In this document: one piece after another, positions 1 to 64,000 of the stretch | Numbering within the stretch: the first letter of the stretch is position 1 | Layout of the letters: each line of letters opens with the position of its first letter | Source of the DNA: Ruminococcus sp. Phil11 | GTDB taxonomy: Bacteria; Bacillota; Clostridia; Oscillospirales; Ruminococcaceae | DNA length: 64,000 bases | Direction of reading: 5' to 3' | Assembly (NCBI GenBank): GCA_001940925.1 | Contig: MSGZ01000042.1 | Location: 128,970 to 192,969 of the forward strand | Made by a program: the position numbers and the translations under genes | Notes under the pieces: model-generated | Told to the model about the DNA's origin: nothing | What the model saw: only the letters and a program-made list of their open reading frames with translations | Database searches by the model: none

Positions 1-904
1 CGGTGCGCAGGCGCTTGCTTTGCAGCAGCGGCGCGAAAAGCTTGCAAAGCTTGGCTATTTTGCTGCGGAGCGCAAGCGTCCGGTACCGCCGCTGCCGAAG
101 AAGATCGGCATTGTGACCTCACGCAGCGGCGCGGCACTGCATGATATGCTGCAGATTCTGGAACGGCGGTTCCCGATCAGCAGCGTCTGCATTTATCCGG
201 CACTCGTGCAGGGCGACGATGCCCCTGCTTCGATCGCGGAGGCACTTCGCACAGCCGGGTCGGACGGCTGCGATGTGATCCTCATGGGACGCGGCGGCGG
301 ATCGAATGAGGATCTTTCCGCATTCCAGTCCGAGGAGGTCGCGGATGCGGTGTTCCGCTCGCCGGTACCGGTCATCAGTGCGGTCGGACATGAGACCGAC
401 CACTGCATCGCCGACGAGGTCGCTGACCTGCGCGCCCCGACGCCCTCTGCGGCGGCGGAGCTGGCTGTCCCTGACAAAAGCGTCCTGACCGCCGCGATCC
501 GCGCACAGGCCGAACGCGCTGAACGCGCCCTGACTGCCCTGACCGATGCAAAAGCCGCGGCACTCCGCGAACTTCAGAACCGGTTAAAGCAGCAGGATCC
601 GACCTTCGCGATCACAAGGCAGCAGGACAGGCTCTCTGCCCTCCGCGTCCGTCTTGACCATGCCGCGGAGAAAAAGCTTGCTGCCGATACACAGGCACTT
701 GCGCTGCTGCTGAACCGCATCGAGGCGGTCAGTCCGGTCGCGGTGCTGCAGCGCGGCTATGCGCTGGTCTATCACGATGAAAAGCTTGTGCGAGATGCCG
801 CTTCGCTCCATGCGGGCGACCCGCTGGAGATCCGGCTCGCAAACGGAACCGTCACCGCATCGGTCACGGGTATCCGGAAGGGAGATACATCAGATGAACT
901 TTGA
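1..904 (+). CDS. xseA: Exodeoxyribonuclease VII large subunit, 5' part outside window
   Basis: This is the catalytic subunit of exonuclease VII, which degrades single-stranded DNA from both ends in the cytoplasm. The reading frame is open from base 2 and enters without a start codon, so the N-terminal OB-fold is outside the window and about 300 residues remain. The central nuclease region is recognisable by KIGIVTSRSGAALHDM, the glycine-rich stretch MGRGGGSNEDLSAF and VISAVGHETDHCIADEVADLRAPTPSAAAE, all typical of XseA. A helical region and the family's C-terminal GYALV segment follow. The stop overlaps the xseB start by 11 bases, so the two subunits are translationally coupled. The TTG at 20 is an internal leucine codon and not a start. 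Confidence 0.95.
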   Translation, partial: GAQALALQQRREKLAKLGYFAAERKRPVPPLPKKIGIVTSRSGAALHDMLQILERRFPISSVCIYPALVQGDDAPASIAEALRTAGSDGCDVILMGRGGGSNEDLSAFQSEEVADAVFRSPVPVISAVGHETDHCIADEVADLRAPTPSAAAELAVPDKSVLTAAIRAQAERAERALTALTDAKAAALRELQNRLKQQDPTFAITRQQDRLSALRVRLDHAAEKKLAADTQALALLLNRIEAVSPVAVLQRGYALVYHDEKLVRDAASLHAGDPLEIRLANGTVTASVTGIRKGDTSDEL

Positions 905-1091
905 AGAAGGAATGCGGCAGCTTGCTGAGATCGCGGAAAAGCTCGAAGCAGGCGGCCTGCCGCTGGAGGAAGCCGTGCGGCTATACGGCGAGGGCGCAAA
1001 GCTCGCCGAAAGCTGCCAGAAGGAGCTTGAACAGGCAAAGCTGACGGTTTCCGAATACACAAAGCCTGCCGCAGAACCGGCAAATACCTGA
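894..1091 (+). CDS. xseB: Exodeoxyribonuclease VII small subunit
   Basis: This 65-residue protein is the small helical subunit of exonuclease VII. It starts with MNFEEGMRQLAEIAEKLE and continues with GGLPLEEAVRLYGEGAKLA, the standard XseB helix-turn-helix pattern, and its length is normal for the family. The ATG at 894 lies inside the end of xseA and is preceded by GGGAGA, which fixes the start. A longer frame begins upstream inside xseA but has no support. Dxs follows after 41 bases. Confidence 0.95.
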   Translation: MNFEEGMRQLAEIAEKLEAGGLPLEEAVRLYGEGAKLAESCQKELEQAKLTVSEYTKPAAEPANT

Positions 1092-1132
1092 AACGCAGCG
1101 GCATACCCCGTGTATGCCGGACGGAGAAGAAA

Positions 1133-3043
1133 ATGAACAGAGAACGTCTAATCACGGCGACGCCCGTTCCTGAGCTTCGGAACATGAAGCTGCCGGACGA
1201 TCTGCAGAAGCTGACGCTCCCCCAATGCGAAGCACTGTGCGAAAAGATCCGCAAGCTGCTGATCGACACAGTGCTGCAGACAGGCGGACATCTGTCCTCC
1301 AATCTGGGCGTGGTGGAGCTGACGCTCGCGCTGCACCGGCACTTTCATTCCCCGCAGGACAGGCTCGTCTGGGATGTCGGGCATCAGGCCTATGTCCACA
1401 AGATCCTGACCGGACGCGCCGGAAGACTTCCGGAGCTCAGACAGGAGAACGGCCTTGCCGGCTTCCCGAAGCCCTCGGAATCCGTGCATGATACTTTTAT
1501 CACCGGCCACAGCAGCACTGCTGTCTCCGCGGCCTTCGGCATGGCGGAAGCAATGCGGATGTCCGGCGATACAACGCATTATGCGGTCGCGGTCGTCGGC
1601 GACGGTGCGATGACCGGCGGCATGGTATACGAGGGACTCAACAATGCCGGCAAAACGAAAACGAACCTGATCGTCATTCTCAATGACAACAATCAGGCGA
1701 TCTCGAAAAACACCGGCGCGATCGCAAAATATCTGACAAGGATCCGCAGCAGCTCCGACTATGTCCGCGCGAAGTGGAAGGTCGAGAGCGTCATCCGCAA
1801 GACGCCGGCGATCGGCGATATGCTTGCGGTCAAGCTGAAAAATACAAAGGACAGAATGCGCCACAACCTCGTGCAGTCCACGATTTTCGAGGATCTCGGC
1901 TTTGTGTATCTGGGACCCGTGGACGGCCACGATATGGAGGCACTGGACGATGTGCTCGAAGTCGCGAAAAGCTACCGCAGACCCGTTCTCGTCCATGTCA
2001 ACACGGTCAAGGGCAAGGGCTATAAACCCGCGGAGGACAACCCCGGCGAGTATCACGGCGTCCCCCGCTGCGAGCATATCCATGCAGATATCGCGCGCGT
2101 CGATCTCGACGCGAAGGATCCGGAGCTCTCGATCGACGAATGCTTCTCGACCGTATTCGGACGGCATCTGACGGAGCTCGCCAGACAAGATGACCGGATC
2201 TGCGCCGTGACCGCCGCGATGAAATACGGCACCGGCCTGCAGTTCTTTGCTGCGGAGCATCCGGAGCGGTTCTATGACGTCGGCATTGCGGAACAGCACG
2301 CCGTCACCTTCTGCGCCGCGCTCGCGTCCATGAAAAAGCTCCCGGTTTTTGCTGTATATTCGACATTTTTGCAGCGCAGCTTCGACCAGCTCCTGCATGA
2401 TGCCGCGATCGCAGGCTATCATCTTGTGTTAGGCGTGGACCGCGCCGGACTGGTCGGCGAGGACGGCGAAACGCATCAGGGCATCTTCGATATCCCGATG
2501 CTGACCGCGATCCCCGGCTGCACGGTCTACTCCCCTGCCAATTACGCGGAACTGAAGCTCTGTCTCGGCCGCGCACTTTATGAGGACAAGGGTCTGGTCG
2601 CCGTCCGCTATCCGCGCGGCAAGGAGAAGGAGCATTCCGCGCTGAAGCCCGCGCCCGTCCTGACGCATGATGCAGGCAGCGAAACGCTCATCGTGACCTA
2701 CGGCAGACTGTCCGAGCAGGTCACGGAGGCAGCGGCAGAGCTCCGGCGCGAGGGCATCCCCTGCGGCGTGCTGCGGCTGACGAGAGTCTTTCCGCTGCCG
2801 GATGAGACCCTGAATATCGCAAAGCAGTATCAGAATATCTGCGTCTTTGAGGAGGGCAGCACCTCGGGCGGCATCGGCGAAAAGCTGGCTGCCATGCTGC
2901 TGATGAACGGCTGGAACGGCACGTTCCGATGTCATGCGATCAGCGGATTCGTGCAGCAGGCGTCCGTCAACGCCTGCCTTGCGAATGTCGGCCTGACAGA
3001 GCCCGATATCTGCGCTGCGGTCAGGGAGATGCACAATGGCTGA
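1133..3043 (+). CDS. dxs: 1-deoxy-D-xylulose-5-phosphate synthase
   Basis: Dxs condenses pyruvate and glyceraldehyde 3-phosphate into DXP, the first step of the MEP isoprenoid pathway, using thiamine diphosphate. The 636-residue length is normal. Visible family marks are GGHLSSNLGVVELTLALH, WDVGHQAYVHKILTGR, the thiamine diphosphate motif GDGAMTGGMVYEGLNNAG, and the transketolase pyrimidine-binding half with YDVGIAEQHAVTFCAALA and RYPRGK. The ATG at 1133 has a GGAGAAG ribosome-binding site. The stop overlaps tlyA by 8 bases. In many Firmicutes ispA sits between xseB and dxs; here it is absent. Confidence 0.96.
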   Translation: MNRERLITATPVPELRNMKLPDDLQKLTLPQCEALCEKIRKLLIDTVLQTGGHLSSNLGVVELTLALHRHFHSPQDRLVWDVGHQAYVHKILTGRAGRLPELRQENGLAGFPKPSESVHDTFITGHSSTAVSAAFGMAEAMRMSGDTTHYAVAVVGDGAMTGGMVYEGLNNAGKTKTNLIVILNDNNQAISKNTGAIAKYLTRIRSSSDYVRAKWKVESVIRKTPAIGDMLAVKLKNTKDRMRHNLVQSTIFEDLGFVYLGPVDGHDMEALDDVLEVAKSYRRPVLVHVNTVKGKGYKPAEDNPGEYHGVPRCEHIHADIARVDLDAKDPELSIDECFSTVFGRHLTELARQDDRICAVTAAMKYGTGLQFFAAEHPERFYDVGIAEQHAVTFCAALASMKKLPVFAVYSTFLQRSFDQLLHDAAIAGYHLVLGVDRAGLVGEDGETHQGIFDIPMLTAIPGCTVYSPANYAELKLCLGRALYEDKGLVAVRYPRGKEKEHSALKPAPVLTHDAGSETLIVTYGRLSEQVTEAAAELRREGIPCGVLRLTRVFPLPDETLNIAKQYQNICVFEEGSTSGGIGEKLAAMLLMNGWNGTFRCHAISGFVQQASVNACLANVGLTEPDICAAVREMHNG

Positions 3044-3770
3044 ACGGCTCGATACCGCACTGACGGCAAAGGGGCTCTGCAGCAGCCGGAACCGTGCCCA
3101 GACGCTCATCAGCGAGGGGCATGTCACGGTCAACGGCGTTGTCTGCATGAAGGCCTCGCAGAAGGTCGCAGACACGGATAAGATCGCCGTCACGGAGGCA
3201 CTTCCGTTTGTCGGGCGCGGCGGCTATAAGCTGCGGTACGCGCTCGCGGAATTTGCGATCCGTGTTGACGGCCTGCGCTGTCTGGATATCGGTGCATCGA
3301 CCGGAGGCTTTACCGACTGTATGCTGCAGCACGGCGCTGCGCATGTGCTCGCTGTTGACGTCGGACACGACCAGCTTGCACAGGAGCTCCGGGCGGATCC
3401 CCGCGTGACCGTTATGGAGGGCACCGACCTGCGGATGCTTCCCGCCGATGCCGAGGGTCTCCCCGCGGATTTCGCATCCTGCGACGTTTCGTTCATCTCG
3501 CTCCGGCAGATCATCCCGCATTTGCCGCGGCTCCTGACGGAAACCGGAACCGCCGTGCTGCTCGTCAAGCCGCAGTTTGAAGCCGGAAGACGTGCACTGA
3601 ACAAGCACGGCGTCGTGAAAGACGACAGGCTCCGTCAGCAGGTAATGCGCGATATCATGGACTGCTGTGCCGCAAACGGCCTGATACCGTCAGGAACCTG
3701 TGAATCCCCGATCAAGGGCGGCAGCGGCAATACGGAATATTTGCTTTATGTGAAAAGGGTACCGCAATGA
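3036..3770 (+). CDS. tlyA: TlyA-family rRNA 2'-O-methyltransferase
   Basis: This 244-residue protein combines an N-terminal S4 RNA-binding domain (about residues 1-60, RLDTALTAKGLCSSRNRAQ) with an FtsJ-like SAM methyltransferase. TlyA proteins 2'-O-methylate cytidines in 16S and/or 23S rRNA. The RGGYKLRYAL segment joins the domains, CLDIGASTGGFTDCML is the SAM loop, and LLVKPQFEAGR carries the catalytic lysine region. The gene overlaps dxs upstream and nadK downstream (ATGA), so it belongs to one operon. The rRNA target cannot be read from the sequence, and hemolysin annotations of this family are historical. Confidence 0.9.
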   Translation: MAERLDTALTAKGLCSSRNRAQTLISEGHVTVNGVVCMKASQKVADTDKIAVTEALPFVGRGGYKLRYALAEFAIRVDGLRCLDIGASTGGFTDCMLQHGAAHVLAVDVGHDQLAQELRADPRVTVMEGTDLRMLPADAEGLPADFASCDVSFISLRQIIPHLPRLLTETGTAVLLVKPQFEAGRRALNKHGVVKDDRLRQQVMRDIMDCCAANGLIPSGTCESPIKGGSGNTEYLLYVKRVPQ

Positions 3771-4657
3771 TTTGTGTGATTGATCCGAATCTTACCAAAG
3801 CGGCAGCGATCGAAACTGCTGTATGCGTATGCGAACGGCTGACGCTGCTCGGCGCGGAGGTACGCATGGCAGAGAGCACCCGGCCGCAGATGCCGGATAC
3901 GGCAGACGTTCGCTTTCTTCCTGCGGATACGGTCCTTGACGGTGCCGATTTTGTCATTGCGATCGGCGGCGACGGCACGATCCTGCGCGCCGCAGGCTGG
4001 ATCCTCGATGACGCGGTAAAGCACGGCACACCGCCGGTCAGACTGGTCGGCATCAACACCGGCACGCTCGGATTTCTGGCCGCATTCGAGGCATCGGAGC
4101 TTGACATGCTTGACCGGCTGAAAACCGGTCAGTATGCGATCTCGCACCGCATCATGCTGAAAGCCGCGATCTGCGGCGGTGAGCAGGACGGAGCGGAGAT
4201 CCATGTGCTCAATGATATTTACGCATCGCGCCTAAACGGCAGGATCTGCGATTTTGCGGTCTCCGTCGATGACCGGCAGATCGGTGTATACCGCGCAGAC
4301 GGCATCATTTTTTCAACGCCGACCGGCTCCTCTGCATATGCGCTGTCGGCAGGCGGCCCGGTCATGGAGCCCGATCTCGCGCTCATTGAAATGAACCTGA
4401 TCTGCCCGCATTCGCTCTTTGCGCGGCCGATGCTGTTCGCGCCGCAGAGAAGCATCCGCGTCACCTACCGCGGTGCCGGAGACGGCGGGCTCAATGTCCA
4501 TGCGGACGGTGCCCATGCGGCGGTGCTCCACAATGCGCAGTCCTTCACGGTGACCTGCTCGGAGCGTTACATGCCGTTTGTGGACTGCAAGGGCTCCGCA
4601 TTTTACGACGCGCTGAACGGCAAGCTCATGCGCCCGCTCAAGGGAATGCCGGAATAA
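3767..4657 (+). CDS. nadK: NAD kinase
   Basis: NAD kinase phosphorylates NAD+ at the 2' position of the adenosine ribose to make NADP+. The 296-residue protein has the family's GGDGTILRAA motif (about residues 66-75), then GINTGTLGFLAAFE, the NDIYASR segment, and the C-terminal TPTGSSAYALSAGGPV motif. The start overlaps the tlyA stop as ATGA. In Firmicutes nadK commonly sits between tlyA and argR, as here. A 51-base gap follows. Confidence 0.96.
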   Translation: MICVIDPNLTKAAAIETAVCVCERLTLLGAEVRMAESTRPQMPDTADVRFLPADTVLDGADFVIAIGGDGTILRAAGWILDDAVKHGTPPVRLVGINTGTLGFLAAFEASELDMLDRLKTGQYAISHRIMLKAAICGGEQDGAEIHVLNDIYASRLNGRICDFAVSVDDRQIGVYRADGIIFSTPTGSSAYALSAGGPVMEPDLALIEMNLICPHSLFARPMLFAPQRSIRVTYRGAGDGGLNVHADGAHAAVLHNAQSFTVTCSERYMPFVDCKGSAFYDALNGKLMRPLKGMPE

Positions 4658-4708
4658 ACAGGACAGGCAAACGTCAGTCATAACCGACAATCAAAGGGAG
4701 GCAGATTT

Positions 4709-5149
4709 ATGCACAATGCCAGACAGGAACTGATTTTACAGCTGATCGCATCCCATGAGGTCAGCACACAGGAAAAGCTGCGCGGCCTGCTTGAGGAACA
4801 CGGCTATTATGTCACGCAGGCAACGATCTCGCGTGATATCCGCCAGCTCAAGCTGCGGAAAAAGCGCACGGCATCCGGACAGAACTGCTATGCCAAGGCA
4901 CCGGCTGCGCCGGCAGCGCCGAACGGTCTGCTGCTGGATGTCATCGTCAGGATCGACTATGCAATGAATACCGTCGTCGTGACCTGCCATGCAGGCTCTG
5001 CGCAGGCTGCCTGTGCGGTGATCGACCGGCTGCAGCTGCCGGAGATCGTCGGAACGATCGCCGGCGACGACACGATCTTCATTCTGACGCGCTCTGAAAA
5101 CAATGCGAAGCAGCTTATCCATATACTCGAAACCCATATCTGGGGGTAA
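4709..5149 (+). CDS. argR: Arginine repressor / attenuator ArgR (AhrC)
   Basis: ArgR is an arginine-responsive hexameric DNA-binding regulator of arginine biosynthesis and catabolism. The 146-residue protein has the usual two domains: an N-terminal winged helix (RQELILQLIASHEVSTQEKL, then QATISRDIRQLKL) and a C-terminal arginine-binding, oligomerisation domain with the GTIAGDDTIFIL motif. The ATG at 4709 is preceded by AAGGGAGG at a good distance. Only 3 bases separate it from recN, the standard clostridial argR-recN pairing. No ARG box was identified in the window. Confidence 0.94.
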   Translation: MHNARQELILQLIASHEVSTQEKLRGLLEEHGYYVTQATISRDIRQLKLRKKRTASGQNCYAKAPAAPAAPNGLLLDVIVRIDYAMNTVVVTCHAGSAQAACAVIDRLQLPEIVGTIAGDDTIFILTRSENNAKQLIHILETHIWG

Positions 5150-5152
5150 ACC

Positions 5153-6829
5153 ATGTTAAAGGAACTTGCGATCGAAAACCTCGCAGTCATTGCCGCCGCG
5201 GAGATCCCGCTGGAACAGGGCTTCAATGCCTTTACCGGCGAGACCGGCGCGGGAAAATCCATTCTGATCCACGGCATACAGGCGGTACTCGGTCAGCGCA
5301 CAAGCAAGGACTTGGTACGGACAGGCTGCAAAAAGGCGGTCATCAGCGCACTGTTCTCGCCGCTGCCGGAGGAGACAAAGGCGATCCTTGCCGGATACGG
5401 CTATGATCCTTCGGACAACGAGCTGCTCCTGACGAGAGAGATCTCCTCGGACGGCGGCAGCAGCGGCAGGATCAACGGAAAGACCGCCCCCGCTTCCATG
5501 CTCCGGGAACTCGGCGAAACGCTTGTCACGATCCACGGGCAGCATGACAATCAGATCCTGCTGCATCCGGAACGGCATTTAGAGGTGCTCGACCGCTTCG
5601 GCGGCGATCCCGCACTGCTGAATGAATATCAGCAGGCCTTTCACGATCTGCAGGCCTGTGCAAGAACGCTCAATCAGCTGAAAAAGACCGAGCAGGAAAA
5701 AATGATCCGCCTGAAAACGCTGCAGGAAACGATCGGCGAGATCGGGGAGCTCGATCCCCAGCCGCAGGAGGACCGTCTGCTGGACGAGCAGTACCGTGCC
5801 GCCGCCAGAGCGGAGGATACCGCGGAGCTGGCTGCCGGCATCGGCAGAATGCTGACCGACGGCGAAGAAAACATCTCCGATGCGCTGGCGGCTGCCTGTG
5901 AGCAGCTCCGGAATCTCGCAGACGCGGAGCCGGAAGCCGAAGCACTCTGCGAACGGCTGAAGGCACTGAACATTGAACTGCGCGATATCGCGGACGAGGT
6001 CAGCGACTATGCAGGCGGACAGCTCTCCCCTGCCGAATTTCAGAAATTATCCGACCGCCGCAATGCCGTCAACAGCATGGCGGTGCATTATCATACCGAC
6101 GCAGACGGTCTGCGGCAGATCTATGCGGATGCGCTGAAAGAGATCGAAGCGATCGAAACGGATTCCGACCGGCTCCGCAGGCTGACCGAGGAACGCACGG
6201 AGCGTCTCCGCAATGTGACGGCACTCGCAAAAAAGCTGACCGCGCAGCGGCAGAAGCTCGCAGAGGTATTTGTGCGCCGCGTCGGAGAGGAGCTTGCTTA
6301 TCTGAATATGCCGCGCGTGCAGCTTTGCGTCGATCTGACGCAGGGCAAGCTGACGCCGACCGGCATGGACCGCGCGGAATTTCTGATCTCCGCGAACCCC
6401 GGCGAGCCGCCCAAGCCGATCGCGCAGATCGCGTCCGGCGGTGAGCTCTCCCGCATGATGCTCGCGCTGAAATCCGTCCTTGCGGAGCGCGACGCGATCC
6501 CGACGCTGATCTTTGACGAGATCGACACGGGCGTCAGCGGCAAGGCGGCACAGAAGATCGGCTTAAAGCTGCGCGCACTTTCGCAGCATCATCAGGTGAT
6601 CTGCGTCACCCACCTTGCACAGCTTGCGACGCAGGCAAATCATCATCTTCTGATCGAAAAGCACAGCACCGATACGGCCACGAACACCGAGGTCACCGTA
6701 CTGGAACGCAGCGGACGCATCGCGGAGATCGCCCGTATCATGGGCGGAGACGACAGCTCCGATCTGCTGCTCCGGACGGCAGAAGCCGCACTGGATGCGG
6801 CCGGTTCGCATGAAGGAGGAAGCGCATGA
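5153..6829 (+). CDS. recN: DNA repair ATPase RecN
   Basis: RecN is an SMC-like cytoplasmic ATPase recruited to DNA double-strand breaks. The 558-residue length is normal. The protein begins with LKELAIENLAVIAAAEIPLE and has a Walker A motif (GETGAGKSI), a long coiled-coil middle (about residues 150-370), then the ABC signature region (QIASGGELSRMMLALK), Walker B (LIFDEIDTGVSG) and CVTHLAQLA. The gene follows argR after 3 bases and its stop overlaps the next start (ATGA), which suggests cotranscription of the membrane acyltransferase. Confidence 0.95.
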   Translation: MLKELAIENLAVIAAAEIPLEQGFNAFTGETGAGKSILIHGIQAVLGQRTSKDLVRTGCKKAVISALFSPLPEETKAILAGYGYDPSDNELLLTREISSDGGSSGRINGKTAPASMLRELGETLVTIHGQHDNQILLHPERHLEVLDRFGGDPALLNEYQQAFHDLQACARTLNQLKKTEQEKMIRLKTLQETIGEIGELDPQPQEDRLLDEQYRAAARAEDTAELAAGIGRMLTDGEENISDALAAACEQLRNLADAEPEAEALCERLKALNIELRDIADEVSDYAGGQLSPAEFQKLSDRRNAVNSMAVHYHTDADGLRQIYADALKEIEAIETDSDRLRRLTEERTERLRNVTALAKKLTAQRQKLAEVFVRRVGEELAYLNMPRVQLCVDLTQGKLTPTGMDRAEFLISANPGEPPKPIAQIASGGELSRMMLALKSVLAERDAIPTLIFDEIDTGVSGKAAQKIGLKLRALSQHHQVICVTHLAQLATQANHHLLIEKHSTDTATNTEVTVLERSGRIAEIARIMGGDDSSDLLLRTAEAALDAAGSHEGGSA

Positions 6830-7983
6830 ATCCGGAGCCTGAATACGCAGCCCCGCCCCGCAGCGCGGACCGCCCCGCCCCGAAAAAGGTGCGCTATGCC
6901 GGCATTGACATCATCAAGATCCTTGCGCTGATCTTCGTCGTGACGGTGCATTCCTTTCTTCACACCGGCTTTTACAGCACGCCGATGACGGTTGATTTCG
7001 GCTTGTTTCAGACATTTTTCCGCTGGGCAGCATTCTGCTGCGTCCCGCTGTTCATGACCGTCACCGGCTATCTGATGAGCCGGAAAAAGCTGGAGCGCGG
7101 CTTTTACAAAGGAATGCTCCGCGTGCTGGCTGTTTATGTCATTGTCAGCATCATCTGCGTGATCTTTAACATTTTCTATCACAAATACGTCTATACGCCG
7201 TGGGCATTTATCCGCGGCCTGTTTATGTTCACCGATGCGCAGTACGGCTGGTACGTGGAGTATTACCTCAGCCTGTATCTGCTGATCCCGTTCATCAATC
7301 AGGCATACCACGGAATGCGCACGCGGCGGAACAAGCGCATCATGCTGATGACCGTATGCTTTCTGCTCCTGTTTGCGCAGTCCTTTTTCATCGGGACAGA
7401 GCTTGCAACGCAGATCAAACCGTTCCCGAACTTCTTTACGCGCGGCTATCCCTTTGCATATTATCTGATCGGCGCGTATCTGCGCGATTTTCCGCCGAAG
7501 CCGAAACGGAACCGCAAGCTCCGGTATTTTGCAGTATATTGCGCTACGCTGACATGGACATCGCTTGTCACATTTTATCAGTGCAGAAAGAATACCGAAA
7601 CCGGCGGCACATGGCGTCCGTGGCATAACGATGACTATGCTGCATGGCCCGTCGCGCTGATGACCGTCATGCTGTTCCTGATGCTGTTTGATATCAGGAT
7701 CCGCAGCAAAACGGCCTGTGCCGTGCTGAAACGGCTCAGCAATGCGACCTTCGCCGCATATCTCATATCCTATATTTTTGACTGCATCACATACCGCAGA
7801 CTGAACGAAACATATCAGGCTGTTCCGGAGAGATTCCGGCATGTTCCGTTTGCGGTTGCCAAAAACGTATTCTGGTCGATGCTCTGCGGCCTTGTGATTC
7901 AGGGCGGCTATGATCTCGCCGTGCTGCTGATCCGGAAACGGAAGGTGCAGAAATCCGCCTGCAGAGCCGAAAATCAATCTTGA
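6826..7983 (+). CDS. Membrane acyltransferase, family 3
   Basis: This 385-residue polytopic protein matches the acyltransferase-3 family, which O-acylates sugars or peptidoglycan at the membrane. A Pro-rich cytoplasmic N-terminus (about 25 residues) precedes GIDIIKILALIFVVTVHSFL, which holds the family's conserved first-helix His. About ten hydrophobic segments follow, with YGWYVEYYLSLYLLIPFINQ in the middle. The start overlaps the recN stop (ATGA). A terminator lies directly after the stop. The acceptor molecule cannot be inferred. The lack of a partner SGNH domain argues against an OatA-type fusion. Confidence 0.8.
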   Translation: MNPEPEYAAPPRSADRPAPKKVRYAGIDIIKILALIFVVTVHSFLHTGFYSTPMTVDFGLFQTFFRWAAFCCVPLFMTVTGYLMSRKKLERGFYKGMLRVLAVYVIVSIICVIFNIFYHKYVYTPWAFIRGLFMFTDAQYGWYVEYYLSLYLLIPFINQAYHGMRTRRNKRIMLMTVCFLLLFAQSFFIGTELATQIKPFPNFFTRGYPFAYYLIGAYLRDFPPKPKRNRKLRYFAVYCATLTWTSLVTFYQCRKNTETGGTWRPWHNDDYAAWPVALMTVMLFLMLFDIRIRSKTACAVLKRLSNATFAAYLISYIFDCITYRRLNETYQAVPERFRHVPFAVAKNVFWSMLCGLVIQGGYDLAVLLIRKRKVQKSACRAENQS

Positions 7984-8020
7984 CCCGCATTCTTTGCCCG
8001 CCGGCAGGATGCGGGTTTTC
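7983..8020 (+). terminator. Rho-independent terminator of the recN operon
   Basis: The arms ACCCGCAT (7983-7990) and ATGCGGGT (8009-8016) pair, with a further CCGCCGG-type pairing possibility in the loop, and TTTCTTTG follows. It lies immediately after the acyltransferase stop and separates the housekeeping operon from the serpin array. Confidence 0.8.
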
Positions 8021-8102
8021 TTTGACATATTTTACATATCAATCCAGCGGAATTTGTCTATCATTTGTGCAGTTTCCCGGTTACACCAAGAAAAAAAAAA
8101 TT

Positions 8103-8121
8103 ATTCGTATAGTATGCGAAT
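8103..8121. promoter_or_regulatory. Palindromic operator candidate before the serpin array
   Basis: The arms ATTCGTATA (8103-8111) and TATGCGAAT (8113-8121) form a 19-bp palindrome with one mismatch, centred on G8112. It ends on the first base of the -35 box, a position where a bound dimer would block RNA polymerase or where an activator could act. No matching copy was found before serpin 7. The binding protein is unknown. Confidence 0.5.
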
Positions 8122-8149
8122 TGAAACATCTTGCGCGAAGTGGTAAGAT
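8121..8149 (+). promoter_or_regulatory. Sigma-A-type promoter of the serpin array
   Basis: TTGAAA (8121-8126) and TAAGAT (8144-8149) are 17 bases apart. Transcription would start near 8156 and give a leader of about 60 bases with AAGGAGG (8205-8211) before the ATG at 8218. It is the only good promoter seen before the six serpin genes. Confidence 0.65.
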
Positions 8150-8217
8150 GAATATCAGAGGGCAACCCACCTTTTACGCAATCACTATGTTTTTTGATCA
8201 GACAAGGAGGAACGCGC

Positions 8218-9780
8218 ATGAAACACAAAAAAATATTATCCGCCGTGCTTGCAGCCTGCATGTTAGCGGGCAGCAGCATCGCAAGTCTTCCGGCATCGGC
8301 TGAGAACGGCGACACCGGAATTCTCCCTTACGAATCCTACCGCGAATACGGTGACGTCAATCTCGATCTGAGCGTCGATGTCGCAGACGCAGTCGTGATT
8401 GCCAGATTCTATGCAATGGATTATACCCTTCAGATCACCGATCTGGGCAAGCAGCTTGGCGACGTCAATCTGGACGGCAATCTGGACGACGACGATCTGA
8501 AACAGGTGCTCGAATTCATTGCGCACAAGCGTACCCAACTCGGTGTTGCTGACAAACCGGTCGAGCATCTTTATCAGGCGGTCAACCTCACAGAGCAGAC
8601 AGAATCCGGCACGGCCACAGGCAAGGAAGCGGACGAAGCCTTCATCAGCAGCCAGATGAAGCTGACCGTCGGTCTGTTCAAGGGCTCGGCGGCTGACAGA
8701 CAGTCCGAAGGACAGAATGTGCTGATCTCGCCGCTGTCCATTTCGCAGGCACTGGCGATGACCGCAAACGGCGCGAACGGCGAAACGAGAACCGAAATGG
8801 AAAAGCTCCTCGGCGATACGATCAAAATGGATGAGCTGAACCAGTATTACTACGACTACACGGCAGACCTCACCGGCAGCGAAGATGCCGCGCTGCATCT
8901 TGCCAATTCGATCTGGATCAATAACAAAAGCGAAACCCTGCAGGTTCGCACCCCGTTCCTGCAGACCGCCAAGGACTACTACCGTTCCGAGGTGTTCGCT
9001 GCCCCGTTCGATGACAGCACCCTCAATGACGTCAACAGCTGGGTGAACACCAACACGCATGAGATGATCCCGAAGCTGCTTGACAGGCTCGACCCGCAAA
9101 CACAAATGATCCTCATCAATGCACTGGCCTTTGAAGCGGAATGGTACAACCCCTACCGCGCAGACCGTGAATATGACAGAACCTTCCATGCGGATACCGG
9201 TGACATGACCGCGACGCTGATGTACTCCGATGAAAGAACCTATCTGGAGGACGAAAAAGCGACCGGCTTCATCAAGCCGTACGAGGGCGGCCGTTACAGC
9301 TTTGCGGCGCTCCTGCCGAACGAGGATGTTTCTCTCAGCGAGTACATCGAAGGCATGACGCCGGAATCGCTGCAGGCATTCCTGAACAGCAAACGGTCTG
9401 AAGAAGTTGTTGCAGCGATCCCGAAGTTCGAGGACGACTATTCGATCACCCTGGACGATGTGCTGAAAAAGCTCAGCATGGAAAGCGCGTTCACGGACGG
9501 CGCAGACTTCTCTGAGCTGAATGCAAAAAAAGACTCGAAGATCGACACTGTGCTCCACAAGACCTTTGTGAAGGTCGATGAGCGCGGAACGAAGGCCGGC
9601 GCAGTCACGGCGGTCATGATTGCACCGACCAGTGCAATCCCGGAAGATACGCCTCAGCCGAAGTACGTGATCCTTGACCGTCCGTTCATCTATATGATCC
9701 TTGACAACAAAACGAATCTTCCTGCCTTTATCGGCTATGTCCTGCACCCGACAGCCGTTGAAGCAGCAGAAACCGAATGA
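8218..9780 (+). CDS. Dockerin-serpin 1 (first of tandem array)
   Basis: This is a secreted serine-protease inhibitor of the serpin family carried by a dockerin, 520 residues long. The signal peptide is residues 1-28. The dockerin (about 44-107) has two Ca-binding repeats, GDVNLDLSVDVADAV and GDVNLDGNLDDDDL. The serpin domain (about 138-515) shows NVLISPLSISQALAMTANGA, LILINALAFEAEW-type breach strands and the C-terminal LDRPFIYMI. The hinge ERGTKAGAVT has small residues at P12-P9, as in inhibitory serpins. Counting from the hinge places P1-P1' at Thr-Ser. The ATG at 8218, with AAGGAGG upstream, replaces an in-frame ATG at 8194 that would precede the signal peptide. It lacks the LAGSC cysteine of its neighbours (LAGSS). 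Confidence 0.9.
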   Translation: MKHKKILSAVLAACMLAGSSIASLPASAENGDTGILPYESYREYGDVNLDLSVDVADAVVIARFYAMDYTLQITDLGKQLGDVNLDGNLDDDDLKQVLEFIAHKRTQLGVADKPVEHLYQAVNLTEQTESGTATGKEADEAFISSQMKLTVGLFKGSAADRQSEGQNVLISPLSISQALAMTANGANGETRTEMEKLLGDTIKMDELNQYYYDYTADLTGSEDAALHLANSIWINNKSETLQVRTPFLQTAKDYYRSEVFAAPFDDSTLNDVNSWVNTNTHEMIPKLLDRLDPQTQMILINALAFEAEWYNPYRADREYDRTFHADTGDMTATLMYSDERTYLEDEKATGFIKPYEGGRYSFAALLPNEDVSLSEYIEGMTPESLQAFLNSKRSEEVVAAIPKFEDDYSITLDDVLKKLSMESAFTDGADFSELNAKKDSKIDTVLHKTFVKVDERGTKAGAVTAVMIAPTSAIPEDTPQPKYVILDRPFIYMILDNKTNLPAFIGYVLHPTAVEAAETE

Positions 9781-9806
9781 CCCATGATCCAAAGGAGGGT
9801 AACATC

Positions 9807-11333
9807 ATGAAATTCAGAAAAGCTTTATCCGCACTGCTTGCAGTTTGTACGCTGGCAGGCAGCTGCATCACACCGGCGGCCGTTTCTGCCGATCTCGCAG
9901 AGCCCCGCGAAATCGTCTACGGCGACGTCAACCTCGATGAAAAGGTCGATGTTTCGGATGCGGTCATGATCGCAAGATTCTATGTCATGGACTGGGGTCT
10001 GGAGATCACCGATACCGGCAAAAAGCAGGGTGACGTCAATCTGGACGGCAATCTGGACGACGACGATATGCTCGCAGTCCTGCAGTATATCGCCCGCAAG
10101 CGCACACAGCTCGGCGTAAAGGAAGAACGGCAGGAGCAGCAATACAATTCCGTCAACCTGACGGAAGCGGTCGCAGCCGGAGAGGCTTCCGGCAAGGAGG
10201 CAGATGAAGCCTTCATCAGCAGCCAGATGAAGCTGACCGTTGATCTGTTCCGGGAAGCCGCCGCCGATCAGCAGTCCGAGGGCAAAGATGTCCTGATCTC
10301 GCCGCTGTCCGTTTCGCAGGCACTCGCGATGACCGCGAACGGCGCAGACGGCGAAACGAAAACCGAAATGGAAAAGCTGCTCGGCGATACGATCGATATC
10401 GACACGCTGAACCAGTATTATTACGACTACACGGAAAGGCTTACCGGCGGTGAGGACCCGGCACTGCATCTTGCAAACTCCCTCTGGGTGAACAAGGACG
10501 AAAACCGCATCAAGGTGCCGCAGACCTTCCTGCAGACCACGAAGGATTACTACCATGCGGAAGCATTCTCCACGCCGTTCGATGACAGCACCGTCAAGGA
10601 CGTCAACAACTGGGTGAATTTCCACACGCATGAGATGATCCCGAAGCTGCTTGAGAAGTGCAATCCGGATTGGGTCATGATGCTGGTCAATGCGCTGGCA
10701 TTTGAGGCGGAATGGTCGGAGCCCTACGAACGCATGAACATCCGCAACAACACCTTCCATGCCTATGACGGTGACATGACCGTCGAGATGATGAGTTCAG
10801 AGGAAGGCCGCTACATCTCCGATGAAAACGCAGTCGGCTTCATCAAGCCGTACAAGGGCGGCCAGTACAGCTTCGCGGCAGTCCTGCCGAATGAGAACAT
10901 GACCGTTTCGCAGTATGTTGACGCCATGACGCCGGAATCCCTGCAGAAGCTGCTCAGCAGTGCAACCAATGATACGGTCTACGCAAGGCTGCCGAAGTTC
11001 ACGTATGACTACGATCTCATCATGAACGACGTCCTGCAGGATCTCGGTATGAAAAAAGCATTCGGCGATGCAGATTTCTCGCGGCTCACTTCCGTCGGCT
11101 GCCCAAATATCGACATGGTGCTGCACAAGACCTTCATTCAGGTCGATGAGCGCGGAACGAAGGCCGGTGCGGTCACAGCCGTCATGTTGGCAGAGTGCGT
11201 CGCGGAGGATCCGCCGCAGCCGAAGTACGTCTATCTTGACCGTCCGTTCATCTACATGATCCTGGACAACAAGACGAATCTGCCGGTGTTCATCGGCTAT
11301 GTCCTGCACCCGACAGCTGTTGAAGCTGAATAA
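9807..11333 (+). CDS. Dockerin-serpin 2
   Basis: This 508-residue secreted serpin follows serpin 1 after 26 bases. The signal peptide (MKFRKALSALLAVCTLAGSC, cleavage near VSA) is followed by an N-terminal dockerin (GDVNLDEKVDVSDAVMIARF and GDVNLDGNLDDDDM) and a full serpin domain with LISPLSVSQALAMTANGADG and LDRPFIYMI. The hinge ERGTKAGAVT is identical to serpin 1, but the loop beyond it changes to AVMLAECVAED, which puts P1-P1' at Cys-Val by the usual count. The ATG at 9807 has AAAGGAGGG upstream; an in-frame ATG at 9777 lies in the serpin 1 stop and is rejected. The Cys at P1 could also be redox-sensitive; that is inference. Confidence 0.9.
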   Translation: MKFRKALSALLAVCTLAGSCITPAAVSADLAEPREIVYGDVNLDEKVDVSDAVMIARFYVMDWGLEITDTGKKQGDVNLDGNLDDDDMLAVLQYIARKRTQLGVKEERQEQQYNSVNLTEAVAAGEASGKEADEAFISSQMKLTVDLFREAAADQQSEGKDVLISPLSVSQALAMTANGADGETKTEMEKLLGDTIDIDTLNQYYYDYTERLTGGEDPALHLANSLWVNKDENRIKVPQTFLQTTKDYYHAEAFSTPFDDSTVKDVNNWVNFHTHEMIPKLLEKCNPDWVMMLVNALAFEAEWSEPYERMNIRNNTFHAYDGDMTVEMMSSEEGRYISDENAVGFIKPYKGGQYSFAAVLPNENMTVSQYVDAMTPESLQKLLSSATNDTVYARLPKFTYDYDLIMNDVLQDLGMKKAFGDADFSRLTSVGCPNIDMVLHKTFIQVDERGTKAGAVTAVMLAECVAEDPPQPKYVYLDRPFIYMILDNKTNLPVFIGYVLHPTAVEAE

Positions 11334-11372
11334 CACACACCCGACCGGACATCTGTTCAAGGAGGAATCATT

Positions 11373-12890
11373 ATGAAGATCCGGAGAGCTTTATCTGCAC
11401 TGCTGGCCGTCGGCGTACTGGCAGGCAGCTGCATCACACCGCTGGCCGTCTCAGCCGACAATGACGAACCCCGTCAGATCCTGTACGGCGACTTCAATCA
11501 GGACGAAAAGATCGACGTCACGGACGCGGTCATGATCGCAAGATTCTATGTCATGGACTATGATCTCGTCGTGACCGATCAGGGCAAGCTGCAGGCTGAC
11601 GTCAATCAGGACGGCAACATCGACGACACCGATCTGATTCAGGTACTGGAGTACATCGCACGCAAGCGCACCGTCCTCGGATATGAGGAGGAGAAAAAGG
11701 TGGAATACAAGGCAAAGAACCTGATGAGCGGCATTGAGGCTAAGACCCCTGCTGCTAAGGCCGCTGACGAGACTTTCATCGACAGCCAGCTGAAGCTGAC
11801 CGTCGATCTGCTGAAGGGCGCAGCCGCCGACGAACAGTCAAAGGACAAGGATCTGCTGATCTCGCCGCTGTCCGTCTCGCAGGCGATCGCCATGGCAACA
11901 AACGGCGCAAAGGGCGATACGAAAACCGAAATGGAAAAGCTGCTCGGCGATACGCTGGACATTGACGCGCTGAACCAGTATTACTATGACTACACGACGA
12001 AGCTGACCAAAGCGGATAACGCAAAGCTCAGCCTTGCCAATTCGCTGTGGATCAAGGATGACCCCGAGGCAATTCAGGTGCCGCAGACATTCCTGCAGAC
12101 GACCAGAGATTACTACGGCGCAGACGCATTCATGGCACCGTTTGATCAAACGACCGTCAAGGACGTCAACAACTGGGTGAATCTGAACACGCATGAGATG
12201 ATCCCGAAGGTCATTGAAAAAATGGATCCGAACTGGATCATGCTGCTGATCAATGCGCTGGCCTTTGAAGCGGAATGGGCAAAGCCTTACTATAAAGAGG
12301 ATGTGCAGGAAACGACCTTCCACGCCTATGACGGCGACATGAAGGCTGACATGATGTACTCCCACGAGTATTGCTATCTGCATGATGACAAGGCATCCGG
12401 CTTCATGAAGCACTATAAGGGCGGCGATTACAGCTTCGCAGCGATCCTGCCGGACGAAGGCATTTCGGTCAATGAATACATCGAAGGCATGACCGCCGAT
12501 TCGATCAAAAAGATCCTGAACAGCAAGAGCAATGAGCTCGTGTATACGAGGCTTCCGAAGTTCAAGTATGACTACTCGATCACGATGAACGATATGCTGC
12601 AGGCACTCGGCATGAAGCTGGCCTTTGAAAGAGGCACAGCAGATTTCAAGGGCCTGAACACCATTGAGCAGACCTACATTGACCTTGTCGTGCACAAGAC
12701 CTTCATTCAGGTCGATGAGCGCGGCACGAAGGCCGGCGCGGTCACGATGATCGCAATGGATGGCAACGCCGTCATGCCGGAGCCGAAGTATGTGTATCTT
12801 GACCGTCCGTTCATCTACATGATCGTGGACAACAGCACGAATCTGCCGGTATTCATCGGCTATGTCCTGCATCCGGTCGCAGGAAAATGA
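11373..12890 (+). CDS. Dockerin-serpin 3
   Basis: This 505-residue secreted serpin lies 39 bases after serpin 2. The signal peptide contains LAGSC, and the dockerin (GDFNQDEKIDVTDAVMIARF and ADVNQDGNIDDTDL) has Gln in place of Leu at the repeat position NxD. The serpin scaffold is complete (LISPLSVSQAIAMATNGAKG, LINALAFEAEW, LDRPFIYMI). The hinge ERGTKAGAVT is intact, followed by MIAMDGNAVMPEPK, which gives P1-P1' as Asn-Ala by counting. The loop is shorter than in serpin 1. Its last 39 bases open a 133-base perfect repeat that recurs at the serpin 4/5 junction. Confidence 0.9.
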   Translation: MKIRRALSALLAVGVLAGSCITPLAVSADNDEPRQILYGDFNQDEKIDVTDAVMIARFYVMDYDLVVTDQGKLQADVNQDGNIDDTDLIQVLEYIARKRTVLGYEEEKKVEYKAKNLMSGIEAKTPAAKAADETFIDSQLKLTVDLLKGAAADEQSKDKDLLISPLSVSQAIAMATNGAKGDTKTEMEKLLGDTLDIDALNQYYYDYTTKLTKADNAKLSLANSLWIKDDPEAIQVPQTFLQTTRDYYGADAFMAPFDQTTVKDVNNWVNLNTHEMIPKVIEKMDPNWIMLLINALAFEAEWAKPYYKEDVQETTFHAYDGDMKADMMYSHEYCYLHDDKASGFMKHYKGGDYSFAAILPDEGISVNEYIEGMTADSIKKILNSKSNELVYTRLPKFKYDYSITMNDMLQALGMKLAFERGTADFKGLNTIEQTYIDLVVHKTFIQVDERGTKAGAVTMIAMDGNAVMPEPKYVYLDRPFIYMIVDNSTNLPVFIGYVLHPVAGK

Positions 12891-12984
12891 TCCTGCTCCC
12901 TGAAAAGGAGGAAACAGCATGAAAATCCGAAAAGCTCTGACAGCATCGCTTGCATCCGTCATTCTTGCAGGCAGCTGCATCACA
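12852..12984 (+). repeat. 133-bp perfect direct repeat, copy 1
   Basis: The 133 bases from 12852 to 12984 are identical to 14395-14527, an offset of 1543 bases. Each copy covers the last codons of one serpin, the 28-base spacer with AAAAGGAGG, and the first 22 codons of the next. The match ends sharply (C at 12985 against T at 14528). It shows recent unequal crossing-over or gene conversion. Confidence 0.95.
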
Positions 12985-14433
12985 CCGGCGGCTGTTTATG
13001 CAAACGACCCGCCGCTTTACGGCGACGTCAATCTGGACAGTTCCGTTGACGTTTCGGATGCCGTAATGGTCGCAAGGTTCTGCGTCATGGATGCAGGGCT
13101 TCAGATCACGGATTACGGCAAAGCCTGCGGTGATGTCAACGCAGACAGCAAGCTGGACGACAAAGACCTGATGAAGCTCCTGCGGTTCATTGCAAAGCAG
13201 GTCACACGCAGCGAGCTCGGAATGCCCGATACAGACGAACCCCGTCAGCAGCGGTCTGTCAGTCTCATGGAGGGGATCGAACCGCAGCTGGCAAATGAAA
13301 AGGCTCCCGACCGTCAGTTCATCGCAAGCCAGATGAAGCTGACCGCCGACCTGCTGAAGGCCGCGGCCAATGACCCGCAGTCCGCAGGCAAAAACCTGAT
13401 GATCTCGCCGCTGTCCGTTTCGCAGGCACTCGCCATGACCGCGAACGGCGCAAACGGCAACACGAAAGCGGAAATGGAACAGCTGCTCGGCGATACGATT
13501 GATCTCGAAACGCTGAACCGATATTATGCCGGCTACACGGCAAAGCTTTCCCGCTCGGAAAAGGTGAAGCTGAATCTTGCCAATGCGATCTGGATCAAGG
13601 ATGACAGCAGGCTGATTCAGGTGCCGGAGGCATTCCTGCAGACAACCGCCGACTATTATCATGCGGACGCCTACAAGGCACCGTTCAATGATACAACGGC
13701 TGCGGATATCAACGGCTGGGTCTATGAAAACACCTTCGGAATGATCCCGGAGCTGGTGGATGATATCAACCCGGACACGGTCATGATGCTGGTCAATGCT
13801 GTCGCCTTTGACGGAGAATGGGCAAGTCCGTTCACCCTGATCGAGGAGGACGAACCGCAGCTGTTCCACGCTTATGACGGCGACATGTCCGCCGATATGA
13901 TGCGCGGCAGCGGAACCTGCTATCTGCAGGATGAACACGCGACCGGCTTCATCAAGCGGTATGCAGGCGGCTACAGCTTTGCAGGCATCCTGCCGGATGA
14001 AGATGTTACGGTCTCCGATTATCTGGACAGCATGACCGGCGAATCCCTGCAGGCAATGCTTGACAGCAAAGATTATGCCGATGTGATCGTCACGATGCCG
14101 AAGTTCAGCGATTCCTACGATATCCTGATGAACGATATGCTGATGACACTCGGCATGAAGGACGCATTCGACCCTGCCGCCGCTGACCTCACCGGACTGA
14201 ACGCACTCGGCAACACCTGCATTGACTTCGTCCTGCACAAGACCTTTATCGAGGTCAACGAAAAAGGCACAAAAGCAGCAGCCGTGACCGGAAACGGTAC
14301 GGTCGCCGGTGCAATCAGGACGACGCCGCAGTATATCACGCTCGACCGCCCGTTCCTCTACATGATCCTTGACAACAACACGAATCTGCCGGTGTTCATC
14401 GGCTATGTCCTGCATCCGGTCGCAGGAAAATGA
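12919..14433 (+). CDS. Dockerin-serpin 4
   Basis: This 504-residue secreted serpin lies 28 bases after serpin 3. Its first 22 codons are identical in DNA to those of serpin 5. The dockerin (GDVNLDSSVDVSDAVMVARF and GDVNADSKLDDKDL) is the most divergent of the tandem set in its second half. The serpin domain has LMISPLSVSQALAMTANGA and LDRPFLYMI. The hinge is EKGTKAAAVT instead of ERGTKAGAVT, and the loop GNGTVAGAIRTTP gives P1-P1' as Gly-Ala by counting. Gly or a neighbouring Val/Ala at the scissile bond would suit an elastase-like or subtilisin-like target, which is inference. Confidence 0.9.
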   Translation: MKIRKALTASLASVILAGSCITPAAVYANDPPLYGDVNLDSSVDVSDAVMVARFCVMDAGLQITDYGKACGDVNADSKLDDKDLMKLLRFIAKQVTRSELGMPDTDEPRQQRSVSLMEGIEPQLANEKAPDRQFIASQMKLTADLLKAAANDPQSAGKNLMISPLSVSQALAMTANGANGNTKAEMEQLLGDTIDLETLNRYYAGYTAKLSRSEKVKLNLANAIWIKDDSRLIQVPEAFLQTTADYYHADAYKAPFNDTTAADINGWVYENTFGMIPELVDDINPDTVMMLVNAVAFDGEWASPFTLIEEDEPQLFHAYDGDMSADMMRGSGTCYLQDEHATGFIKRYAGGYSFAGILPDEDVTVSDYLDSMTGESLQAMLDSKDYADVIVTMPKFSDSYDILMNDMLMTLGMKDAFDPAAADLTGLNALGNTCIDFVLHKTFIEVNEKGTKAAAVTGNGTVAGAIRTTPQYITLDRPFLYMILDNNTNLPVFIGYVLHPVAGK

Positions 14434-14527
14434 TCCTGCTCCCTGAAAAGGAGGAAACAGCATGAAAATCCGAAAAGCTCTGACAGCATCGCTTGCATCC
14501 GTCATTCTTGCAGGCAGCTGCATCACA
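14395..14527 (+). repeat. 133-bp perfect direct repeat, copy 2
   Basis: This is the second copy of the repeat at 12852-12984, at the serpin 4/5 junction. Recombination between the two copies would delete or duplicate exactly one serpin gene (1543 bases). Confidence 0.95.
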
Positions 14528-15982
14528 TCGGCGGCCGCACTGACGCCGGTCATCACCTACGGCGACGTCAACCTTGACACCGTTGTCGATGTCTCAGACG
14601 CCGTCATGATCGCAAGATTCTACGTGCAGGATTTCAGCCTGCAGATCACCGACGTCGGCAAAATGCAGGCGGACGTCAATCTGGACAGAAACATTGACAT
14701 TGACGACATGACATGCGTGCTCGAATACATCGCGCACAAGCGGACAGCACTCGGCATCCCGGAGCAGAAGATCGAGCCGAAGTATCAGGCAGAAAACCTG
14801 ACCGACGGCGTAACGGCGGACAATACCTCTGCAAAGGCATCAGACGAAGCCTTCATCGCATCGCAGATGAAGCTGACCGCAGGACTGTTCAGCGGCGCGG
14901 CGCTCGACCCGCTGACGACGGACAATATGCTGATCTCGCCGCTGTCCATTTCGCAGGCACTTGCCATGACCGCGAACGGCGCAGAGGAGAACACGAAAAC
15001 CGAAATGGAAAAGCTGCTCGGCGATACGATCGACATTGAAACGCTGAACCAGTATTATCTTGGCTATACCGAGAGACTGACCGCCACCGACGAGCTCCAC
15101 CTTGCCAATTCGCTCTGGATCCGCGACAATGAACACCGCATCACCGTGCCGGAAGCATTCCTGCAGACCGCGTCGGGCTACTACAAGGCAGACGCGTTCA
15201 AGGCACCGTTTGACGGCAGCACCGTCACGGACGTCAACAACTGGGTCGGTGCCAACACCCACGGCATGATCAACAAGCTGATCGACAGAATTGACCCGAA
15301 CTGGATCATGCTGCTGATCAACGCACTGGCGTTTGAAGCGGATTGGGAAACGCCTTATCCGGCAAGCAGCATCCACAACGGCACATTCCATGCCTACGAC
15401 GGCGACATGACCGCCGAGATGATGTACGGCGAAGTAAGCAGCTACATTGAGGACGAATACGCGACCGGCTTCATCAAGGCATACAAGGGCGGAAAGTACA
15501 GCTTCGCGGCCGTGCTCCCGAAGCAGGAAGCATCCGTGACCGTTTCCGATTACGCCGGCATGATGACCGGTGAATCCCTGCAGAAGCTGCTCAGCAGCAA
15601 GCAGGATGCATCTGTCCGGACGATGCTGCCGAAGTTCAAGTACGACTACACGATCACCCTGAATGACACGCTGAAAGCACTCGGCATGAAGGACGCCTTC
15701 GTTTATCCGATCGCGCGCTTCGGGAAACTGAACAGTGCCAATCCGCTGACCTTTGTGGATCTGGTGCTGCACAAGACCTTCATTCAGGTCGATGACCGCG
15801 GAACGAAGGCCGGAGCCGTGACAATGGTCGCCATGGCAGACAGAGCGATCGACCCGCGTGAGGTCAAAACGGTTTATCTTGACCGCCCGTTCATTTACAT
15901 GATCCTTGACAATGAGACAAACCTGCCTGTATTCATCGGCACTGTCATGCACCCGACAGCCGCCGAGGTAACGGAAGACTGA
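14462..15982 (+). CDS. Dockerin-serpin 5
   Basis: This 506-residue secreted serpin lies 28 bases after serpin 4, with the same spacer sequence as between serpins 3 and 4. The dockerin reads GDVNLDTVVDVSDAVMIARF and ADVNLDRNIDIDDM. The serpin domain has MLISPLSISQALAMTANGAE and LDRPFIYMI. The hinge is DRGTKAGAVT and the loop MVAMADRAIDPRE puts Arg-Ala at P1-P1', which is the pattern of an inhibitor of trypsin-like or Arg-specific proteases. The signal peptide contains LAGSC but the following residues (AAALT) give a poorer signal peptidase I site than in its neighbours. Confidence 0.9.
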   Translation: MKIRKALTASLASVILAGSCITSAAALTPVITYGDVNLDTVVDVSDAVMIARFYVQDFSLQITDVGKMQADVNLDRNIDIDDMTCVLEYIAHKRTALGIPEQKIEPKYQAENLTDGVTADNTSAKASDEAFIASQMKLTAGLFSGAALDPLTTDNMLISPLSISQALAMTANGAEENTKTEMEKLLGDTIDIETLNQYYLGYTERLTATDELHLANSLWIRDNEHRITVPEAFLQTASGYYKADAFKAPFDGSTVTDVNNWVGANTHGMINKLIDRIDPNWIMLLINALAFEADWETPYPASSIHNGTFHAYDGDMTAEMMYGEVSSYIEDEYATGFIKAYKGGKYSFAAVLPKQEASVTVSDYAGMMTGESLQKLLSSKQDASVRTMLPKFKYDYTITLNDTLKALGMKDAFVYPIARFGKLNSANPLTFVDLVLHKTFIQVDDRGTKAGAVTMVAMADRAIDPREVKTVYLDRPFIYMILDNETNLPVFIGTVMHPTAAEVTED

Positions 15983-15993
15983 AACAAACGCAA

Positions 15994-16025
15994 CCGAGCC
16001 TGCCCGGGGATCCGGACGGGCTCGG
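15994..16025 (+). other. Hairpin between serpins 5 and 6
   Basis: CCGAG (15994-15998) pairs with CTCGG (16021-16025) and CCCG (16003-16006) with CGGG (16017-16020). No T-run follows, so it is more likely an RNA-processing or stability element than a full terminator. It marks the only wide gap (78 bases) in the array. Confidence 0.45.
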
Positions 16026-16060
16026 CTCCGTGAACTGATAACCGAAAAGGAGGAACCATC

Positions 16061-18310
16061 ATGAAATTCCAGAAATTCATCGCAGCAATCATGTCCCTTT
16101 GCATCCTGACGGGAGGCTGCTTTACGCCTTCCGCATTTGCAGCAGATACGCCGGCTTCCGGAGAAGTCACCGTCACAAAGTACGGCGATGCGACCGTTGA
16201 CGGCACGGTCGATGTCTCCGACGCGGTGCTGGTCGCGAGATTTGCCGCATCCGACAGAACCGCGGTCATCACCGACACCGGCAGACTGAATGCGGACGTC
16301 AATCTGGACGGCAACACCGACGGCGAGGACGTCACGCAGATCCTTGAGTTTATCGCGAAAAAGCGCACCTATCTCGGCAAGGAGGAATCAGGCAGCGCGC
16401 AGGGCTATCACCGGTACAGCCTGACCGAGAACCTCACCGCGCATGAAGTCCCGGACAAACCCGTTGACGATGCATTCGTCAAGAGCCAGTATGACATGAC
16501 CGCCAAGCTGATGAAGCAGATCTCGTTCGATGATACAGAGGCCGAGAATATCCTGCTCTCACCGCTGTCGATCGCATCCGCACTGGCGCTTGCCGTCAAC
16601 GGCGCAAACGGCGAAACTCTGACAGAGCTCCGGAATTTCCTTGTCGGCGAGGACATCGACACGGAATCCGTCAACGAGTATTACCGCAATTATATTTCCA
16701 ATCTCCCGAGCAGCGACAAAGCAAAGCTGCATCTTGCCAATTCGGTCTGGAACAGCAATGAGCTGACGCTCCGCGAGGACTATCTGAAAACGATCGTCAA
16801 TTACTACGATCATACGGATATTTTCAATGCTCCGTTCACCGACGATACGCTGAAGGACATCAACAGCTGGATCTACGACAATACGGACGGCAAGATCAAG
16901 GATATGCTGAAATACATGGACGGAAACGCCGTGACCTATCTCATCAATGCACTGGCCTTTGATGCGGAATGGGAGAACGAATGGAACACGACACTGAAGG
17001 GTGTATTTGCCGACTACAACGAAGCCGGGCAGACCGTTGATATGATGATGGGTACCGAAAAATACTACATCTCCGACCAGTATGCTGAGGGCTTTGTCAA
17101 GCAGTATTCCGGCGGCACCTACAGCTTTGTCGGTATCCTGCCGAGAGAATCGCTGTCAGTCACCCTCTCCGATTACATCGGAATGATGGACGGAAAGACG
17201 CTGCAGAAGCTGCTTGACAGCCGCAAGGAGGAAGCCGTCAGCGTCACAATGCCGAAGTTCAAGTTCGATTACGAGACCGGAGACACACTGCTCACGCAGG
17301 CGCTGCAGAAGCTCGGCGTCAAGCAGGCATTCGAGTGCGGACAGGCAAATTTCGGCCGGATGTATGTGGATTCTGACGGCAGCAACGACCCCTATATCAG
17401 CAGAGTGATCCACAATACCTGCATCGACGTCAACGAAAAAGGCACCGAAGCTGCCGCGGCCACGATCATTGAGATGACCCAGAAGGGCGGCGGCCCGTCT
17501 GTCCCGTCCCTGAACTTCAACCGCCCGTTCCTTTTCATGATCCTTGACGAACGCACCAAGCTGCCGGTCTTTATCGGAAGCGTGAAGAACCCGCAGAGTG
17601 AGACGGAAGAACCGCAGCAGCAGCAGAATGATCTGCAGCCGGGAAAAGTCCGCTTCACGGTCGTCGATGACAAGACCGGTGAGCCGATCGAGCTTCCTTC
17701 GCAGGGAACCCCGCTCGGCATCGAAACCAATATCGAATACGATACACCGAACGGCCGCGTCAGTACCGGCCCGATCATCGCCATTTCTTCCAATCCACAT
17801 ATCGAAGATAATTTCGCCGGCTTCTTCAATGCGGATTACTTCGGAATGCGCATTGAAGAATACACCGTTCCGGCTGCTTACCGCGTACCGGACAACGCGC
17901 TCACATGGGTGAAGCATGACAACGGCTCCTACGACGTCACAGTGAAGCTGCAGTATCTCGGCGAGCTGAAAGAGAATGAGGTTCGCTTCACGGTCGTTGA
18001 CCTGTACACCCGTGAGCTGATCCCGCTTTCGGAACAGAATATGATGATCGTCGAATCCGGACCCAAAGAATTTGACCCGGAGAATGCCGTGATCGGCAGC
18101 CCGGTGTTCGGCCTGAAGGAAAACCCGGCGGTTGACAAATCCGGCGCATTTGCAAGGCTCTGCAGCTCCGATTCCGTCGAGCTGACCGTGCACAATACCC
18201 TGATCCCGGAAGGCTATGAGCTGCCGGAGGCTTATCTCTACAAAATCAAACACGGCAACGGCTCCTACGATGTCGTGATTCAGCTGAAACCGATCATAAT
18301 GGTGCCGTAA
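16061..18310 (+). CDS. Dockerin-serpin 6 with two C-terminal repeats
   Basis: At 749 residues this is the longest serpin here. The signal peptide (LTGGC then AFAA) is followed by a dockerin at about residues 41-105 (GDATVDGTVDVSDAVLVARF and ADVNLDGNTDGEDV), a serpin domain to about 515, a Gln-rich linker (EEPQQQQN) and two 111-residue repeats at 528-638 and 639-749. Each repeat starts with RFTVVD and ends in a HxNGSYDV segment, like small beta-sandwich (SpaA/Cna-B-type) domains. The hinge EKGTEAAAAT is the closest of the set to classical inhibitory serpins; the loop IIEMTQKGGG puts Lys-Gly at P1-P1', suggesting a trypsin-like target. The start has AAGGAGG at 16047. Confidence 0.9.
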   Translation: MKFQKFIAAIMSLCILTGGCFTPSAFAADTPASGEVTVTKYGDATVDGTVDVSDAVLVARFAASDRTAVITDTGRLNADVNLDGNTDGEDVTQILEFIAKKRTYLGKEESGSAQGYHRYSLTENLTAHEVPDKPVDDAFVKSQYDMTAKLMKQISFDDTEAENILLSPLSIASALALAVNGANGETLTELRNFLVGEDIDTESVNEYYRNYISNLPSSDKAKLHLANSVWNSNELTLREDYLKTIVNYYDHTDIFNAPFTDDTLKDINSWIYDNTDGKIKDMLKYMDGNAVTYLINALAFDAEWENEWNTTLKGVFADYNEAGQTVDMMMGTEKYYISDQYAEGFVKQYSGGTYSFVGILPRESLSVTLSDYIGMMDGKTLQKLLDSRKEEAVSVTMPKFKFDYETGDTLLTQALQKLGVKQAFECGQANFGRMYVDSDGSNDPYISRVIHNTCIDVNEKGTEAAAATIIEMTQKGGGPSVPSLNFNRPFLFMILDERTKLPVFIGSVKNPQSETEEPQQQQNDLQPGKVRFTVVDDKTGEPIELPSQGTPLGIETNIEYDTPNGRVSTGPIIAISSNPHIEDNFAGFFNADYFGMRIEEYTVPAAYRVPDNALTWVKHDNGSYDVTVKLQYLGELKENEVRFTVVDLYTRELIPLSEQNMMIVESGPKEFDPENAVIGSPVFGLKENPAVDKSGAFARLCSSDSVELTVHNTLIPEGYELPEAYLYKIKHGNGSYDVVIQLKPIIMVP
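17642..18307 (+). repeat. Two 111-residue tandem repeats in serpin 6
   Basis: Bases 17642-17974 and 17975-18307 encode two in-frame copies of 111 residues. They share the frame RFTVVD at the start, a central P-rich turn and HxNGSYDV near the end, but have diverged strongly between these anchors. They are absent from the other six serpins. Confidence 0.75.
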
Positions 18311-18330
18311 AACACCCGCACAGACAAAGA

Positions 18331-18363
18331 AGCTGCCGCCCCGCAGAGGGACGGCAGCTTTTT
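18331..18363 (+). terminator. Terminator of the serpin array
   Basis: AGCTGCCG (18331-18338) pairs with CGGCAGCT (18352-18359) and TTTTT follows. It stands between the convergent serpins 6 and 7, and on the minus strand the stem is followed by TCTTTGTCTG, so weak bidirectional function is possible. Confidence 0.85.
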
Positions 18364-18388
18364 GCGCTTTCATCAGTTGATTTTGGAA

Positions 18389-20053
18389 TCATTCCTGCCA
18401 TTCCGGCTTCATCACATAGCCGATGAACAGCGGAAGCTCCGTTTTGTTATCAACGATCATATAGATAAACGGATGATCGAGGATGACATCCTTTGTCTGG
18501 ATCATAGCACCGCCGCCCAAGCCGATCCCGGTCGCGGCAGCTGCTCTGGTACCGGCCTCATCGACCTCGATGCGGGTCTTTTGCAGTACCTTGTTGATCC
18601 ACGTCGGCGGAAGCTCATTCAGTCCGGTGAAATCAGACAAGTTCGCGTCAAAGGCAGCCTTCACGCCGAGTGCCTTCATCACAGGAATCAGATCGACGCT
18701 GTAATCCGAGCTGAACTTCGGGATTGCAGCAGTCACTGCACATTCTTCCTTGTTCGCGAACAGTTCCTTCAGGGACTCCCCTGTCATGCCCGCGATGCAT
18801 TCCTGTACGGAGCTGTTCTCCTTCGGCAGCAGACCGACAAAGCTGTAGCCCTCACCGGCATACGGCCGCATGAAGCCGGTCATACTGTCATTTTCGAGAT
18901 AAATGCTTTCCTGACTGGACATCAGCTTTGCACGCACGACCCGTTCGTTATCCGGCTCTGCAGTTTCGGAACCACGCAGCTCCGCAACATCCGTCCCGAA
19001 CGGCACTTCATATTGCCAGCCGCCGGCGAACGGATTAGCATCAGACGGGTACGGACCGATCTCCTCATAAGCGGCGTCATAATCTGCGCCCTCGCAGAGA
19101 TAGAACCAGCGTTCCTGCACCTGATAATCCTCGTATGGCGTTTTCCACTCCGCATCAAAATAAAGCGCATTCACAAGCATCATGACCGACGACGGATCAA
19201 GACTTTCAATGATCTCCGGTATCATGCCGTTTGTCTTTTCTTTCACCCAGCCGTTGATATCATCTGTCGTCTGTTGATTGAACGGTGAACGGAACACATC
19301 GGAGTCAAAATAATCCTTTGTCGTCTGCAGATAATTCTGCGGCACTTTGATTTTATTGTCATCATCAATGAACCAGATCGCATTCGCAATGTCAAGCTTG
19401 GCCTTTTCGCTCTGCGGCAGATTCGCAGCATAACCGCTGTAATACTGATTCAGGTCATCCATGCTCAGATCGCCGCCCAGCAGCTTTGTGAGCTCATCCT
19501 GCGTATTGCCCTTTGCGCCGTTCGCTGCCATGGAAAGTGCCTGCGAGAACGAAAACGGCGAGATCATGACATTATTGCCCGGCTCCTCTTTTTTGCTGAT
19601 CTCTTTCAGAAGGCTTGCCGTCAGATCATACTGGCTTACCCGGAACGCATTGTCCGCCTGCTTTCCGCTCTGCGCCGAGCGTGTCAGGCCGTCCATGAGG
19701 TTCACGGTTTTCGTCAGCTTTTCCGCGGGCTGCTGCTGCGTCATGACGGAAAACTCTATGCGCTTTTTGGCAATATACTCCAAAATCTCCTGCATATCCG
19801 CAGAATCCAGGTTTCTGTCACCGTTGACGTCGGCGTTTGCCCTTCCGGTATCGGTGATGGTTGCCAAAGCATCCTCCGCACAGAATCTTGCGACCAGCAC
19901 CGCATCCGCCACATCAACTTTCCCGCTGCAGTCCGCATCGCCCCACGGCAGACAGCCCGGAAGCTGATCCGCAAGTACGGAAAACGGTGCCATGCAGCTT
20001 GCCGCCAGCATACAAGCTGCCAGCAGAATCCCGTGTTGTTTGGTATGTTTCAT
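18389..20053 (-). CDS. Dockerin-serpin 7, convergent with the array
   Basis: This 554-residue secreted serpin faces the array. It has a signal peptide (LAASC then VLA), an N-terminal dockerin (GDADCSGKVDVADAVLVARF and ADVNGDRNLDSADM) and a serpin domain with MISPFSFSQALSMAANGAKG and LDHPFIYMI. Compared with the others it carries about 45 extra residues between WFYLCEG and VVRAKLMSSQ, where the rest have a short turn; this insertion is acidic and contains two prolines. The hinge is EAGTRAAAAT and the loop GIGLGGGAMIQ gives Gly-Ala at P1-P1'. The ATG at 20053 has AAGGAGG upstream; an in-frame ATG at 20137 would add 28 residues before the signal peptide and is rejected. Confidence 0.9.
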   Translation of the reverse strand: MKHTKQHGILLAACMLAASCMAPFSVLADQLPGCLPWGDADCSGKVDVADAVLVARFCAEDALATITDTGRANADVNGDRNLDSADMQEILEYIAKKRIEFSVMTQQQPAEKLTKTVNLMDGLTRSAQSGKQADNAFRVSQYDLTASLLKEISKKEEPGNNVMISPFSFSQALSMAANGAKGNTQDELTKLLGGDLSMDDLNQYYSGYAANLPQSEKAKLDIANAIWFIDDDNKIKVPQNYLQTTKDYFDSDVFRSPFNQQTTDDINGWVKEKTNGMIPEIIESLDPSSVMMLVNALYFDAEWKTPYEDYQVQERWFYLCEGADYDAAYEEIGPYPSDANPFAGGWQYEVPFGTDVAELRGSETAEPDNERVVRAKLMSSQESIYLENDSMTGFMRPYAGEGYSFVGLLPKENSSVQECIAGMTGESLKELFANKEECAVTAAIPKFSSDYSVDLIPVMKALGVKAAFDANLSDFTGLNELPPTWINKVLQKTRIEVDEAGTRAAAATGIGLGGGAMIQTKDVILDHPFIYMIVDNKTELPLFIGYVMKPEWQE

Positions 20054-20092
20054 ATGATTCCTCCTTTTTTTGCGAACAAAATCCCCACTTAT

Positions 20093-20121
20093 ATTATAGA
20101 AAAATAGGAAGTTCCTGTCAA
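20093..20121 (-). promoter_or_regulatory. Consensus promoter of serpin 7
   Basis: Read on the minus strand, TTGACA (20121-20116) and TATAAT (20098-20093) are 17 bases apart, a perfect sigma-A promoter. The start point would be near 20086, about 33 bases before the ATG. The -35 box and spacer lie inside the 3' arm of the hydF terminator hairpin. Confidence 0.85.
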
Positions 20122-20146
20122 TCGGCAAAGATAACAAGAACTTCCT
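20098..20146 (-). terminator. hydF terminator overlapping the serpin 7 promoter
   Basis: On the minus strand the arms at 20146-20134 and 20118-20106 pair over 13 bp with one G-U pair (core AGGAAGTTC/GAACTTCCT), and ATTTTTC follows. The 3' arm contains part of the serpin 7 -35 box. The same inverted repeat could act as an operator; its arm centres are 28 bases apart. Confidence 0.65.
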
Positions 20147-20164
20147 GAAATTGTATATAATATA

Positions 20165-21370
20165 CTACGCATCAAGCAGGATGCCGCGCATGAGCGTCCG
20201 TTCAAGAATGCCGGTGCAGGCGGCAAGCGTCACGCCGTAATTCGTGAACGGCACCCCCTGCGAAAGCGCGGTGCGCATCCGCCACTGCAGCTCCCGCTCC
20301 GTGCGCATACATCCGCCGCAGTGGATCACGAGCGAGAACCCGGAGAGATCCTCGGGGAACGTCCCGCCGGAGCAATACGCAAGCTCGAACTGCTTTCCGG
20401 TCAGCTTCCGGATCGCGTTCGGCAGCTTGACCGTGCCGATATCATTGCACTGACGGTGATGCGTGCAGCCCTCCGCAATGAGGATGCGGGCACCGTCCGG
20501 CAGCTTTTGTAGTGCCTGCACACCGGCGACCGCGGTCTGCAAAAAGCCCTTGTAGCGCGCCATCAGAATCGAGAACGAGGTCAGCGGCACGGATTCCGGA
20601 ACGGTCTTTGCGACGGCAGCAAACGCCTGACTGTCGGTCACGACCATGCGCGGCGGCCGGTTCAGGGAGCAGAGCAGTCCGCCGAGCTGCTCCGTCTGCA
20701 CGAGCAGCGCATTTGCATGGGCATCGAGCACCTCGCGGAGTGTCTGCTGCTGCGGCAGGATGAGCCGTCCCTTCGGCGCAGATTCGTCGATCGGCGTCAC
20801 GAGAATGACCAGATCATCCTCTGCGATCAAGTCGCGGATGATGAACCGCTCTGCATCGGAATCCTTTGCCAGCGCGCCGAGCATCTCTTTGAGCTGCGTG
20901 ACGCCCTCGCCGGTTTTCGCACTGACGAGCACCGCATTATCCGTCAGCTTCTCCGGCAGCGTTTCCAGCGTATCGGATTTGCTCAGTGCCAGCAGATACG
21001 GCGTATGCTCCTGCTGAAACAGCGCGATCAGCTCTTTCTCGGTATCGGAGAGCGGCTTTGCGGCATCCGCGACCAGCACCGCGATATCCGTCCGGTAGAG
21101 CTCACGCTTTGTCTTTTCGACGCGCAGCGCGCCGAGTGCCGCGTCATCATCGTCATAGCCTGCCGTATCGGTGATCATGACCGCGCCGAGCGGCAGCAGC
21201 TCCATGCTCTTGCGGACGGCATCGGTCGTGGTACCGGCCACATCGGAGACGATCGAGACCTCCTGCCCGGTCAGCGCATTGACAAGGCTGGATTTGCCCG
21301 CATTCCGCGCCCCGAAAAATCCGATATGGATGCGCTCTGAGGCAGGGACCTGTTCAAGTGCCTGATTCAT
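20165..21370 (-). CDS. hydF: [FeFe]-hydrogenase H-cluster maturation GTPase HydF
   Basis: HydF is the scaffold GTPase on which the 2Fe subcluster is assembled before transfer to [FeFe]-hydrogenase, working with HydE and HydG. This 401-residue protein has a P-loop (GFFGARNAGKSSLVNALTGQ), switch region (VAGTTTDAV), DTAGYDD, a dimerisation domain, and a C-terminal cluster-binding domain with EGCTHHRQ and HCGGC, the conserved CxH and HCxxC ligands. The ATG at 21370 is chosen because GGGAGG lies 7 bases upstream; a TTG 18 bases earlier has the ribosome-binding site inside it. HydE and HydG are not in the window. Its presence points to an H2-evolving anaerobe. Confidence 0.93.
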   Translation of the reverse strand: MNQALEQVPASERIHIGFFGARNAGKSSLVNALTGQEVSIVSDVAGTTTDAVRKSMELLPLGAVMITDTAGYDDDDAALGALRVEKTKRELYRTDIAVLVADAAKPLSDTEKELIALFQQEHTPYLLALSKSDTLETLPEKLTDNAVLVSAKTGEGVTQLKEMLGALAKDSDAERFIIRDLIAEDDLVILVTPIDESAPKGRLILPQQQTLREVLDAHANALLVQTEQLGGLLCSLNRPPRMVVTDSQAFAAVAKTVPESVPLTSFSILMARYKGFLQTAVAGVQALQKLPDGARILIAEGCTHHRQCNDIGTVKLPNAIRKLTGKQFELAYCSGGTFPEDLSGFSLVIHCGGCMRTERELQWRMRTALSQGVPFTNYGVTLAACTGILERTLMRGILLDA

Positions 21371-21389
21371 CGTATTCCTCCCAAACAAT

Positions 21390-21415
21390 GCAGGCGGCAG
21401 AAAATTGCCGCCTGC
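21390..21415 (-). terminator. Hairpin terminator after the GH5 gene
   Basis: GCAGGCGGCA (21390-21399) and TGCCGCCTGC (21406-21415) form a perfect 10-bp stem with a 6-base loop. On the minus strand ATTGTTTGGG follows, a weak T-run. It lies between the GH5 stop and the hydF ribosome-binding site. Confidence 0.6.
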
Positions 21416-21468
21416 TGTTGCTGTATTTCAGTTTTCGCCGGGTGCGTTCACCGCAACAGTGTGCTTTA

Positions 21469-23280
21469 TCAAACAGCCGTCCCTAACAACTCGATTTTCG
21501 CGATATGCCGCAGGATCGCTGTGATATCATCCGGATCAAGATTGCCGTTCCGGTTAGCATCCGCATTGATTCTGCCTTTGTCAGTAATGACTGCTGTCTG
21601 ATCCTCCGTAATCACACGCGCAAGCAGCACCGCATCGGACACATCCACCATATAGCTGCAGTCGGTATCGCCGTATATAATCTGTAAAACACCGGTTTCC
21701 TGTTTTGTTGTCGTCACGGCCTCTTTGGTGGTCGTAACAGGCTCGGTCACTGTCGTGACGGGCTCCGTCACGGTCGTCACCGGCTCCGTCACGGTCGTTT
21801 CGGGTGCAGCCGTCGTCGTGACAGGCGGCTCCGTCGTGATCTTCGGTGTCGTGCTGTGACCGCCGCCGTAGTATTCACTCAGCGACTGACCGTTCACGCC
21901 GATCGGTCTCTGGTGGTCAAGGCTGATGAACACGCCGTTCTCATCCTGCCAGAGTGCCGGCTTCACGAACGCATACTTCTCATCGTCCCATTTCTGGAAG
22001 TTATCGTACATCAGACCGCCGGTATCGGACGAGTTTTCGTTGAAGCACCAGAATGTGTGATGAATATGCATGTCGATCATGTAATCACGGAGCAGCTTCA
22101 GCCATTGCGTATTTGCACCGGACGGATCGTTTTCCTTGTCGATGAATCCGCCCCATTCGCCCATCAGCAGCGGTGCGGTGTTGTCCTCGACCAGATATGC
22201 CCATGTATCGCGCCAGTATTCGTCCAGCAGAGATTGACGGTCAAACTGATAGCTTGTCCAGTTCGGCTTTGTGCCTGTCAGGTGGAACCAGCTCTGCTCA
22301 TATACGAACGGGCCGTAATCATGCGGCGAATAAACGAGCTGACTCTGATGCTCACCGAGATTGACCGGAAAATCCTTTACGCCCCGGAGATTTGCGCCCC
22401 ACCATGCGCCGTAATACGGCTCGTAATCCGGATCACCGTAGTGCGCGTAGTCAGTAGACGGTGAATTCCAGTCAAAGCCCTTTTCAAATTTCGGATATAC
22501 TTCGATGCCCTCTACCATGATCAGCAGATTCGGATTCTGATCGAGACACGCCTTCGCGCCCTTTTCAGCGCCGTAACGCCAGTTATTCGCATCCGAAGAA
22601 CCGTCCCATTTCGCAAAGCTGCCCTCGTCCCTTTTGCCGTGCGGCTCGTTCTTCAGGTCAATCGCGATAATGGTATCATCGTCCTTGTAGTAGTCTGCGA
22701 ACCATGCAAGTGCATCGAGCCAGTCCTTCTCACTATAGGTGCTGTCGTACCAGAGCGGAAAATTATGACCTGCGGAATTGGTAGTCGCGCAGTGAATATC
22801 CATCATGATCTTGATGCCCTTTTCCTTGCACCATTTGACGACCTGATTCCAGATATCAAAGCTGTACATCGGGGTACCGCCCTCGACGCCTTCCAGTGTC
22901 AGCTCCGGGTTTTTGTACTCGTTGAGCTTGATAATCGGATCCGGCCCGCCCTTTTTCCACTGAAGCAAAATCTGCGTAGACATCGGTACACGGAGCAGAT
23001 TGAAGCCGTGATCCGCGATCAGGTCCAGACAATCGTGGACATTGGCCGACCATGCGCCGTCAAAAATCTGCGAGCCGACGTTGTAGCCGAACCAGTTGAC
23101 ACCGGTCATCCAGACCTCTTTGCCGTTCATGTCAACAACCTTGCCGTTTTCGACATGAAGCCAGTCGTCGTGACAGTCGTCAGGGGCTGCCGCTGCCGTC
23201 GGTGCGGGAAGTGAGATCCCCTGCATCGAGAGCATCACGGCTGCCGTCAGGACTGCCGCCAGTTTTTTCATCCTTTTCAT
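21469..23280 (-). CDS. GH5 cellulase with C-terminal dockerin
   Basis: This 603-residue secreted enzyme likely cleaves beta-1,4-glucan (endoglucanase-type). The signal peptide is about residues 1-32. The GH5 domain (about 36-470) begins WLHVENGKVVDMNGKEVWMT and has R97, H163 (DIHCATTN), the acid/base E212 in LKNEPHG and the nucleophile E375 in MGEWGGF. A Thr/Pro/Val linker (about 478-528) with three TEPVTTV repeats leads to a dockerin (536-596: GDTDCSYMVDVSDAV and ADANRNGNLDPDDI) of the same class as the serpin dockerins. The ATG at 23280 has GAGGGG upstream; the longer frame adds 44 non-signal residues. Exact substrate is not proven (GH5 includes mannanases and xylanases). Confidence 0.9.
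   Translation of the reverse strand: MKRMKKLAAVLTAAVMLSMQGISLPAPTAAAAPDDCHDDWLHVENGKVVDMNGKEVWMTGVNWFGYNVGSQIFDGAWSANVHDCLDLIADHGFNLLRVPMSTQILLQWKKGGPDPIIKLNEYKNPELTLEGVEGGTPMYSFDIWNQVVKWCKEKGIKIMMDIHCATTNSAGHNFPLWYDSTYSEKDWLDALAWFADYYKDDDTIIAIDLKNEPHGKRDEGSFAKWDGSSDANNWRYGAEKGAKACLDQNPNLLIMVEGIEVYPKFEKGFDWNSPSTDYAHYGDPDYEPYYGAWWGANLRGVKDFPVNLGEHQSQLVYSPHDYGPFVYEQSWFHLTGTKPNWTSYQFDRQSLLDEYWRDTWAYLVEDNTAPLLMGEWGGFIDKENDPSGANTQWLKLLRDYMIDMHIHHTFWCFNENSSDTGGLMYDNFQKWDDEKYAFVKPALWQDENGVFISLDHQRPIGVNGQSLSEYYGGGHSTTPKITTEPPVTTTAAPETTVTEPVTTVTEPVTTVTEPVTTTKEAVTTTKQETGVLQIIYGDTDCSYMVDVSDAVLLARVITEDQTAVITDKGRINADANRNGNLDPDDITAILRHIAKIELLGTAV
21734..21796. repeat. Three 21-bp repeats in the GH5 linker
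   Basis: Units at 21734-21754, 21755-21775 and 21776-21796 encode TEPVTTV three times on the minus strand. They vary at a few third positions. The unit count is likely to vary between strains and to set linker length. Confidence 0.85.
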
Positions 23281-23314
23281 TCGCAAAACCCCTCTTTTTT
23301 GCATGTTTATTGAA

Positions 23315-24001
23315 TCAGTATCCGTACTGCTGATCCCGTTTCTGTCTGATGAACGAACGGATCGTGAGCACGAGCATGAGGATCGCTGCGGCCGCGCAGC
23401 CGATGCCCGCATAAAGCACCCACGAGAAGCGGTCGAATTTGGAATACCTGATCACAATATTCTGTTCGACCGCATTCGGTTCGTTAAAGCCCTCGCCGTA
23501 CCACTCACGAAAAATGTTCCGAAGATCGGATGACATGTTCTCGACCTCGCCGGTAAAATCGAGCGTGGTCGTAGGCTGATGGATCTGCGAGAAATCGGCA
23601 TTCTCGCCCGCATCCTCTGCAAGCATCTGATATTCCGTGTAATATGCCTCTGTCTCATCCGCCATTTTGTCGAGCGTATTGATCTGTCCCGAATTGCCGG
23701 TCTGGTACACCACATAAAAGTCATTGCAGGTATAGCACGCATAATACTGTGCGGAAGTACGCTTGGAGGTCGGAATGCCGAACGTGGTATTGGTCTCCTC
23801 CATTTCGGCAAAGCATCCGTCCGTAATGTCGATCGTGCCCTGCACGAGGTCGCCTTTTTTCAGCTCACCGTAAGCGACCGAGCTGAAATCCTTGATATCG
23901 CCGTTCTTATATTTGATGACCTTCGGTGTTTCCGAAAGGAACAGCACGGCGGCACATCCGAGAATGATCGTCAGCGTTCCGAAAATTTTGGAGCCCTTCA
24001 T
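23315..24001 (-). CDS. Membrane protein of unknown function
   Basis: This 228-residue protein is not recognised. It has an N-terminal hydrophobic segment (about residues 5-23), an extracytoplasmic domain of about 150 residues with a CYTCNDFYVVYQTGNSG segment, and a second hydrophobic helix near the C-terminus (WVLYAGIGCAAAAILMLVL) followed by a basic tail. This is a two-pass topology with an outside domain. The ATG at 24001 has AAAGGA upstream; a TTG two codons earlier is rejected. It lies between atpC (31 bases) and the GH5 gene (34 bases), all on the same strand, so readthrough from the atp operon could feed it and the cellulase. Confidence 0.7.
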   Translation of the reverse strand: MKGSKIFGTLTIILGCAAVLFLSETPKVIKYKNGDIKDFSSVAYGELKKGDLVQGTIDITDGCFAEMEETNTTFGIPTSKRTSAQYYACYTCNDFYVVYQTGNSGQINTLDKMADETEAYYTEYQMLAEDAGENADFSQIHQPTTTLDFTGEVENMSSDLRNIFREWYGEGFNEPNAVEQNIVIRYSKFDRFSWVLYAGIGCAAAAILMLVLTIRSFIRQKRDQQYGY

Positions 24002-24032
24002 AAGCAAATCCTTTCTTTTTTTAGGCGCAGCC

Positions 24033-25870
<1,838 letters not shown>

Positions 25871-25907
25871 TCACTACTTTCTGTTATAGATGTATCCGCA
25901 GCAATGT

Positions 25908-26774
25908 TTATCCCTGCGCATTCGCACCGGAGACGATCTCCGTCAGCTCCTGCGTAATGGACGCCTGCCGCGCACGGTTATATTTCAGCGAGAGATCGTC
26001 GATCATCTCCTGTGCATTGTCTGTCGCGTTCTCCATTGCCATGCGCCGTGCCGCCTGCTCGGAAGCATAGGTATCAACCACGGAGCAGTAGAGAATGCCC
26101 GCGAGATACTGCGGGATCAGCGAGTCAAACACCGCTTCGGGGCTCGGCTCGTAATCGGTCAGGCTCTGCACGCCGGGATTCCGTTCGAGATTCGGCACCG
26201 GGATCACCTGCATCTGTCTGGGCTCCTGCGAAAGTGGGGAGACCATGTTCGTGAAGAACACCTCGACCATAGCAAGATGCCCCTGCTCGCACAGATGCAC
26301 GATATGGTTCGCCATGTGGAGCGCGGTATAGGTCGTGATCGTCTCACCGACGTTATCGAAGGTACCGAGAATGCGGTTCGAGGTCTTGGCATAGTGCTCG
26401 GACGCCTTTTTGCCGACAGTCATCAGAATGACCTCTCTGCCCTGCTGCTCCAGCTCCCGGATGCGCGCATCCGCAAGACGGAACACATTGAGGTTGAAGC
26501 CGCCCGCAAGACCGCGGTCGCCCGCCATGACGACGAGCAGTGCTGCACCGTCCTCCCGCAGCTCGGTATAAGCCGAGTGGAAGCCGACGGCCTCGGATGC
26601 GACCTCACTCATGGTCTGATAAAGCAGATTGAAAAACGGCACCGCCTGTTCGGCGCGTTCCTTCGCCTTGCGCAGCTTGGACGAGGAGACAAGCTCCATT
26701 GCCTTGGTGATCTGCATGGTGCTCTCGACGCTCTTGATCCGGCGTTTGATCGCCTTCATATTGGAAGCTGCCAT
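25908..26774 (-). CDS. atpG: F-type ATP synthase gamma subunit
   Basis: Gamma is the rotating central shaft linking the c ring to F1. The 288-residue protein has the N-terminal helix AIKRRIKSVESTMQITKAME, the GDRGLAGGFN motif and the C-terminal helix with RRMAMENATDNAQEMIDDLS and NRARQASITQELTEIV, all diagnostic. It is preceded by atpA by 15 bases. The ATG at 26774 is well placed for the family. Confidence 0.96.
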   Translation of the reverse strand: MAASNMKAIKRRIKSVESTMQITKAMELVSSSKLRKAKERAEQAVPFFNLLYQTMSEVASEAVGFHSAYTELREDGAALLVVMAGDRGLAGGFNLNVFRLADARIRELEQQGREVILMTVGKKASEHYAKTSNRILGTFDNVGETITTYTALHMANHIVHLCEQGHLAMVEVFFTNMVSPLSQEPRQMQVIPVPNLERNPGVQSLTDYEPSPEAVFDSLIPQYLAGILYCSVVDTYASEQAARRMAMENATDNAQEMIDDLSLKYNRARQASITQELTEIVSGANAQG

Positions 26775-26789
26775 GATTCAGCCCTCCGA

Positions 26790-28295
26790 TCAGACAAAGC
26801 GCAGCACGAAATCCTCGATCGCGCTTTTGAGCTGTTTTTCGTTATCGGGCAGCAGCTTTCCGGTCTCCGCAATGGAATCGGTGATCTCGCTGTGCGTTTC
26901 GCGGATCTCGGTCAGGAGTGCCTCCTCAAATTCCGCAATACGATTGACCGGCACATCCTTCAGCAGGTTGTTCGTGACTGCGTAAAGGATCACGACCTGA
27001 TCCGGCGCGGAAAGCGGCTGACTCTTGCCCTGCTTCAGCACCTCGACGACGCGCTCGCCCTTTGCCAGACGCTCCTTCGTGTCCTTGTCAAGGTCGGAGC
27101 CGAACTGCGAGAATGCCTGCAGCTCGCGGTACTGCGAATAGGTCAGCTTCAGCGAGCCGGAAACCTTCTTCATGGCCGGGATCTGCGCCGCGGAGCCGAC
27201 ACGGGAAACCGAAATACCCGGGTTGACCGCCGGACGGACGCCTGCATTAAAGAGGTCTGTCTCAAGGAAGATCTGACCGTCCGTAATGGAGATGACGTTC
27301 GTCGGGATGTACGCGGAAACGTCGCCGGCCTGCGTCTCGATGATCGGCAGTGCGGTCAGAGAGCCGCCGCCGTAGTTCTCGTTCAGGCAGCAGGCGCGCT
27401 CCAGCAGTCTCGAATGCAGATAGAACACATCGCCGGGATAAGCCTCACGCCCCGGGGGACGCTTCAGCAGCAGCGAGAGCGTTCTGTAAGCGACCGCGTG
27501 CTTGGAAAGATCATCGTAGATGATGAGCGCATCCTTGCCCTGATCGGTGAAGTATTCGCCCATCGTGCAGCCGGTATACGGCGCGATGTACTGCAGCGGT
27601 GCCAGCTCCGAAGCCGTCGCGGAAACAACAATGGTATAGGACATGGCATCCGCCCTGGTCAGCGTCTCCACAACATTTGCAACGGTCGAACGCTTCTGAC
27701 CGATCGCGACATAAATGCAGATGACGCCCTTGCCCTTCTGGTTCATGATCGTGTCCAGCGCGATCGTGGTCTTGCCGGTCTGGCGGTCGCCTATGATGAG
27801 TTCACGCTGACCTCTGCCGATCGGGATCATCGAGTCGATCGCCTTGATGCCGGTCTGCAGCGGCTCATGCACGGATTTTCTCGTGATGATGCCGGGCGCG
27901 ATCTTTTCGATCGGCATGACCTTTTCCGTCAGGATCGGGCCCTTGCCGTCGATCGGCTCACCGAGTGCATTGACGACTCTGCCGAGCAGCTCGTCGCCGA
28001 CCGGAACAGACACGATCTGCTTGGTGCGGCGGACAGCGGTGCCCTCCTTGATATTGTGATCCGAGCCGAGCAGCACGGCACCGACAAAGTCATGCTCCAG
28101 ATTCAGAGCCATGCCCGAAACGCCGCCCTCAAATTCGAGCAGCTCACCGGACATGCATTGCTCCAGACCGTGCACATTTGCGATACCGTCGCCGACGGTG
28201 ATCACCGTACCGACATCGGCAAGGTTCAGCTTCGCTTCGTAGTTCCGGAGCTGCTCCTTGATAATGCCGGTAATTTCATCTGGTCTCAAATTCAT
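26790..28295 (-). CDS. atpA: F-type ATP synthase alpha subunit
   Basis: Alpha provides the non-catalytic nucleotide sites of F1. The 501-residue protein has the P-loop [15 protein letters not shown], the [11 protein letters not shown] segment, [34 protein letters not shown] and [20 protein letters not shown], all typical. The ATG at 28295 has CGAGG about 10 bases upstream; a TTG 18 bases earlier would put the ribosome-binding site inside the gene. The gap to atpH is 65 bases. Confidence 0.96.
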
Positions 28296-28360
28296 TCTTA
28301 TAACCTCGTTCAATCAGAATGCGCGGTTCCGCAGACAAATCCGCAGAACCGATATCCCGT

Positions 28361-28891
28361 TCAGGAAAGCTGCTCTTTCAGCGCATCCAGACGGTATTTG
28401 ACGCTGTTGTCGATGCGTGTGTCGCCGTACTGCACAATGACGCCGCCCAAGATGCCGCGGTCGATATGCTCCGTGATCCGGATAACCTTCCGGAGCTTTG
28501 CCGACAGCGCGGAACGCAGACGCTCCTTCTGATCGTGCGTCAGTGCGACCGCCGTCGTGACCTTCACATCCTCGGTGTTCTGATAATCGAGCATCCGCCT
28601 GTCAAAGTCGTCGGCGATCTCGCCGATGAACGGCACGCGGTCATGCCCGATCAGCAGAAACAGCAGCTTTGCAGCAAGCCCCTGCTCACCGAAGATCTTT
28701 TTCGCAATGCCGATGCGTTCCTCAACGGAAAGCGTCGGAAGCGAGAGCAGTCTTGTCAGATCCGGATTCAGCGAGAACAGCACGGCTGTCTGCCGCAGGT
28801 CGGAACGGGTCTCCTGCATGACAGCGTCGCCCTGCTCATTGGCCAGCGAGAACAGCGCATTTGCGTAGACCGAAGAAACCTCCGAGCTCAC
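28361..28891 (-). CDS. atpH: F-type ATP synthase delta subunit
   Basis: Delta joins the b stalk to the top of F1. The 176-residue protein has the N-terminal helical bundle (SVYANALFSLANEQG, VEERIGIAKKIF) and the conserved C-terminal segment with HIDRGILGGVIVQYGDTRID. It uses a GTG start that overlaps the atpF stop (GTGA), which suggests translational coupling. Confidence 0.94.
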   Translation of the reverse strand: MSSEVSSVYANALFSLANEQGDAVMQETRSDLRQTAVLFSLNPDLTRLLSLPTLSVEERIGIAKKIFGEQGLAAKLLFLLIGHDRVPFIGEIADDFDRRMLDYQNTEDVKVTTAVALTHDQKERLRSALSAKLRKVIRITEHIDRGILGGVIVQYGDTRIDNSVKYRLDALKEQLS

Positions 28892-29388
28892 TGTACATCA
28901 CCCACCGAATCAATAAATTCGTCGATCAGTCTTGCGTGATCTGCCTGATTGATCTCACGCCCGACGACCTTTTCCGCGACCATGACCGCCAGCCCGGAAA
29001 CATCCGAGCGAAGCTGGCTTTCGGCTCTGCGCTTTTCGCGCTCAAGCTCATCGCGGTTCTGCTGCAGGATGCCCGCAGCCTCCGCCTTTGCGCCCGCAAC
29101 GATCTCCTCGGAACGCTGCTGCGCCTTTCTGGCCGCATTGCGGAGCATCTCCGCAGATTCCTCTTTTGCCTTCGTCAGCTTTTCCGTATACTCCGTTTCA
29201 GCAGCCTCCGCGCGCGCGCGCGCATCCTCGGCGTCCTTCAGCGTCTGATCGACAGCCGCCTGCCGCTCGGACAGGATCTTCTGAACGGGCTTGAACAGAA
29301 AATGCTTCAAAGCAAAAAAGAGGATCATCAGGTTGATCCAGGAAAAGAGGATCGTCCCGATATCAATGGATAAAAATCCAAGCTTCAT
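28888..29388 (-). CDS. atpF: F-type ATP synthase b subunit
   Basis: Subunit b is the peripheral stalk. The 166-residue protein has one N-terminal membrane helix (about residues 8-28, TILFSWINLMILFFALKHFL) and a long charged coiled coil rich in Ala, Glu and Arg (ARARAEAAETEYTEKLTKAK), then the end that binds delta. Only one b gene is present, as expected for a homodimeric stalk. Confidence 0.95.
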   Translation of the reverse strand: MKLGFLSIDIGTILFSWINLMILFFALKHFLFKPVQKILSERQAAVDQTLKDAEDARARAEAAETEYTEKLTKAKEESAEMLRNAARKAQQRSEEIVAGAKAEAAGILQQNRDELEREKRRAESQLRSDVSGLAVMVAEKVVGREINQADHARLIDEFIDSVGDVQ

Positions 29389-29429
29389 TCCGTATCAGCC
29401 TCTCTTATCGTATTTGCTGCTTCTGCCGG

Positions 29430-29714
<285 letters not shown>

Positions 29715-29728
29715 TTACCGAAAAATGA

Positions 29729-30508
29729 TTACGCAGCCGCCTCATCCTCGGCAGGACCTGCGTTGCTGACAAAGACCATTGTCAGCATAATAAAGATGAA
29801 TGCCTGCATGAAGTCCGAAAACAGGTCAAAGTACAGCGAGAGCACCGCGGGGATACCGATCGTCAGGAACGGTATCTGCATGTGCAGCATGTGACTCAGA
29901 CTTGTCAGGCCGAAGTAGATCAGACCCATGATAATGGAACCGCCGGCGATATTGCCGAAGTGACGCAGTGCCATTGCGGTCGGGGTCGCGACCTCGCTCA
30001 GGATATTGATCGGGAGCATGACCGGGATCGGGTCTGCAAAGCCTTTCAGATATCCGCCGACGCCGCCGTACTTGATCTTGGTCGCGGTGATCAGGATAAA
30101 GGTCATCAGTGCCCATGTCAGCAGCACGGAAAAATCAGAGGTCACGGCGCGCACGCCGAACAGACTGATCAGACTGCCGAAGATCGAGAACAGGAAAACC
30201 GTCGCGATGTACGGGGTGAACGCCAGCCAGCGTTTTCCCATGGTATCTCGCACGAGATTCGTGATCGCCTCCACAGCCATTTCCGCGATCACCTGCCGTT
30301 TAGAAACAGCCTTGACCTTCAGGCCGCGCGTCAGGAAGATGCACAGCCCAATGATGACCGCCATGACGATCCATTCCAGCACGACTGTTTCCGTGAAGTT
30401 GATGTCCAGCCCGAAAATATGAAAGGTCTTGATGACCTTCGGACCCGTGACGCTCAGCTCCTCGGAGCCGCGCAGGAACTCAGGCAGAGCCATAGCCAGA
30501 ATAGCCAT
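29729..30508 (-). CDS. atpB: F-type ATP synthase a subunit
   Basis: Subunit a forms the ion channels beside the c ring. The 259-residue membrane protein has five to six hydrophobic helices, the conserved arginine in MALRHFGNIAGG, and the NILSEVATPTAMALRHFGN stretch typical of bacterial a subunits. The start lacks an ideally spaced ribosome-binding site (AGGTGA about 13 bases upstream), which may set a lower a-subunit yield. It follows the atpI-like gene after 12 bases. Confidence 0.95.
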   Translation of the reverse strand: MAILAMALPEFLRGSEELSVTGPKVIKTFHIFGLDINFTETVVLEWIVMAVIIGLCIFLTRGLKVKAVSKRQVIAEMAVEAITNLVRDTMGKRWLAFTPYIATVFLFSIFGSLISLFGVRAVTSDFSVLLTWALMTFILITATKIKYGGVGGYLKGFADPIPVMLPINILSEVATPTAMALRHFGNIAGGSIIMGLIYFGLTSLSHMLHMQIPFLTIGIPAVLSLYFDLFSDFMQAFIFIMLTMVFVSNAGPAEDEAAA

Positions 30509-30520
30509 ATATGTTGATTC

Positions 30521-30934
30521 TCACCTCTTTTTTATGCGGGAGTCTTTGCCGGAGCGGGCAAACAGTGCCCCGGCGGTATAGATCAGGCGCGGATACAGCA
30601 TCGGCAGACAGACGGCAGCCGGCGAGATCCGTGTGCGGAACACCAGCGCCAATGCAAACGCCGCTGCGAATACAAGCAGCCTGAGCGCATAGAACAGCAG
30701 ATGCCGCCGCTGACTGGTCACGCCGTAACGCCTGGCGTCGTCCTCCATGCGGAGCACGCTCAGCCGGATCAGAAGCAGCGTACAGAGCAGCACGGCTGTC
30801 CCGAGCAGCAGTCCCAGTGCGAAGCGCAGGGTCGCGCCTACAAAGATGATGCTGATCAGATATGCTGCGATATTCAGAAAAACGGCACGCTTCATGAGCA
30901 TGAAAATCTCCTGCCGCATCGGTTCGGACGGCAT
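30521..30934 (-). CDS. AtpI-like membrane protein
   Basis: This 137-residue protein with four hydrophobic segments is the first gene of the atp operon, the place of AtpI/UncI, a small protein thought to help c-ring assembly or ion supply. Sequence identity is too low to name it surely. It starts MPSEPMRQEIFMLMKRAVFL; AAAGGGG lies 8 bases before the ATG at 30934, while an upstream ATG at 30961 region has no such site. A good promoter lies directly upstream. Confidence 0.7.
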   Translation of the reverse strand: MPSEPMRQEIFMLMKRAVFLNIAAYLISIIFVGATLRFALGLLLGTAVLLCTLLLIRLSVLRMEDDARRYGVTSQRRHLLFYALRLLVFAAAFALALVFRTRISPAAVCLPMLYPRLIYTAGALFARSGKDSRIKKR

Positions 30935-30965
30935 CGAAACGCCCCTTTCCTGCATATTCACTCAC

Positions 30966-30994
30966 AGTATACCATAAATCGGGGAAAAAAGCAA
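30966..30994 (-). promoter_or_regulatory. Promoter P1 of the atp operon
   Basis: On the minus strand TTGCTT (30994-30989) and TATACT (30971-30966) are 17 bases apart with TGG before the -10 (extended -10). Transcription would begin near 30959, about 25 bases before the atpI-like start. Confidence 0.75.
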
Positions 30995-31060
30995 TGGGCA
31001 AACGCAAAGAATCATCCGGAAACCGGACAAAACGCGCCCCGTGCCTAAAACACGCCGTAC

Positions 31061-31094
31061 ATAAAAACAGCCCTATCAGACGAACTGATAAGGC
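31061..31094 (-). terminator. Terminator just below promoter P2
   Basis: On the minus strand the arms at 31094-31085 and 31079-31070 pair over 10 bp (one G-U), with a TTCGT loop, and TGTTTTTAT follows. It lies only about 15-50 bases below promoter P2, so it would end a transcript of some 45-50 bases or act as an attenuator ahead of the atp operon. Confidence 0.75.
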
Positions 31095-31114
31095 GCCTCT
31101 CTGCATCCTGACAC

Positions 31115-31143
31115 AGTATACCATATAATGCGGATTTTGTCAA
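31115..31143 (-). promoter_or_regulatory. Promoter P2, leftward
   Basis: On the minus strand TTGACA (31143-31138) and TATACT (31120-31115) are 17 bases apart, again with TATGG before the -10 as in P1. It points at the atp operon but a terminator follows at once. Confidence 0.75.
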
Positions 31144-31199
31144 GCATCAGAAATGCGGTGTTTTTCCGGTCCCGGTCAGATATTGCGGATTCCCGCACA

Positions 31200-31228
31200 T
31201 TGACAAAACAGCGGTTTTCCGATATAAT
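31200..31228 (+). promoter_or_regulatory. Promoter of the pectin-oligosaccharide uptake operon
   Basis: TTGACA (31200-31205) and TATAAT (31223-31228) are 17 bases apart, a perfect consensus. A hairpin GCGGGCGG-TTTT-CCGCCTGC (31249-31268) sits in the leader just before CAGGAG (31272-31277) and could affect translation. Confidence 0.85.
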
Positions 31229-31283
31229 AGAGTCGGAAAATAACAAGAGCGGGCGGTTTTCCGCCTGCTGACAGGAGTGTATT

Positions 31284-32570
31284 ATGCAAAAACGTGTGGG
31301 GGCACTGTGCATCGCTGCTGTGATTCTGTTTTCTCTGACCGGCTGCGGCAGAACTGCGGACGGTCAGCAGGAGATCCGGTTTTCGTGGTGGGGCGGGGAT
31401 TCCCGTCATCAGGCGACAATTACGGCCGCAGAGCGTTTTTCTGCGTCGCATCCCGGCGTCGAGGTGCGCACCGAATACGGCGCGTGGAGCGGCTGGGAGG
31501 AAGCGGCAGCGGCAGCACTCTATGCCGGGACCGAAGCAGATGTCATGCAGGTCAACCGGAACTGGCTGTTCGATTACAGCTCGGATACGTCCGGCTTCCT
31601 TGATCTGCGGGATTACAGCAATATCATTGATCTGACACAGTATGACGACGATGTGCTCGATATGTGCACAGTGGACGGAAAGCTGCTTGCCGTGCCGGTC
31701 AGCCGGACGGGCAGGGTCTTTCTGTGGAACGAAACGACCTTTGAAAAGGCGGGGCTCTCAGTCCCCGGAAGCTTCTCGGAGCTCTGCGAAGCGGGCAGAA
31801 TCTTTGCGGAAACGCTCGGCGCGGATTATTATCCGCTGGCGCTCGGCTGGTATGACCGGATGCTGTTTCTCGTATATCTGCTGCAGTGCGAATACGGCAG
31901 AGAATGGGTCAGGGACGGCAGTCTGCAGTATTCGCAGGCGGAGATCGAAAAAGGGCTCGAAACGATCTGCAAAATGGAACAGGATCATGTCATACCGCCG
32001 CTGAAACAGATCGCGGGCGGCGGCGCGGACAGCTTTGACAAGGACGAAAACTATATCACGGGCAGATATGCCGGAATCTACGAATGGGATTCCTCGGCCG
32101 GCAAATTCGTCAGCGCATTAAGCGAGGGGCAGACGCTCACCGTCGGCGATTACTTCACCGATCTCGGTGATTATCACGGCGGCTTTTCCAAGATCTCACT
32201 CGGCTTTGCAATCTCGAAGCATACAAAATATCCGGAGACCTGCGCGAAGCTGATCGCCGCTCTGGTCAGCGAGCCCGAAACCGTGAAAGTCCTCGGCACA
32301 GAGCGGGGAATCCCGCTCAACAAAAAAGGATACGAAATATGCAGTTCCGCGGGGCTGTTGGGGGACATCTCCGCGGAGGCGAACCGCCGCATGACAGCGT
32401 GGATCAGATTCCCGATCGACCCGGGATTCGAGCACGCGTCCCTCAAGGGGGTCAGCGGCGTATACGAGGATGTGTTTTCCGGGCTGAGCTACGGCGATTA
32501 TCCGGTTTCCGTGGCGGCAGAACGGCTGATTGCCGGAATCCAGGCTGTCGTCAGCGGAGAATCGTCATGA
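31284..32570 (+). CDS. ABC transporter solute-binding lipoprotein (sugar)
   Basis: This 428-residue lipoprotein would capture an oligosaccharide outside the cell. The signal peptide ends in the lipobox LTGC. The mature part has the extracellular-binding-protein family 1 pattern: IRFSWWGGDSRHQATI, AERFSASHPGVEV, GTEADVMQVN and YEWDSSAGKFV. The neighbours (GH105 and two permeases) match the YesOPQR/YtcQ group that takes up rhamnogalacturonan fragments. No ATPase gene is present, so a shared MsmX-type ATPase would be needed. Its stop overlaps the GH105 start (ATGA). Confidence 0.88.
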   Translation: MQKRVGALCIAAVILFSLTGCGRTADGQQEIRFSWWGGDSRHQATITAAERFSASHPGVEVRTEYGAWSGWEEAAAAALYAGTEADVMQVNRNWLFDYSSDTSGFLDLRDYSNIIDLTQYDDDVLDMCTVDGKLLAVPVSRTGRVFLWNETTFEKAGLSVPGSFSELCEAGRIFAETLGADYYPLALGWYDRMLFLVYLLQCEYGREWVRDGSLQYSQAEIEKGLETICKMEQDHVIPPLKQIAGGGADSFDKDENYITGRYAGIYEWDSSAGKFVSALSEGQTLTVGDYFTDLGDYHGGFSKISLGFAISKHTKYPETCAKLIAALVSEPETVKVLGTERGIPLNKKGYEICSSAGLLGDISAEANRRMTAWIRFPIDPGFEHASLKGVSGVYEDVFSGLSYGDYPVSVAAERLIAGIQAVVSGESS

Positions 32571-33658
32571 CGGATTCATTCTTTCAGCAATATCTTGCGT
32601 CTTACCGTCCTTATAAGCCCTACTGGAATTATGAGGACGGCTGCGTGCTGCTAGGATGCGAGGATATGTATCATGCATCCGGCGATGCGCGGTACGCAGA
32701 TTTCATTCTGGAATACCTGTCCTGCCGCATCGGTCAGGACGGAACGATCGCGGATTATCCGGCGTCGAGATACAGCCTTGACAGCTTCAACAGCTGCAAG
32801 CTGCTGTTCTTTGCGTGGGCGCAAACGAAAGAGGAACGCTACCGCCTTGCGATCGGCAGTCAGATCGAGCAGCTGCGGCAGCATCCGCGGACGGACAGCG
32901 GCCTTTGCTGGCACAAGGGCATTTATCCGCATCAGGTCTGGCTGGACGGCTGCTTTATGGGAGCACCGTTCTTCACGGCCTACGCGGACATGACCGGCAG
33001 CGCGGCACTGTTCCGCGAGGTGCAGCACTGCTTCCGGTATATCCGGGCGCACCTGCGGGACAGCGAAACCGGGCTTTACCGGCACGGTCTGGACGAATCG
33101 CGGGAGCAGGCTTGGGCGGACAAGGAGACCGGCTGTTCCGCGGCATTCTGGCTGCGCGGTATGAGCTGGCTGCTCGCCGCGCTGACCGACACCGCCGTTC
33201 TGCTGCCGGAAAAGCAGGCGGATATGAAAAAGGAATTATCGGATATGTTAAACGAAGCCGTCACCGCACTGCTGCGGTATCAGGCAGAGGACGGACTGTT
33301 TTATCAGGTCATCGACCGCCCCGATGCCGCCGGCAATTATACCGAAACATCCGGCAGTCTCATGGCCGCATACAGCATGATGCGCGGTGCCGGAGCGGGA
33401 CTTCTGGACGCGCCGTTCTATGAGATCGGACGTTCGATACTGGAAAATGTAAAGTCGCAGAAAATCTGGGAGACCGAGGAGGGCATCCGCCTGACCGATA
33501 TCTGCGTCTCCGCGGGGCTCGGCGGGGAGCCCTACCGCGACGGCAGCTGCACATATTATCTCTCGGAGCCGGTCACCGAAAACGACCCAAAGGGCGTCGG
33601 CTTCCTGATGCGCGCGGAGGCCGCGGCGCGCATATACCGAAACGGGGCGCGCCGATGA
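32567..33658 (+). CDS. GH105 unsaturated rhamnogalacturonyl hydrolase
   Basis: This 363-residue cytoplasmic enzyme (no signal peptide) belongs to GH88/105 and removes the unsaturated galacturonyl residue left by pectate or rhamnogalacturonan lyases. Marks are CWHKGIYPHQVWLDGCFMGA, which holds the catalytic Asp of VWLDG, and ETGCSAAFWLRGMSWLLAAL and YTETSGSLMAAYSMMRGA. The ATG at 32567 overlaps the upstream stop; a longer frame into the binding-protein gene is rejected. Its stop overlaps the next permease (ATGA). The position matches yesR in Bacillus. Confidence 0.87.
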   Translation: MTDSFFQQYLASYRPYKPYWNYEDGCVLLGCEDMYHASGDARYADFILEYLSCRIGQDGTIADYPASRYSLDSFNSCKLLFFAWAQTKEERYRLAIGSQIEQLRQHPRTDSGLCWHKGIYPHQVWLDGCFMGAPFFTAYADMTGSAALFREVQHCFRYIRAHLRDSETGLYRHGLDESREQAWADKETGCSAAFWLRGMSWLLAALTDTAVLLPEKQADMKKELSDMLNEAVTALLRYQAEDGLFYQVIDRPDAAGNYTETSGSLMAAYSMMRGAGAGLLDAPFYEIGRSILENVKSQKIWETEEGIRLTDICVSAGLGGEPYRDGSCTYYLSEPVTENDPKGVGFLMRAEAAARIYRNGARR

Positions 33659-34542
33659 AGCGTCCTGCAAAAAAGCATCTGAACCGGCTGTATCTTTTGC
33701 CGTGGCTGCTCGGATTTCTGCTGTTTCAGGCTGCGCCGATGCTGTACTCGCTGTTCTGCGGGTTCACCGATCTGCACCTGTTCCGCGGCATCTCGCAGAC
33801 CGGTCTGATGAATTATGTCCGCATTTTCACGGAGAGCGAATCGCTCAGGGCGATCGGCATGACGCTGAAATTCGCGGTGCTCTCCGTCCCGCTGAAGATC
33901 GCGGCGGCTCTGCTGACGGCCGTTCTGCTGACAAAGCCGCTCCGCGGGCTGCGGCTGTTCCGGACGCTCTGTTATCTGCCCTCGATCCTCGGCGGATCGG
34001 TCGCGGCGGCGGTGCTCTGGAAGGCGATGTTCCGCGATCACGGCGTCATCAACGGCATCCTGACCGCGATGCATCTGCCCGCCGTGACATGGCTCTCCGG
34101 GCAGGAAACGGCACTGTGGGTCATCATCCTGCTGCGCGTCTGGGAATTCGGGATGCCGATGCTGATGTTTCTCGCAGCCCTGCAGGATATCCCGCAGGAG
34201 CTGACCGATGCCGCAACTCTGGACGGCGCGGGCAGTATCACGCGGTTTTTCCGCATTACGCTGCCGATGATCTCGCCGGTTCTCTTTTATAATGTGATCC
34301 TTGCATTCTGCATGGCGTTACAGGAATTTCATGCGCCGTTCGTTATCACGGAGGGCGGCCCGCGCGGCGGCACGACGCTGCTCTCGCTGCTCCTCTACCG
34401 GAGCGCATTCACGGCCAATGAAATGGGCTATGCCTGTGCGCTGGCATGGGTGCTGTTTCTGGTCTGCGCGGCGTTCAGCGCGATGCTGCTCCCGCTGCGC
34501 CGGAAATTGGTCTATTTTGCGGACGAGGAGGGCACGGTATGA
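33655..34542 (+). CDS. ABC sugar permease, MalF/LplB type
   Basis: This 295-residue inner-membrane protein has six hydrophobic segments and the permease signature EAA-like loop (DAATLDGAGSITRFFRITLP). It starts KRPAKKHLNRLYLLPWLLGF. It would form the channel with the next gene. Overlaps of four bases at both ends show tight coupling. The likely cargo, unsaturated pectic oligosaccharide, is inferred from GH105. Confidence 0.9.
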   Translation: MKRPAKKHLNRLYLLPWLLGFLLFQAAPMLYSLFCGFTDLHLFRGISQTGLMNYVRIFTESESLRAIGMTLKFAVLSVPLKIAAALLTAVLLTKPLRGLRLFRTLCYLPSILGGSVAAAVLWKAMFRDHGVINGILTAMHLPAVTWLSGQETALWVIILLRVWEFGMPMLMFLAALQDIPQELTDAATLDGAGSITRFFRITLPMISPVLFYNVILAFCMALQEFHAPFVITEGGPRGGTTLLSLLLYRSAFTANEMGYACALAWVLFLVCAAFSAMLLPLRRKLVYFADEEGTV

Positions 34543-35390
34543 AGCAAGCCAGCCGCAAAGCCCGTCAGCAAATGCTGCGCTTCCTGCTGCTGACTGCCGT
34601 GGCTTTCCTCATGATCTATCCCTTGCTCTGGCTCGCCGGTTCGACGCTGCGGGACAATCCGGAGCTGTTTGCCTCTGCGGGGATCCTGCCGCTGCACCCG
34701 ACGCTCGACGGCTGGCGCAGGGCATTTGACGCATACGGCGGGCAGATCGGTCTGCTCCGCGCCATGTGCAATACCTATCTGATCGCGCTGCCGAAGGTAC
34801 TGCTGACGCTTGTCTCCGTCACGATGACCGCATACGGCTTTGCGCGGTTCCGGTTCCGCGGCAGGCATCTGCTGATGCTGATGCTGTTTTCTACGCTGTT
34901 TCTGCCGCAGACCGTGCTTTATGTGCCGCAGTTCATGCTGTTTCACAAACTCGGCTGGATCGACTCCCCGGCGTATCTGCCGCTGATCGTTCCGGCGGCC
35001 TGCGCCTGCGATACCGTGCTGATCATCGCGCTGATGCAGTTTTTCCGCGGCATCCCGAAGTCCTACGACGAGGCCGCTGCACTGGACGGCTGCAACTCCT
35101 TCCAGACGCTCCTGCATGTGCTGATCCCGCAGCTGCGTCCCGTGCTGATCTCGGTCGGCGTGCTGCAGCTGCTCTGGTCGGTCAACGACTACATGGGGCC
35201 GCTGCTCTACGTGAATACGCCGTCGCGCTATCCGGTTTCGTTGTTCGTCAAGCTCTCTATGGACGCGGACAGCGGCTTTGCTTGGAACCGCGTGCTCGCG
35301 GTCTGCCTGACGGCGATGCTCCCGCAGATCATTGTTTATTTTGCGGCACAGAGATACTTCATCCCGGAACCGGCAGGAATAAAAGGATAA
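34539..35390 (+). CDS. ABC sugar permease, MalG type
   Basis: This 283-residue partner permease has six hydrophobic segments and the cytoplasmic loop DEAAALDGCNSFQTLLHVLIPQ, the EAA motif that binds the ATPase. It ends with the family's FIPEPAGIKG-like tail. The ATG at 34539 overlaps the previous stop and has GAGGAGG upstream. A longer upstream frame has no ribosome-binding site. Confidence 0.9.
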   Translation: MKQASRKARQQMLRFLLLTAVAFLMIYPLLWLAGSTLRDNPELFASAGILPLHPTLDGWRRAFDAYGGQIGLLRAMCNTYLIALPKVLLTLVSVTMTAYGFARFRFRGRHLLMLMLFSTLFLPQTVLYVPQFMLFHKLGWIDSPAYLPLIVPAACACDTVLIIALMQFFRGIPKSYDEAAALDGCNSFQTLLHVLIPQLRPVLISVGVLQLLWSVNDYMGPLLYVNTPSRYPVSLFVKLSMDADSGFAWNRVLAVCLTAMLPQIIVYFAAQRYFIPEPAGIKG

Positions 35391-35402
35391 AGGCTGATTA
35401 CT

Positions 35403-36014
35403 ATGAATCCACGCGAATTTCTTGACATTCTGCATACCGCAGAAAAGCTGAAGGACACCCTGCGGCACTGTACCACATCAAACCGCAGACCCGAAAGCGT
35501 CGCGGAGCACAGCTGGCGCACCGCGCTTATGGCAATGCTGCTGCGCGGCGAATTTCCCGATGCCGATACCGGCAAGATCATCCGGATGTGCCTGATCCAC
35601 GATCTCGGCGAATGCTTCACGGGCGATATCCCGACATTTGCCAAGACCGACGCCGACCGTGCCGCCGAGGATACGCTGCTGGAACAGTGGGTCACTTCTC
35701 TGCCGCAGGATACCGCAGCAGAGTTCTCCGCGCTCTTTGCGGAGATGCAGGCGCAGCAAACGCAGGAGGCCAAGATCTTCCGTGCGCTCGATAAGCTGGA
35801 GGCACTCATTCAGCATAACGAATCGCCGCTTGATACATGGTCGGAAAATGAGTATGCACTGAACAAAACATACGCATTTGATGCAGCCGCGTTCTCGGAA
35901 TGGCTGACCGCGCTCCGGCAGGAGATCCTGCGGGATACGCTGGATAAAACGAAGGGATCATCAGCGGAGGCACTTTCCGGAAAGGAACCGCGCCCAAAGC
36001 CAGAGAAGGCCTGA
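35403..36014 (+). CDS. HD-domain nucleotidase, YfbR/HDDC2-like
   Basis: This 203-residue protein has the HD metal-binding pattern: SVAEHSWRTALMAM (first His), IHDLGECFTGDIPTF (His-Asp) and the later ALDKLEALIQHNE. The arrangement matches the YfbR/HDDC2 group of 5'-deoxynucleotidases. It lies 12 bases after the permease and likely shares its transcript, although its function is not linked to sugar uptake. The charged C-terminal tail (KTKGSSAEALSGKEPRPKPEKA-like) is not conserved in the family. Confidence 0.75.
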   Translation: MNPREFLDILHTAEKLKDTLRHCTTSNRRPESVAEHSWRTALMAMLLRGEFPDADTGKIIRMCLIHDLGECFTGDIPTFAKTDADRAAEDTLLEQWVTSLPQDTAAEFSALFAEMQAQQTQEAKIFRALDKLEALIQHNESPLDTWSENEYALNKTYAFDAAAFSEWLTALRQEILRDTLDKTKGSSAEALSGKEPRPKPEKA

Positions 36015-36325
36015 TCTGTACAGACGTTTAACATATTCAATTATCAAAGTACCAAAGCGCATCCTGTCTTCGGCGTTCCCGGTGCGTTCGACCCCAATGA
36101 CGACGTCCGGTCTGCTCACATGCCGCAATGCTGCGATTCCGGAAAACCGAATACCGCAGACATCCGTATCGCTCTCTGCTAAGGGCGCAGAAATAAGGAA
36201 AAGTTGCACGTTTCGGTGCAACTTTTTTGATTCCGGCGACAATGACACAGCATTTTGGAGATGATCCGACAGAACCGCACGTTCAGATCGTCATGATCTG
36301 CGGAGAATTATCGTCCGGCAAAATA
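36015..36325. other. Intergenic region with terminator and possible gene remnant
   Basis: Apart from a terminator at 36200-36226, no gene is recognised. On the minus strand, bases 36200 to 36030 read as a protein-like stretch (RPDVVIGVERTGNAEDRMRF), without a ribosome-binding site, and could be a decayed gene fragment. That reading is weak. Confidence 0.35.
36200..36226 (+). terminator. Bidirectional-looking terminator
   Basis: AAGTTGCAC (36201-36209) pairs with GTGCAACTT (36216-36224) around GTTTCG, with AAAA before and TTTTT after. It would end the uptake operon, about 190 bases after the HD gene. Confidence 0.8.
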
Positions 36326-36354
36326 TTGACATTTATCAAAAAATATGCTATACT
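36326..36354 (+). promoter_or_regulatory. Promoter of the S component-coaX operon
   Basis: TTGACA (36326-36331) and TATACT (36349-36354) are 17 bases apart with TGC before the -10. The leader to the ATG at 36491 is about 130 bases and contains several G/C-rich inverted segments; no known riboswitch class was recognised. Confidence 0.8.
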
Positions 36355-36490
36355 ATACGCGGCATAGTGTGTGCTGAAACAGATACGCACAGCGGTCTGA
36401 TCGACGCGATCCGCATACTGTGCTGCCCGGAAGTGTCCGTGCTTGTACGATATCCCCGCAGCGGGAATTAAAACAGGAGGAGGCATTTTT

Positions 36491-37087
36491 ATGTCAAATG
36501 AATCTACCGCAAAGTTCAATGTCCGTACAATTGTCGGCATGGGTGTGCTGACCGCGCTCGTCATCGTCCTGCAGGCGATCGGCAGCGTCATCCGCTTCGG
36601 CACATTCAGCATCACGCTTGTGCTCGTCCCGATCATCGTCGGTGCCGCGCTCTACGGCTGGAAGGCCGGCGCATGGCTCGGATTCGTGTTCGGAATCATG
36701 GTACTCGCGACCGACGCAGGCGCGTTCCTCGCGATCAGCGTCCCCGGCACCGTCATCACCTGCCTGCTGAAAGGTATTCTGGCCGGCGCAGCAGCAGGCA
36801 TTGTTTACCGGCTGCTCGAAAGCAAAACGAAGCTCGGTGCCGTCATCGGCGCGGGCATTGTCTGTCCGGTCGTTAATACCGGTGTGTTCCTGCTCGGCTG
36901 CCTCGTATTTTTCCTCGATACTGTCAAGGAATGGGGTGCAGGCGTTGGCTATGAAAGCGTCGGCGCATATTTCCTGTTCGGCTTTGTCGGACTGAATTTC
37001 GTTATTGAGCTTGCGATCAATCTCGTACTTGCGACTGTAATTGTCCGCATTCTGAATATTATCCAAAAGCCGGCTTTGGCTGCATAA
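36491..37087 (+). CDS. ECF transporter S component, possibly for pantothenate
   Basis: This 198-residue protein has five to six hydrophobic helices and the layout of an ECF-type substrate-binding S component (VLTALVIVLQAIGSVIRFG, ITLVLVPIIVGAALYGWKAG, GILAGAAAGIVYRLLE). Its gene overlaps the coaX region (TAATGA), so pantothenate, the CoaX substrate, is the most likely cargo, as for PanT. The energising EcfAA'T module must lie elsewhere. The ATG at 36491 has AGGAGGAGG upstream; an earlier in-frame start at 36443 lacks one. Confidence 0.82.
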   Translation: MSNESTAKFNVRTIVGMGVLTALVIVLQAIGSVIRFGTFSITLVLVPIIVGAALYGWKAGAWLGFVFGIMVLATDAGAFLAISVPGTVITCLLKGILAGAAAGIVYRLLESKTKLGAVIGAGIVCPVVNTGVFLLGCLVFFLDTVKEWGAGVGYESVGAYFLFGFVGLNFVIELAINLVLATVIVRILNIIQKPALAA

Positions 37088-37101
37088 TGAAAGGCACAAC
37101 C

Positions 37102-37869
37102 ATGAAAATTATAACCGTCGATATCGGTAACTCCAATATCTGCATCGGCTGCGTGAACGATCATAAGGTTGAGTTCGTCGAGCGGATGCACACCGACCGC
37201 AACAAGACCGATCTGGAATACGCCGTGCTCGTCAGAATGGTGCTTGAGCTGCACAAAATCGACATCAAAGAGCTGCACGGCGGCATCATATCGTCCGTTG
37301 TGCCGCCGGTGACCGAGCTGCTGGCAAACGCGCTCGAAAAGCTGACCGGCATCCGCCCGCTGATCGTCGGGCCGGGCATGAAAACCGGCATCAATATTCT
37401 GCCGCAGGGCGTCGGTGCCGATCTGGTCGTCGGCGCAGTCGCCGCGATCGAGGACTACGGCGCGCCGTGCATCATCATCGACATGGGCACCGCCACGACC
37501 ATGACCGTCGTGGACGACAAAAAGCACTTTATCGGCGGCATCATCTTCCCGGGCGTCGCGATCGCGCTGGAATCGCTCGAATCCGGCACCGCGCAGCTCC
37601 CGCACATCCAGCTGAAAGCCCCGCAGAAGGTCATCAACATGGACACGATCCCCTCGATGCAGGCGGGCGTCGTCTACGGCAACGCTGGCGCAATGGACGC
37701 GCTGATCGACCGCATGACCGACGAGCTCGGTTATCCCGCGACCGTCATCGCGTGCGGCGGACTTGCACCGCTGATCGTCCCGCACTGCCGGCATGAGATC
37801 ATCATTGACGATGAGCTGCTGCTCAAGGGACTGGATACTTTGTATTATAAGAATTGCAAAGCAAATTAA
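37102..37869 (+). CDS. coaX: Type III pantothenate kinase
   Basis: CoaX phosphorylates pantothenate, the first step of coenzyme A synthesis, and unlike type I kinases is not feedback-inhibited by CoA. The 255-residue protein starts MKIITVDIGNSNICIG (phosphate-binding motif) and continues with GIISSVVPPVTE, VGPGMKTGINI, GADLVVGAVAAI, IIDMGTATTMTVVD and VIACGGLAPLI. The ATG at 37102 has AAAGG at 8 bases; the ATG at 37087 overlapping the upstream stop is possible and would add MKGTT. Confidence 0.93.
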   Translation: MKIITVDIGNSNICIGCVNDHKVEFVERMHTDRNKTDLEYAVLVRMVLELHKIDIKELHGGIISSVVPPVTELLANALEKLTGIRPLIVGPGMKTGINILPQGVGADLVVGAVAAIEDYGAPCIIIDMGTATTMTVVDDKKHFIGGIIFPGVAIALESLESGTAQLPHIQLKAPQKVINMDTIPSMQAGVVYGNAGAMDALIDRMTDELGYPATVIACGGLAPLIVPHCRHEIIIDDELLLKGLDTLYYKNCKAN

Positions 37870-37876
37870 GACAAAT

Positions 37877-37914
37877 AACCCGCACGGTTCGCAGCCGCGC
37901 GGGTTTCGTTTTTA
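37877..37914. terminator. Bidirectional terminator between coaX and rsmI
   Basis: ACCCGCACGG (37878-37887) and CCGCGCGGGT (37894-37903) pair with one A-C mismatch; TTTCGTTTTTATTG follows on the plus strand. It serves coaX, and the convergent rsmI gene ends only a few bases away. Confidence 0.8.
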
Positions 37915-37918
37915 TTGC

Positions 37919-38746
37919 TCACTGGGTAACTGCCTGATACAGCACACGCTTGGGATAGCCGGTCTCGGCAGCAAGCGAACGGCACACATCCGAGGCGCGC
38001 TCCCCTGCTTCGATCCGCTCCCGCGCGATCGCAATGACCGCATCCAGCGGGGGCTGACCGTCGGCATCATCCGGCTTTGCACCGGCGATAACCAGCACAA
38101 ATTCGCCGCGCGGAATGTTCGCTTCGTAGTAGGCTACAGCCTCGGAAAGCGTGGTTTTGCGTACTTCCTCGTGGATCTTCGTCAGCTCCCGGCAGATCGA
38201 AACGGAACGGTCGCCGAATGCGTCCAGCATATCCTTCAGCGTATTGAGCAGCTTGTGCGGAGCCTCGTAAAAGACCATGGTACGCTGCTCTTTTTTGAGT
38301 GCTTCGAGATGCGAATACCGCTGCTTTTTTGTCACGGAGAGAAAGCCCTCAAAGCAGAATCTTGTGGTATCTTGCCCTGATATCGCAAGCGCAGAAACGA
38401 CTGCGCTCGGCCCCGGCACGACCTGAATCGCAATATTCTCCTCAATGCACCGCTGCACCAGAATCGCGCCCGGATCGGAGATACAGGGCATTCCGGCGTC
38501 CGTGACGCAGGCGCAGTTCTCCCCCGCGAGCAGCCGCTCGACGATCTGGCTGATGACCGATTCCGGGCTGTGCTCGTGATAGCTGACGAGCGTGGTGTGC
38601 AGGTCAAAATGCGCAAGCAGCTTGCGCGTGACGCGGGTATCCTCGGCTGCGATAAACGACACAGAATCGAGGATTTCGAGCTGCCGCTCGGTGATATCCC
38701 GCAGGTTGCCGATCGGCGTGCCGACCAGATAGAGCGTTCCGCTCAT
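37919..38746 (-). CDS. rsmI: 16S rRNA (cytidine1402-2'-O)-methyltransferase RsmI
   Basis: RsmI methylates the ribose of C1402 in the decoding centre of 16S rRNA. This 275-residue protein has LYLVGTPIGNLRDITERQLE, AAEDTRVTRKLL, VTDAGMPCISDPGAIL and VVPGPSAVVSALAISG, all diagnostic of the tetrapyrrole-methylase-fold RsmI, and the C-terminal helix-turn domain. The ATG at 38746 overlaps the trmN-like stop (TGATG); the longer frame of 44 extra residues lies inside that gene and is rejected. Confidence 0.95.
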   Translation of the reverse strand: MSGTLYLVGTPIGNLRDITERQLEILDSVSFIAAEDTRVTRKLLAHFDLHTTLVSYHEHSPESVISQIVERLLAGENCACVTDAGMPCISDPGAILVQRCIEENIAIQVVPGPSAVVSALAISGQDTTRFCFEGFLSVTKKQRYSHLEALKKEQRTMVFYEAPHKLLNTLKDMLDAFGDRSVSICRELTKIHEEVRKTTLSEAVAYYEANIPRGEFVLVIAGAKPDDADGQPPLDAVIAIARERIEAGERASDVCRSLAAETGYPKRVLYQAVTQ

Positions 38747-39462
38747 CAGTATCCCTCCCCAAAATGACAGATCTGCGCGGCCTCGGCGGTCATGCCTGCG
38801 CCGGAGCGCACAAACAGTGTCGGCTCGATCTGCAGGAACGGTTTTGCAAATTTCTTGCCCTCCAGCAAAAAGAGCCACGGCGGACTTTCCGGCGTCTTGC
38901 AGACCAGCCGCAGCCGCTTCGGTTCGATGTCATGCGCACGCATCGCGCACATCACATCGGCTAATCGCTCCGGGCGGCAGCAAACGCAAAATCGTCCATG
39001 AAATTTCAGCAGCTTTGACGCTGCCGCACAAATATCTCCGATATCGCCGGCAATCTCATGCCTTGCGATCTGCTTCTGCGGGTCGTCCGAGAGGATACCC
39101 GCATTCGTCGCTTTATACGGCGGGTTGCAGGTGACAAGGTCCAGCTGATGCAGCGGTGCGCCTTCCCATAAATCACGTAAATCCGCGCATATCGGTATGA
39201 CTGCAGGATTCCCCTCAGACCGTTCCAGCCCCGTTTTCAGTTGGCTGATCGCGTCCGGCTGAATGTCCACCGCGAAGATCTCCCGCGGCGGACGGTCGCG
39301 CTGCATGAGCATCGGAATGATGCCGCAGCCCGTCCCGAGGTCGCAGACCCGGTCCTTCTGCCGATAGCAAGAAAATCCAGTCAGCAAAAAGGCATCCGTT
39401 CCGAAGCTGTGCGTTTCACTGCGGCAGACATACAGTCCAGCCTTCAATTCTTCAAATTCCAC
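38746..39462 (-). CDS. tRNA1(Val) A37 N6-methyltransferase-like (TrmN6/YabB)
   Basis: This 238-residue SAM-dependent methyltransferase has the motif I CDLGTGCGIIPMLMQR and the N6-adenine motif NPPYK, placing it with TrmN6/YabB-like enzymes that methylate A37 of tRNA1(Val). It uses a GTG start at 39462 with GGAGG 6-7 bases upstream; an ATG just before is out of frame. It overlaps rsmI by one base. The pairing of yabB-like and rsmI-like genes is common in Firmicutes and supports the call. Confidence 0.88.
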   Translation of the reverse strand: MEFEELKAGLYVCRSETHSFGTDAFLLTGFSCYRQKDRVCDLGTGCGIIPMLMQRDRPPREIFAVDIQPDAISQLKTGLERSEGNPAVIPICADLRDLWEGAPLHQLDLVTCNPPYKATNAGILSDDPQKQIARHEIAGDIGDICAAASKLLKFHGRFCVCCRPERLADVMCAMRAHDIEPKRLRLVCKTPESPPWLFLLEGKKFAKPFLQIEPTLFVRSGAGMTAEAAQICHFGEGY

Positions 39463-39481
39463 CGCATTCCTCCGTAATAAG

Positions 39482-39734
39482 GTATCGCTACGCGATGATT
39501 TCGAATTGGGCTCCGCCCCATACCCCGCTTAAGGGACACTGTCCCTTAAGAATCCCATTATGAAATTGGGATAAATCATCGTTTATTCAGTATTTCGTGA
39601 ATCTCCAATTCAATAACCATTTCATCTCAAATTCGGGAGTCCGGAGGGATAGTATCCCTTTGGCAGGGCTCAACATGAAGAAACAAGTTTCATCATGTTT
39701 AGGCGGAGCCCCATTTCAAATGCATCGCAGATAC
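39482..39734. repeat. MITE-like palindromic element
   Basis: About 250 bases between trmN6 and tsaD with imperfect terminal inverted repeats: GCGATGATTTCGAATTGGG-CTCCGCC (from 39492) and GGCGGAGCC-CCATTTCAAATGCATCGC (to about 39728), flanked by GTATC and GATAC. Inside are a near-perfect palindrome CTTAAGGGACA-C-TGTCCCTTAAG (39528-39550), AGGGATA-G-TATCCCT (39644-39658) and an ATGA/TCAT hairpin. There is no long ORF. It looks like a non-autonomous mobile or extragenic palindromic repeat; its family is unknown to me. Confidence 0.6.
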
Positions 39735-39737
39735 ATC

Positions 39738-40751
39738 TTATACTTCCCCGCGGAGCTCCTTGGAGGCCATTGCATTCAGCGATTCGTCCGCAGTGATGCC
39801 TGCAAGATAGTTATAGTATCCCTGTGCCGCGATCATTGCGGCATTGTCGCCGCAAAGTGCAAGCGGCGGCATATACAGCGTAAAGCCGTTCTGCTGACAG
39901 GCGCGTTCCAGCGCATTCCGTACACCGGAATTTGCAGACACGCCGCCCGACAGTGCAATGCTCGTATAGCCAAGCTCCTTCGCGGCGGCGATCGTTTTTT
40001 CCGTGACCGTCTCTGCAATATCATGCTGCAAAGCGGCAGCAAGATCATCACAATTCAGCTGCTTGCCGACCTGCTCGGCATGGTGCAGCAGATTAACGAT
40101 GTACGTTTTCAGACCCGAAAAGCTGAAGTCATACGGATTGCCGTCCATTTTGGTTTTCGGCAGTCTGAACGCCTTTGCGTCGCCGCGCTGCGCTGCCTTG
40201 TCAACATGCACGCCGCCCGGATACGGAAAGCCCATTGCGCGGGCGCACTTATCAAAGCACTCGCCTGCCGCGTCGTCGCGGGTTTTTCCGACCGTGCGAA
40301 ACGTCGTATAATCGAGGATTTCCGCAATGCGCGTATGGCCGCCGCTGACGATAATGCCCAGATACGGCGGTTTCAGATCAGGATGCACCAGATAATTTGC
40401 AGCCGCATGTCCCTCCGTATGATGCACCGGGATCAGCGGCTTTCCGCTCATCATGGCGAGTCCCTTTGCAAAGCTGACGCCGACCAGCAGCGCACCGATC
40501 AGTCCCGGCGCGTAGGTCACGGCGATGCCGTCAACCTCGTCAAGCGTCATATCTGCGTCGGCAAGAGCCTGCCGGACGACGGGCAATATATTCTCACAAT
40601 GACGGCGCGAGGCCAGCTCCGGTACAACTCCGCCGTACTGTTTATGCTCGTCTGCCTGCGACGCGATCACATTGGAAAGTACCGTTCTGCCGTCCTCGAC
40701 GATCGCGGCAGCCGTCTCGTCGCAGGAACTTTCAATTCCCAAGATCCGCAT
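39738..40751 (-). CDS. tsaD: tRNA N6-threonylcarbamoyladenosine synthase subunit TsaD
   Basis: TsaD, with TsaB and TsaE, transfers threonylcarbamoyl to A37 of ANN-decoding tRNAs. The 337-residue protein has the metal-binding HHTEGH motif, ILGIESSCDETAAAIVED at the start, VSGGHT, and ALSGGVSANSGVR near the C-terminus. It overlaps the ttcA-like gene by 20 bases. The MITE-like element lies just after its stop. Confidence 0.96.
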   Translation of the reverse strand: MRILGIESSCDETAAAIVEDGRTVLSNVIASQADEHKQYGGVVPELASRRHCENILPVVRQALADADMTLDEVDGIAVTYAPGLIGALLVGVSFAKGLAMMSGKPLIPVHHTEGHAAANYLVHPDLKPPYLGIIVSGGHTRIAEILDYTTFRTVGKTRDDAAGECFDKCARAMGFPYPGGVHVDKAAQRGDAKAFRLPKTKMDGNPYDFSFSGLKTYIVNLLHHAEQVGKQLNCDDLAAALQHDIAETVTEKTIAAAKELGYTSIALSGGVSANSGVRNALERACQQNGFTLYMPPLALCGDNAAMIAAQGYYNYLAGITADESLNAMASKELRGEV

Positions 40752-41574
40752 ACTGACCCTCCTTCAGACGCCGTGCGATCTCCTGCTCCAGCATGTGGAA
40801 CCGCTCCGCCTTGCCGTTTGTTTCCGGGTTGTCCATCGCAAGATCGCGTACATAGGTCTTGCCGCCCCAGCCGTCCACATTCGCTCTCCGCATCGCGCCG
40901 AATACCCGCGTTTTGAAACCGGGATTCTGCTTTTCCTGCTCACGGATAAAGGTTTTCATCGTCTCGCGCATGGTGTGGCCGTCCACGGGACAGCGCGATT
41001 TCACGATCTCCGGAACATTCAGCTTTGCCGCATGGACGATATCCCGCTCCGGTGCAAAGCTCAAAGGCCGGATCAGCGTCAGATCCTTGCGGGACAGATA
41101 CGATTTCGGCGCGTAGCAGCCGATCCGCCCCTCGATAAACAGGTTCATGAGGAAGGTCTCGATCGCGTCGTCATTGTGGTGGCCGAGCGCCAGCTTGTTG
41201 CAGCCGAACGCCTTGGCCTGATCGTGCAGCGCGCCGCGGCGCATCTTCGCGCAGAGGCTACACGGGCTCGATTCCTTCCGGACGTCAATGACAATATGCC
41301 CGATCTGCGTCGGGATCAGGTGATATTCGACGCCGAGCTGCTCACAGAATGCCGCAGCCGCGGAATAATCCGTCGGGATGCCGCCGAACTGCGGGTCGAG
41401 CGTGATGCCGACCAGCGAATAATCCAGCAGGCCGAATTTCTGGAAATCCCGCAGCGCCGCAAGCAGCACAAGGCTGTCCTTGCCGCCGGAGATCCCGACC
41501 GCGATCCGGTCGCCGTTCTGGATCAGGTCAAATTCCTGCACCGCACGGCGCAGGTAGCCAAGAATTTTCTGCAT
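40732..41574 (-). CDS. TtcA-like tRNA 2-thiolation enzyme
   Basis: This 280-residue protein has the PP-loop GISGGKDSLVLL, the CSLC pair in SSPCSLCAKMRRGAL, the LGHHNDDAIETFLMNLF segment and a third cysteine in SRCPVDGHTM, as in the TtcA group that binds a [4Fe-4S] cluster and makes 2-thiocytidine at C32 of tRNA. The exact position is not certain in Firmicutes; some of these proteins may have other targets. It overlaps tsaD by 20 bases, so both are cotranscribed. Confidence 0.88.
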   Translation of the reverse strand: MQKILGYLRRAVQEFDLIQNGDRIAVGISGGKDSLVLLAALRDFQKFGLLDYSLVGITLDPQFGGIPTDYSAAAAFCEQLGVEYHLIPTQIGHIVIDVRKESSPCSLCAKMRRGALHDQAKAFGCNKLALGHHNDDAIETFLMNLFIEGRIGCYAPKSYLSRKDLTLIRPLSFAPERDIVHAAKLNVPEIVKSRCPVDGHTMRETMKTFIREQEKQNPGFKTRVFGAMRRANVDGWGGKTYVRDLAMDNPETNGKAERFHMLEQEIARRLKEGQYADLGN

Positions 41575-41614
41575 ATTGCCAAATCAACCCTTTTCGCAAA
41601 AATCCGTTTTTACA

Positions 41615-41648
41615 TAGAAAAACGGGATGACCGGACGCCATCCCGTTT
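41615..41648 (-). terminator. Terminator of the acidic membrane protein gene
   Basis: AAACGGGATG (41620-41629) and CATCCCGTTT (41639-41648) form a perfect 10-bp stem; on the minus strand TTTCTATG follows. It separates the small gene from ttcA. Confidence 0.85.
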
Positions 41649-41662
41649 CTGTCAAATCAGCA

Positions 41663-42007
41663 TTACTTATCGAACAGATCCTCTGCTGCGTCCTTGATGT
41701 CGTCCGCAACACCCTCTGCCTTATCCTTGATGCTGTCTGCGGCATCCTCGATCGCGTCAGCAACATCCTCAGCGACGTCCTCAGCAGCCTCGGCAGCATC
41801 CTCTGCGGCTTCCTTCACTTCGTCCGGGACTTCGATCTCGTCGCCGCACACACCGCAGTCTTCGCAGAAGCAATCATCATCATCGTCAAATTCATCTGCA
41901 TCATAGCGGCAGCAAGCTTCGTCCTGACGACGCTTTGCGATCATAACCGCAACAGCGGCACCGGCGGCGGCAGCGGCAAACAGTGCAAGAGCAGTCATTG
42001 TTTTCAT
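41663..42007 (-). CDS. Small acidic Cys-rich membrane-anchored protein
   Basis: This 114-residue protein has one N-terminal hydrophobic helix (about residues 4-23), then an acidic segment with the cysteine cluster CFCEDCGVCG, and a long amphipathic acidic helix of AEDAAD-like repeats. The layout recalls YtxH-like proteins. The four-cysteine CxCxxCxxC set could bind metal, but this is not shown. A similar acidic repeat appears in the PlsC / pseudo-VanY linker at 50092-52794. The start at 42007 has AGAGG about 8 bases upstream; an ATG two codons earlier is too close to it. Confidence 0.75.
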   Translation of the reverse strand: MKTMTALALFAAAAAGAAVAVMIAKRRQDEACCRYDADEFDDDDDCFCEDCGVCGDEIEVPDEVKEAAEDAAEAAEDVAEDVADAIEDAADSIKDKAEGVADDIKDAAEDLFDK

Positions 42008-42100
42008 AGTCATTCCTCTTTCTCCGCAAGGTGCATTTCAATTTGAGCGGCACAGCCGACCGATCGCCGCCCATGCGGATGCAGCGATCCTCATAGTTGT

Positions 42101-42129
42101 ATTATACCACAGTTTCGCAAGGATTTCAA
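42101..42129 (-). promoter_or_regulatory. Promoter of the acidic membrane protein gene
   Basis: On the minus strand TTGAAA (42129-42124) and TATAAT (42106-42101) are 17 bases apart with TGG before the -10. The leader is about 90 bases. Confidence 0.8.
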
Positions 42130-42155
42130 GCATTTTTTTTGATTTTAAGAAAAAC

Positions 42156-43883
42156 TTATGATAATGATATGAAATGCTCGTGTTTGCGATGTTTTGTGCA
42201 GTCCAGCAGATAAGTTCCGGCACCGGTCTTTTCCATGCCGATCTCCGAATAGAAGTCCGCGACCATTTTATTCTTCGCGGTCGGGAGATATTCGGCGGCC
42301 AGGTACCGGAAACCGGCGTCCAGTGTCATCTGTACGATCGCATCAAACAGGCAGCCCTCGACGCCGCGCCGCAGCACACGGCAGCTCATCAGCCATGTGT
42401 CGATGAACAGCGTCTGTTCGTCCTGCTTGCGGCAGATCACGACTGAAATCAGGCCGTGCTCGCCGTAGCGGTCGGAGAGCGTCATATAGCGCGTCAGATA
42501 ATCCGGGTCGGCTGCGATCGCCGCAATGTCCGCTTCGGAATAGCGCACCGTGCGCAGATTGAACTGATTGGAACGCTGCGTCAGCTGCGCGATGCGCGGG
42601 AAGTGGAACGAATCAAACGGCTTGATCTCGCCCTGCATGTCAAGTGCCTGCAGATATTCGTCGTAGCTGGCGAATTTTGCCTGCGCAGCCGCTCTGCCCG
42701 CCTCTGCCTGATACTGCGCGGTACGGGCGGCGTCCTCCTCGGAGAAGCTGACCGCCTCAAACAAATGCAGCGATTCCAGAAACGCGGGGACTGCGGAAGG
42801 ATCCTCCGGCAGCTCCGGCACCGTGACCTCCGGGATCATCTCCCGGACAAGATTGCGCTCAAACGGGTTATCGTCAAGGAATACAAAGCTGTCCATGCCG
42901 ATGTTCAGCGTCTGTTGGATCTGCCGGATGTTCTGCGCCTTGTTCTCCCAGTTTGCGACAAATGCGGCAAAATCCTCAAGCCGCAGCACCGATTCCGGAT
43001 GCTTTTCAAACGGCTCTCTGGCCGTGTCATCGTTATTTTTGCTGCACACCGCCAGCAGCAGACCGCGCCGCTTCAATTCGAGCAGCCAGTGCTGCAGCGC
43101 GGCAAATGCAGGGCCGTCGCCGAGCTCGCCGAGCTGGATGCCGTCGATGCCGTCGTCGCCGATGACGCCGCCCCAGAGCGTATTGTCAAGGTCGGTGACG
43201 ATGCACTTTTTCACCTTGCCCGCCAATGCCGTGACCGTATCCAGAATGCGTGCAGCAACTGCGGGCAGCGCATCCGTGCGGACGGCCATTTTTGCGAGAT
43301 ACCAGGTTCTGTCCTCGAAGAAGGCTTCTCTGCCGAGCATGATCTGCACGGCACCGAGCGCGATCGGATACACCGCCGGATAATCGGCTGCCATGACCTC
43401 GCTCATGCGGAAATTGAGCTTCCGCACCTGATAGGCAAAGGAGACCGGCGTCCGCAGCGCATAGCTGCCGAACACCGCATCGGGCTCCTCCGGAAAATCA
43501 AACATCAGGATGCGCGCCTTACAGTGCGACTGGATCGCCTGCCACAGTCCGCAGAATCGTTCGAGCTCCCGCTCGGCAAAATCCGCACGCTCCGCCGGGA
43601 CGGTATCGTAAAACCGCTTTTTCAGCTTCTCTGCCGATGCAAACAGCAGGATATAATCCGGCGCAAAACGGTAGACCTCCGAATTCGGGTCAAGCAGCTG
43701 CGCTTCCAGCTGGTCGTAATCCGCATCGAGGACATCGAGCTGATGCCCGCGCCGGACAGATTCGCCGCGGATCGCCTCCGCGAGCTGCTGGGTCGCGCAG
43801 TCGCCGAGCAGTGCCAGCTTCTGCTTCGGCGCGTCAAGCTGCTTTGCAAGCCGTTTCAGATCTTTGTAGCGTATCGTTTCCAT
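42156..43883 (-). CDS. FkbH-like HAD phosphatase/acyltransferase
   Basis: This 575-residue protein has an N-terminal region, a HAD domain with the motif CIVTDLDNTLWGGVIGDDG (DxDNTLWGG is the FkbH signature), VCSKNNDDTA and FLDDNPFER, and a C-terminal GNAT-like domain (LTLSDRYGEHGLISVVIC, GVEGCLFDAI). FkbH proteins load a glyceryl group from bisphosphoglycerate onto an acyl carrier protein; stand-alone copies in gut bacteria are of unknown use. The ATG at 43883 has AGGAACA upstream; the longer frame lies in the amidase gene. It lies 29 bases after the amidase on the same strand. No carrier protein or polyketide gene is nearby. Confidence 0.85.
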   Translation of the reverse strand: METIRYKDLKRLAKQLDAPKQKLALLGDCATQQLAEAIRGESVRRGHQLDVLDADYDQLEAQLLDPNSEVYRFAPDYILLFASAEKLKKRFYDTVPAERADFAERELERFCGLWQAIQSHCKARILMFDFPEEPDAVFGSYALRTPVSFAYQVRKLNFRMSEVMAADYPAVYPIALGAVQIMLGREAFFEDRTWYLAKMAVRTDALPAVAARILDTVTALAGKVKKCIVTDLDNTLWGGVIGDDGIDGIQLGELGDGPAFAALQHWLLELKRRGLLLAVCSKNNDDTAREPFEKHPESVLRLEDFAAFVANWENKAQNIRQIQQTLNIGMDSFVFLDDNPFERNLVREMIPEVTVPELPEDPSAVPAFLESLHLFEAVSFSEEDAARTAQYQAEAGRAAAQAKFASYDEYLQALDMQGEIKPFDSFHFPRIAQLTQRSNQFNLRTVRYSEADIAAIAADPDYLTRYMTLSDRYGEHGLISVVICRKQDEQTLFIDTWLMSCRVLRRGVEGCLFDAIVQMTLDAGFRYLAAEYLPTAKNKMVADFYSEIGMEKTGAGTYLLDCTKHRKHEHFISLS

Positions 43884-43912
43884 TGTTCCTGTTCCTTTGT
43901 CTTTCTGATTTC

Positions 43913-44740
43913 TTATGCCGGTTCTTTCGTATCGAAGCACGGCACGCCGTTCTCGGTATAAATGCCTCTGTCCGAGACCATTTCCATGAATGCGCCTGCG
44001 ATCGCATCGGCGTAGTCATTGAACTTCGTATCAAAATTGCTGTTGTCGATCTCCGAGGTCATGAAGCCCATTTCGACCAGACAGCTCGGCATATTCGTAT
44101 AACGGTTGATGTAGAAATTCTCGCTTTCGGCATCGACGGACGAATTGCGCAGGCCCTTCTTGATGCCGCGGTTGTTCGAGATACCGGCCTGTTCCAGCCA
44201 TTCCATGATGTATTCGGCCAGCATCTTGTCCATGGTGATATCACCCATTGAATCATTGTTGATCCAGATCTCGACGCCCTTGCCGCTCGTCGCGGAATTG
44301 CGGTGCAGCGAAATAAAGAAATCCGCATTCGCATTGTTAGCAACATCGCAGCGTTCCTGCAGCTCGACAAATACATCCGTCTGACGGGTCATGATGACCT
44401 GCACATGCGGATGCGTATTGAGCCGTTCCTCGACCGCAAGTGCCAGCCGCAGATTATCGTCCTTCTCAAAGCGTGTTTCCGTCTGATTGACTGCGCCGTC
44501 ATCGTTCCCGCCGTGCCCCGCATCAATGACCACGACCAGATCGCGGTACGGTGCCTCTACCGGAACAGCCTCCGAATCCTGACCGGACTCCTCGGTCACC
44601 ATGGATTCGACGGTTCCCGGATCGGTCGGGCTTTCCTCATCGCCGTGGTGACACTTCACACACAGCAGAATGATGAGCAGCAGAATCGGGCCGAACACCA
44701 GCAAAACGCGGTCCCAGCGGATCCTTCTCCTTCTTGCCAT
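43913..44740 (-). CDS. N-acetylmuramoyl-L-alanine amidase (Amidase_3)
   Basis: This 275-residue membrane-anchored enzyme cleaves the bond between muramic acid and the stem peptide of peptidoglycan. After a basic N-terminus, one hydrophobic helix (about residues 12-28) anchors it outside the membrane. The amidase_3 domain has VVIDAGHGGNDDGA (Zn ligand His), ISLHRNS (second His) and VEMGFMTSEIDN (catalytic Glu). A linker rich in acidic and Ser/Thr residues precedes the domain. It starts the operon with the FkbH-like gene. Confidence 0.92.
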   Translation of the reverse strand: MARRRRIRWDRVLLVFGPILLLIILLCVKCHHGDEESPTDPGTVESMVTEESGQDSEAVPVEAPYRDLVVVIDAGHGGNDDGAVNQTETRFEKDDNLRLALAVEERLNTHPHVQVIMTRQTDVFVELQERCDVANNANADFFISLHRNSATSGKGVEIWINNDSMGDITMDKMLAEYIMEWLEQAGISNNRGIKKGLRNSSVDAESENFYINRYTNMPSCLVEMGFMTSEIDNSNFDTKFNDYADAIAGAFMEMVSDRGIYTENGVPCFDTKEPA

Positions 44741-44795
44741 ACGTAATCTCCTATATCTGTTATTTTTTCTGTCTCATCACACAATATACAGATTT

Positions 44796-44824
44796 ATTAT
44801 AGCACATAATCGCCAAAAAAGCAA
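44796..44824 (-). promoter_or_regulatory. Promoter of the amidase-FkbH operon
   Basis: On the minus strand TTGCTT (44824-44819) and TATAAT (44801-44796) are 17 bases apart, with TGTGC before the -10. The leader is about 50 bases. Confidence 0.75.
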
Positions 44825-44971
44825 GGATTTCAATACAAAAAATCAATTCCGGCCGCTTTTATCCCGGCGGGAAATCCCGGAAAAACTGCCGTCCGGAGCC
44901 GCTTTCCGCAAGATATGCTGCGGTGCCGAAAGGGAAACTTCCGTTTTTTATATAAATTTCACAGGAAACGC

Positions 44972-45000
44972 TTGCAAAAACGACGAAAATATGCTATACT
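44972..45000 (+). promoter_or_regulatory. Promoter of nspC
   Basis: TTGCAA (44972-44977) and TATACT (44995-45000) are 17 bases apart and TATGC precedes the -10. The same 12 bases ATATGCTATACT occur before cmk and the ECF S component. Confidence 0.8.
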
Positions 45001-45051
45001 AGATATGATGCCTCTGCATCTGATATCACAGCAGCAAAGGAGTGTCATGCG

Positions 45052-46173
45052 ATGCTGGAATCAGCCCTGCCTTCCCCGTGTTACCTGATGGATCAGACGA
45101 AACTGAAGCAGAATCTGCAAACGCTGGATGCATTGCGGCAGCGCTCCGGATGCAGGATCCTGTTTGCCCAGAAAGCTTTTTCGTCCTTTCCGTTTTATTC
45201 CATGATCTCACGCTATCTGGACGGCGCATCCGCAACCTCGGCATACGAAGCTCAGCTTGCACATCTGTATTTTCACGGCGAGAACCATGTCTGCCAGACG
45301 GCCTATCTGCCCGAGGAAATGGACGAGCTGCTGAAGATCTGTGACCATATCACGTTCAATTCGCCGTCGCAGCTGGAACGCTACGCCGGCACGGCACACG
45401 ACCACGGCGTTTCCGTCGGCCTGCGCGTCAACCCGGAATACCTCTCCCAGCAGATTGACGAATTTGACCCTTGCGCACCGTATTCGCGCCTCGGCACGAC
45501 GGTCGCGCAGTTCCCGATGAAGCTCCGCAGGCAGATCAACGGCCTGCATGTCCATGCGCTGTTTGAGCAGAATTCCGATGCGCTCTACAATCTCGTCAAC
45601 GCGCTGCTTGCCAAATTCGGCGCGCTGCTCCCGGAAATGGAATGGCTCAATCTCGGCGGCGGTCATCACATCACCAGAGAGGGCTATCAGATGGAGCGTC
45701 TTGAGGAGATCATCTCGATCCTGCAAAGCCGCTTCGGCTTGAAGATCTATCTCGAACCCGGCGAGGCGATCGTCTGGGAGGCCGGATATTTCATCACAAC
45801 GGTCGTCGATCTGACCGAAAACGGAATGCCCATTGCGATCCTTGACGCTTCGGCGGTCTGTCATGCCTCGGATATCACCGAGGTGCGCTATCACCCGCCG
45901 CTGATCGGCGCGGACAAGCCGAATGTCCTGCCGTATACCTACCGGCTGGGCGGCAGGAGCTGTCTGCCGGAGGATGTGTTCGGCGACTACTCCTTCGATC
46001 ACCCGCTGGAGATCGGCGAACGGCTCGTATTCAAGGATATGGCGATCAATACGCTGACAAAAGCCCGCATGTATACCGGAATGCCGATGCCGGCTGTCGC
46101 GCTCCGCGAAACAGACGGCAACTGCAAGATCATGCGCACATTCAATTTCAGCGACTATAAAAACCGGTTCTGA
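45052..46173 (+). CDS. nspC: Carboxynorspermidine / carboxyspermidine decarboxylase
   Basis: NspC is a PLP enzyme of the alanine-racemase fold that makes norspermidine or spermidine by decarboxylating the carboxy-polyamine. The 373-residue protein has the PLP lysine in RILFAQKAFSSFPF, LEWLNLGGGHHIT-type motif (WLNLGGGHHIT), YLEPGEAIVWEAGYF and DASAVCHASDITEVRYHPP. The partner carboxyspermidine dehydrogenase is not in the window, which is unusual because the two genes are often adjacent. The ATG at 45052 has AAAGGAG 9 bases upstream; an ATG 5 bases earlier is out of frame. Confidence 0.93.
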   Translation: MLESALPSPCYLMDQTKLKQNLQTLDALRQRSGCRILFAQKAFSSFPFYSMISRYLDGASATSAYEAQLAHLYFHGENHVCQTAYLPEEMDELLKICDHITFNSPSQLERYAGTAHDHGVSVGLRVNPEYLSQQIDEFDPCAPYSRLGTTVAQFPMKLRRQINGLHVHALFEQNSDALYNLVNALLAKFGALLPEMEWLNLGGGHHITREGYQMERLEEIISILQSRFGLKIYLEPGEAIVWEAGYFITTVVDLTENGMPIAILDASAVCHASDITEVRYHPPLIGADKPNVLPYTYRLGGRSCLPEDVFGDYSFDHPLEIGERLVFKDMAINTLTKARMYTGMPMPAVALRETDGNCKIMRTFNFSDYKNRF

Positions 46174-46184
46174 CACCGAAATGC

Positions 46185-46228
46185 ACGCCCCTTCATAAGC
46201 TGATAACAACAAGCTTATGAAGGGGTGT
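46185..46228 (+). promoter_or_regulatory. Hairpin that ends nspC and buries the feoAB ribosome-binding site
   Basis: Bases 46185-46201 pair with 46212-46228 over 17 bp (16 Watson-Crick, one G-U) around a 10-base loop. TTTTGTTT follows, so it can act as a terminator. Its 3' arm contains AAGGGG (46220-46225), the only ribosome-binding site for feoAB, paired with CCCCTT. Readthrough transcripts would therefore need the stem opened to translate FeoAB. Confidence 0.7.
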
Positions 46229-46233
46229 TTTGT

Positions 46234-48270
46234 TTGGAGATACAAACCCTGGCGGAGCTGCCTGCCGGATGCCGTGCCGTCATCCGGGAGCTCCGCACCG
46301 ACCCGGCGGAAACGCAGCATCTTGCGGAGCTGGGGCTGATCCCGGGCGCAGAGGTCGTATGCAGGCTGCGCGGCGCGGGCGGCTCGCCGATCGCGTTTTC
46401 CGTGCACGGTGTCACGCTCGCGCTCCGCAAAGAGACCTGCGAACGCATACTTGCTGCGGAGATCAGCCGCCCGCCGGTCTGGCTGCTCGCGGGGAACCCG
46501 AATGTCGGGAAAAGCACCGTGTTCAATGCGCTGACCGGCCTGAAGCAGCATACCGGCAACTGGTGCGGCAAGACCATCGCCGGAGCAGAGGGCGTCCTGC
46601 GGTACGGCAAAACGCGCGTCCGGCTGATCGACACGCCCGGTACCTATTCGATCCGCTCCGAGACCGCCGAGGAGGCCGTCACCGGAGAAATGCTCCGGCA
46701 GACGCCGCATGACTGCGTGATCTGCGTGATCGACGCGACCTGTCCGGTGCGGGGGCTAGTCCTGCTGCTGGAGCTCGCGGAGCAGGAGCCCTGCCTGCTG
46801 CTCTGCTGCAATCTCATGGACGAGGCGCGGCGCGCCGGCATCCGCATTGACCTGCAGAAGCTCTCCGCAAGGCTCGGCATCCCGGTGCTCGGCATCACCG
46901 CGCAGAAGCGTTCGGCAGTCCGTGCAATTCCGGCTGCCGCCGCACAGGCCGCGCAGTCTCCCCGCCCCTGCCGGGAAAAGCAGCCGCGGACAGCACTCTA
47001 CCGGGAAGCGCATGACATCGTGCGGGAATGCTTCACGATGCCGCCGGTGCCGCATCCGAAAACGCAGGCCGCTGACCGTCTGCTGACGGGGCGCATGTTC
47101 CGCATTCCGCTGATGCTTTTGCTGCTGCTCGTGATCTTCTGGCTGACGCTGGCCGGTGCCAATTACCCCTCTGCGCTGCTCGACAGGCTTTTTTCCTGCG
47201 GCTGTGACCGTCTGATGCGGTGCGCGGGCGGTGTACTGCCGGCATGGCTCTCCGGCGCGGTGATCGACGGGATGCTGCGCGGTACCTGCCGGGTGATCTC
47301 GGTCATGCTGCCGCCGATGGCGATCTTTTTTCCGCTGTTTACGCTGCTGGAGGACGTCGGCATCCTGCCGCGGATCGCGTTCAGCTGCGACCGCCGCTGT
47401 GCAAAATGCGGTGCCTGCGGCAAACAGGCTCTGACGACTGCCATGGGCTTTGGCTGCAATGCCGTCGGCGTAACCGAATGCCGCATCATCGAAAACCAGC
47501 GGGAGCGCCTGATCGCGATCCTGACCAATTCCTTCGTCCCGTGCAACGGCAGATTCCCGTCGCTGCTTGCGGTCGTGACCGTGTTTTTCGCCGGAAGCGG
47601 TACATTCAGCTCGCTGCGGGCTGCCTGCATCATGACCGGACTGATTTTGCTCAGCCTTGCGGCAAGCTTCGGCTGGTCTGCAATCCTCAGCAAAACGGTG
47701 CTCCGCGGGAAAGCCTCGTCTTTCATTCTGGAACTGCCGCCCTACCGCCGCCCGAAGATCGGCACGATCCTTGTGCGCTCTGTCCTTGACCGCACCGTCT
47801 TTGTGCTCGGACGCGCCGCAGCAGTCGCGGCCCCGATGAACCTGCTGATCTGGCTGCTCGCCAATCTCCGCATCGGGGAACAGAACCTCCTGCAGCTGAC
47901 GGCCGCGGTGCTAGACCCGTTCGGCATTCTGCTGGGGCTGGACGGCGTCCTGCTGCTGGCGTTCATCCTCGGGCTGCCCGCAAATGAGATCGTTCTGCCG
48001 GTCGCGCTGACGGCCTATCTCGGCACGCATACACTGACGGAACAAGGCTCTCTGACCGCGCTGCACGGCATCCTGACCGCAAACGGCTGGACGTCTCTGA
48101 CGGCTGTCTGTTTTCTCGTATTTACGCTGTTTCACGCGCCCTGCGCGACCACGCTGCTGACGGTATATAAAGAAACTCACAGCCGGAAATGGACCTTCGC
48201 CGCGTGGCTCCTGCCGACGCTGACCGGCATCCTGCTCTGCGCAGGGATCGCTTTCCTCTGCCGGATATGA
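46234..48270 (+). CDS. feoB: Fused FeoA-FeoB ferrous iron transporter
   Basis: FeoB imports Fe2+ through the inner membrane, driven by or gated by a G domain; FeoA is its small SH3-like partner. Here both are one 678-residue chain: FeoA-like residues 1-75 (LAELGLIPGAEVVCRLRGAG, ALRKETCERIL) and then the G1 motif GNPNVGKSTVFNALTG, NWCGKTIAGAEG, DTPGTYSI, and a membrane part with about ten helices, including GFGCNAVGVTECR. A Cys-rich CDRRCAKCGACGK loop lies before that gate. The TTG at 46234 is chosen because AAGGGG is 8 bases upstream; the GTG at 46225 is part of that site. Confidence 0.9.
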   Translation: MEIQTLAELPAGCRAVIRELRTDPAETQHLAELGLIPGAEVVCRLRGAGGSPIAFSVHGVTLALRKETCERILAAEISRPPVWLLAGNPNVGKSTVFNALTGLKQHTGNWCGKTIAGAEGVLRYGKTRVRLIDTPGTYSIRSETAEEAVTGEMLRQTPHDCVICVIDATCPVRGLVLLLELAEQEPCLLLCCNLMDEARRAGIRIDLQKLSARLGIPVLGITAQKRSAVRAIPAAAAQAAQSPRPCREKQPRTALYREAHDIVRECFTMPPVPHPKTQAADRLLTGRMFRIPLMLLLLLVIFWLTLAGANYPSALLDRLFSCGCDRLMRCAGGVLPAWLSGAVIDGMLRGTCRVISVMLPPMAIFFPLFTLLEDVGILPRIAFSCDRRCAKCGACGKQALTTAMGFGCNAVGVTECRIIENQRERLIAILTNSFVPCNGRFPSLLAVVTVFFAGSGTFSSLRAACIMTGLILLSLAASFGWSAILSKTVLRGKASSFILELPPYRRPKIGTILVRSVLDRTVFVLGRAAAVAAPMNLLIWLLANLRIGEQNLLQLTAAVLDPFGILLGLDGVLLLAFILGLPANEIVLPVALTAYLGTHTLTEQGSLTALHGILTANGWTSLTAVCFLVFTLFHAPCATTLLTVYKETHSRKWTFAAWLLPTLTGILLCAGIAFLCRI

Positions 48271-48307
48271 AAACAGCCGCATATCCGGAAACGGTATGCG
48301 GCTGTTT
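48271..48307. terminator. Bidirectional terminator between feoAB and the anti-sigma gene
   Basis: AAACAGCCGCATA (48271-48283) and TATGCGGCTGTTT (48295-48307) form a perfect 13-bp stem. It is followed by a T-run on the minus strand (TTTTCAT) and TTT on the plus strand. It serves both convergent genes. Confidence 0.85.
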
Positions 48308-48320
48308 CAAAAAGGAACGA

Positions 48321-49415
48321 TCATTCAGAAAAAAAGCTGGAAATCTTCGTTGAGGATGAATCTATTTTATATGTGCACGATGCACCGGGTTCTGCCGTAT
48401 AAAGCCGGAACATGCAGGAATCGCTCCGCCAGTATGTTCCGTCCGGCTTGTGGATTATAAAAAAGATTTTGATTCGCGAACCGTCCCTGGAATAATCCGG
48501 AATCAGCGAGATTTTGTGCGTATTATCACTCCCGGCATCCTTCGAGGTGAACCTGTATGACTTGACGGATTCTCCGGTTTCCGGGTCGGTGATATCCAGC
48601 ACCTCACCGTACTGCTCCGCGACGACCCGGTATTCACAGCCGGGAAGTAAATCCTCCTCACACTCAGGGATCAGCGTCAGCTCCACAGGCGTCCCCTCAG
48701 GCTGGTAGATATTCGGCACCTGATATGCACTATTGTAGATAGCCGGTGCACCGTCGAACATATCAGTATGACTGTTAATCAGCCTGCAATCCTGATACAA
48801 AACTGTATAATCGGCATTGCCGGAATATGACGCAACCAGATTTCCGTTTTCGTCAAATTCGGCATAGTAACTGCCGCTGCTTGCACCGTTATGCGACAGA
48901 TCAATCCGGACGCCGTCTTCCTCTGAAAATGCCGGCTCCTCTGAATGCTGCCCCGAAATCTGTGCACCCGGCTGCACGGTCATGACGTCGTTCCTGTTCG
49001 ACAGCACAGAGCCTGCAAACGCGCCGATGCTGACCAGTGCGACGGCTGCTGCGATTCCGCCGAGCACTCGGAAGATCCGGTTCCCGCTGCCGCGATCCAC
49101 GGGCAGAGACGGTTCTGCAGTGCGTTCAGCCGGAATCCCCGAAGCTGCTTCGCTTTGCGCTGCGGAAGCCGTACCGAGCAGATCAGTGAAATCCGGTGCC
49201 TTTGCTTTCGTTTGGTATTCAGCGATCCTGCGGCTTGCAGCTCTCGCCTCTCTGTCTGTATGCTTTGCAAAAATCTGCTGGATCTCATTCTCCGCAGCCC
49301 TCTGTTCATCCGTTGCTGACGATTGTTCCGCGGCACGGTCCGCAAGCAGATCGGCTTCCTGTAACCATGCAGGATCAATATCACGAAACGCATCAAACAG
49401 TTCCTGTGCGTTCAT
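48321..49415 (-). CDS. Putative anti-sigma factor, single-pass membrane protein
   Basis: This 364-residue protein is encoded directly after an ECF sigma factor and overlaps its stop (ATGA), the usual place of a cognate anti-sigma factor. Residues 1-110 are cytoplasmic and rich in Ala, Glu and Arg (QELFDAFRDIDPAWLQEADL), one membrane helix follows (GGIAAAVALVSIGAFAGSVL), and about 220 residues lie outside. No known zinc-finger anti-sigma motif (HxxxCxxC) is present. The extracytoplasmic domain is not recognised. The start at 49415 is chosen because GGAGG is about 8 bases upstream. Confidence 0.75.
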   Translation of the reverse strand: MNAQELFDAFRDIDPAWLQEADLLADRAAEQSSATDEQRAAENEIQQIFAKHTDREARAASRRIAEYQTKAKAPDFTDLLGTASAAQSEAASGIPAERTAEPSLPVDRGSGNRIFRVLGGIAAAVALVSIGAFAGSVLSNRNDVMTVQPGAQISGQHSEEPAFSEEDGVRIDLSHNGASSGSYYAEFDENGNLVASYSGNADYTVLYQDCRLINSHTDMFDGAPAIYNSAYQVPNIYQPEGTPVELTLIPECEEDLLPGCEYRVVAEQYGEVLDITDPETGESVKSYRFTSKDAGSDNTHKISLIPDYSRDGSRIKIFFIIHKPDGTYWRSDSCMFRLYTAEPGASCTYKIDSSSTKISSFFSE

Positions 49416-49975
49416 ATCCATTCCTCCTGTTCAAGATGTTTTTTCAATTGCCTGCGGGCGCGGGAAAGCATCATTTTGACCTTGCTCTCCGTAAAGCCGT
49501 ACATGTCCGCGATTTCCTTGACGGACAGTCCGCGGACATAGCGCTGCACAACGACCGCGCGCGCTTCCGGCTGCATCTGACCGAGATACCGGTTCAGTGC
49601 TTCGACCAGTGCCCGCTGCTCGGTGTGCTGCTCCACATCCTGACCGGACGGGATACATTCCGCGAGCTCGTCAAAAATTGCCTGATTCCGGACCGCTCCG
49701 CCGCGTTTTTCAGCATGATCCTTCCGCACCCTGCTGATCGACAGGCGTTTCGTGACCGCTGCCGCAAACGAAAACAGATTCTCAGGATGCATCGGCGGCA
49801 CCGCATTCCAGATATGCAGCATCGTATCGTTGACGACCTCCTCTGCATCAAGGCGGTTCCCGAGGATATTATAGGCGATCGTCTGGCAGCTTTTGCTGAA
49901 TTTCTGACGCATTTCACTGATCGCACGCTCATCGCGGAGCTCCAGCAGCGTAATGATCTGGCTGTCGTCTGTCAT
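49412..49975 (-). CDS. ECF-type RNA polymerase sigma factor
   Basis: This 187-residue protein has sigma region 2 (SCQTIAYNILGNRLDAEEVV) and region 4 (LSVKEIADMYGFTESKVKMM), without regions 1 or 3, so it is an extracytoplasmic-function sigma factor. It is followed at once by the putative anti-sigma gene. The start has AAAGGAGG upstream. The regulon is unknown; it may respond to a signal at the cell surface. Confidence 0.9.
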   Translation of the reverse strand: MTDDSQIITLLELRDERAISEMRQKFSKSCQTIAYNILGNRLDAEEVVNDTMLHIWNAVPPMHPENLFSFAAAVTKRLSISRVRKDHAEKRGGAVRNQAIFDELAECIPSGQDVEQHTEQRALVEALNRYLGQMQPEARAVVVQRYVRGLSVKEIADMYGFTESKVKMMLSRARRQLKKHLEQEEWI

Positions 49976-50049
49976 AAGCAGCCTCCTTTCTGAAAGGGCC
50001 TTTCATTCTATAAGACGCAAAAGAACCCGGTCAGGTCACATCCAAAACA

Positions 50050-50085
50050 GAAAAAACGCCTGAGCAGATCACTCAGGCGTTTTTC
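50050..50085 (-). terminator. Terminator of the PlsC / pseudo-VanY gene
   Basis: AACGCCTGAG (50055-50064) and CTCAGGCGTT (50072-50081) form a perfect 10-bp stem with a 7-base loop; on the minus strand TTTTTTCTG follows. It lies 7 bases after the gene. Confidence 0.9.
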
Positions 50086-50091
50086 GGTGCG

Positions 50092-52794
50092 TTACTGTCT
50101 GACGGCTGCCACGACAAAGCCGTTGATGTTATCGCCGGAGATCATCGGGGTGATGCCGTCTTCATCAGACGGATACTGGATATCTGTCGTCGCCTCGGTC
50201 TCGGATGCCGCGACATAGTACATCTCGTAGGTCGTATCGCCGACGGTCGCGGTCAGATGCTGGCTGTTCCACGGATGCGTCACGATCAGGTCGAGGTACT
50301 CCTCAAGGCACAGATTGTTTTCATACATATACTTTGCATGGGGTGCGCCGACATAACGGAAATGCCATGTGACGCCGTCGTGGCCGGTCTTTTCGGCCTT
50401 GTCCGCCGGATAACGGACAATGAAGCCGTAATCGGCAGCGTGCTCGGTCAGCCATGCGTAATTGCCGTCCGGCGTATACGGTGCGTGGCTCTTTGCGGCC
50501 TCGTTCAGGATCGCGAAATCAAGCGTCAGACCGCTGCTGCGCTCCGGAATGGAGAGCGAATACGGCGGATATGCCGGCTGATCGGTCGTATTATAGACCA
50601 TGACATTGCCGATGCCGGTCGCCGCATAGAAGTCATTGAACATGTTTTTGATCGGTGCGGAAAGCTGTGCATCGACCTTCTGCGAGGTGCTGACCAGACG
50701 CAGATGCTGGAACGGGAAGTCTGCAAAGGTGATCAGGTTCGGCGTGAACGCCTGCTGATGATCGCCGTCGATCAGTGCGAGGCAGCCGCTGCGCTTTGCT
50801 TCGCTCGGGACAACCAGCGTCGAGGTCGGACGGTTATCCAGGAAGGTCGTGCCGGTCGTGCCGCCGGAGAGATCGGTCGCGCTCGTTGCGGTCGTGGTCT
50901 CGCTGGTGATCTCAATGGTCACTCTGGCCGGAGCCGCAACAGCTGTTGTTCCTTCGGCCGGTGCCGTGGTGCCCTCTGCCATGGATTCCACATGCGAGGA
51001 TTCCTGGCTCTGGATCGAGATCGTGCCCTGCGAGCTGCGCCAGTCGTTAATCAGTCTGCGGCCGAAGTCGATCGCAAAAATGCCGAGGATCACAAAGGTC
51101 AGGATCAGCGCGATCTTGCCGAGATCGACATGACGCTCGTCATCGTACTCCTCATCGTCGTACTCCTCATCGTCCATGTCATCGTAATCCTGATCGTCCT
51201 CGTCGTATTCGTCATCATCGTAATAATCGTCATCGCGCTTCTTAAAGGGATTCTTGAGGGAGAGACCGCCGAGCAGACCGCCCTTTGCGCCCTCGCCGGA
51301 ATCGTCCGCTGCATCGTCCTCCGGTGCATCCTCCGGCAGCTCCTCGTCTGCGCCGCGCTTCTTTTTGAACGGATTGCGGAGCTTGAACGGCAGCGATGCG
51401 CCGGCCGCATCCTCCATCATTGCCTGACGGATATCCTCATCCACATCGTAATCGTCATCGGCTTCATCCGCGATGCGGTCTGCTGCATCCTCAGCAGCAT
51501 CCCCGGCATCGTCAACGATGTCCTCGATCTCGTCTGCGGCATCCTCTGCCTTTTCCGCAAGCTTTTCCTTCTTGGATCTGACCTTATCGGAAACTGCATC
51601 CGCGCTCTTTTCGACACCGCTGATGATCTCCTCAAGCTCACCGGTCACAGAGGAAACCGTTTCCTCCGCATCCCGGACAATATCGTTTTCCGCCTCGTTT
51701 TCAGCGGGATTCTCATGAAGATTCTTACTCATTTTCTGTTCTCTCTCCTCTGATTTTCTGTTCGTTTCGTTCTCACGCTTCCCGGCCGATTTCCACGGCT
51801 TCAGGGTCTCCGGTTCTTCGTCCGCCGGAATGACGGGCACGGGCTTTGCAGCCTCCGGCCTGCGGGATGCAGGCTTTTCGGCCAGCACCTTCGTTTTCTC
51901 AAGCTCGTCGTCAAACGGCTCGGATGCTCTCGCAGTCACCTGCTTCGCCGCAAGCGGTCTGGCCGCTGCAGGTTTTCTGCGTTCCGGTGCCGCTGCCTTC
52001 TGTCCATCCGGCTGATCCGGCGGGCTCTGCTTCTGCGGCGGCTTTTTCCGGCTCACCGGACGCTGCTCCGGATCAACGGAGCGCGCTGTGCTTTCTTTGT
52101 TCTCTGTCCGTTTCGCAGCGGATTCCGGCTCCGCCTCCCCGTCCGGACCGAAATCCGGAAGTGCAGGCATCGCACGCTCTGCCGCGAGTGCTTTTTCATT
52201 CTGCTCCAGCAGCGCGGAAACATGCTCTGTCATATCCTTCCGCACCTGCTTCAGTATGGCAGGCTCCGGATCGGCAGCCGTGGTTTTCGGGATATCGAAC
52301 GGCTTGCCGTAGCTGATGCGGATCTTGCTGCGGAAATGCAGCTCGTCGTCAAATGAGATCGCGACCGGCACGACCGGCACGCCGGTCTGCGAGGCAATCA
52401 GTGCGGCACCGGTCTTGAAGTGACCGAGCTTGCCGTCCTTTGATCTTGTTCCCTCCGGGAAGATCAGCGCGTTCTGGCCGTTCTGCAGCCGGAACTCGAT
52501 CTCCTCGAGTGCGGTCAGATCACCCGCTCCGCGGTCAACCGCGACGGCTCCGAGCTTCCGGAGCAGCCAGCCGATCAGACCGTCGGAAAACAGCTCCTGC
52601 TTTGCGAGAAAGCAGAACTGCGTTTCGGGATTCTGAACGCCGATCAGAATCGGATCTGCATTGCTGCGGTGATTGCTGACAAACAGGTACCCGCTGCCCT
52701 CCGGGACATTTTCGAGCCCCTCGGTCTCCAGCTTGTACCACAGCGGCATCACGAATCGCAGCACGCTGATCGCAAACTTATAAAACCCGTTCAT
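50092..52794 (-). CDS. PlsC acyltransferase fused to degenerate VanY domain
   Basis: This 900-residue chain starts with a lysophosphatidate acyltransferase-like domain (residues 1-190; NHRSNADP with H42 and D47, FPEGTRS 112-118). A Pro/Lys-rich then acidic linker follows (about 200-580), with AEDAAD-like helices and a Asp/Glu/Tyr-rich stretch, then one membrane helix (IALILTFVILGIFAIDF) and a C-terminal VanY/M15B domain (about 690-900). In that domain the expected Zn His is R752 (ERSSGLTLDF; D759 is kept) and the expected catalytic Glu is V808 (GVTWHFRYVG; H811 is kept), so it is probably inactive. An internal ATG at 51732 with GAGGAG upstream could also give the C-terminal 546 residues alone. 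It overlaps cmk (ATGA). Confidence 0.85.
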   Translation of the reverse strand: MNGFYKFAISVLRFVMPLWYKLETEGLENVPEGSGYLFVSNHRSNADPILIGVQNPETQFCFLAKQELFSDGLIGWLLRKLGAVAVDRGAGDLTALEEIEFRLQNGQNALIFPEGTRSKDGKLGHFKTGAALIASQTGVPVVPVAISFDDELHFRSKIRISYGKPFDIPKTTAADPEPAILKQVRKDMTEHVSALLEQNEKALAAERAMPALPDFGPDGEAEPESAAKRTENKESTARSVDPEQRPVSRKKPPQKQSPPDQPDGQKAAAPERRKPAAARPLAAKQVTARASEPFDDELEKTKVLAEKPASRRPEAAKPVPVIPADEEPETLKPWKSAGKRENETNRKSEEREQKMSKNLHENPAENEAENDIVRDAEETVSSVTGELEEIISGVEKSADAVSDKVRSKKEKLAEKAEDAADEIEDIVDDAGDAAEDAADRIADEADDDYDVDEDIRQAMMEDAAGASLPFKLRNPFKKKRGADEELPEDAPEDDAADDSGEGAKGGLLGGLSLKNPFKKRDDDYYDDDEYDEDDQDYDDMDDEEYDDEEYDDERHVDLGKIALILTFVILGIFAIDFGRRLINDWRSSQGTISIQSQESSHVESMAEGTTAPAEGTTAVAAPARVTIEITSETTTATSATDLSGGTTGTTFLDNRPTSTLVVPSEAKRSGCLALIDGDHQQAFTPNLITFADFPFQHLRLVSTSQKVDAQLSAPIKNMFNDFYAATGIGNVMVYNTTDQPAYPPYSLSIPERSSGLTLDFAILNEAAKSHAPYTPDGNYAWLTEHAADYGFIVRYPADKAEKTGHDGVTWHFRYVGAPHAKYMYENNLCLEEYLDLIVTHPWNSQHLTATVGDTTYEMYYVAASETEATTDIQYPSDEDGITPMISGDNINGFVVAAVRQ

Positions 52795-53462
52795 AGCCTG
52801 AGTTTCTCCTTACATACATCGAGCAGCATCTGCTCGGACTGAGCAAGATCGGCATCCGTGGTATCCACGAGCACGGCGTCCTCCGCCTGCTTCAGCGGTG
52901 CGATCGCACGGTTCATATCCTGCTCGTCTCTGCGGATCACATCCGCAAGCACATCCTCATAGGACTGTACGCCGGGCTGCTTTTCCTCCAGCTCCAGATA
53001 GCGGCGCCATGCACGCTTTTCCGGCGTTGCAGTCAGAAAGATCTTGACATCTGCATCGGGGAGCACGACAGTTCCGATATCTCTGCCGTCCATCACGACC
53101 GAATGCTCTCTTGCAAGCCGCTGCTGCAATTCAAACAGAAACTGCCGCACTGCCGGAATCGCAGAAACACGGGACGCGCCCATGGAGACCTCCGGCGTCC
53201 GGATCAGGCCGGACACATCCTCGCCGTTGACCAGAACGTGCTGTACGCCGTCCTGATAATCAATGGCGATATCCAGTTCGGGAAGCCTCTCTGCAATATC
53301 CTGTTCGGATTCGGCATGGTGCTGCAGCATATCATACGCAATCGCACGGTACAGTGCACCGGTATCAACATAAATATAGCCAAGACGTTCTGCAAGACGG
53401 CGGGCAAGCGTACTTTTGCCTGCGCCGGACGGACCGTCCACGGCGATATTGACGTTTTTCAT
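52791..53462 (-). CDS. cmk: Cytidylate kinase
   Basis: Cmk phosphorylates CMP and dCMP. The 223-residue protein starts MKNVNIAVDGPSGAGKSTLA (P-loop), has YVDTGALYRAIAYDML, the MDGRDIGTVVLPDADVKIFL motif and RRDEQDMNRAIAPLKQAEDA, all diagnostic. The ATG at 53462 has GGAGG upstream; 16 extra upstream residues have no support. It is directly coupled to the plsC-like domain, as cmk-plsC pairs are in many Firmicutes. Confidence 0.95.
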   Translation of the reverse strand: MKNVNIAVDGPSGAGKSTLARRLAERLGYIYVDTGALYRAIAYDMLQHHAESEQDIAERLPELDIAIDYQDGVQHVLVNGEDVSGLIRTPEVSMGASRVSAIPAVRQFLFELQQRLAREHSVVMDGRDIGTVVLPDADVKIFLTATPEKRAWRRYLELEEKQPGVQSYEDVLADVIRRDEQDMNRAIAPLKQAEDAVLVDTTDADLAQSEQMLLDVCKEKLRL

Positions 53463-53500
53463 TGCGAACCTCCAAGATGATGACATTGATATTCCTATAT

Positions 53501-53529
53501 AGTATAGCATATTTCGACTTATTTTGCAA
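53501..53529 (-). promoter_or_regulatory. Promoter of cmk
   Basis: On the minus strand TTGCAA (53529-53524) and TATACT (53506-53501) are 17 bases apart with ATATGC before the -10. The leader is about 30 bases. Confidence 0.8.
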
Positions 53530-53631
53530 GTGCTTTCTGCTCAAAATCAGAAAAACTTTTCAAAAAAGGACAAATCGCGTAAAATTCACACGGAACCGCG
53601 CGGACTTCCGTGCAAAATCATGATAATCCGT

Positions 53632-53664
53632 AAAAAAGAACGGGGCACCGCAGCACGGCACCCC
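53632..53664 (-). terminator. Terminator of the subtilase gene
   Basis: On the minus strand GGGGTGCCG (53664-53656) pairs with CGGTGCCCC (53650-53642) through two G-U pairs, and GTTCTTTTTT follows. The G-U pairs become C-A mismatches on the other strand, so it works in this direction only. Confidence 0.8.
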
Positions 53665-53680
53665 GGAAATATTTACCTTT

Positions 53681-56600
53681 TTATCCCTTCGCGATCTTCA
53701 GGATCTCATACAAATCGGAAAGCGTAATCTGTCCGTCACCGTCAAGATCGGCAGCCTCCGCAGCCTGACCCGGCAGCATCATGCCGCCGCCCTCTGCAAG
53801 CCAGCGGCTGAGCGTCTGGCCGTCATCGTCATTGACAAGACCGTCTCCGGTCAGATCTCCGCGCACGGAGCAGTCCGGATCAAGTGCCGAGAAGCAGTAG
53901 CCGTTCTCATCGCAGAATGCCTCAACAGCACCGCCGGGCGTCCCGTAGATCGTGACCGTTCCGACAAAAAAATCCCGGCCGTGCCATGTCAGCATCCCGA
54001 ACAGCTCATAAAATTGCGCGGTAATGCCGGTCTCCGGGTCGGTCACCGTTTCCGGCAGTATATAACCGCACTGATCCGGCGGGAGCGAGATCACAGAAAA
54101 CGTGCCGTCCGTATCGGTCTGGAAGCCGTAGCCGTTCTGCTCAAAGCAGATGACCGGCACCTTTTCCGTAATCCGGACTGACGCATCCTTCTTCGGTTCA
54201 ATATCCGCTTCCGGCCAGTTCATCAGGGAGACAAACCGGATCGTTTCGCCCTTTTTCATCGGGAAGCAGATCCTGCCCGCGGAAACCGTCTTTTTGTCAG
54301 ACGCATACCGCAGCAGCGTGCAGCAGTATTTGTCGTAATTGCTCATATCCAGATAATACGTCCCGTCAGCCGGTGCCGTAAAGCTGAGCTGATTCCGGCT
54401 GCCGGGAACATCGGGCTTGAGCGGCACATCCTGCCCGAGCGTCATAGCGACGGCGGTTTCATCATCATACACCATGTTCAGCGGCGGTGCGACATAATAC
54501 TCATAAAGCACCTCGCCGGCGTAATCGCCGCAGCCGCGGAGATACAGGATATTATATCCGAACTGTGCCGGTGAATCGCTGACCAGCATCGTATAATCAT
54601 AGCCTGCCGTCAGCTCGGTGGCACCGTCAAACACATGAATCTCCGGCAGTTCCCCGCGGCCGTCCCATTGCAGGAGCTTCTCTCCCGTGATTTTGCAGGA
54701 CGACAGCGCGGTCATGCCCTCCGCAACCGAGAAACGGACGGTGCCGGTCTCCTGCGGTGCCGCCAGCGATGCCGCGACATAATACTGTTCACCGGCCTGA
54801 ACCGGGAACACGGTGCTCTGTCTGCCGATGCCGGTCACTTTGCCGACCGTGAAACCTCTGCTGTCCAGCAGCCTGACGGCCGCATCCGGGACGGACTCCT
54901 TCAGAATGCAGCAGCTTCTGCCGGACGGCACCCAGCTGTACAGAACCGTATCGCCCGGCACGGCAATGTCGGCATCCGTCGTACCCGGCGTGATATCGGT
55001 GAGCAGTACGGGCTCCGGCATCACGATCGTACAGCAGGCGGTCAGCGTACCGGTGAATTCCCCGAGACCGGTCAGCTGCAGGTAATACTCCCCGCAATCG
55101 CGGCAATCGCCGTTCATGCGCATTTCGTAATCGGCATTTTCCGTGAGCACCCGCCCCTGATAAGTGACGCGGAAGGTCGGACGCTGCGGCTTTCCGGTAT
55201 AATCCAAAGTCACCGGCTCCGCTTCGGCATCCGCAATCAGAAGCTTCTTCCCCGCCGATCTCAGGCGGTAGCTGTGCGGCTTGCCGTCCGCCGGCCTGAT
55301 CCCGATATACACTTCCTGATACCGCTGAAGTTTCCGCGCATAGCGGTAAGAAAGGCGCATCCCGCACGCCCCGTTCGTATCCTTGTCAAAATAATACGCA
55401 CATTCAAACGCGGAGCCGTCCTCGGAAACGATCTCCGGCACAGGCTCGCTGCCCTGCTGCACATACCGGAACACCGCGGCATTGCCGCCGCAGGTAAACG
55501 GTTCATCGGCCCTGATATCCGCGGCATTGTTAAAATCATAATGCAGTCTCTGCGTCAGGATCTTACAGCCGGCGCAGTTTCCCTTTCCGTTCAGCAGCCA
55601 GCGGACATCACCCGGCAGCAAAGCGTCCGGACGCACCCATTCGTAATCCTCCCCTGCCGTAAGGACAACCGGCTCCGGCAGAACATAATCCGGATCGTTG
55701 TCGGCTCCGTTCAGGTCAAGGTCAGGCGTATAACACAGCACCTCCGGCGGGCAGTCCGGCTCTGCACCGGTGAAATCCGCTTCTTCCGCCCGGAAAACCG
55801 CATAGCCGAGATAATTCCGGTCACCGAGCGGCTCTGCGTTCAGCACATAGCTGCGGCCGCTGTTTTCCCGGATATACAGCATCAGATAGACCGGCTCCCC
55901 TGCCGTAAACTGACAGAGATACTGCTCTGTGATGCTGAGTGTATTGTCTGCTTCCATGCGATTCAGATTTCTGTCCCAGATCAGCAGATCGACATTCATC
56001 GTTTCGGTCGTCATGGGCTCCGGGAGCCTGTCCGGCTCGCCCGGCGTCAGACTGATGACATATTTTCCGCTCTGCGCCGGATCCAGACGGAACAGCCGCG
56101 AGCTGAAGCCCTCCGCAGTCAGCCGCACGGGGGTCCCTTCGGAAAACGACTCCGCATCCCATGCGCTTTGATACAGAATACCGGCGTACATGCCGATGCC
56201 GACTGCATAGATCTCCGTGATGCCCGGCTTCTCCGCAAAACGGTAACGAAGCACATAATCCGTTCCCTGCTGCAGAACAGTACCCTGATCCTTCACGGTC
56301 ACGGCGGGCGGCTCCTGATCCGGCTGATAGTCCCGGATCGCAAGTCCCGTTTCGAGCAGAGCATCCGCGAGCGTGCGCTTCGGGTATAATTCCGTCACAA
56401 GCACCGCATTCGCTGCGCGTGAACCGAGATCGCGGAGCGACATTGTGACCGTTTCTCCGGCGGTCAGCCGCACATGCATGAGCTGATCCGGTGCCGCGCC
56501 GCTGCCTGTCTGCACAAAGGCTGCTCCGAATGCCGGCTTGACCGTCAGCTCTGCCGCGGGATTCACCGCATAGCAGATATAGTCGCCGTCATGCGGTGCC

Positions 56601-59600
56601 TTGAACGTGAATCCGGTGCTGAGCTGTACGGCCGCATCGCCCGTTTCCTCCGGCGGTGCCTGCTCGCTCCAGATCACCAGAACGGGATCGTCCGTCTTTG
56701 TGATCTCCGTATTTCGGACAAAGCTGCTGCGGTTCGCCGTGCATTCGCGGGTTTTCAGCAGCCTTCCGTTTTCCCAGAGCATCGCCTTCCAGCTGCTCAG
56801 AAGTCCCTCCGCCTGAAACGGATCAAGATCGGCAAAAAGCTGTCCCGCACCCTCCGCAGGCGGTACGGCTGCGCCGTCATCCTGCTGCCAAGATGCCTGA
56901 AGCCCGATACCGAGCGGTACGGCTGTCAGCACGGTCTGCTCATTCTGCAGGATGCCGGGCTTATCCTCCGGCAGGAACAGATCCGGTGTTTCCCGGAACG
57001 GATAGCTCTGCCGCCCGCAGAATTTTGCCGCATCGGAATATGCCGGTGCCGCAATGACCGCATAGCCGGCCGTATCGCCGAGGGCATCCTTGTCGATATC
57101 CGTCCGGCTGCTGCCGAAGATCAGACAGCAGGATTCGGGGTCCTTCGGGCTGACCGCATCCGGGCAGATCATCTCTGCGCAGTCCAGCCGGAGCACCTCC
57201 GTCCGGATGCCGCTAAAAGTATCGGACAGCACCCGTTTCAGCTGCGGGAACGCCATACCCCTGCAGCGCACGCCGCGGAATGCGCCCTTGTCAAGCTCCG
57301 TCAGTGCGGAGAATATGAGCTGTCCGCCGGCTGCCTTGTTCAAATCGGAAAACGCAAAGGCAGATTCGCCGATCACGGTGAGCTTTTCAAACGGCAGCTC
57401 CAGCCGCAGCGTCTCCTGATCTCCGGATTCCGAGGCCAGTGCATAGGCACCGACCTCTGTGATGCCGGGTGCGGTCAGCGAAAGCTTCGCCGTGTTCCGG
57501 CAAAGGCCGTCCGGGAGCTTTGTAATCCGTTCCGGCAGGATCAGGTCAAGGCTGTTCAGCTCGGCAAAGGCATATCTGCCGAGCGTTTCCAGTGCGGGCA
57601 GATCAAACGTATCACTGCAGCCGCTGCCGGCAAATGCATACGCACCGACCGCGCGAAGCTTATTCAGGTCAAGCCCGCAGCTGCGCAGTGCCTTGCAGCC
57701 GGAAAACGCATAGGCCGGAAGCTCCGTCACGGCACCGAGCTCCGCGGATTCCAGACTGCTGCATCCGGCGAACACACTTCTGCCGAGCGTCACGGTGCCC
57801 TTTGCCGTCACCGTTTTCAGGTTGCTGCAGTTCTCAAATGCGGACGCACCGATCGACGTCACGGTGTCCGGCAGCATGACTGCGTTCAGACTGCTGCAGT
57901 CGGCGAAAACACCGTCCGCAACAGCCGTGATCTTTTTCTGACCGGCAAGCTTTGCAAGGTCAAGCGTGCTGCCCGTCAGATAACAGCCGGTCAGGACATC
58001 GCCGTCATACCGCAGAAGCCGCTCCCTGTGCGCACCGCCGATCTCATAAGCCGCCCAGAGCGGTTCGCTCTGCATCTCTCCGATCACGGCAGCTGCGCCG
58101 AGCAGCGTTGTTTCGTCAAACGTGATCTTTTCGCCCCCGTAACGCTTTGCCGTTGCAGGATCGGGATACGAGCCGTCCAGCGTATAATAGATATCCGCAG
58201 GGACCGCCGTACGCAGTTCGATACTGACTGCATCGTCATACACGCCCGGCTTGACCGACACCTCCGGCACCGGGCAATCCAGCACATAATCGCATACCGT
58301 GACCGCACTGCATCCCGGTTCGCTCACGGCGACCGCCTTCAGCGTCATCGTCCGCGTGATCTCCACAGGCGTTCCGTCATAGCGGATCCCGTTTTCCGGT
58401 CCCGGTGTGCTGCCGTCAGTCGTATAGTAAATTTCGGCCATCGGCTCATGACAGGAAAGCGTCACCGGCGTCACGGCAGTCAGGTGACCGCTTTTCAAGG
58501 ATACCGCAGGCTTTTCAAGAAAGCTGTCCGCAAAGACAAAATCCTTCATGCAGACCATTCCGTTCCCGAACACCGGATCAAAGCCCTGCGAACCGAGGTC
58601 CGCTGCATTCAGAATAAGCAGCTGGTAAATCTGCTCCGGCGTCAGTGCGGGATTATAGTCCAGCAGATTCGCATAACAGGATGTGACAAATGGGGCCGCC
58701 ATGCTTGTGCCGCTGTCCGTGGAAAGCCCGTCCTTCGTATTGTAATACGCACTGGTAATATGATCGCCGGGTGCGGCGAAATCAATTCCTTTGCCCCTGT
58801 TGCTGAAATCGGAAAGATCATATCGGGATTCCGGCGGCATGGCAGGATCATTCCGGTTCAGCAGCCGGACAGATGCAACCGCTGTCACGCCGTCAATATT
58901 TGCCGGATTGTCATACATGACATCCCGGTGCTCGTTCCCGGCAGCCGCAATGCAGGAAATCCCCTGTGCTTTCAGCATCGCAGTGCTCTCCTGCAAAAGC
59001 AAAGAATTTCCCATGCCGGAAAGGCTCATGTTGATGACATCGGCACCAAGCTCGGCCGCATAAAGCATTCCGCAGTAAACCTGAACCGAGGTACCGTAGC
59101 CGGTGCGGTCCAGCACCTTGAGCGGCAGGATCTTCACATTGTCTCGCGTGCAGTGCGCGATGATGCCCGCGCAGAATGTGCCGTGCCGGTTGTCGTCGGT
59201 ATTGTCCGTGACACCCGGAACAAATGAGCATCCGCCCGGCGCGATCCTGCCGCAGAACCAGCTGTGTTCCGCGCTGATGCCCGTATCGAGCACCGCGACA
59301 CAGAGCGGATTCTGCGGATTCTCAGCACTGTCCAGCCGCTGCATGAACTGATCGCAGCCGACGGCTTCATAGCCCCAGCAGCCTTCTTCCAGCTCCTGAC
59401 TGAAATCCGTCCCGATGTCCGTATCGCAGGCGCGGTAAATGATCTCCGGCTCCGCAAGCGTGATCCTGTCATCCGCACGGAACGCGTTATATGCATGGTA
59501 GGCATCGGCGGCGGTCGGATACTGCAGCACATGCAGATCCTCATAACCGCATGCTTTATCTATGCCGCCGTGCGGATCAAATGTGCTCTCCGAACGGACG

Positions 59601-60031
59601 ATCAGCGTCCCGGACTGGAACGGTGCGCTGACAACAGTCTCCCCGTCCTCTGCCGTATAGGTACAGCCGATCTTTTCTGCGGCCTCCGAAAGCGTGACCG
59701 TGCCGGAAGCATCCGCGCCGCTGTCGATTTCAGCCTGTGTCAGGACCGCGGCACGCTGCACCGCGATCTCTCCGTTTTCGGCGGAAAATCCTGCATAGCT
59801 TTCCCCCGCCGGGATGCCGTCACGCATCAGCTGACCGGTTCCGGCATCAAAGGAAAGCTGCGCAAAGGGCTGCTCCGGCAGGGCATGTTCCGCGGCGAGC
59901 AGCTGTTTTGCAAACGCATAGACCGATCCCTTCCGCACCGCCTGAACCGGTACGGGGACGGAAGCAGCAGAACCGTTCAGCAGCAGAACGGCAGCAGTCA
60001 GTACGGCAAATTGTTTTTGCAATATTGTCAT
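53681..60031 (-). CDS. Giant secreted subtilase with C-terminal dockerin
   Basis: This 2116-residue secreted protease has a signal peptide (about 1-31), an N-terminal region of about 200 residues that may be a propeptide, and an S8 domain with D249 (VAVLDTGIS), H283 (NRHGTFCAG), N366 (IAAAGNEH) and S443 (SGTSMAAPF). Two chitobiase-C-like modules follow (YYTTDGSTPG, YYTLDGSYPD), then BspA-type leucine-rich repeats (about 690-960: VFADCSSLNAVMLPDTVTSI), long beta-rich repeats, and a dockerin at about 2050-2116 (GDLTGDGLVNDDDGQTLSRW, ADLDGDGQITLSDLYEIL). This dockerin differs in class from those of the serpins and GH5. The ATG at 60031 has GGAGGAGG upstream. Confidence 0.9.
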   Translation of the reverse strand: MTILQKQFAVLTAAVLLLNGSAASVPVPVQAVRKGSVYAFAKQLLAAEHALPEQPFAQLSFDAGTGQLMRDGIPAGESYAGFSAENGEIAVQRAAVLTQAEIDSGADASGTVTLSEAAEKIGCTYTAEDGETVVSAPFQSGTLIVRSESTFDPHGGIDKACGYEDLHVLQYPTAADAYHAYNAFRADDRITLAEPEIIYRACDTDIGTDFSQELEEGCWGYEAVGCDQFMQRLDSAENPQNPLCVAVLDTGISAEHSWFCGRIAPGGCSFVPGVTDNTDDNRHGTFCAGIIAHCTRDNVKILPLKVLDRTGYGTSVQVYCGMLYAAELGADVINMSLSGMGNSLLLQESTAMLKAQGISCIAAAGNEHRDVMYDNPANIDGVTAVASVRLLNRNDPAMPPESRYDLSDFSNRGKGIDFAAPGDHITSAYYNTKDGLSTDSGTSMAAPFVTSCYANLLDYNPALTPEQIYQLLILNAADLGSQGFDPVFGNGMVCMKDFVFADSFLEKPAVSLKSGHLTAVTPVTLSCHEPMAEIYYTTDGSTPGPENGIRYDGTPVEITRTMTLKAVAVSEPGCSAVTVCDYVLDCPVPEVSVKPGVYDDAVSIELRTAVPADIYYTLDGSYPDPATAKRYGGEKITFDETTLLGAAAVIGEMQSEPLWAAYEIGGAHRERLLRYDGDVLTGCYLTGSTLDLAKLAGQKKITAVADGVFADCSSLNAVMLPDTVTSIGASAFENCSNLKTVTAKGTVTLGRSVFAGCSSLESAELGAVTELPAYAFSGCKALRSCGLDLNKLRAVGAYAFAGSGCSDTFDLPALETLGRYAFAELNSLDLILPERITKLPDGLCRNTAKLSLTAPGITEVGAYALASESGDQETLRLELPFEKLTVIGESAFAFSDLNKAAGGQLIFSALTELDKGAFRGVRCRGMAFPQLKRVLSDTFSGIRTEVLRLDCAEMICPDAVSPKDPESCCLIFGSSRTDIDKDALGDTAGYAVIAAPAYSDAAKFCGRQSYPFRETPDLFLPEDKPGILQNEQTVLTAVPLGIGLQASWQQDDGAAVPPAEGAGQLFADLDPFQAEGLLSSWKAMLWENGRLLKTRECTANRSSFVRNTEITKTDDPVLVIWSEQAPPEETGDAAVQLSTGFTFKAPHDGDYICYAVNPAAELTVKPAFGAAFVQTGSGAAPDQLMHVRLTAGETVTMSLRDLGSRAANAVLVTELYPKRTLADALLETGLAIRDYQPDQEPPAVTVKDQGTVLQQGTDYVLRYRFAEKPGITEIYAVGIGMYAGILYQSAWDAESFSEGTPVRLTAEGFSSRLFRLDPAQSGKYVISLTPGEPDRLPEPMTTETMNVDLLIWDRNLNRMEADNTLSITEQYLCQFTAGEPVYLMLYIRENSGRSYVLNAEPLGDRNYLGYAVFRAEEADFTGAEPDCPPEVLCYTPDLDLNGADNDPDYVLPEPVVLTAGEDYEWVRPDALLPGDVRWLLNGKGNCAGCKILTQRLHYDFNNAADIRADEPFTCGGNAAVFRYVQQGSEPVPEIVSEDGSAFECAYYFDKDTNGACGMRLSYRYARKLQRYQEVYIGIRPADGKPHSYRLRSAGKKLLIADAEAEPVTLDYTGKPQRPTFRVTYQGRVLTENADYEMRMNGDCRDCGEYYLQLTGLGEFTGTLTACCTIVMPEPVLLTDITPGTTDADIAVPGDTVLYSWVPSGRSCCILKESVPDAAVRLLDSRGFTVGKVTGIGRQSTVFPVQAGEQYYVAASLAAPQETGTVRFSVAEGMTALSSCKITGEKLLQWDGRGELPEIHVFDGATELTAGYDYTMLVSDSPAQFGYNILYLRGCGDYAGEVLYEYYVAPPLNMVYDDETAVAMTLGQDVPLKPDVPGSRNQLSFTAPADGTYYLDMSNYDKYCCTLLRYASDKKTVSAGRICFPMKKGETIRFVSLMNWPEADIEPKKDASVRITEKVPVICFEQNGYGFQTDTDGTFSVISLPPDQCGYILPETVTDPETGITAQFYELFGMLTWHGRDFFVGTVTIYGTPGGAVEAFCDENGYCFSALDPDCSVRGDLTGDGLVNDDDGQTLSRWLAEGGGMMLPGQAAEAADLDGDGQITLSDLYEILKIAKG

Positions 60032-60067
60032 AGTGATCCTCCTCCGATCGGATAATCTTCTGTCTGA

Positions 60068-60096
60068 ATTATATCATATCAGCAAAAAAAATGCAA
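60068..60096 (-). promoter_or_regulatory. Promoter of the subtilase
   Basis: On the minus strand TTGCAT (60096-60091) and TATAAT (60073-60068) are 17 bases apart, with a TTTTTTT tract at the start of the spacer and TGA before the -10. Confidence 0.75.
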
Positions 60097-60137
60097 TGGG
60101 AACATGAGAAAAAGCGAGAATTACCTGAATGTAAATA

Positions 60138-60172
60138 CAAAAAACACGCGCCGTCCGCAAAGACAGCGCGTG
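60138..60172 (-). terminator. Terminator of the putative glycosidase gene
   Basis: On the minus strand CACGCGC-TGTC (60172-60162) pairs with GACG-GCGCGTG (60155-60145) around a 6-base loop, and TTTTTTGTATTT follows. It also separates this gene from the subtilase promoter. Confidence 0.85.
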
Positions 60173-60182
60173 CTTATCATAT

Positions 60183-61532
60183 TTATCCGGCAGCAGAATC
60201 CGCAGCAGCCTCCTGTGTGCCGTCATCGGGTCTGCCGGGGTCGATGCAGACAGTCTCATAACCTGCACCGCAGAGCGTTTCGATCAGATGCGTGATCTCG
60301 GCATCCGTTCTTTCGCCGGCCGGGATCACCGGGATCAGCTGACGGCCGCCGGCCGCGGCTTTGGCAGCAGATGCGAGCAGCAGGATCTTGTCATCGCCGG
60401 AAAGCGAAGCGGGATCGTAATTCTGGCCGCCGAGCGTGAACGCCTGCGGCAGATCCTGCGGGTCAAGACGGACATAGACCTGCTTTGCGTCGAGCAGCTC
60501 CGGCACGAATGCCTCCTCATGGCCGAGCACCAGCTCCGAGAGCGATATATAGCTGCCCGCAGAGGGTGCCGCCGCGGAGATCTGATTCAGCACGAAGGCC
60601 AGTGCCTTTTTGCGCTGCTCGTTATCCTGAATGCGGTTGCCGAGCAGCTCCGCATCCGAGCGGAAGAAATGCGGGAATACCGCGTCCGTGCACAGGATGT
60701 GCTGAAAGCCGCTGCGCTCGATCTCCGCCGCAAGATCCGCCAGATAACTGCCGGATGCCGGATCAAACGGATTGAGCCACGGCTTGCCGCCGGACTCCGG
60801 CTTGTTGTCCAACCAGCGCGTGGAACCGTTGAACGTATATGCACCGTCCATGTATACATTCGGATAGACATGATCCTCCAGCGTGCTGAACAGCGCGGAG
60901 CAGGTCAGGTGATAACGGTCTGCGGCATTCGTGATCTCACGGAGCGTCAGCATGTTCGAAGTCGATGCACCGCAGGTCTTGGCGCGGTCATTGCCGGACG
61001 CATACTGCAGCATGCCGCCCTTTAATTTCAGCGACAGAACGACCGCCGTATAGCCCTGCTTTGCAGCATCTGCCGCATAGCGGTCAAGCGTGTTCAGGTC
61101 GCGGAGCGCATCCTCCGGCAGGATATAATCGACCTCGGCACCGTCCGGGAACCGCGTCATGACCGGCTCCGTCGTCGTTGTAACAGTCGTCGTGACGGAG
61201 AGCGTGGTCGCTTTGGTTTTCGCGGTCGTCTGCTTTGCGGACTGCTCCGGCTGACTGCCTGATTCCGGTTTATCCGGATTATCCGGTTTATCAAACGCAT
61301 CGGAGGATGCGCTGAAAAACGGGTCAGGCGTGGTGGTCGGGTGCTCCGCCTCGAGATTCACCCGCGTGACGATCGGGCCGATCACGTTATAGCCGACGAT
61401 CACACAGAATGCGAGCAGTGCCAGCAGAACCGCCGTGCCGAATGCCGAGCGCATCGGGTGGTTCCGGTTGAATACCCGTCTGTTTTTGGTGCGGTATGTA
61501 TAGATTCTTCTTCCTTTTTTTCTGTGCTTCAC
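60183..61532 (-). CDS. Membrane-anchored putative glycosidase (DUF4015-like)
   Basis: This 449-residue protein has a basic N-terminus, one membrane helix (FGTAVLLALLAFCVIVGYNV), a Thr/Lys/Pro-rich linker, and an outside domain of about 300 residues resembling the GHL/DUF4015 TIM-barrel putative glycosidases (YILPEDALRDLNTLDRYAAD, YTAVVLSLKLKGGMLQYASG, PWLNPFDPASGSYLADLAAE). No catalytic residue can be named with confidence. It starts with GTG at 61532 with AAGGAG 9 bases upstream, and lies 20 bases after the Rnf-like genes. Confidence 0.7.
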   Translation of the reverse strand: MKHRKKGRRIYTYRTKNRRVFNRNHPMRSAFGTAVLLALLAFCVIVGYNVIGPIVTRVNLEAEHPTTTPDPFFSASSDAFDKPDNPDKPESGSQPEQSAKQTTAKTKATTLSVTTTVTTTTEPVMTRFPDGAEVDYILPEDALRDLNTLDRYAADAAKQGYTAVVLSLKLKGGMLQYASGNDRAKTCGASTSNMLTLREITNAADRYHLTCSALFSTLEDHVYPNVYMDGAYTFNGSTRWLDNKPESGGKPWLNPFDPASGSYLADLAAEIERSGFQHILCTDAVFPHFFRSDAELLGNRIQDNEQRKKALAFVLNQISAAAPSAGSYISLSELVLGHEEAFVPELLDAKQVYVRLDPQDLPQAFTLGGQNYDPASLSGDDKILLLASAAKAAAGGRQLIPVIPAGERTDAEITHLIETLCGAGYETVCIDPGRPDDGTQEAAADSAAG

Positions 61533-61552
61533 GAATACGGTCTCCTTTCCGT

Positions 61553-62116
61553 TCAAGCAGTCGGAAACAGGCAGGCACCTGCCATCGAAAGCAGGGCACA
61601 GTATAAAAACAGGCCGCGCCAGCCGCGTACCGCAGCAGGCATTTTTTTGCCGCAGATCGTCGGGATCGCGAGCCGCAGCAGGATGCACGCGAGCAGATAG
61701 CCGCAGCCCATGCGGAAGCCGTACCGCAGGGCAATTCCGAATTCATGCGTATAATCCGTGCTGTAGAGGATCGCGGCCAGCACCGCGGACGAGCAGGCCG
61801 CCGCATGGAGCTGCGGGGCGATCGCTTCGGTCATTTTCTTGGAGATCAGCCTGAAAAGCAGCATCAGCAGGATATCCATGACTCCGCAGACGGCTGCGAT
61901 ACAGAGCGGAAAAAACAGCTTTTCCGTCCGGACGGACAGCAGGTTCCGGAGCAGCGCGGTAAAGCCTGCGCCGAATGTGCAAAAGAACAGCGTAAAGATA
62001 CCGGCGCGCAGCAGACCCCTGCCCCGCCGCCCCGCATCCGCGACGGACGGGATGCCGAGGAACTCCGAAAAGAGCAGGTTCTGCCCGAGCAGCACCAGAA
62101 AATCAGCCAGCAGCAC
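61553..62116 (-). CDS. Rnf/Nqr-like membrane protein, RnfA type (degenerate)
   Basis: This 187-residue protein has six hydrophobic segments and the RnfA/NqrE fold pattern (LADFLVLLGQNLLFSEFLGI, LFFPLCIAAVCGVMDILLML). In active RnfA the first segment carries a GxCPF-like cysteine that helps bind a [2Fe-2S] cluster; here that place reads GIPSV. A cysteine is kept in the fourth segment. It starts with GTG at 62116 (GGAGG upstream) and overlaps the RnfE-like gene by 14 bases. Confidence 0.65.
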   Translation of the reverse strand: MLLADFLVLLGQNLLFSEFLGIPSVADAGRRGRGLLRAGIFTLFFCTFGAGFTALLRNLLSVRTEKLFFPLCIAAVCGVMDILLMLLFRLISKKMTEAIAPQLHAAACSSAVLAAILYSTDYTHEFGIALRYGFRMGCGYLLACILLRLAIPTICGKKMPAAVRGWRGLFLYCALLSMAGACLFPTA

Positions 62117-62690
62117 GGTCTTCCGCCTCCCTTCTGATCCGCTTCGGCAGATACACACGCGCGATGCACAGGCAGCAGAGCAGCAGCATCCCGCCTGCCG
62201 GTGTGAGGATAAACGGCAGCGGCGGCGTCAGGACCGCTCTGCCGGAAAGCGTCCCGGTCCCGAGCAGCTCGCGCACGGCACCGAACACCGTCATCAGCAG
62301 CGAGACCGTCAGCACCGTCCGCAGCAGATTGCGGAACATGCCCTTTCCGCCGAAATAGCGGTCGCGGCATACCGTCACGGCCGGCATCAGCGCGATCACG
62401 GGCAGCCAGATCCCGCCGGAGACCGTCGGGAATAAGGTCGCCGCAAAGAGTGCCGCAGGGATATACACCAAAGCGCAGACGGCAGAATAAAATAGGATGC
62501 GCACCGAAAGCGGCAGCTTGCGCGGAACGAGTGCCGTCAGCGGGACGGCGATCAGCATGACGACCGCAAGCACAAATGCACCGGCCAGTCCGTGCGCAAA
62601 ACTCTCACAGAACACCGCCAGCGGTGCCGCGAGCAGGCCGTCAGTCAGTACCGGGTCCCGGTACGGCAGACGCTTCGTTTCGTTCTGCAC
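62103..62690 (-). CDS. Rnf/Nqr-like membrane protein, RnfE type (degenerate)
   Basis: This 195-residue six-helix protein resembles RnfE/NqrD: YRDPVLTDGLLAAPLAVFCE at the start, where active members have a GLCPLLAV cysteine, and LPVIALMPAVTVCRDRYF, where they have an NC pair. Both cluster cysteines appear replaced. A GTG at 62690 with GGAGGT 7 bases upstream is chosen; an ATG at 62705 would be nearer the ribosome-binding site. It overlaps the RnfD-like gene by 50 bases. Confidence 0.6.
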   Translation of the reverse strand: MQNETKRLPYRDPVLTDGLLAAPLAVFCESFAHGLAGAFVLAVVMLIAVPLTALVPRKLPLSVRILFYSAVCALVYIPAALFAATLFPTVSGGIWLPVIALMPAVTVCRDRYFGGKGMFRNLLRTVLTVSLLMTVFGAVRELLGTGTLSGRAVLTPPLPFILTPAGGMLLLCCLCIARVYLPKRIRREAEDRAAG

Positions 62691-63624
62691 CGTCAGCACC
62701 TCCATTCTGCGGCTGATATCTGCGCATCAGTTCGCACAGCTTCAAAACTGCCGGTGAGAGAAGCACCGCCAGCATCACGGGCGCATCCGTGATAAACAGC
62801 ACGCGCGTCAGGATCACCGACGCACCGGCCAGCGCAACGCCGTACAGCGAGCCCGCCAGATCGGGCGGGGAAAAAGCGGGATCCGCGTGCAGGAAGATCA
62901 ACGAAAACAAAAACTGATTTGTCAGGCAAAGCCCGATGATCTGCACGGCAGGCTGCCGCATAAACCCAAGCAGTACGCTGCAGAACGCGGAAAATGCAAC
63001 AGCAGGCAGAAGCACCCAGCCGTTTGCAGCTTTCCGCAGCACCAGCACCGCAGCAACAACTGCGAGCAGCACGATTGAGCCTGTCCCGAGCGGCTGGTTC
63101 GGAAGGCCGGTCAGCCAGTCAACCGCATGACCCGAAAGGCCTCTGCCGCGGTTGAACGTGTCCGATATACCGTTCACGAGCGCACCGGCATCCGCACCCG
63201 CAAGCGGGATCGCGCCGAAGCGTTTGGGAAACATTGTCACCGCAGCGCGCTGATTCAGCATCGCAAAGCAAAAGCCCGCCGCCGCAGGATGCACGACCGG
63301 ATTTTCCCTGCCGCCGAGGAGCTGTCTGCCGAAAATAATTGCAAAAATACAGGACATGATAAGCAAAGAGAACGGAACGGATGCCGGCAGCATCAGCAGC
63401 AAAATCACGCCGCAGAGCCCTGCATCCAGATTCGCCCGTGTAAACGGCCTTTTCCGCAGATACAGGCAGCACCATTCCGTCAGCATGGAAACGATCAGCG
63501 CAGCTGCCGCCAGCAGCCAGACCCGAAAGCCGTAGCTGTAAGAAGCAGCGGCAAGGATTGCCAGCAGCGCACAGCCGCGGTCAAACATCTGCCTGCCCTC
63601 TATTTTGTTCTGCAACCGGTTCAC
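62641..63624 (-). CDS. Rnf/Nqr-like membrane protein, RnfD type (degenerate)
   Basis: This 327-residue protein with about nine hydrophobic segments matches RnfD/NqrB in order of helices (MFDRGCALLAILAAASYSYG, ASVPFSLLIMSCIFAIIFGRQLLGG, NPVVHPAAAGFCFA). Active members carry a flavin-bound Thr in a SGAT-type motif; the matching region here (GRGLSGHAVDWLTG) lacks it. GTG at 63624 (weak GGTGAG upstream) gives the family's usual N-terminus; an ATG at 63588 with GAGGG is possible. No rnfC, rnfG or rnfB gene is near: the next gene upstream is the divergent mecA-like gene. Confidence 0.65.
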   Translation of the reverse strand: MNRLQNKIEGRQMFDRGCALLAILAAASYSYGFRVWLLAAAALIVSMLTEWCCLYLRKRPFTRANLDAGLCGVILLLMLPASVPFSLLIMSCIFAIIFGRQLLGGRENPVVHPAAAGFCFAMLNQRAAVTMFPKRFGAIPLAGADAGALVNGISDTFNRGRGLSGHAVDWLTGLPNQPLGTGSIVLLAVVAAVLVLRKAANGWVLLPAVAFSAFCSVLLGFMRQPAVQIIGLCLTNQFLFSLIFLHADPAFSPPDLAGSLYGVALAGASVILTRVLFITDAPVMLAVLLSPAVLKLCELMRRYQPQNGGADGAERNEASAVPGPGTD

Positions 63625-63668
63625 CCCCCAATGCTCACCGCCGGGATCTCCGGCAGAAAGGATATCCA

Positions 63669-64000
63669 ATGACCGTACAGCAGCTCTCCGCACAGTCCGT
63701 CAAGGTGCAGCTCACAGCGGATGAGCTGACCGTCTTTTTATATGATCCGGATGCACCGCCGGATTCGCCGCAGGTGCTCCGTCTGATCTCGTTTATGCTC
63801 TCGAAAGCAGAGCTCGCGACCGGCATTCCGTTCACGGCGCATCCGGTCACGGTCGAGCTGCTGACCGCAAGGGACGGCAGCCTCTCCGCATATTTTACGG
63901 TACAGTCCGCGCCCGCCGAAAAGCCGAAGCAGGCAAAGACCGTCCGCCTTGCGGCAAGGTTCCCCGACCGCAGCACGCTCAAAAGCTGCTGCAGGCTGCT
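63669..64000 (+). CDS. MecA-like ClpC adaptor, 3' part outside window
   Basis: The frame from ATG 63669 (AAAGGA upstream) is open to the window edge, 110 residues. It begins MTVQQLSAQSVKVQLTADEL and has the MecA N-terminal pattern with PDSPQVLRLISFMLSKAELA and LTARDGSLSAYFTV, then a Lys/Pro/Ala-rich linker and the start of a C-terminal domain (RFPDRSTLKSCCRL). MecA hands substrates to the ClpCP protease. The C-terminus, which decides the ClpC contact, is not visible. Confidence 0.6.
   Translation, partial: MTVQQLSAQSVKVQLTADELTVFLYDPDAPPDSPQVLRLISFMLSKAELATGIPFTAHPVTVELLTARDGSLSAYFTVQSAPAEKPKQAKTVRLAARFPDRSTLKSCCRL

What the first reader, a model, noticed from the sequence alone, without database searches (positions are those of the whole stretch)
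8218..20053. Seven dockerin-serpins with conserved scaffolds and divergent reactive loops
All seven have a signal peptide, an N-terminal dockerin and a full serpin domain. The hinge (E-x-G-T-x-A-[AG]-A-[AV]-T) is conserved and of inhibitory type, but the loop beyond it changes in each. Counting P15 from the hinge Gly, the predicted P1-P1' pairs are T-S, C-V, N-A, G-A, R-A, K-G and G-A for serpins 1 to 7. These loops are 2 to 7 residues longer than that of alpha-1-antitrypsin, so the exact scissile bond is uncertain. The pattern suggests duplication followed by re-targeting to different proteases on the cellulosome.
Basis: partly seen in the sequence, partly recalled or inferred. Interest (0 to 1): 0.88.

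Follow-up and report, generated by a model that had tools for sequence, protein, structure and literature searches.

The report
Cellulosome serpins, each with different bait
A rumen bacterium carries a row of seven plug-in protease inhibitors for its plant-digesting machine that share one body but carry different bait loops, which looks like a ready-made panel against many different protein-cutting enzymes.

Summary
The seven Doc-serpins are real (8218-20053). All seven match Pfam Serpin (E 8e-76 to 6e-87); six of seven pass the Dockerin_1 cut-off, and serpin 1's dockerin shows only by alignment. The register is supported: in 164 distinct related loops, position +15 from the hinge Gly is small in 90%, and P6 and P4 are mostly hydrophobic.

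A related genome (G015) holds the same seven genes. Its loops are nearly identical (8 of 97 residues differ; omega 0.34 against 0.20 for the scaffold; P 0.09), so the loops are not changing fast now. Between paralogs the loop is the most or second most variable window and gains non-synonymous changes about twice as fast as the scaffold. Across ten arrays, neighbours share P1 less often than chance (3 pairs against 8.6, P 0.008; second lowest of 148 variable columns). This was not significant in non-dockerin serpin arrays.

Best reading: tengpin-like inhibitory serpins docked on a Ruminococcus-type cellulosome, kept as a non-redundant specificity panel. Targets are unknown; the window's subtilase (53681-60031) is not favoured. 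Cellulosomal serpins and loop-diversified serpin arrays are known separately; the bacterial combination is a new variant.

The parts
8121..8149 (+). promoter-like site upstream of serpin 1 (TTGAAA-17-TAAGAT, extended -10)
   Evidence: consensus match only (15 promoter-like sites found in the region, shuffle mean 7.5, sd 2.4)
8218..9780 (+). serpin 1 (520 aa): signal-like N-terminus, dockerin, tengpin-like N-tail, serpin; P1-P1' T-S at 9628-9633
   Evidence: Pfam Serpin 4.5e-86; dockerin by alignment only
9807..11333 (+). serpin 2 (508 aa from 9807; upstream ATG at 9777); P1-P1' C-V at 11196-11201
   Evidence: Serpin 5.8e-87, Dockerin_1 1.2e-06 (both scanned from 9777)
11373..12890 (+). serpin 3 (505 aa); P1-P1' N-A at 12765-12770; the protein modelled
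   Evidence: Serpin 2.1e-85, Dockerin_1 1.8e-08
12919..14433 (+). serpin 4 (504 aa); P1-P1' G-A at 14308-14313; atypical P6 N and P4 T
   Evidence: Serpin 6.6e-86, Dockerin_1 3.1e-06
14398..14521 (+). conversion tract, approximate: last 33 nt of serpin 4, the intergenic gap and about the first 60 nt of serpin 5 are copies of the serpin 3 end / gap / serpin 4 start (100% identical there, unlike in G015)
14462..15982 (+). serpin 5 (506 aa); P1-P1' R-A at 15842-15847
   Evidence: Serpin 8.4e-76, Dockerin_1 4.1e-05
16061..18310 (+). serpin 6 (749 aa) with repeated C-terminal extension (about 17594-18307); P1-P1' K-G at 17483-17488
   Evidence: Serpin 1.2e-79, Dockerin_1 3.7e-05
18330..18360 (.). 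13-pair terminator-like stem between the convergent serpins 6 and 7 (listed on the - strand)
   Evidence: consensus match (17 found in the region, shuffle mean 13.3)
18389..20053 (-). serpin 7 (554 aa), opposite strand, about 50-residue insert at 18935-19084; P1-P1' G-A at 18506-18511
   Evidence: Serpin 3.5e-83, Dockerin_1 6.6e-06
20093..20121 (-). perfect sigma-70 consensus (TTGACA-17-TATAAT) upstream of serpin 7, so probably a separate transcription unit
   Evidence: consensus match only
8344..8550 (+). serpin 1 dockerin (the others: 9915-10121, 11481-11687, 13015-13221, 14555-14761, 16178-16384 on +, 19742-19948 on -)
   Evidence: alignment (70% mean column identity)

Best explanation
The cluster encodes seven secreted, inhibitory, tengpin-like serpins that dock by near-equivalent N-terminal dockerins onto a Ruminococcus flavefaciens-type cellulosome. 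Serpins 1-6 look like one operon and serpin 7 a separate convergent unit. Each serpin offers a different scissile bond on the same suicide-trap scaffold. A protease that attacks the complex cleaves the bait it prefers, the loop inserts into sheet A, and the protease is trapped. The copies are kept because each covers a P1 class its neighbours do not: T, C, N, G, R, K, plus a second G with quite different flanks. Shown here by sequence: architecture, loop register, mostly hydrophobic insertion-facing residues, loop variability above the scaffold, P1 non-redundancy in ten arrays, one gene-conversion tract, and shared dockerin class. Inferred: secretion, cohesin binding, inhibition, and the nature of the proteases (most likely external rumen proteases of mixed specificity, with the bacterium's own cellulosomal subtilases second).
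For: Fold and family: Pfam; the best solved relative is native tengpin 2PEE by sequence profile (2.3e-152) and by model (46% identity, TMt 0.91; model pLDDT 80.8 with the loop unstructured at 454-467). Inhibitory design: canonical P15-P8 hinge in 7 of 7; P6 V or I in 152 and P4 large hydrophobic in 81% of 164 loops, P1' small in 90%. Diversification. One-of-each pattern: 3 same-P1 pairs against 8.63 expected of 61, P 0.0076; obs/exp 0.35, second lowest of 148 variable columns, whose median is 1.32. Location: 23 cohesin matches (21 over the cut-off) and at least 149 dockerins in the genome; the serpin dockerins score with a class of 71 matches at 59 bits or more whose scanned partners include GH9, GH10, GH11, GH26 and LRR proteins; in R. 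flavefaciens FD-1 a group 6b Doc-serpin dockerin is listed as binding the ScaC cohesin only (PMC5301203, passages). Functional precedent: a C. thermocellum cellulosomal serpin inhibits subtilisin (PMC6718151, a review passage).
Against: No inhibition data exist for these proteins in anything I saw. Serpin 4 lacks the hydrophobic P6/P4 pair and may be a poor inhibitor. Siropins are cut at P3-P2 or P6-P5, not at nominal P1 (PMC5127057, passages), so P1 identity may not equal specificity. Loops are nearly frozen between sister genomes. Pooled loop omega is below 1. In 30 loci of non-dockerin, mostly lipoprotein serpins the P1 test was not significant (3 against 4.3, P 0.35), although P2 was the lowest of 174 columns. 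The window's array supplies 21 of the 61 pairs in the P1 test. Loops were found by a hinge pattern (P15-P8), so hinge conservation in the 164-loop and 43-sequence sets is partly by construction; 18 of 229 frames, 4 of them Doc-serpin frames, gave no readable loop.
Confidence: 0.6

Rival explanations
1. Housekeeping control of the bacterium's own cellulosomal proteases: the serpins restrain dockerin-bearing subtilases made by the same cell.
For: At least three of the five S8 subtilases found in the genome lie in frames with dockerins; one (C24:10436, 1620 aa) carries the serpin dockerin class at 71.5 bits. Doc-serpin number tracks S8 number over 30 genomes (rho 0.60, p 0.0005; 0.38, p 0.04 after genome size). 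The C. thermocellum serpin inhibits subtilisin (PMC6718151, review passage).
Against: P1 is aromatic or large hydrophobic in only 4% of 164 loops, unlike the usual subtilisin preference (recalled); five subtilases would not obviously need seven differing baits; the correlation ignores phylogeny and shrinks with genome size; the window's own subtilase has no listed dockerin of the serpin class.
Confidence: 0.2
2. Relaxed drift: extra copies persist by dosage and their loops wander because only the hinge and scaffold are constrained.
For: Pooled loop omega 0.60 with a wide interval; P1 identity changes often on the family tree (at least 15 changes for 19 N rows, 26 for 33 G rows).
Against: P1' stays small in 90%, P4 and P6 mostly hydrophobic; loops are conserved between orthologs; array neighbours differ at P1 more than at all but one of 148 variable columns; the K-type ortholog clade keeps P1 K in four genomes.
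Confidence: 0.13
3. Non-inhibitory or decoy role: the loops are sacrificial substrates or the serpins are structural or adhesion modules of the cellulosome.
For: Serpin 4's P6 N and P4 T; some relatives have no readable canonical hinge; dockerins also carry LRR modules and proteins without other Pfam domains.
Against: The hinge is canonical in all seven at P15-P8, with hinge omega 0.07-0.08 in the window's array.
Confidence: 0.07

Closest known systems
Cellulosomal serpins of Clostridium thermocellum (PinA and its neighbour) and R. flavefaciens FD-1 Doc-serpins (ORF01368/01369)
   Same: Secreted, dockerin plus inhibitory-type serpin; FD-1 has two consecutive Doc-serpin ORFs of dockerin group 6b (PMC2930009, passages); C. 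thermocellum has two cellulosomal serpins and one membrane serpin (PMC6718151, review passage).
   Different: Seven copies with systematically different bait residues, against two or three; plus two further serpins, lipoprotein-like, elsewhere in this genome.
Tengpin (2PEE, 2PEF), group T bacterial serpins
   Same: Closest solved structure by sequence and by model, including the N-terminal tail that in tengpin holds the native state (PMC8233489, passages).
   Different: Here a dockerin sits directly upstream of that tail; the tail is only weakly conserved.
Loop-diversified serpin arrays of mammals (mouse Spi-2, bovine SERPINA3, SERPINA tandem arrays against snake venom)
   Same: Tandem paralogs with a conserved body and markedly divergent reactive loops (PMC4593666, passages; PMC12646145, search listing only).
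   Different: Bacterial, operon-like, docked on an extracellular enzyme complex.
Dpi of C. cellulolyticum, a dockerin-bearing protease inhibitor
   Same: Plug-in inhibitor that protects cellulosomal cellulases (PMC12484212, review passage).
   Different: A single inhibitor, and to my recollection of another (cystatin-like) family.

Membership tests
Serpin superfamily (inhibitory) | serpin fold over the full domain | tested here: met
   Pfam 7 of 7; serpin 3 model matches native tengpin, TMt 0.91. Only serpins 3 and 6 were modelled; the serpin 6 model was poor (pLDDT 50.1).
Serpin superfamily (inhibitory) | inhibitory hinge with small residues P15-P8 | tested here: met
   7 of 7; P17 is D in serpin 5
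Serpin superfamily (inhibitory) | 17-residue spacing to a scissile bond with small P1' | tested here: met
   90% small at +15 over 164 loops; 6 of 7 in the window, serpin 2 has V at P1'
Serpin superfamily (inhibitory) | loop insertion and covalent complex with protease | not testable with these tools
   needs recombinant protein
Cellulosomal (dockerin) serpins | dockerin module | tested here: met
   6 of 7 over the Pfam cut-off; serpin 1 by alignment only
Cellulosomal (dockerin) serpins | producer has cohesin scaffoldins | tested here: met
   23 cohesin matches, 21 over the cut-off; 30 of 30 genus genomes have cohesins
Cellulosomal (dockerin) serpins | binds a cohesin; inhibits subtilisin-like proteases | not testable with these tools
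   literature only, for relatives
Tengpin-like group T serpins | N-terminal native-state tail | tested here: inconclusive
   The tail aligns with 2PEE and one Leu is 90% pair-conserved, but the tail as a whole is only 27% pair-identical
Loop-diversified serpin arrays | tandem paralogs with loop more variable than body | tested here: met
Loop-diversified serpin arrays | positive selection on the loop | tested here: inconclusive
   omega 1.19 (serpins 1-5) or 1.21 (nine pairs) in this array; 0.60 (0.26-0.97) over six arrays; 0.34 between orthologs

The most novel reading that the evidence does not exclude
Ruminococcus serpin arrays are a bacterial specificity repertoire with a 'one-of-each' rule: selection keeps the P1 residue different between array neighbours even though the array recombines (one gene-conversion tract across gene ends is seen), so the cellulosome carries a swappable, non-redundant anti-protease panel, comparable to vertebrate diversified serpin clusters.
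Probability: 0.35. Interest if true: 0.75.

Novelty: new variant of a known kind. Interest (0 to 1): 0.6.

Why it matters
Why some cellulosomes carry protease inhibitors is still argued from few examples. An array in which one body presents different baits turns that into a testable matrix: seven serpins against a panel of proteases, with predictions fixed in advance by P1. It would show that bacteria, too, diversify serpin loops by tandem duplication, and it offers dockable inhibitors of graded specificity for protecting designer cellulosomes.

Tried and rejected
Chance resemblance: rejected (Pfam E of 8.4e-76 or less for all seven). Current positive selection on the loops: not supported between orthologs. 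Positive selection between paralogs: suggestive in this array only. The window's subtilase at 53681-60031 as docking partner: not favoured. Doc-serpin count following cohesin count: not significant after genome size (rho 0.18, p 0.33). Replication of the P1 rule in non-dockerin arrays: not significant. Mobile-element origin: a tblastn of serpin 3 in plasmids gave only matches below 60% identity and none covering 80% of the query; not pursued. Structure of the serpin 6 extension: model too poor to use, not searched further. A C30 cohesin-dockerin protein as ScaC-like adaptor: not tested, no reference ScaC at hand.

Rows dropped before counts: one search compared serpin 1 only from residue 147 on, because my start choice for its ortholog was wrong (its loop was compared). 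One search left out G015 (near copy of the window), lipoproteins, R. flavefaciens ND2009, and two array genes without a readable loop (G006_6861, G018_2554). One search used 211 of 229 serpin frames with a readable loop of at least 24 residues and reduced them to 164 distinct loops; the 229 include duplicates, since records of the genome collection repeat some of the genus genomes. One search left out L056, L098, L151, L051, L060, L082, all DOC rows, and loops identical to one already seen. One search used pairs of at least 55% scaffold identity: six of ten arrays, 24 pairs. Doc-serpin counts were tallied by hand; serpin loci were fetched by place from 24 of the 25 other genomes with serpins.
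Full report
OBSERVATION. All seven match Pfam Serpin; six do so over nearly the whole profile in one stretch, and serpin 7 in two stretches because of an insert of about 50 residues. Dockerin_1 passes its cut-off in six; serpin 1's dockerin is visible in the alignment with both Ca-binding repeats. Gaps between serpins 1 to 6 are 26, 39, 28, 28 and 78 nt on one strand. Serpin 7 is convergent, with a terminator-like stem between it and serpin 6 and a perfect sigma-70 consensus upstream of it, so the cluster is probably one operon plus one separate unit. The genome (G000) has two more serpins in tandem on contig C40 beside a sigma-factor-like gene; one has a lipobox by script, the other by eye, and the sigma assignment is by eye.

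REGISTER. I aligned 164 distinct loops on the hinge Gly (from 229 serpin frames: the window, 40 loci of this genome and 24 genus relatives, and 78 loci of the genome collection, with duplicates between these). Position +15 is A, G, S, T or C in 90%, against 55% at +14 and 59% at +16. P6 is large hydrophobic in 95% and P4 in 81%, as expected for residues that face inward once the loop inserts (general serpin knowledge, recalled). These positions were not part of the pattern by which loops were found; P15-P8 were. This supports P1 at +14, with the extra length on the primed side. Serpin 4 (P6 N, P4 T) is the exception in the window. A caution: siropins are cut upstream of the nominal P1 by elastase and proteinase 3 (PMC5127057, passages).

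EVOLUTION. Genome G015 carries the same seven genes in the same order. Its contig length equals that of a sheep omasum MAG contig (L079) with the same loops, which I take to be the same record. Loops of the seven ortholog pairs differ at 8 of 97 residues; omega is 0.34 against 0.195 in the scaffold and 0.08 in the hinge, and same-sized scaffold blocks reach 8 differences in 9% of draws. So the loops are now constrained. Among paralogs the picture is different. P3-P3' has mean mismatch 0.85 over all 903 pairs of 43 sequences and 0.73 over 64 close pairs (scaffold 0.52 and 0.33), with none or one of 305-311 scaffold windows at least as variable. In serpins 1-5 the loop has omega 1.19 between hinge 0.07 and tail 0.19 (pairs are not independent and synonymous sites are near saturation). 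Over six arrays loop pN is about 2.2 times scaffold pN (1.83-2.50), with loop omega 0.60 (0.26-0.97). I conclude faster loop evolution after duplication, then constraint; positive selection is not shown.

ONE-OF-EACH. Across ten Doc-serpin arrays (36 genes, 61 within-array pairs) only 3 pairs share P1, against 8.63 expected under shuffling (P 0.0076). As a control for relatedness I computed the same ratio at every variable column: the median is 1.32, P1 is 0.35, and one column of 148 is lower. In 30 loci of non-dockerin, mostly lipoprotein serpins (66 genes, 42 pairs) P1 is 0.70, with 6 of 174 columns as low counting itself, and the shuffle test is not significant (P 0.35), while P2 is the lowest column. 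The rule is therefore supported for Doc-serpins and only hinted at elsewhere. On a tree built without loop residues, some ortholog groups keep P1 (the K group of G016, G025, G019 and G027; the serpin 7 group of three rows, all G), one keeps it in three of four rows (serpin 6 group: K, K, K, and Q in a G005 paralog), and one changes it (serpin 5: R in the window and G015, N in G005).

RECOMBINATION. In the window the last 33 nt of serpin 4, the gap after it and about the first 60 nt of serpin 5 are identical to the end of serpin 3, its gap and the start of serpin 4. In G015 the end of serpin 4 (85% there) and the start of serpin 5 differ, while the rest of both genes matches the window's. This is a recent gene conversion across gene ends in the window's lineage; it explains in part the low synonymous difference of the serpin 3 and 4 tails (pS 0.14). 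It stops short of the loops. The distal part of serpin 7 (18500-19500) is 83-85% identical to G015, with adjacent 500-nt windows at 93-94%.

LOCATION. The genome has 23 cohesin matches and at least 149 dockerins (150 of 291 candidates scored). A profile of the seven serpin dockerins finds 71 matches at 59 bits or more; below that, scores fall from 53 to 36 within seven rows. Where the class ends is my choice. I scanned 18 of the 71 parent proteins, many of them cut at the locus edge: they include GH9, GH10, GH11, GH26, LRR, a GDSL esterase, a cohesin-dockerin protein and a subtilase; four showed only a dockerin. In R. flavefaciens FD-1 a group 6b Doc-serpin dockerin is listed as binding only the ScaC adaptor cohesin (PMC5301203, passages). 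Whether ScaC is the partner here was not tested.

STRUCTURE. The best solved relative is tengpin in the native state. Its N-terminal tail, which stabilises the native state (PMC8233489, passages), aligns with the segment between dockerin and serpin domain here. One Leu is strongly conserved but the tail as a whole is not, so a latch role is possible, not shown.

LITERATURE. Dockerin plus serpin in 21 listed papers and serpin plus Ruminococcus (165 papers, 25 listed): where the passages I opened give a number, it is two or three cellulosomal serpins in a genome (FD-1; C. thermocellum); others mention them without a count. Searches for prokaryotic serpin paralogs in tandem, and for hypervariable loops under positive selection, gave no bacterial array in the rows listed (15 of 18,424; 2 of 2). 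I read no whole paper; subscription papers are mostly not in the library, and the PinA paper is not held.

VERDICT.

Noticed in passing
164 loops, for example window 11196-11198 (serpin 2), L049, L057, L061, L067, L069: Cys lies at P1 or P1' in 29 of 164 distinct loops (17.7%) against 0.7% Cys per residue in the rest of the domain; the state needs at least 19 changes on the scaffold tree, and the pair E-C (10 rows) at least 7. This recalls the acidic-P1, Cys-P1' loops of CrmA and SERPINB9 (recalled). Possibly redox-sensitive bait or cysteine-protease traps.
   Followed up: partly
L057 (G000:C40:52000-62000), L002: Two tandem lipoprotein-like serpins (P1-P1' C-A and N-G) beside a sigma-factor-like gene: a membrane-anchored counterpart of the docked array.
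   Followed up: partly
L058, L061, L062, L072: Short degenerate serpins (367-378 aa, serpin match in two weak pieces, no readable loop) sit inside lipoprotein-serpin arrays in four genomes.
   Followed up: no
window 17594-18307; L040:6001-8904; L047:5225-7123: Serpin 6's C-terminal extension is a repeat that appears to vary in number (about two here, about four in G005, one in G001; by eye) and matched no Pfam family at E 0.001.
   Followed up: partly
window 18500-19500 against L039: Local divergence island in serpin 7 (83-85% identity, adjacent windows 93-94%), as if a different allele had been brought in.
   Followed up: partly
alignment, reference column 178 (counted from 0) of the serpin 3 domain: One scaffold column is even less shared between array neighbours than P1 (2 pairs against 6.8); possibly an exosite.
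   Followed up: no
G000:C24:8500-15500 (L246): A 1620-aa subtilase frame with PA, Fn3-like and lipocalin-like domains carries the same dockerin class as the serpins: the best own-protease candidate target.
   Followed up: partly
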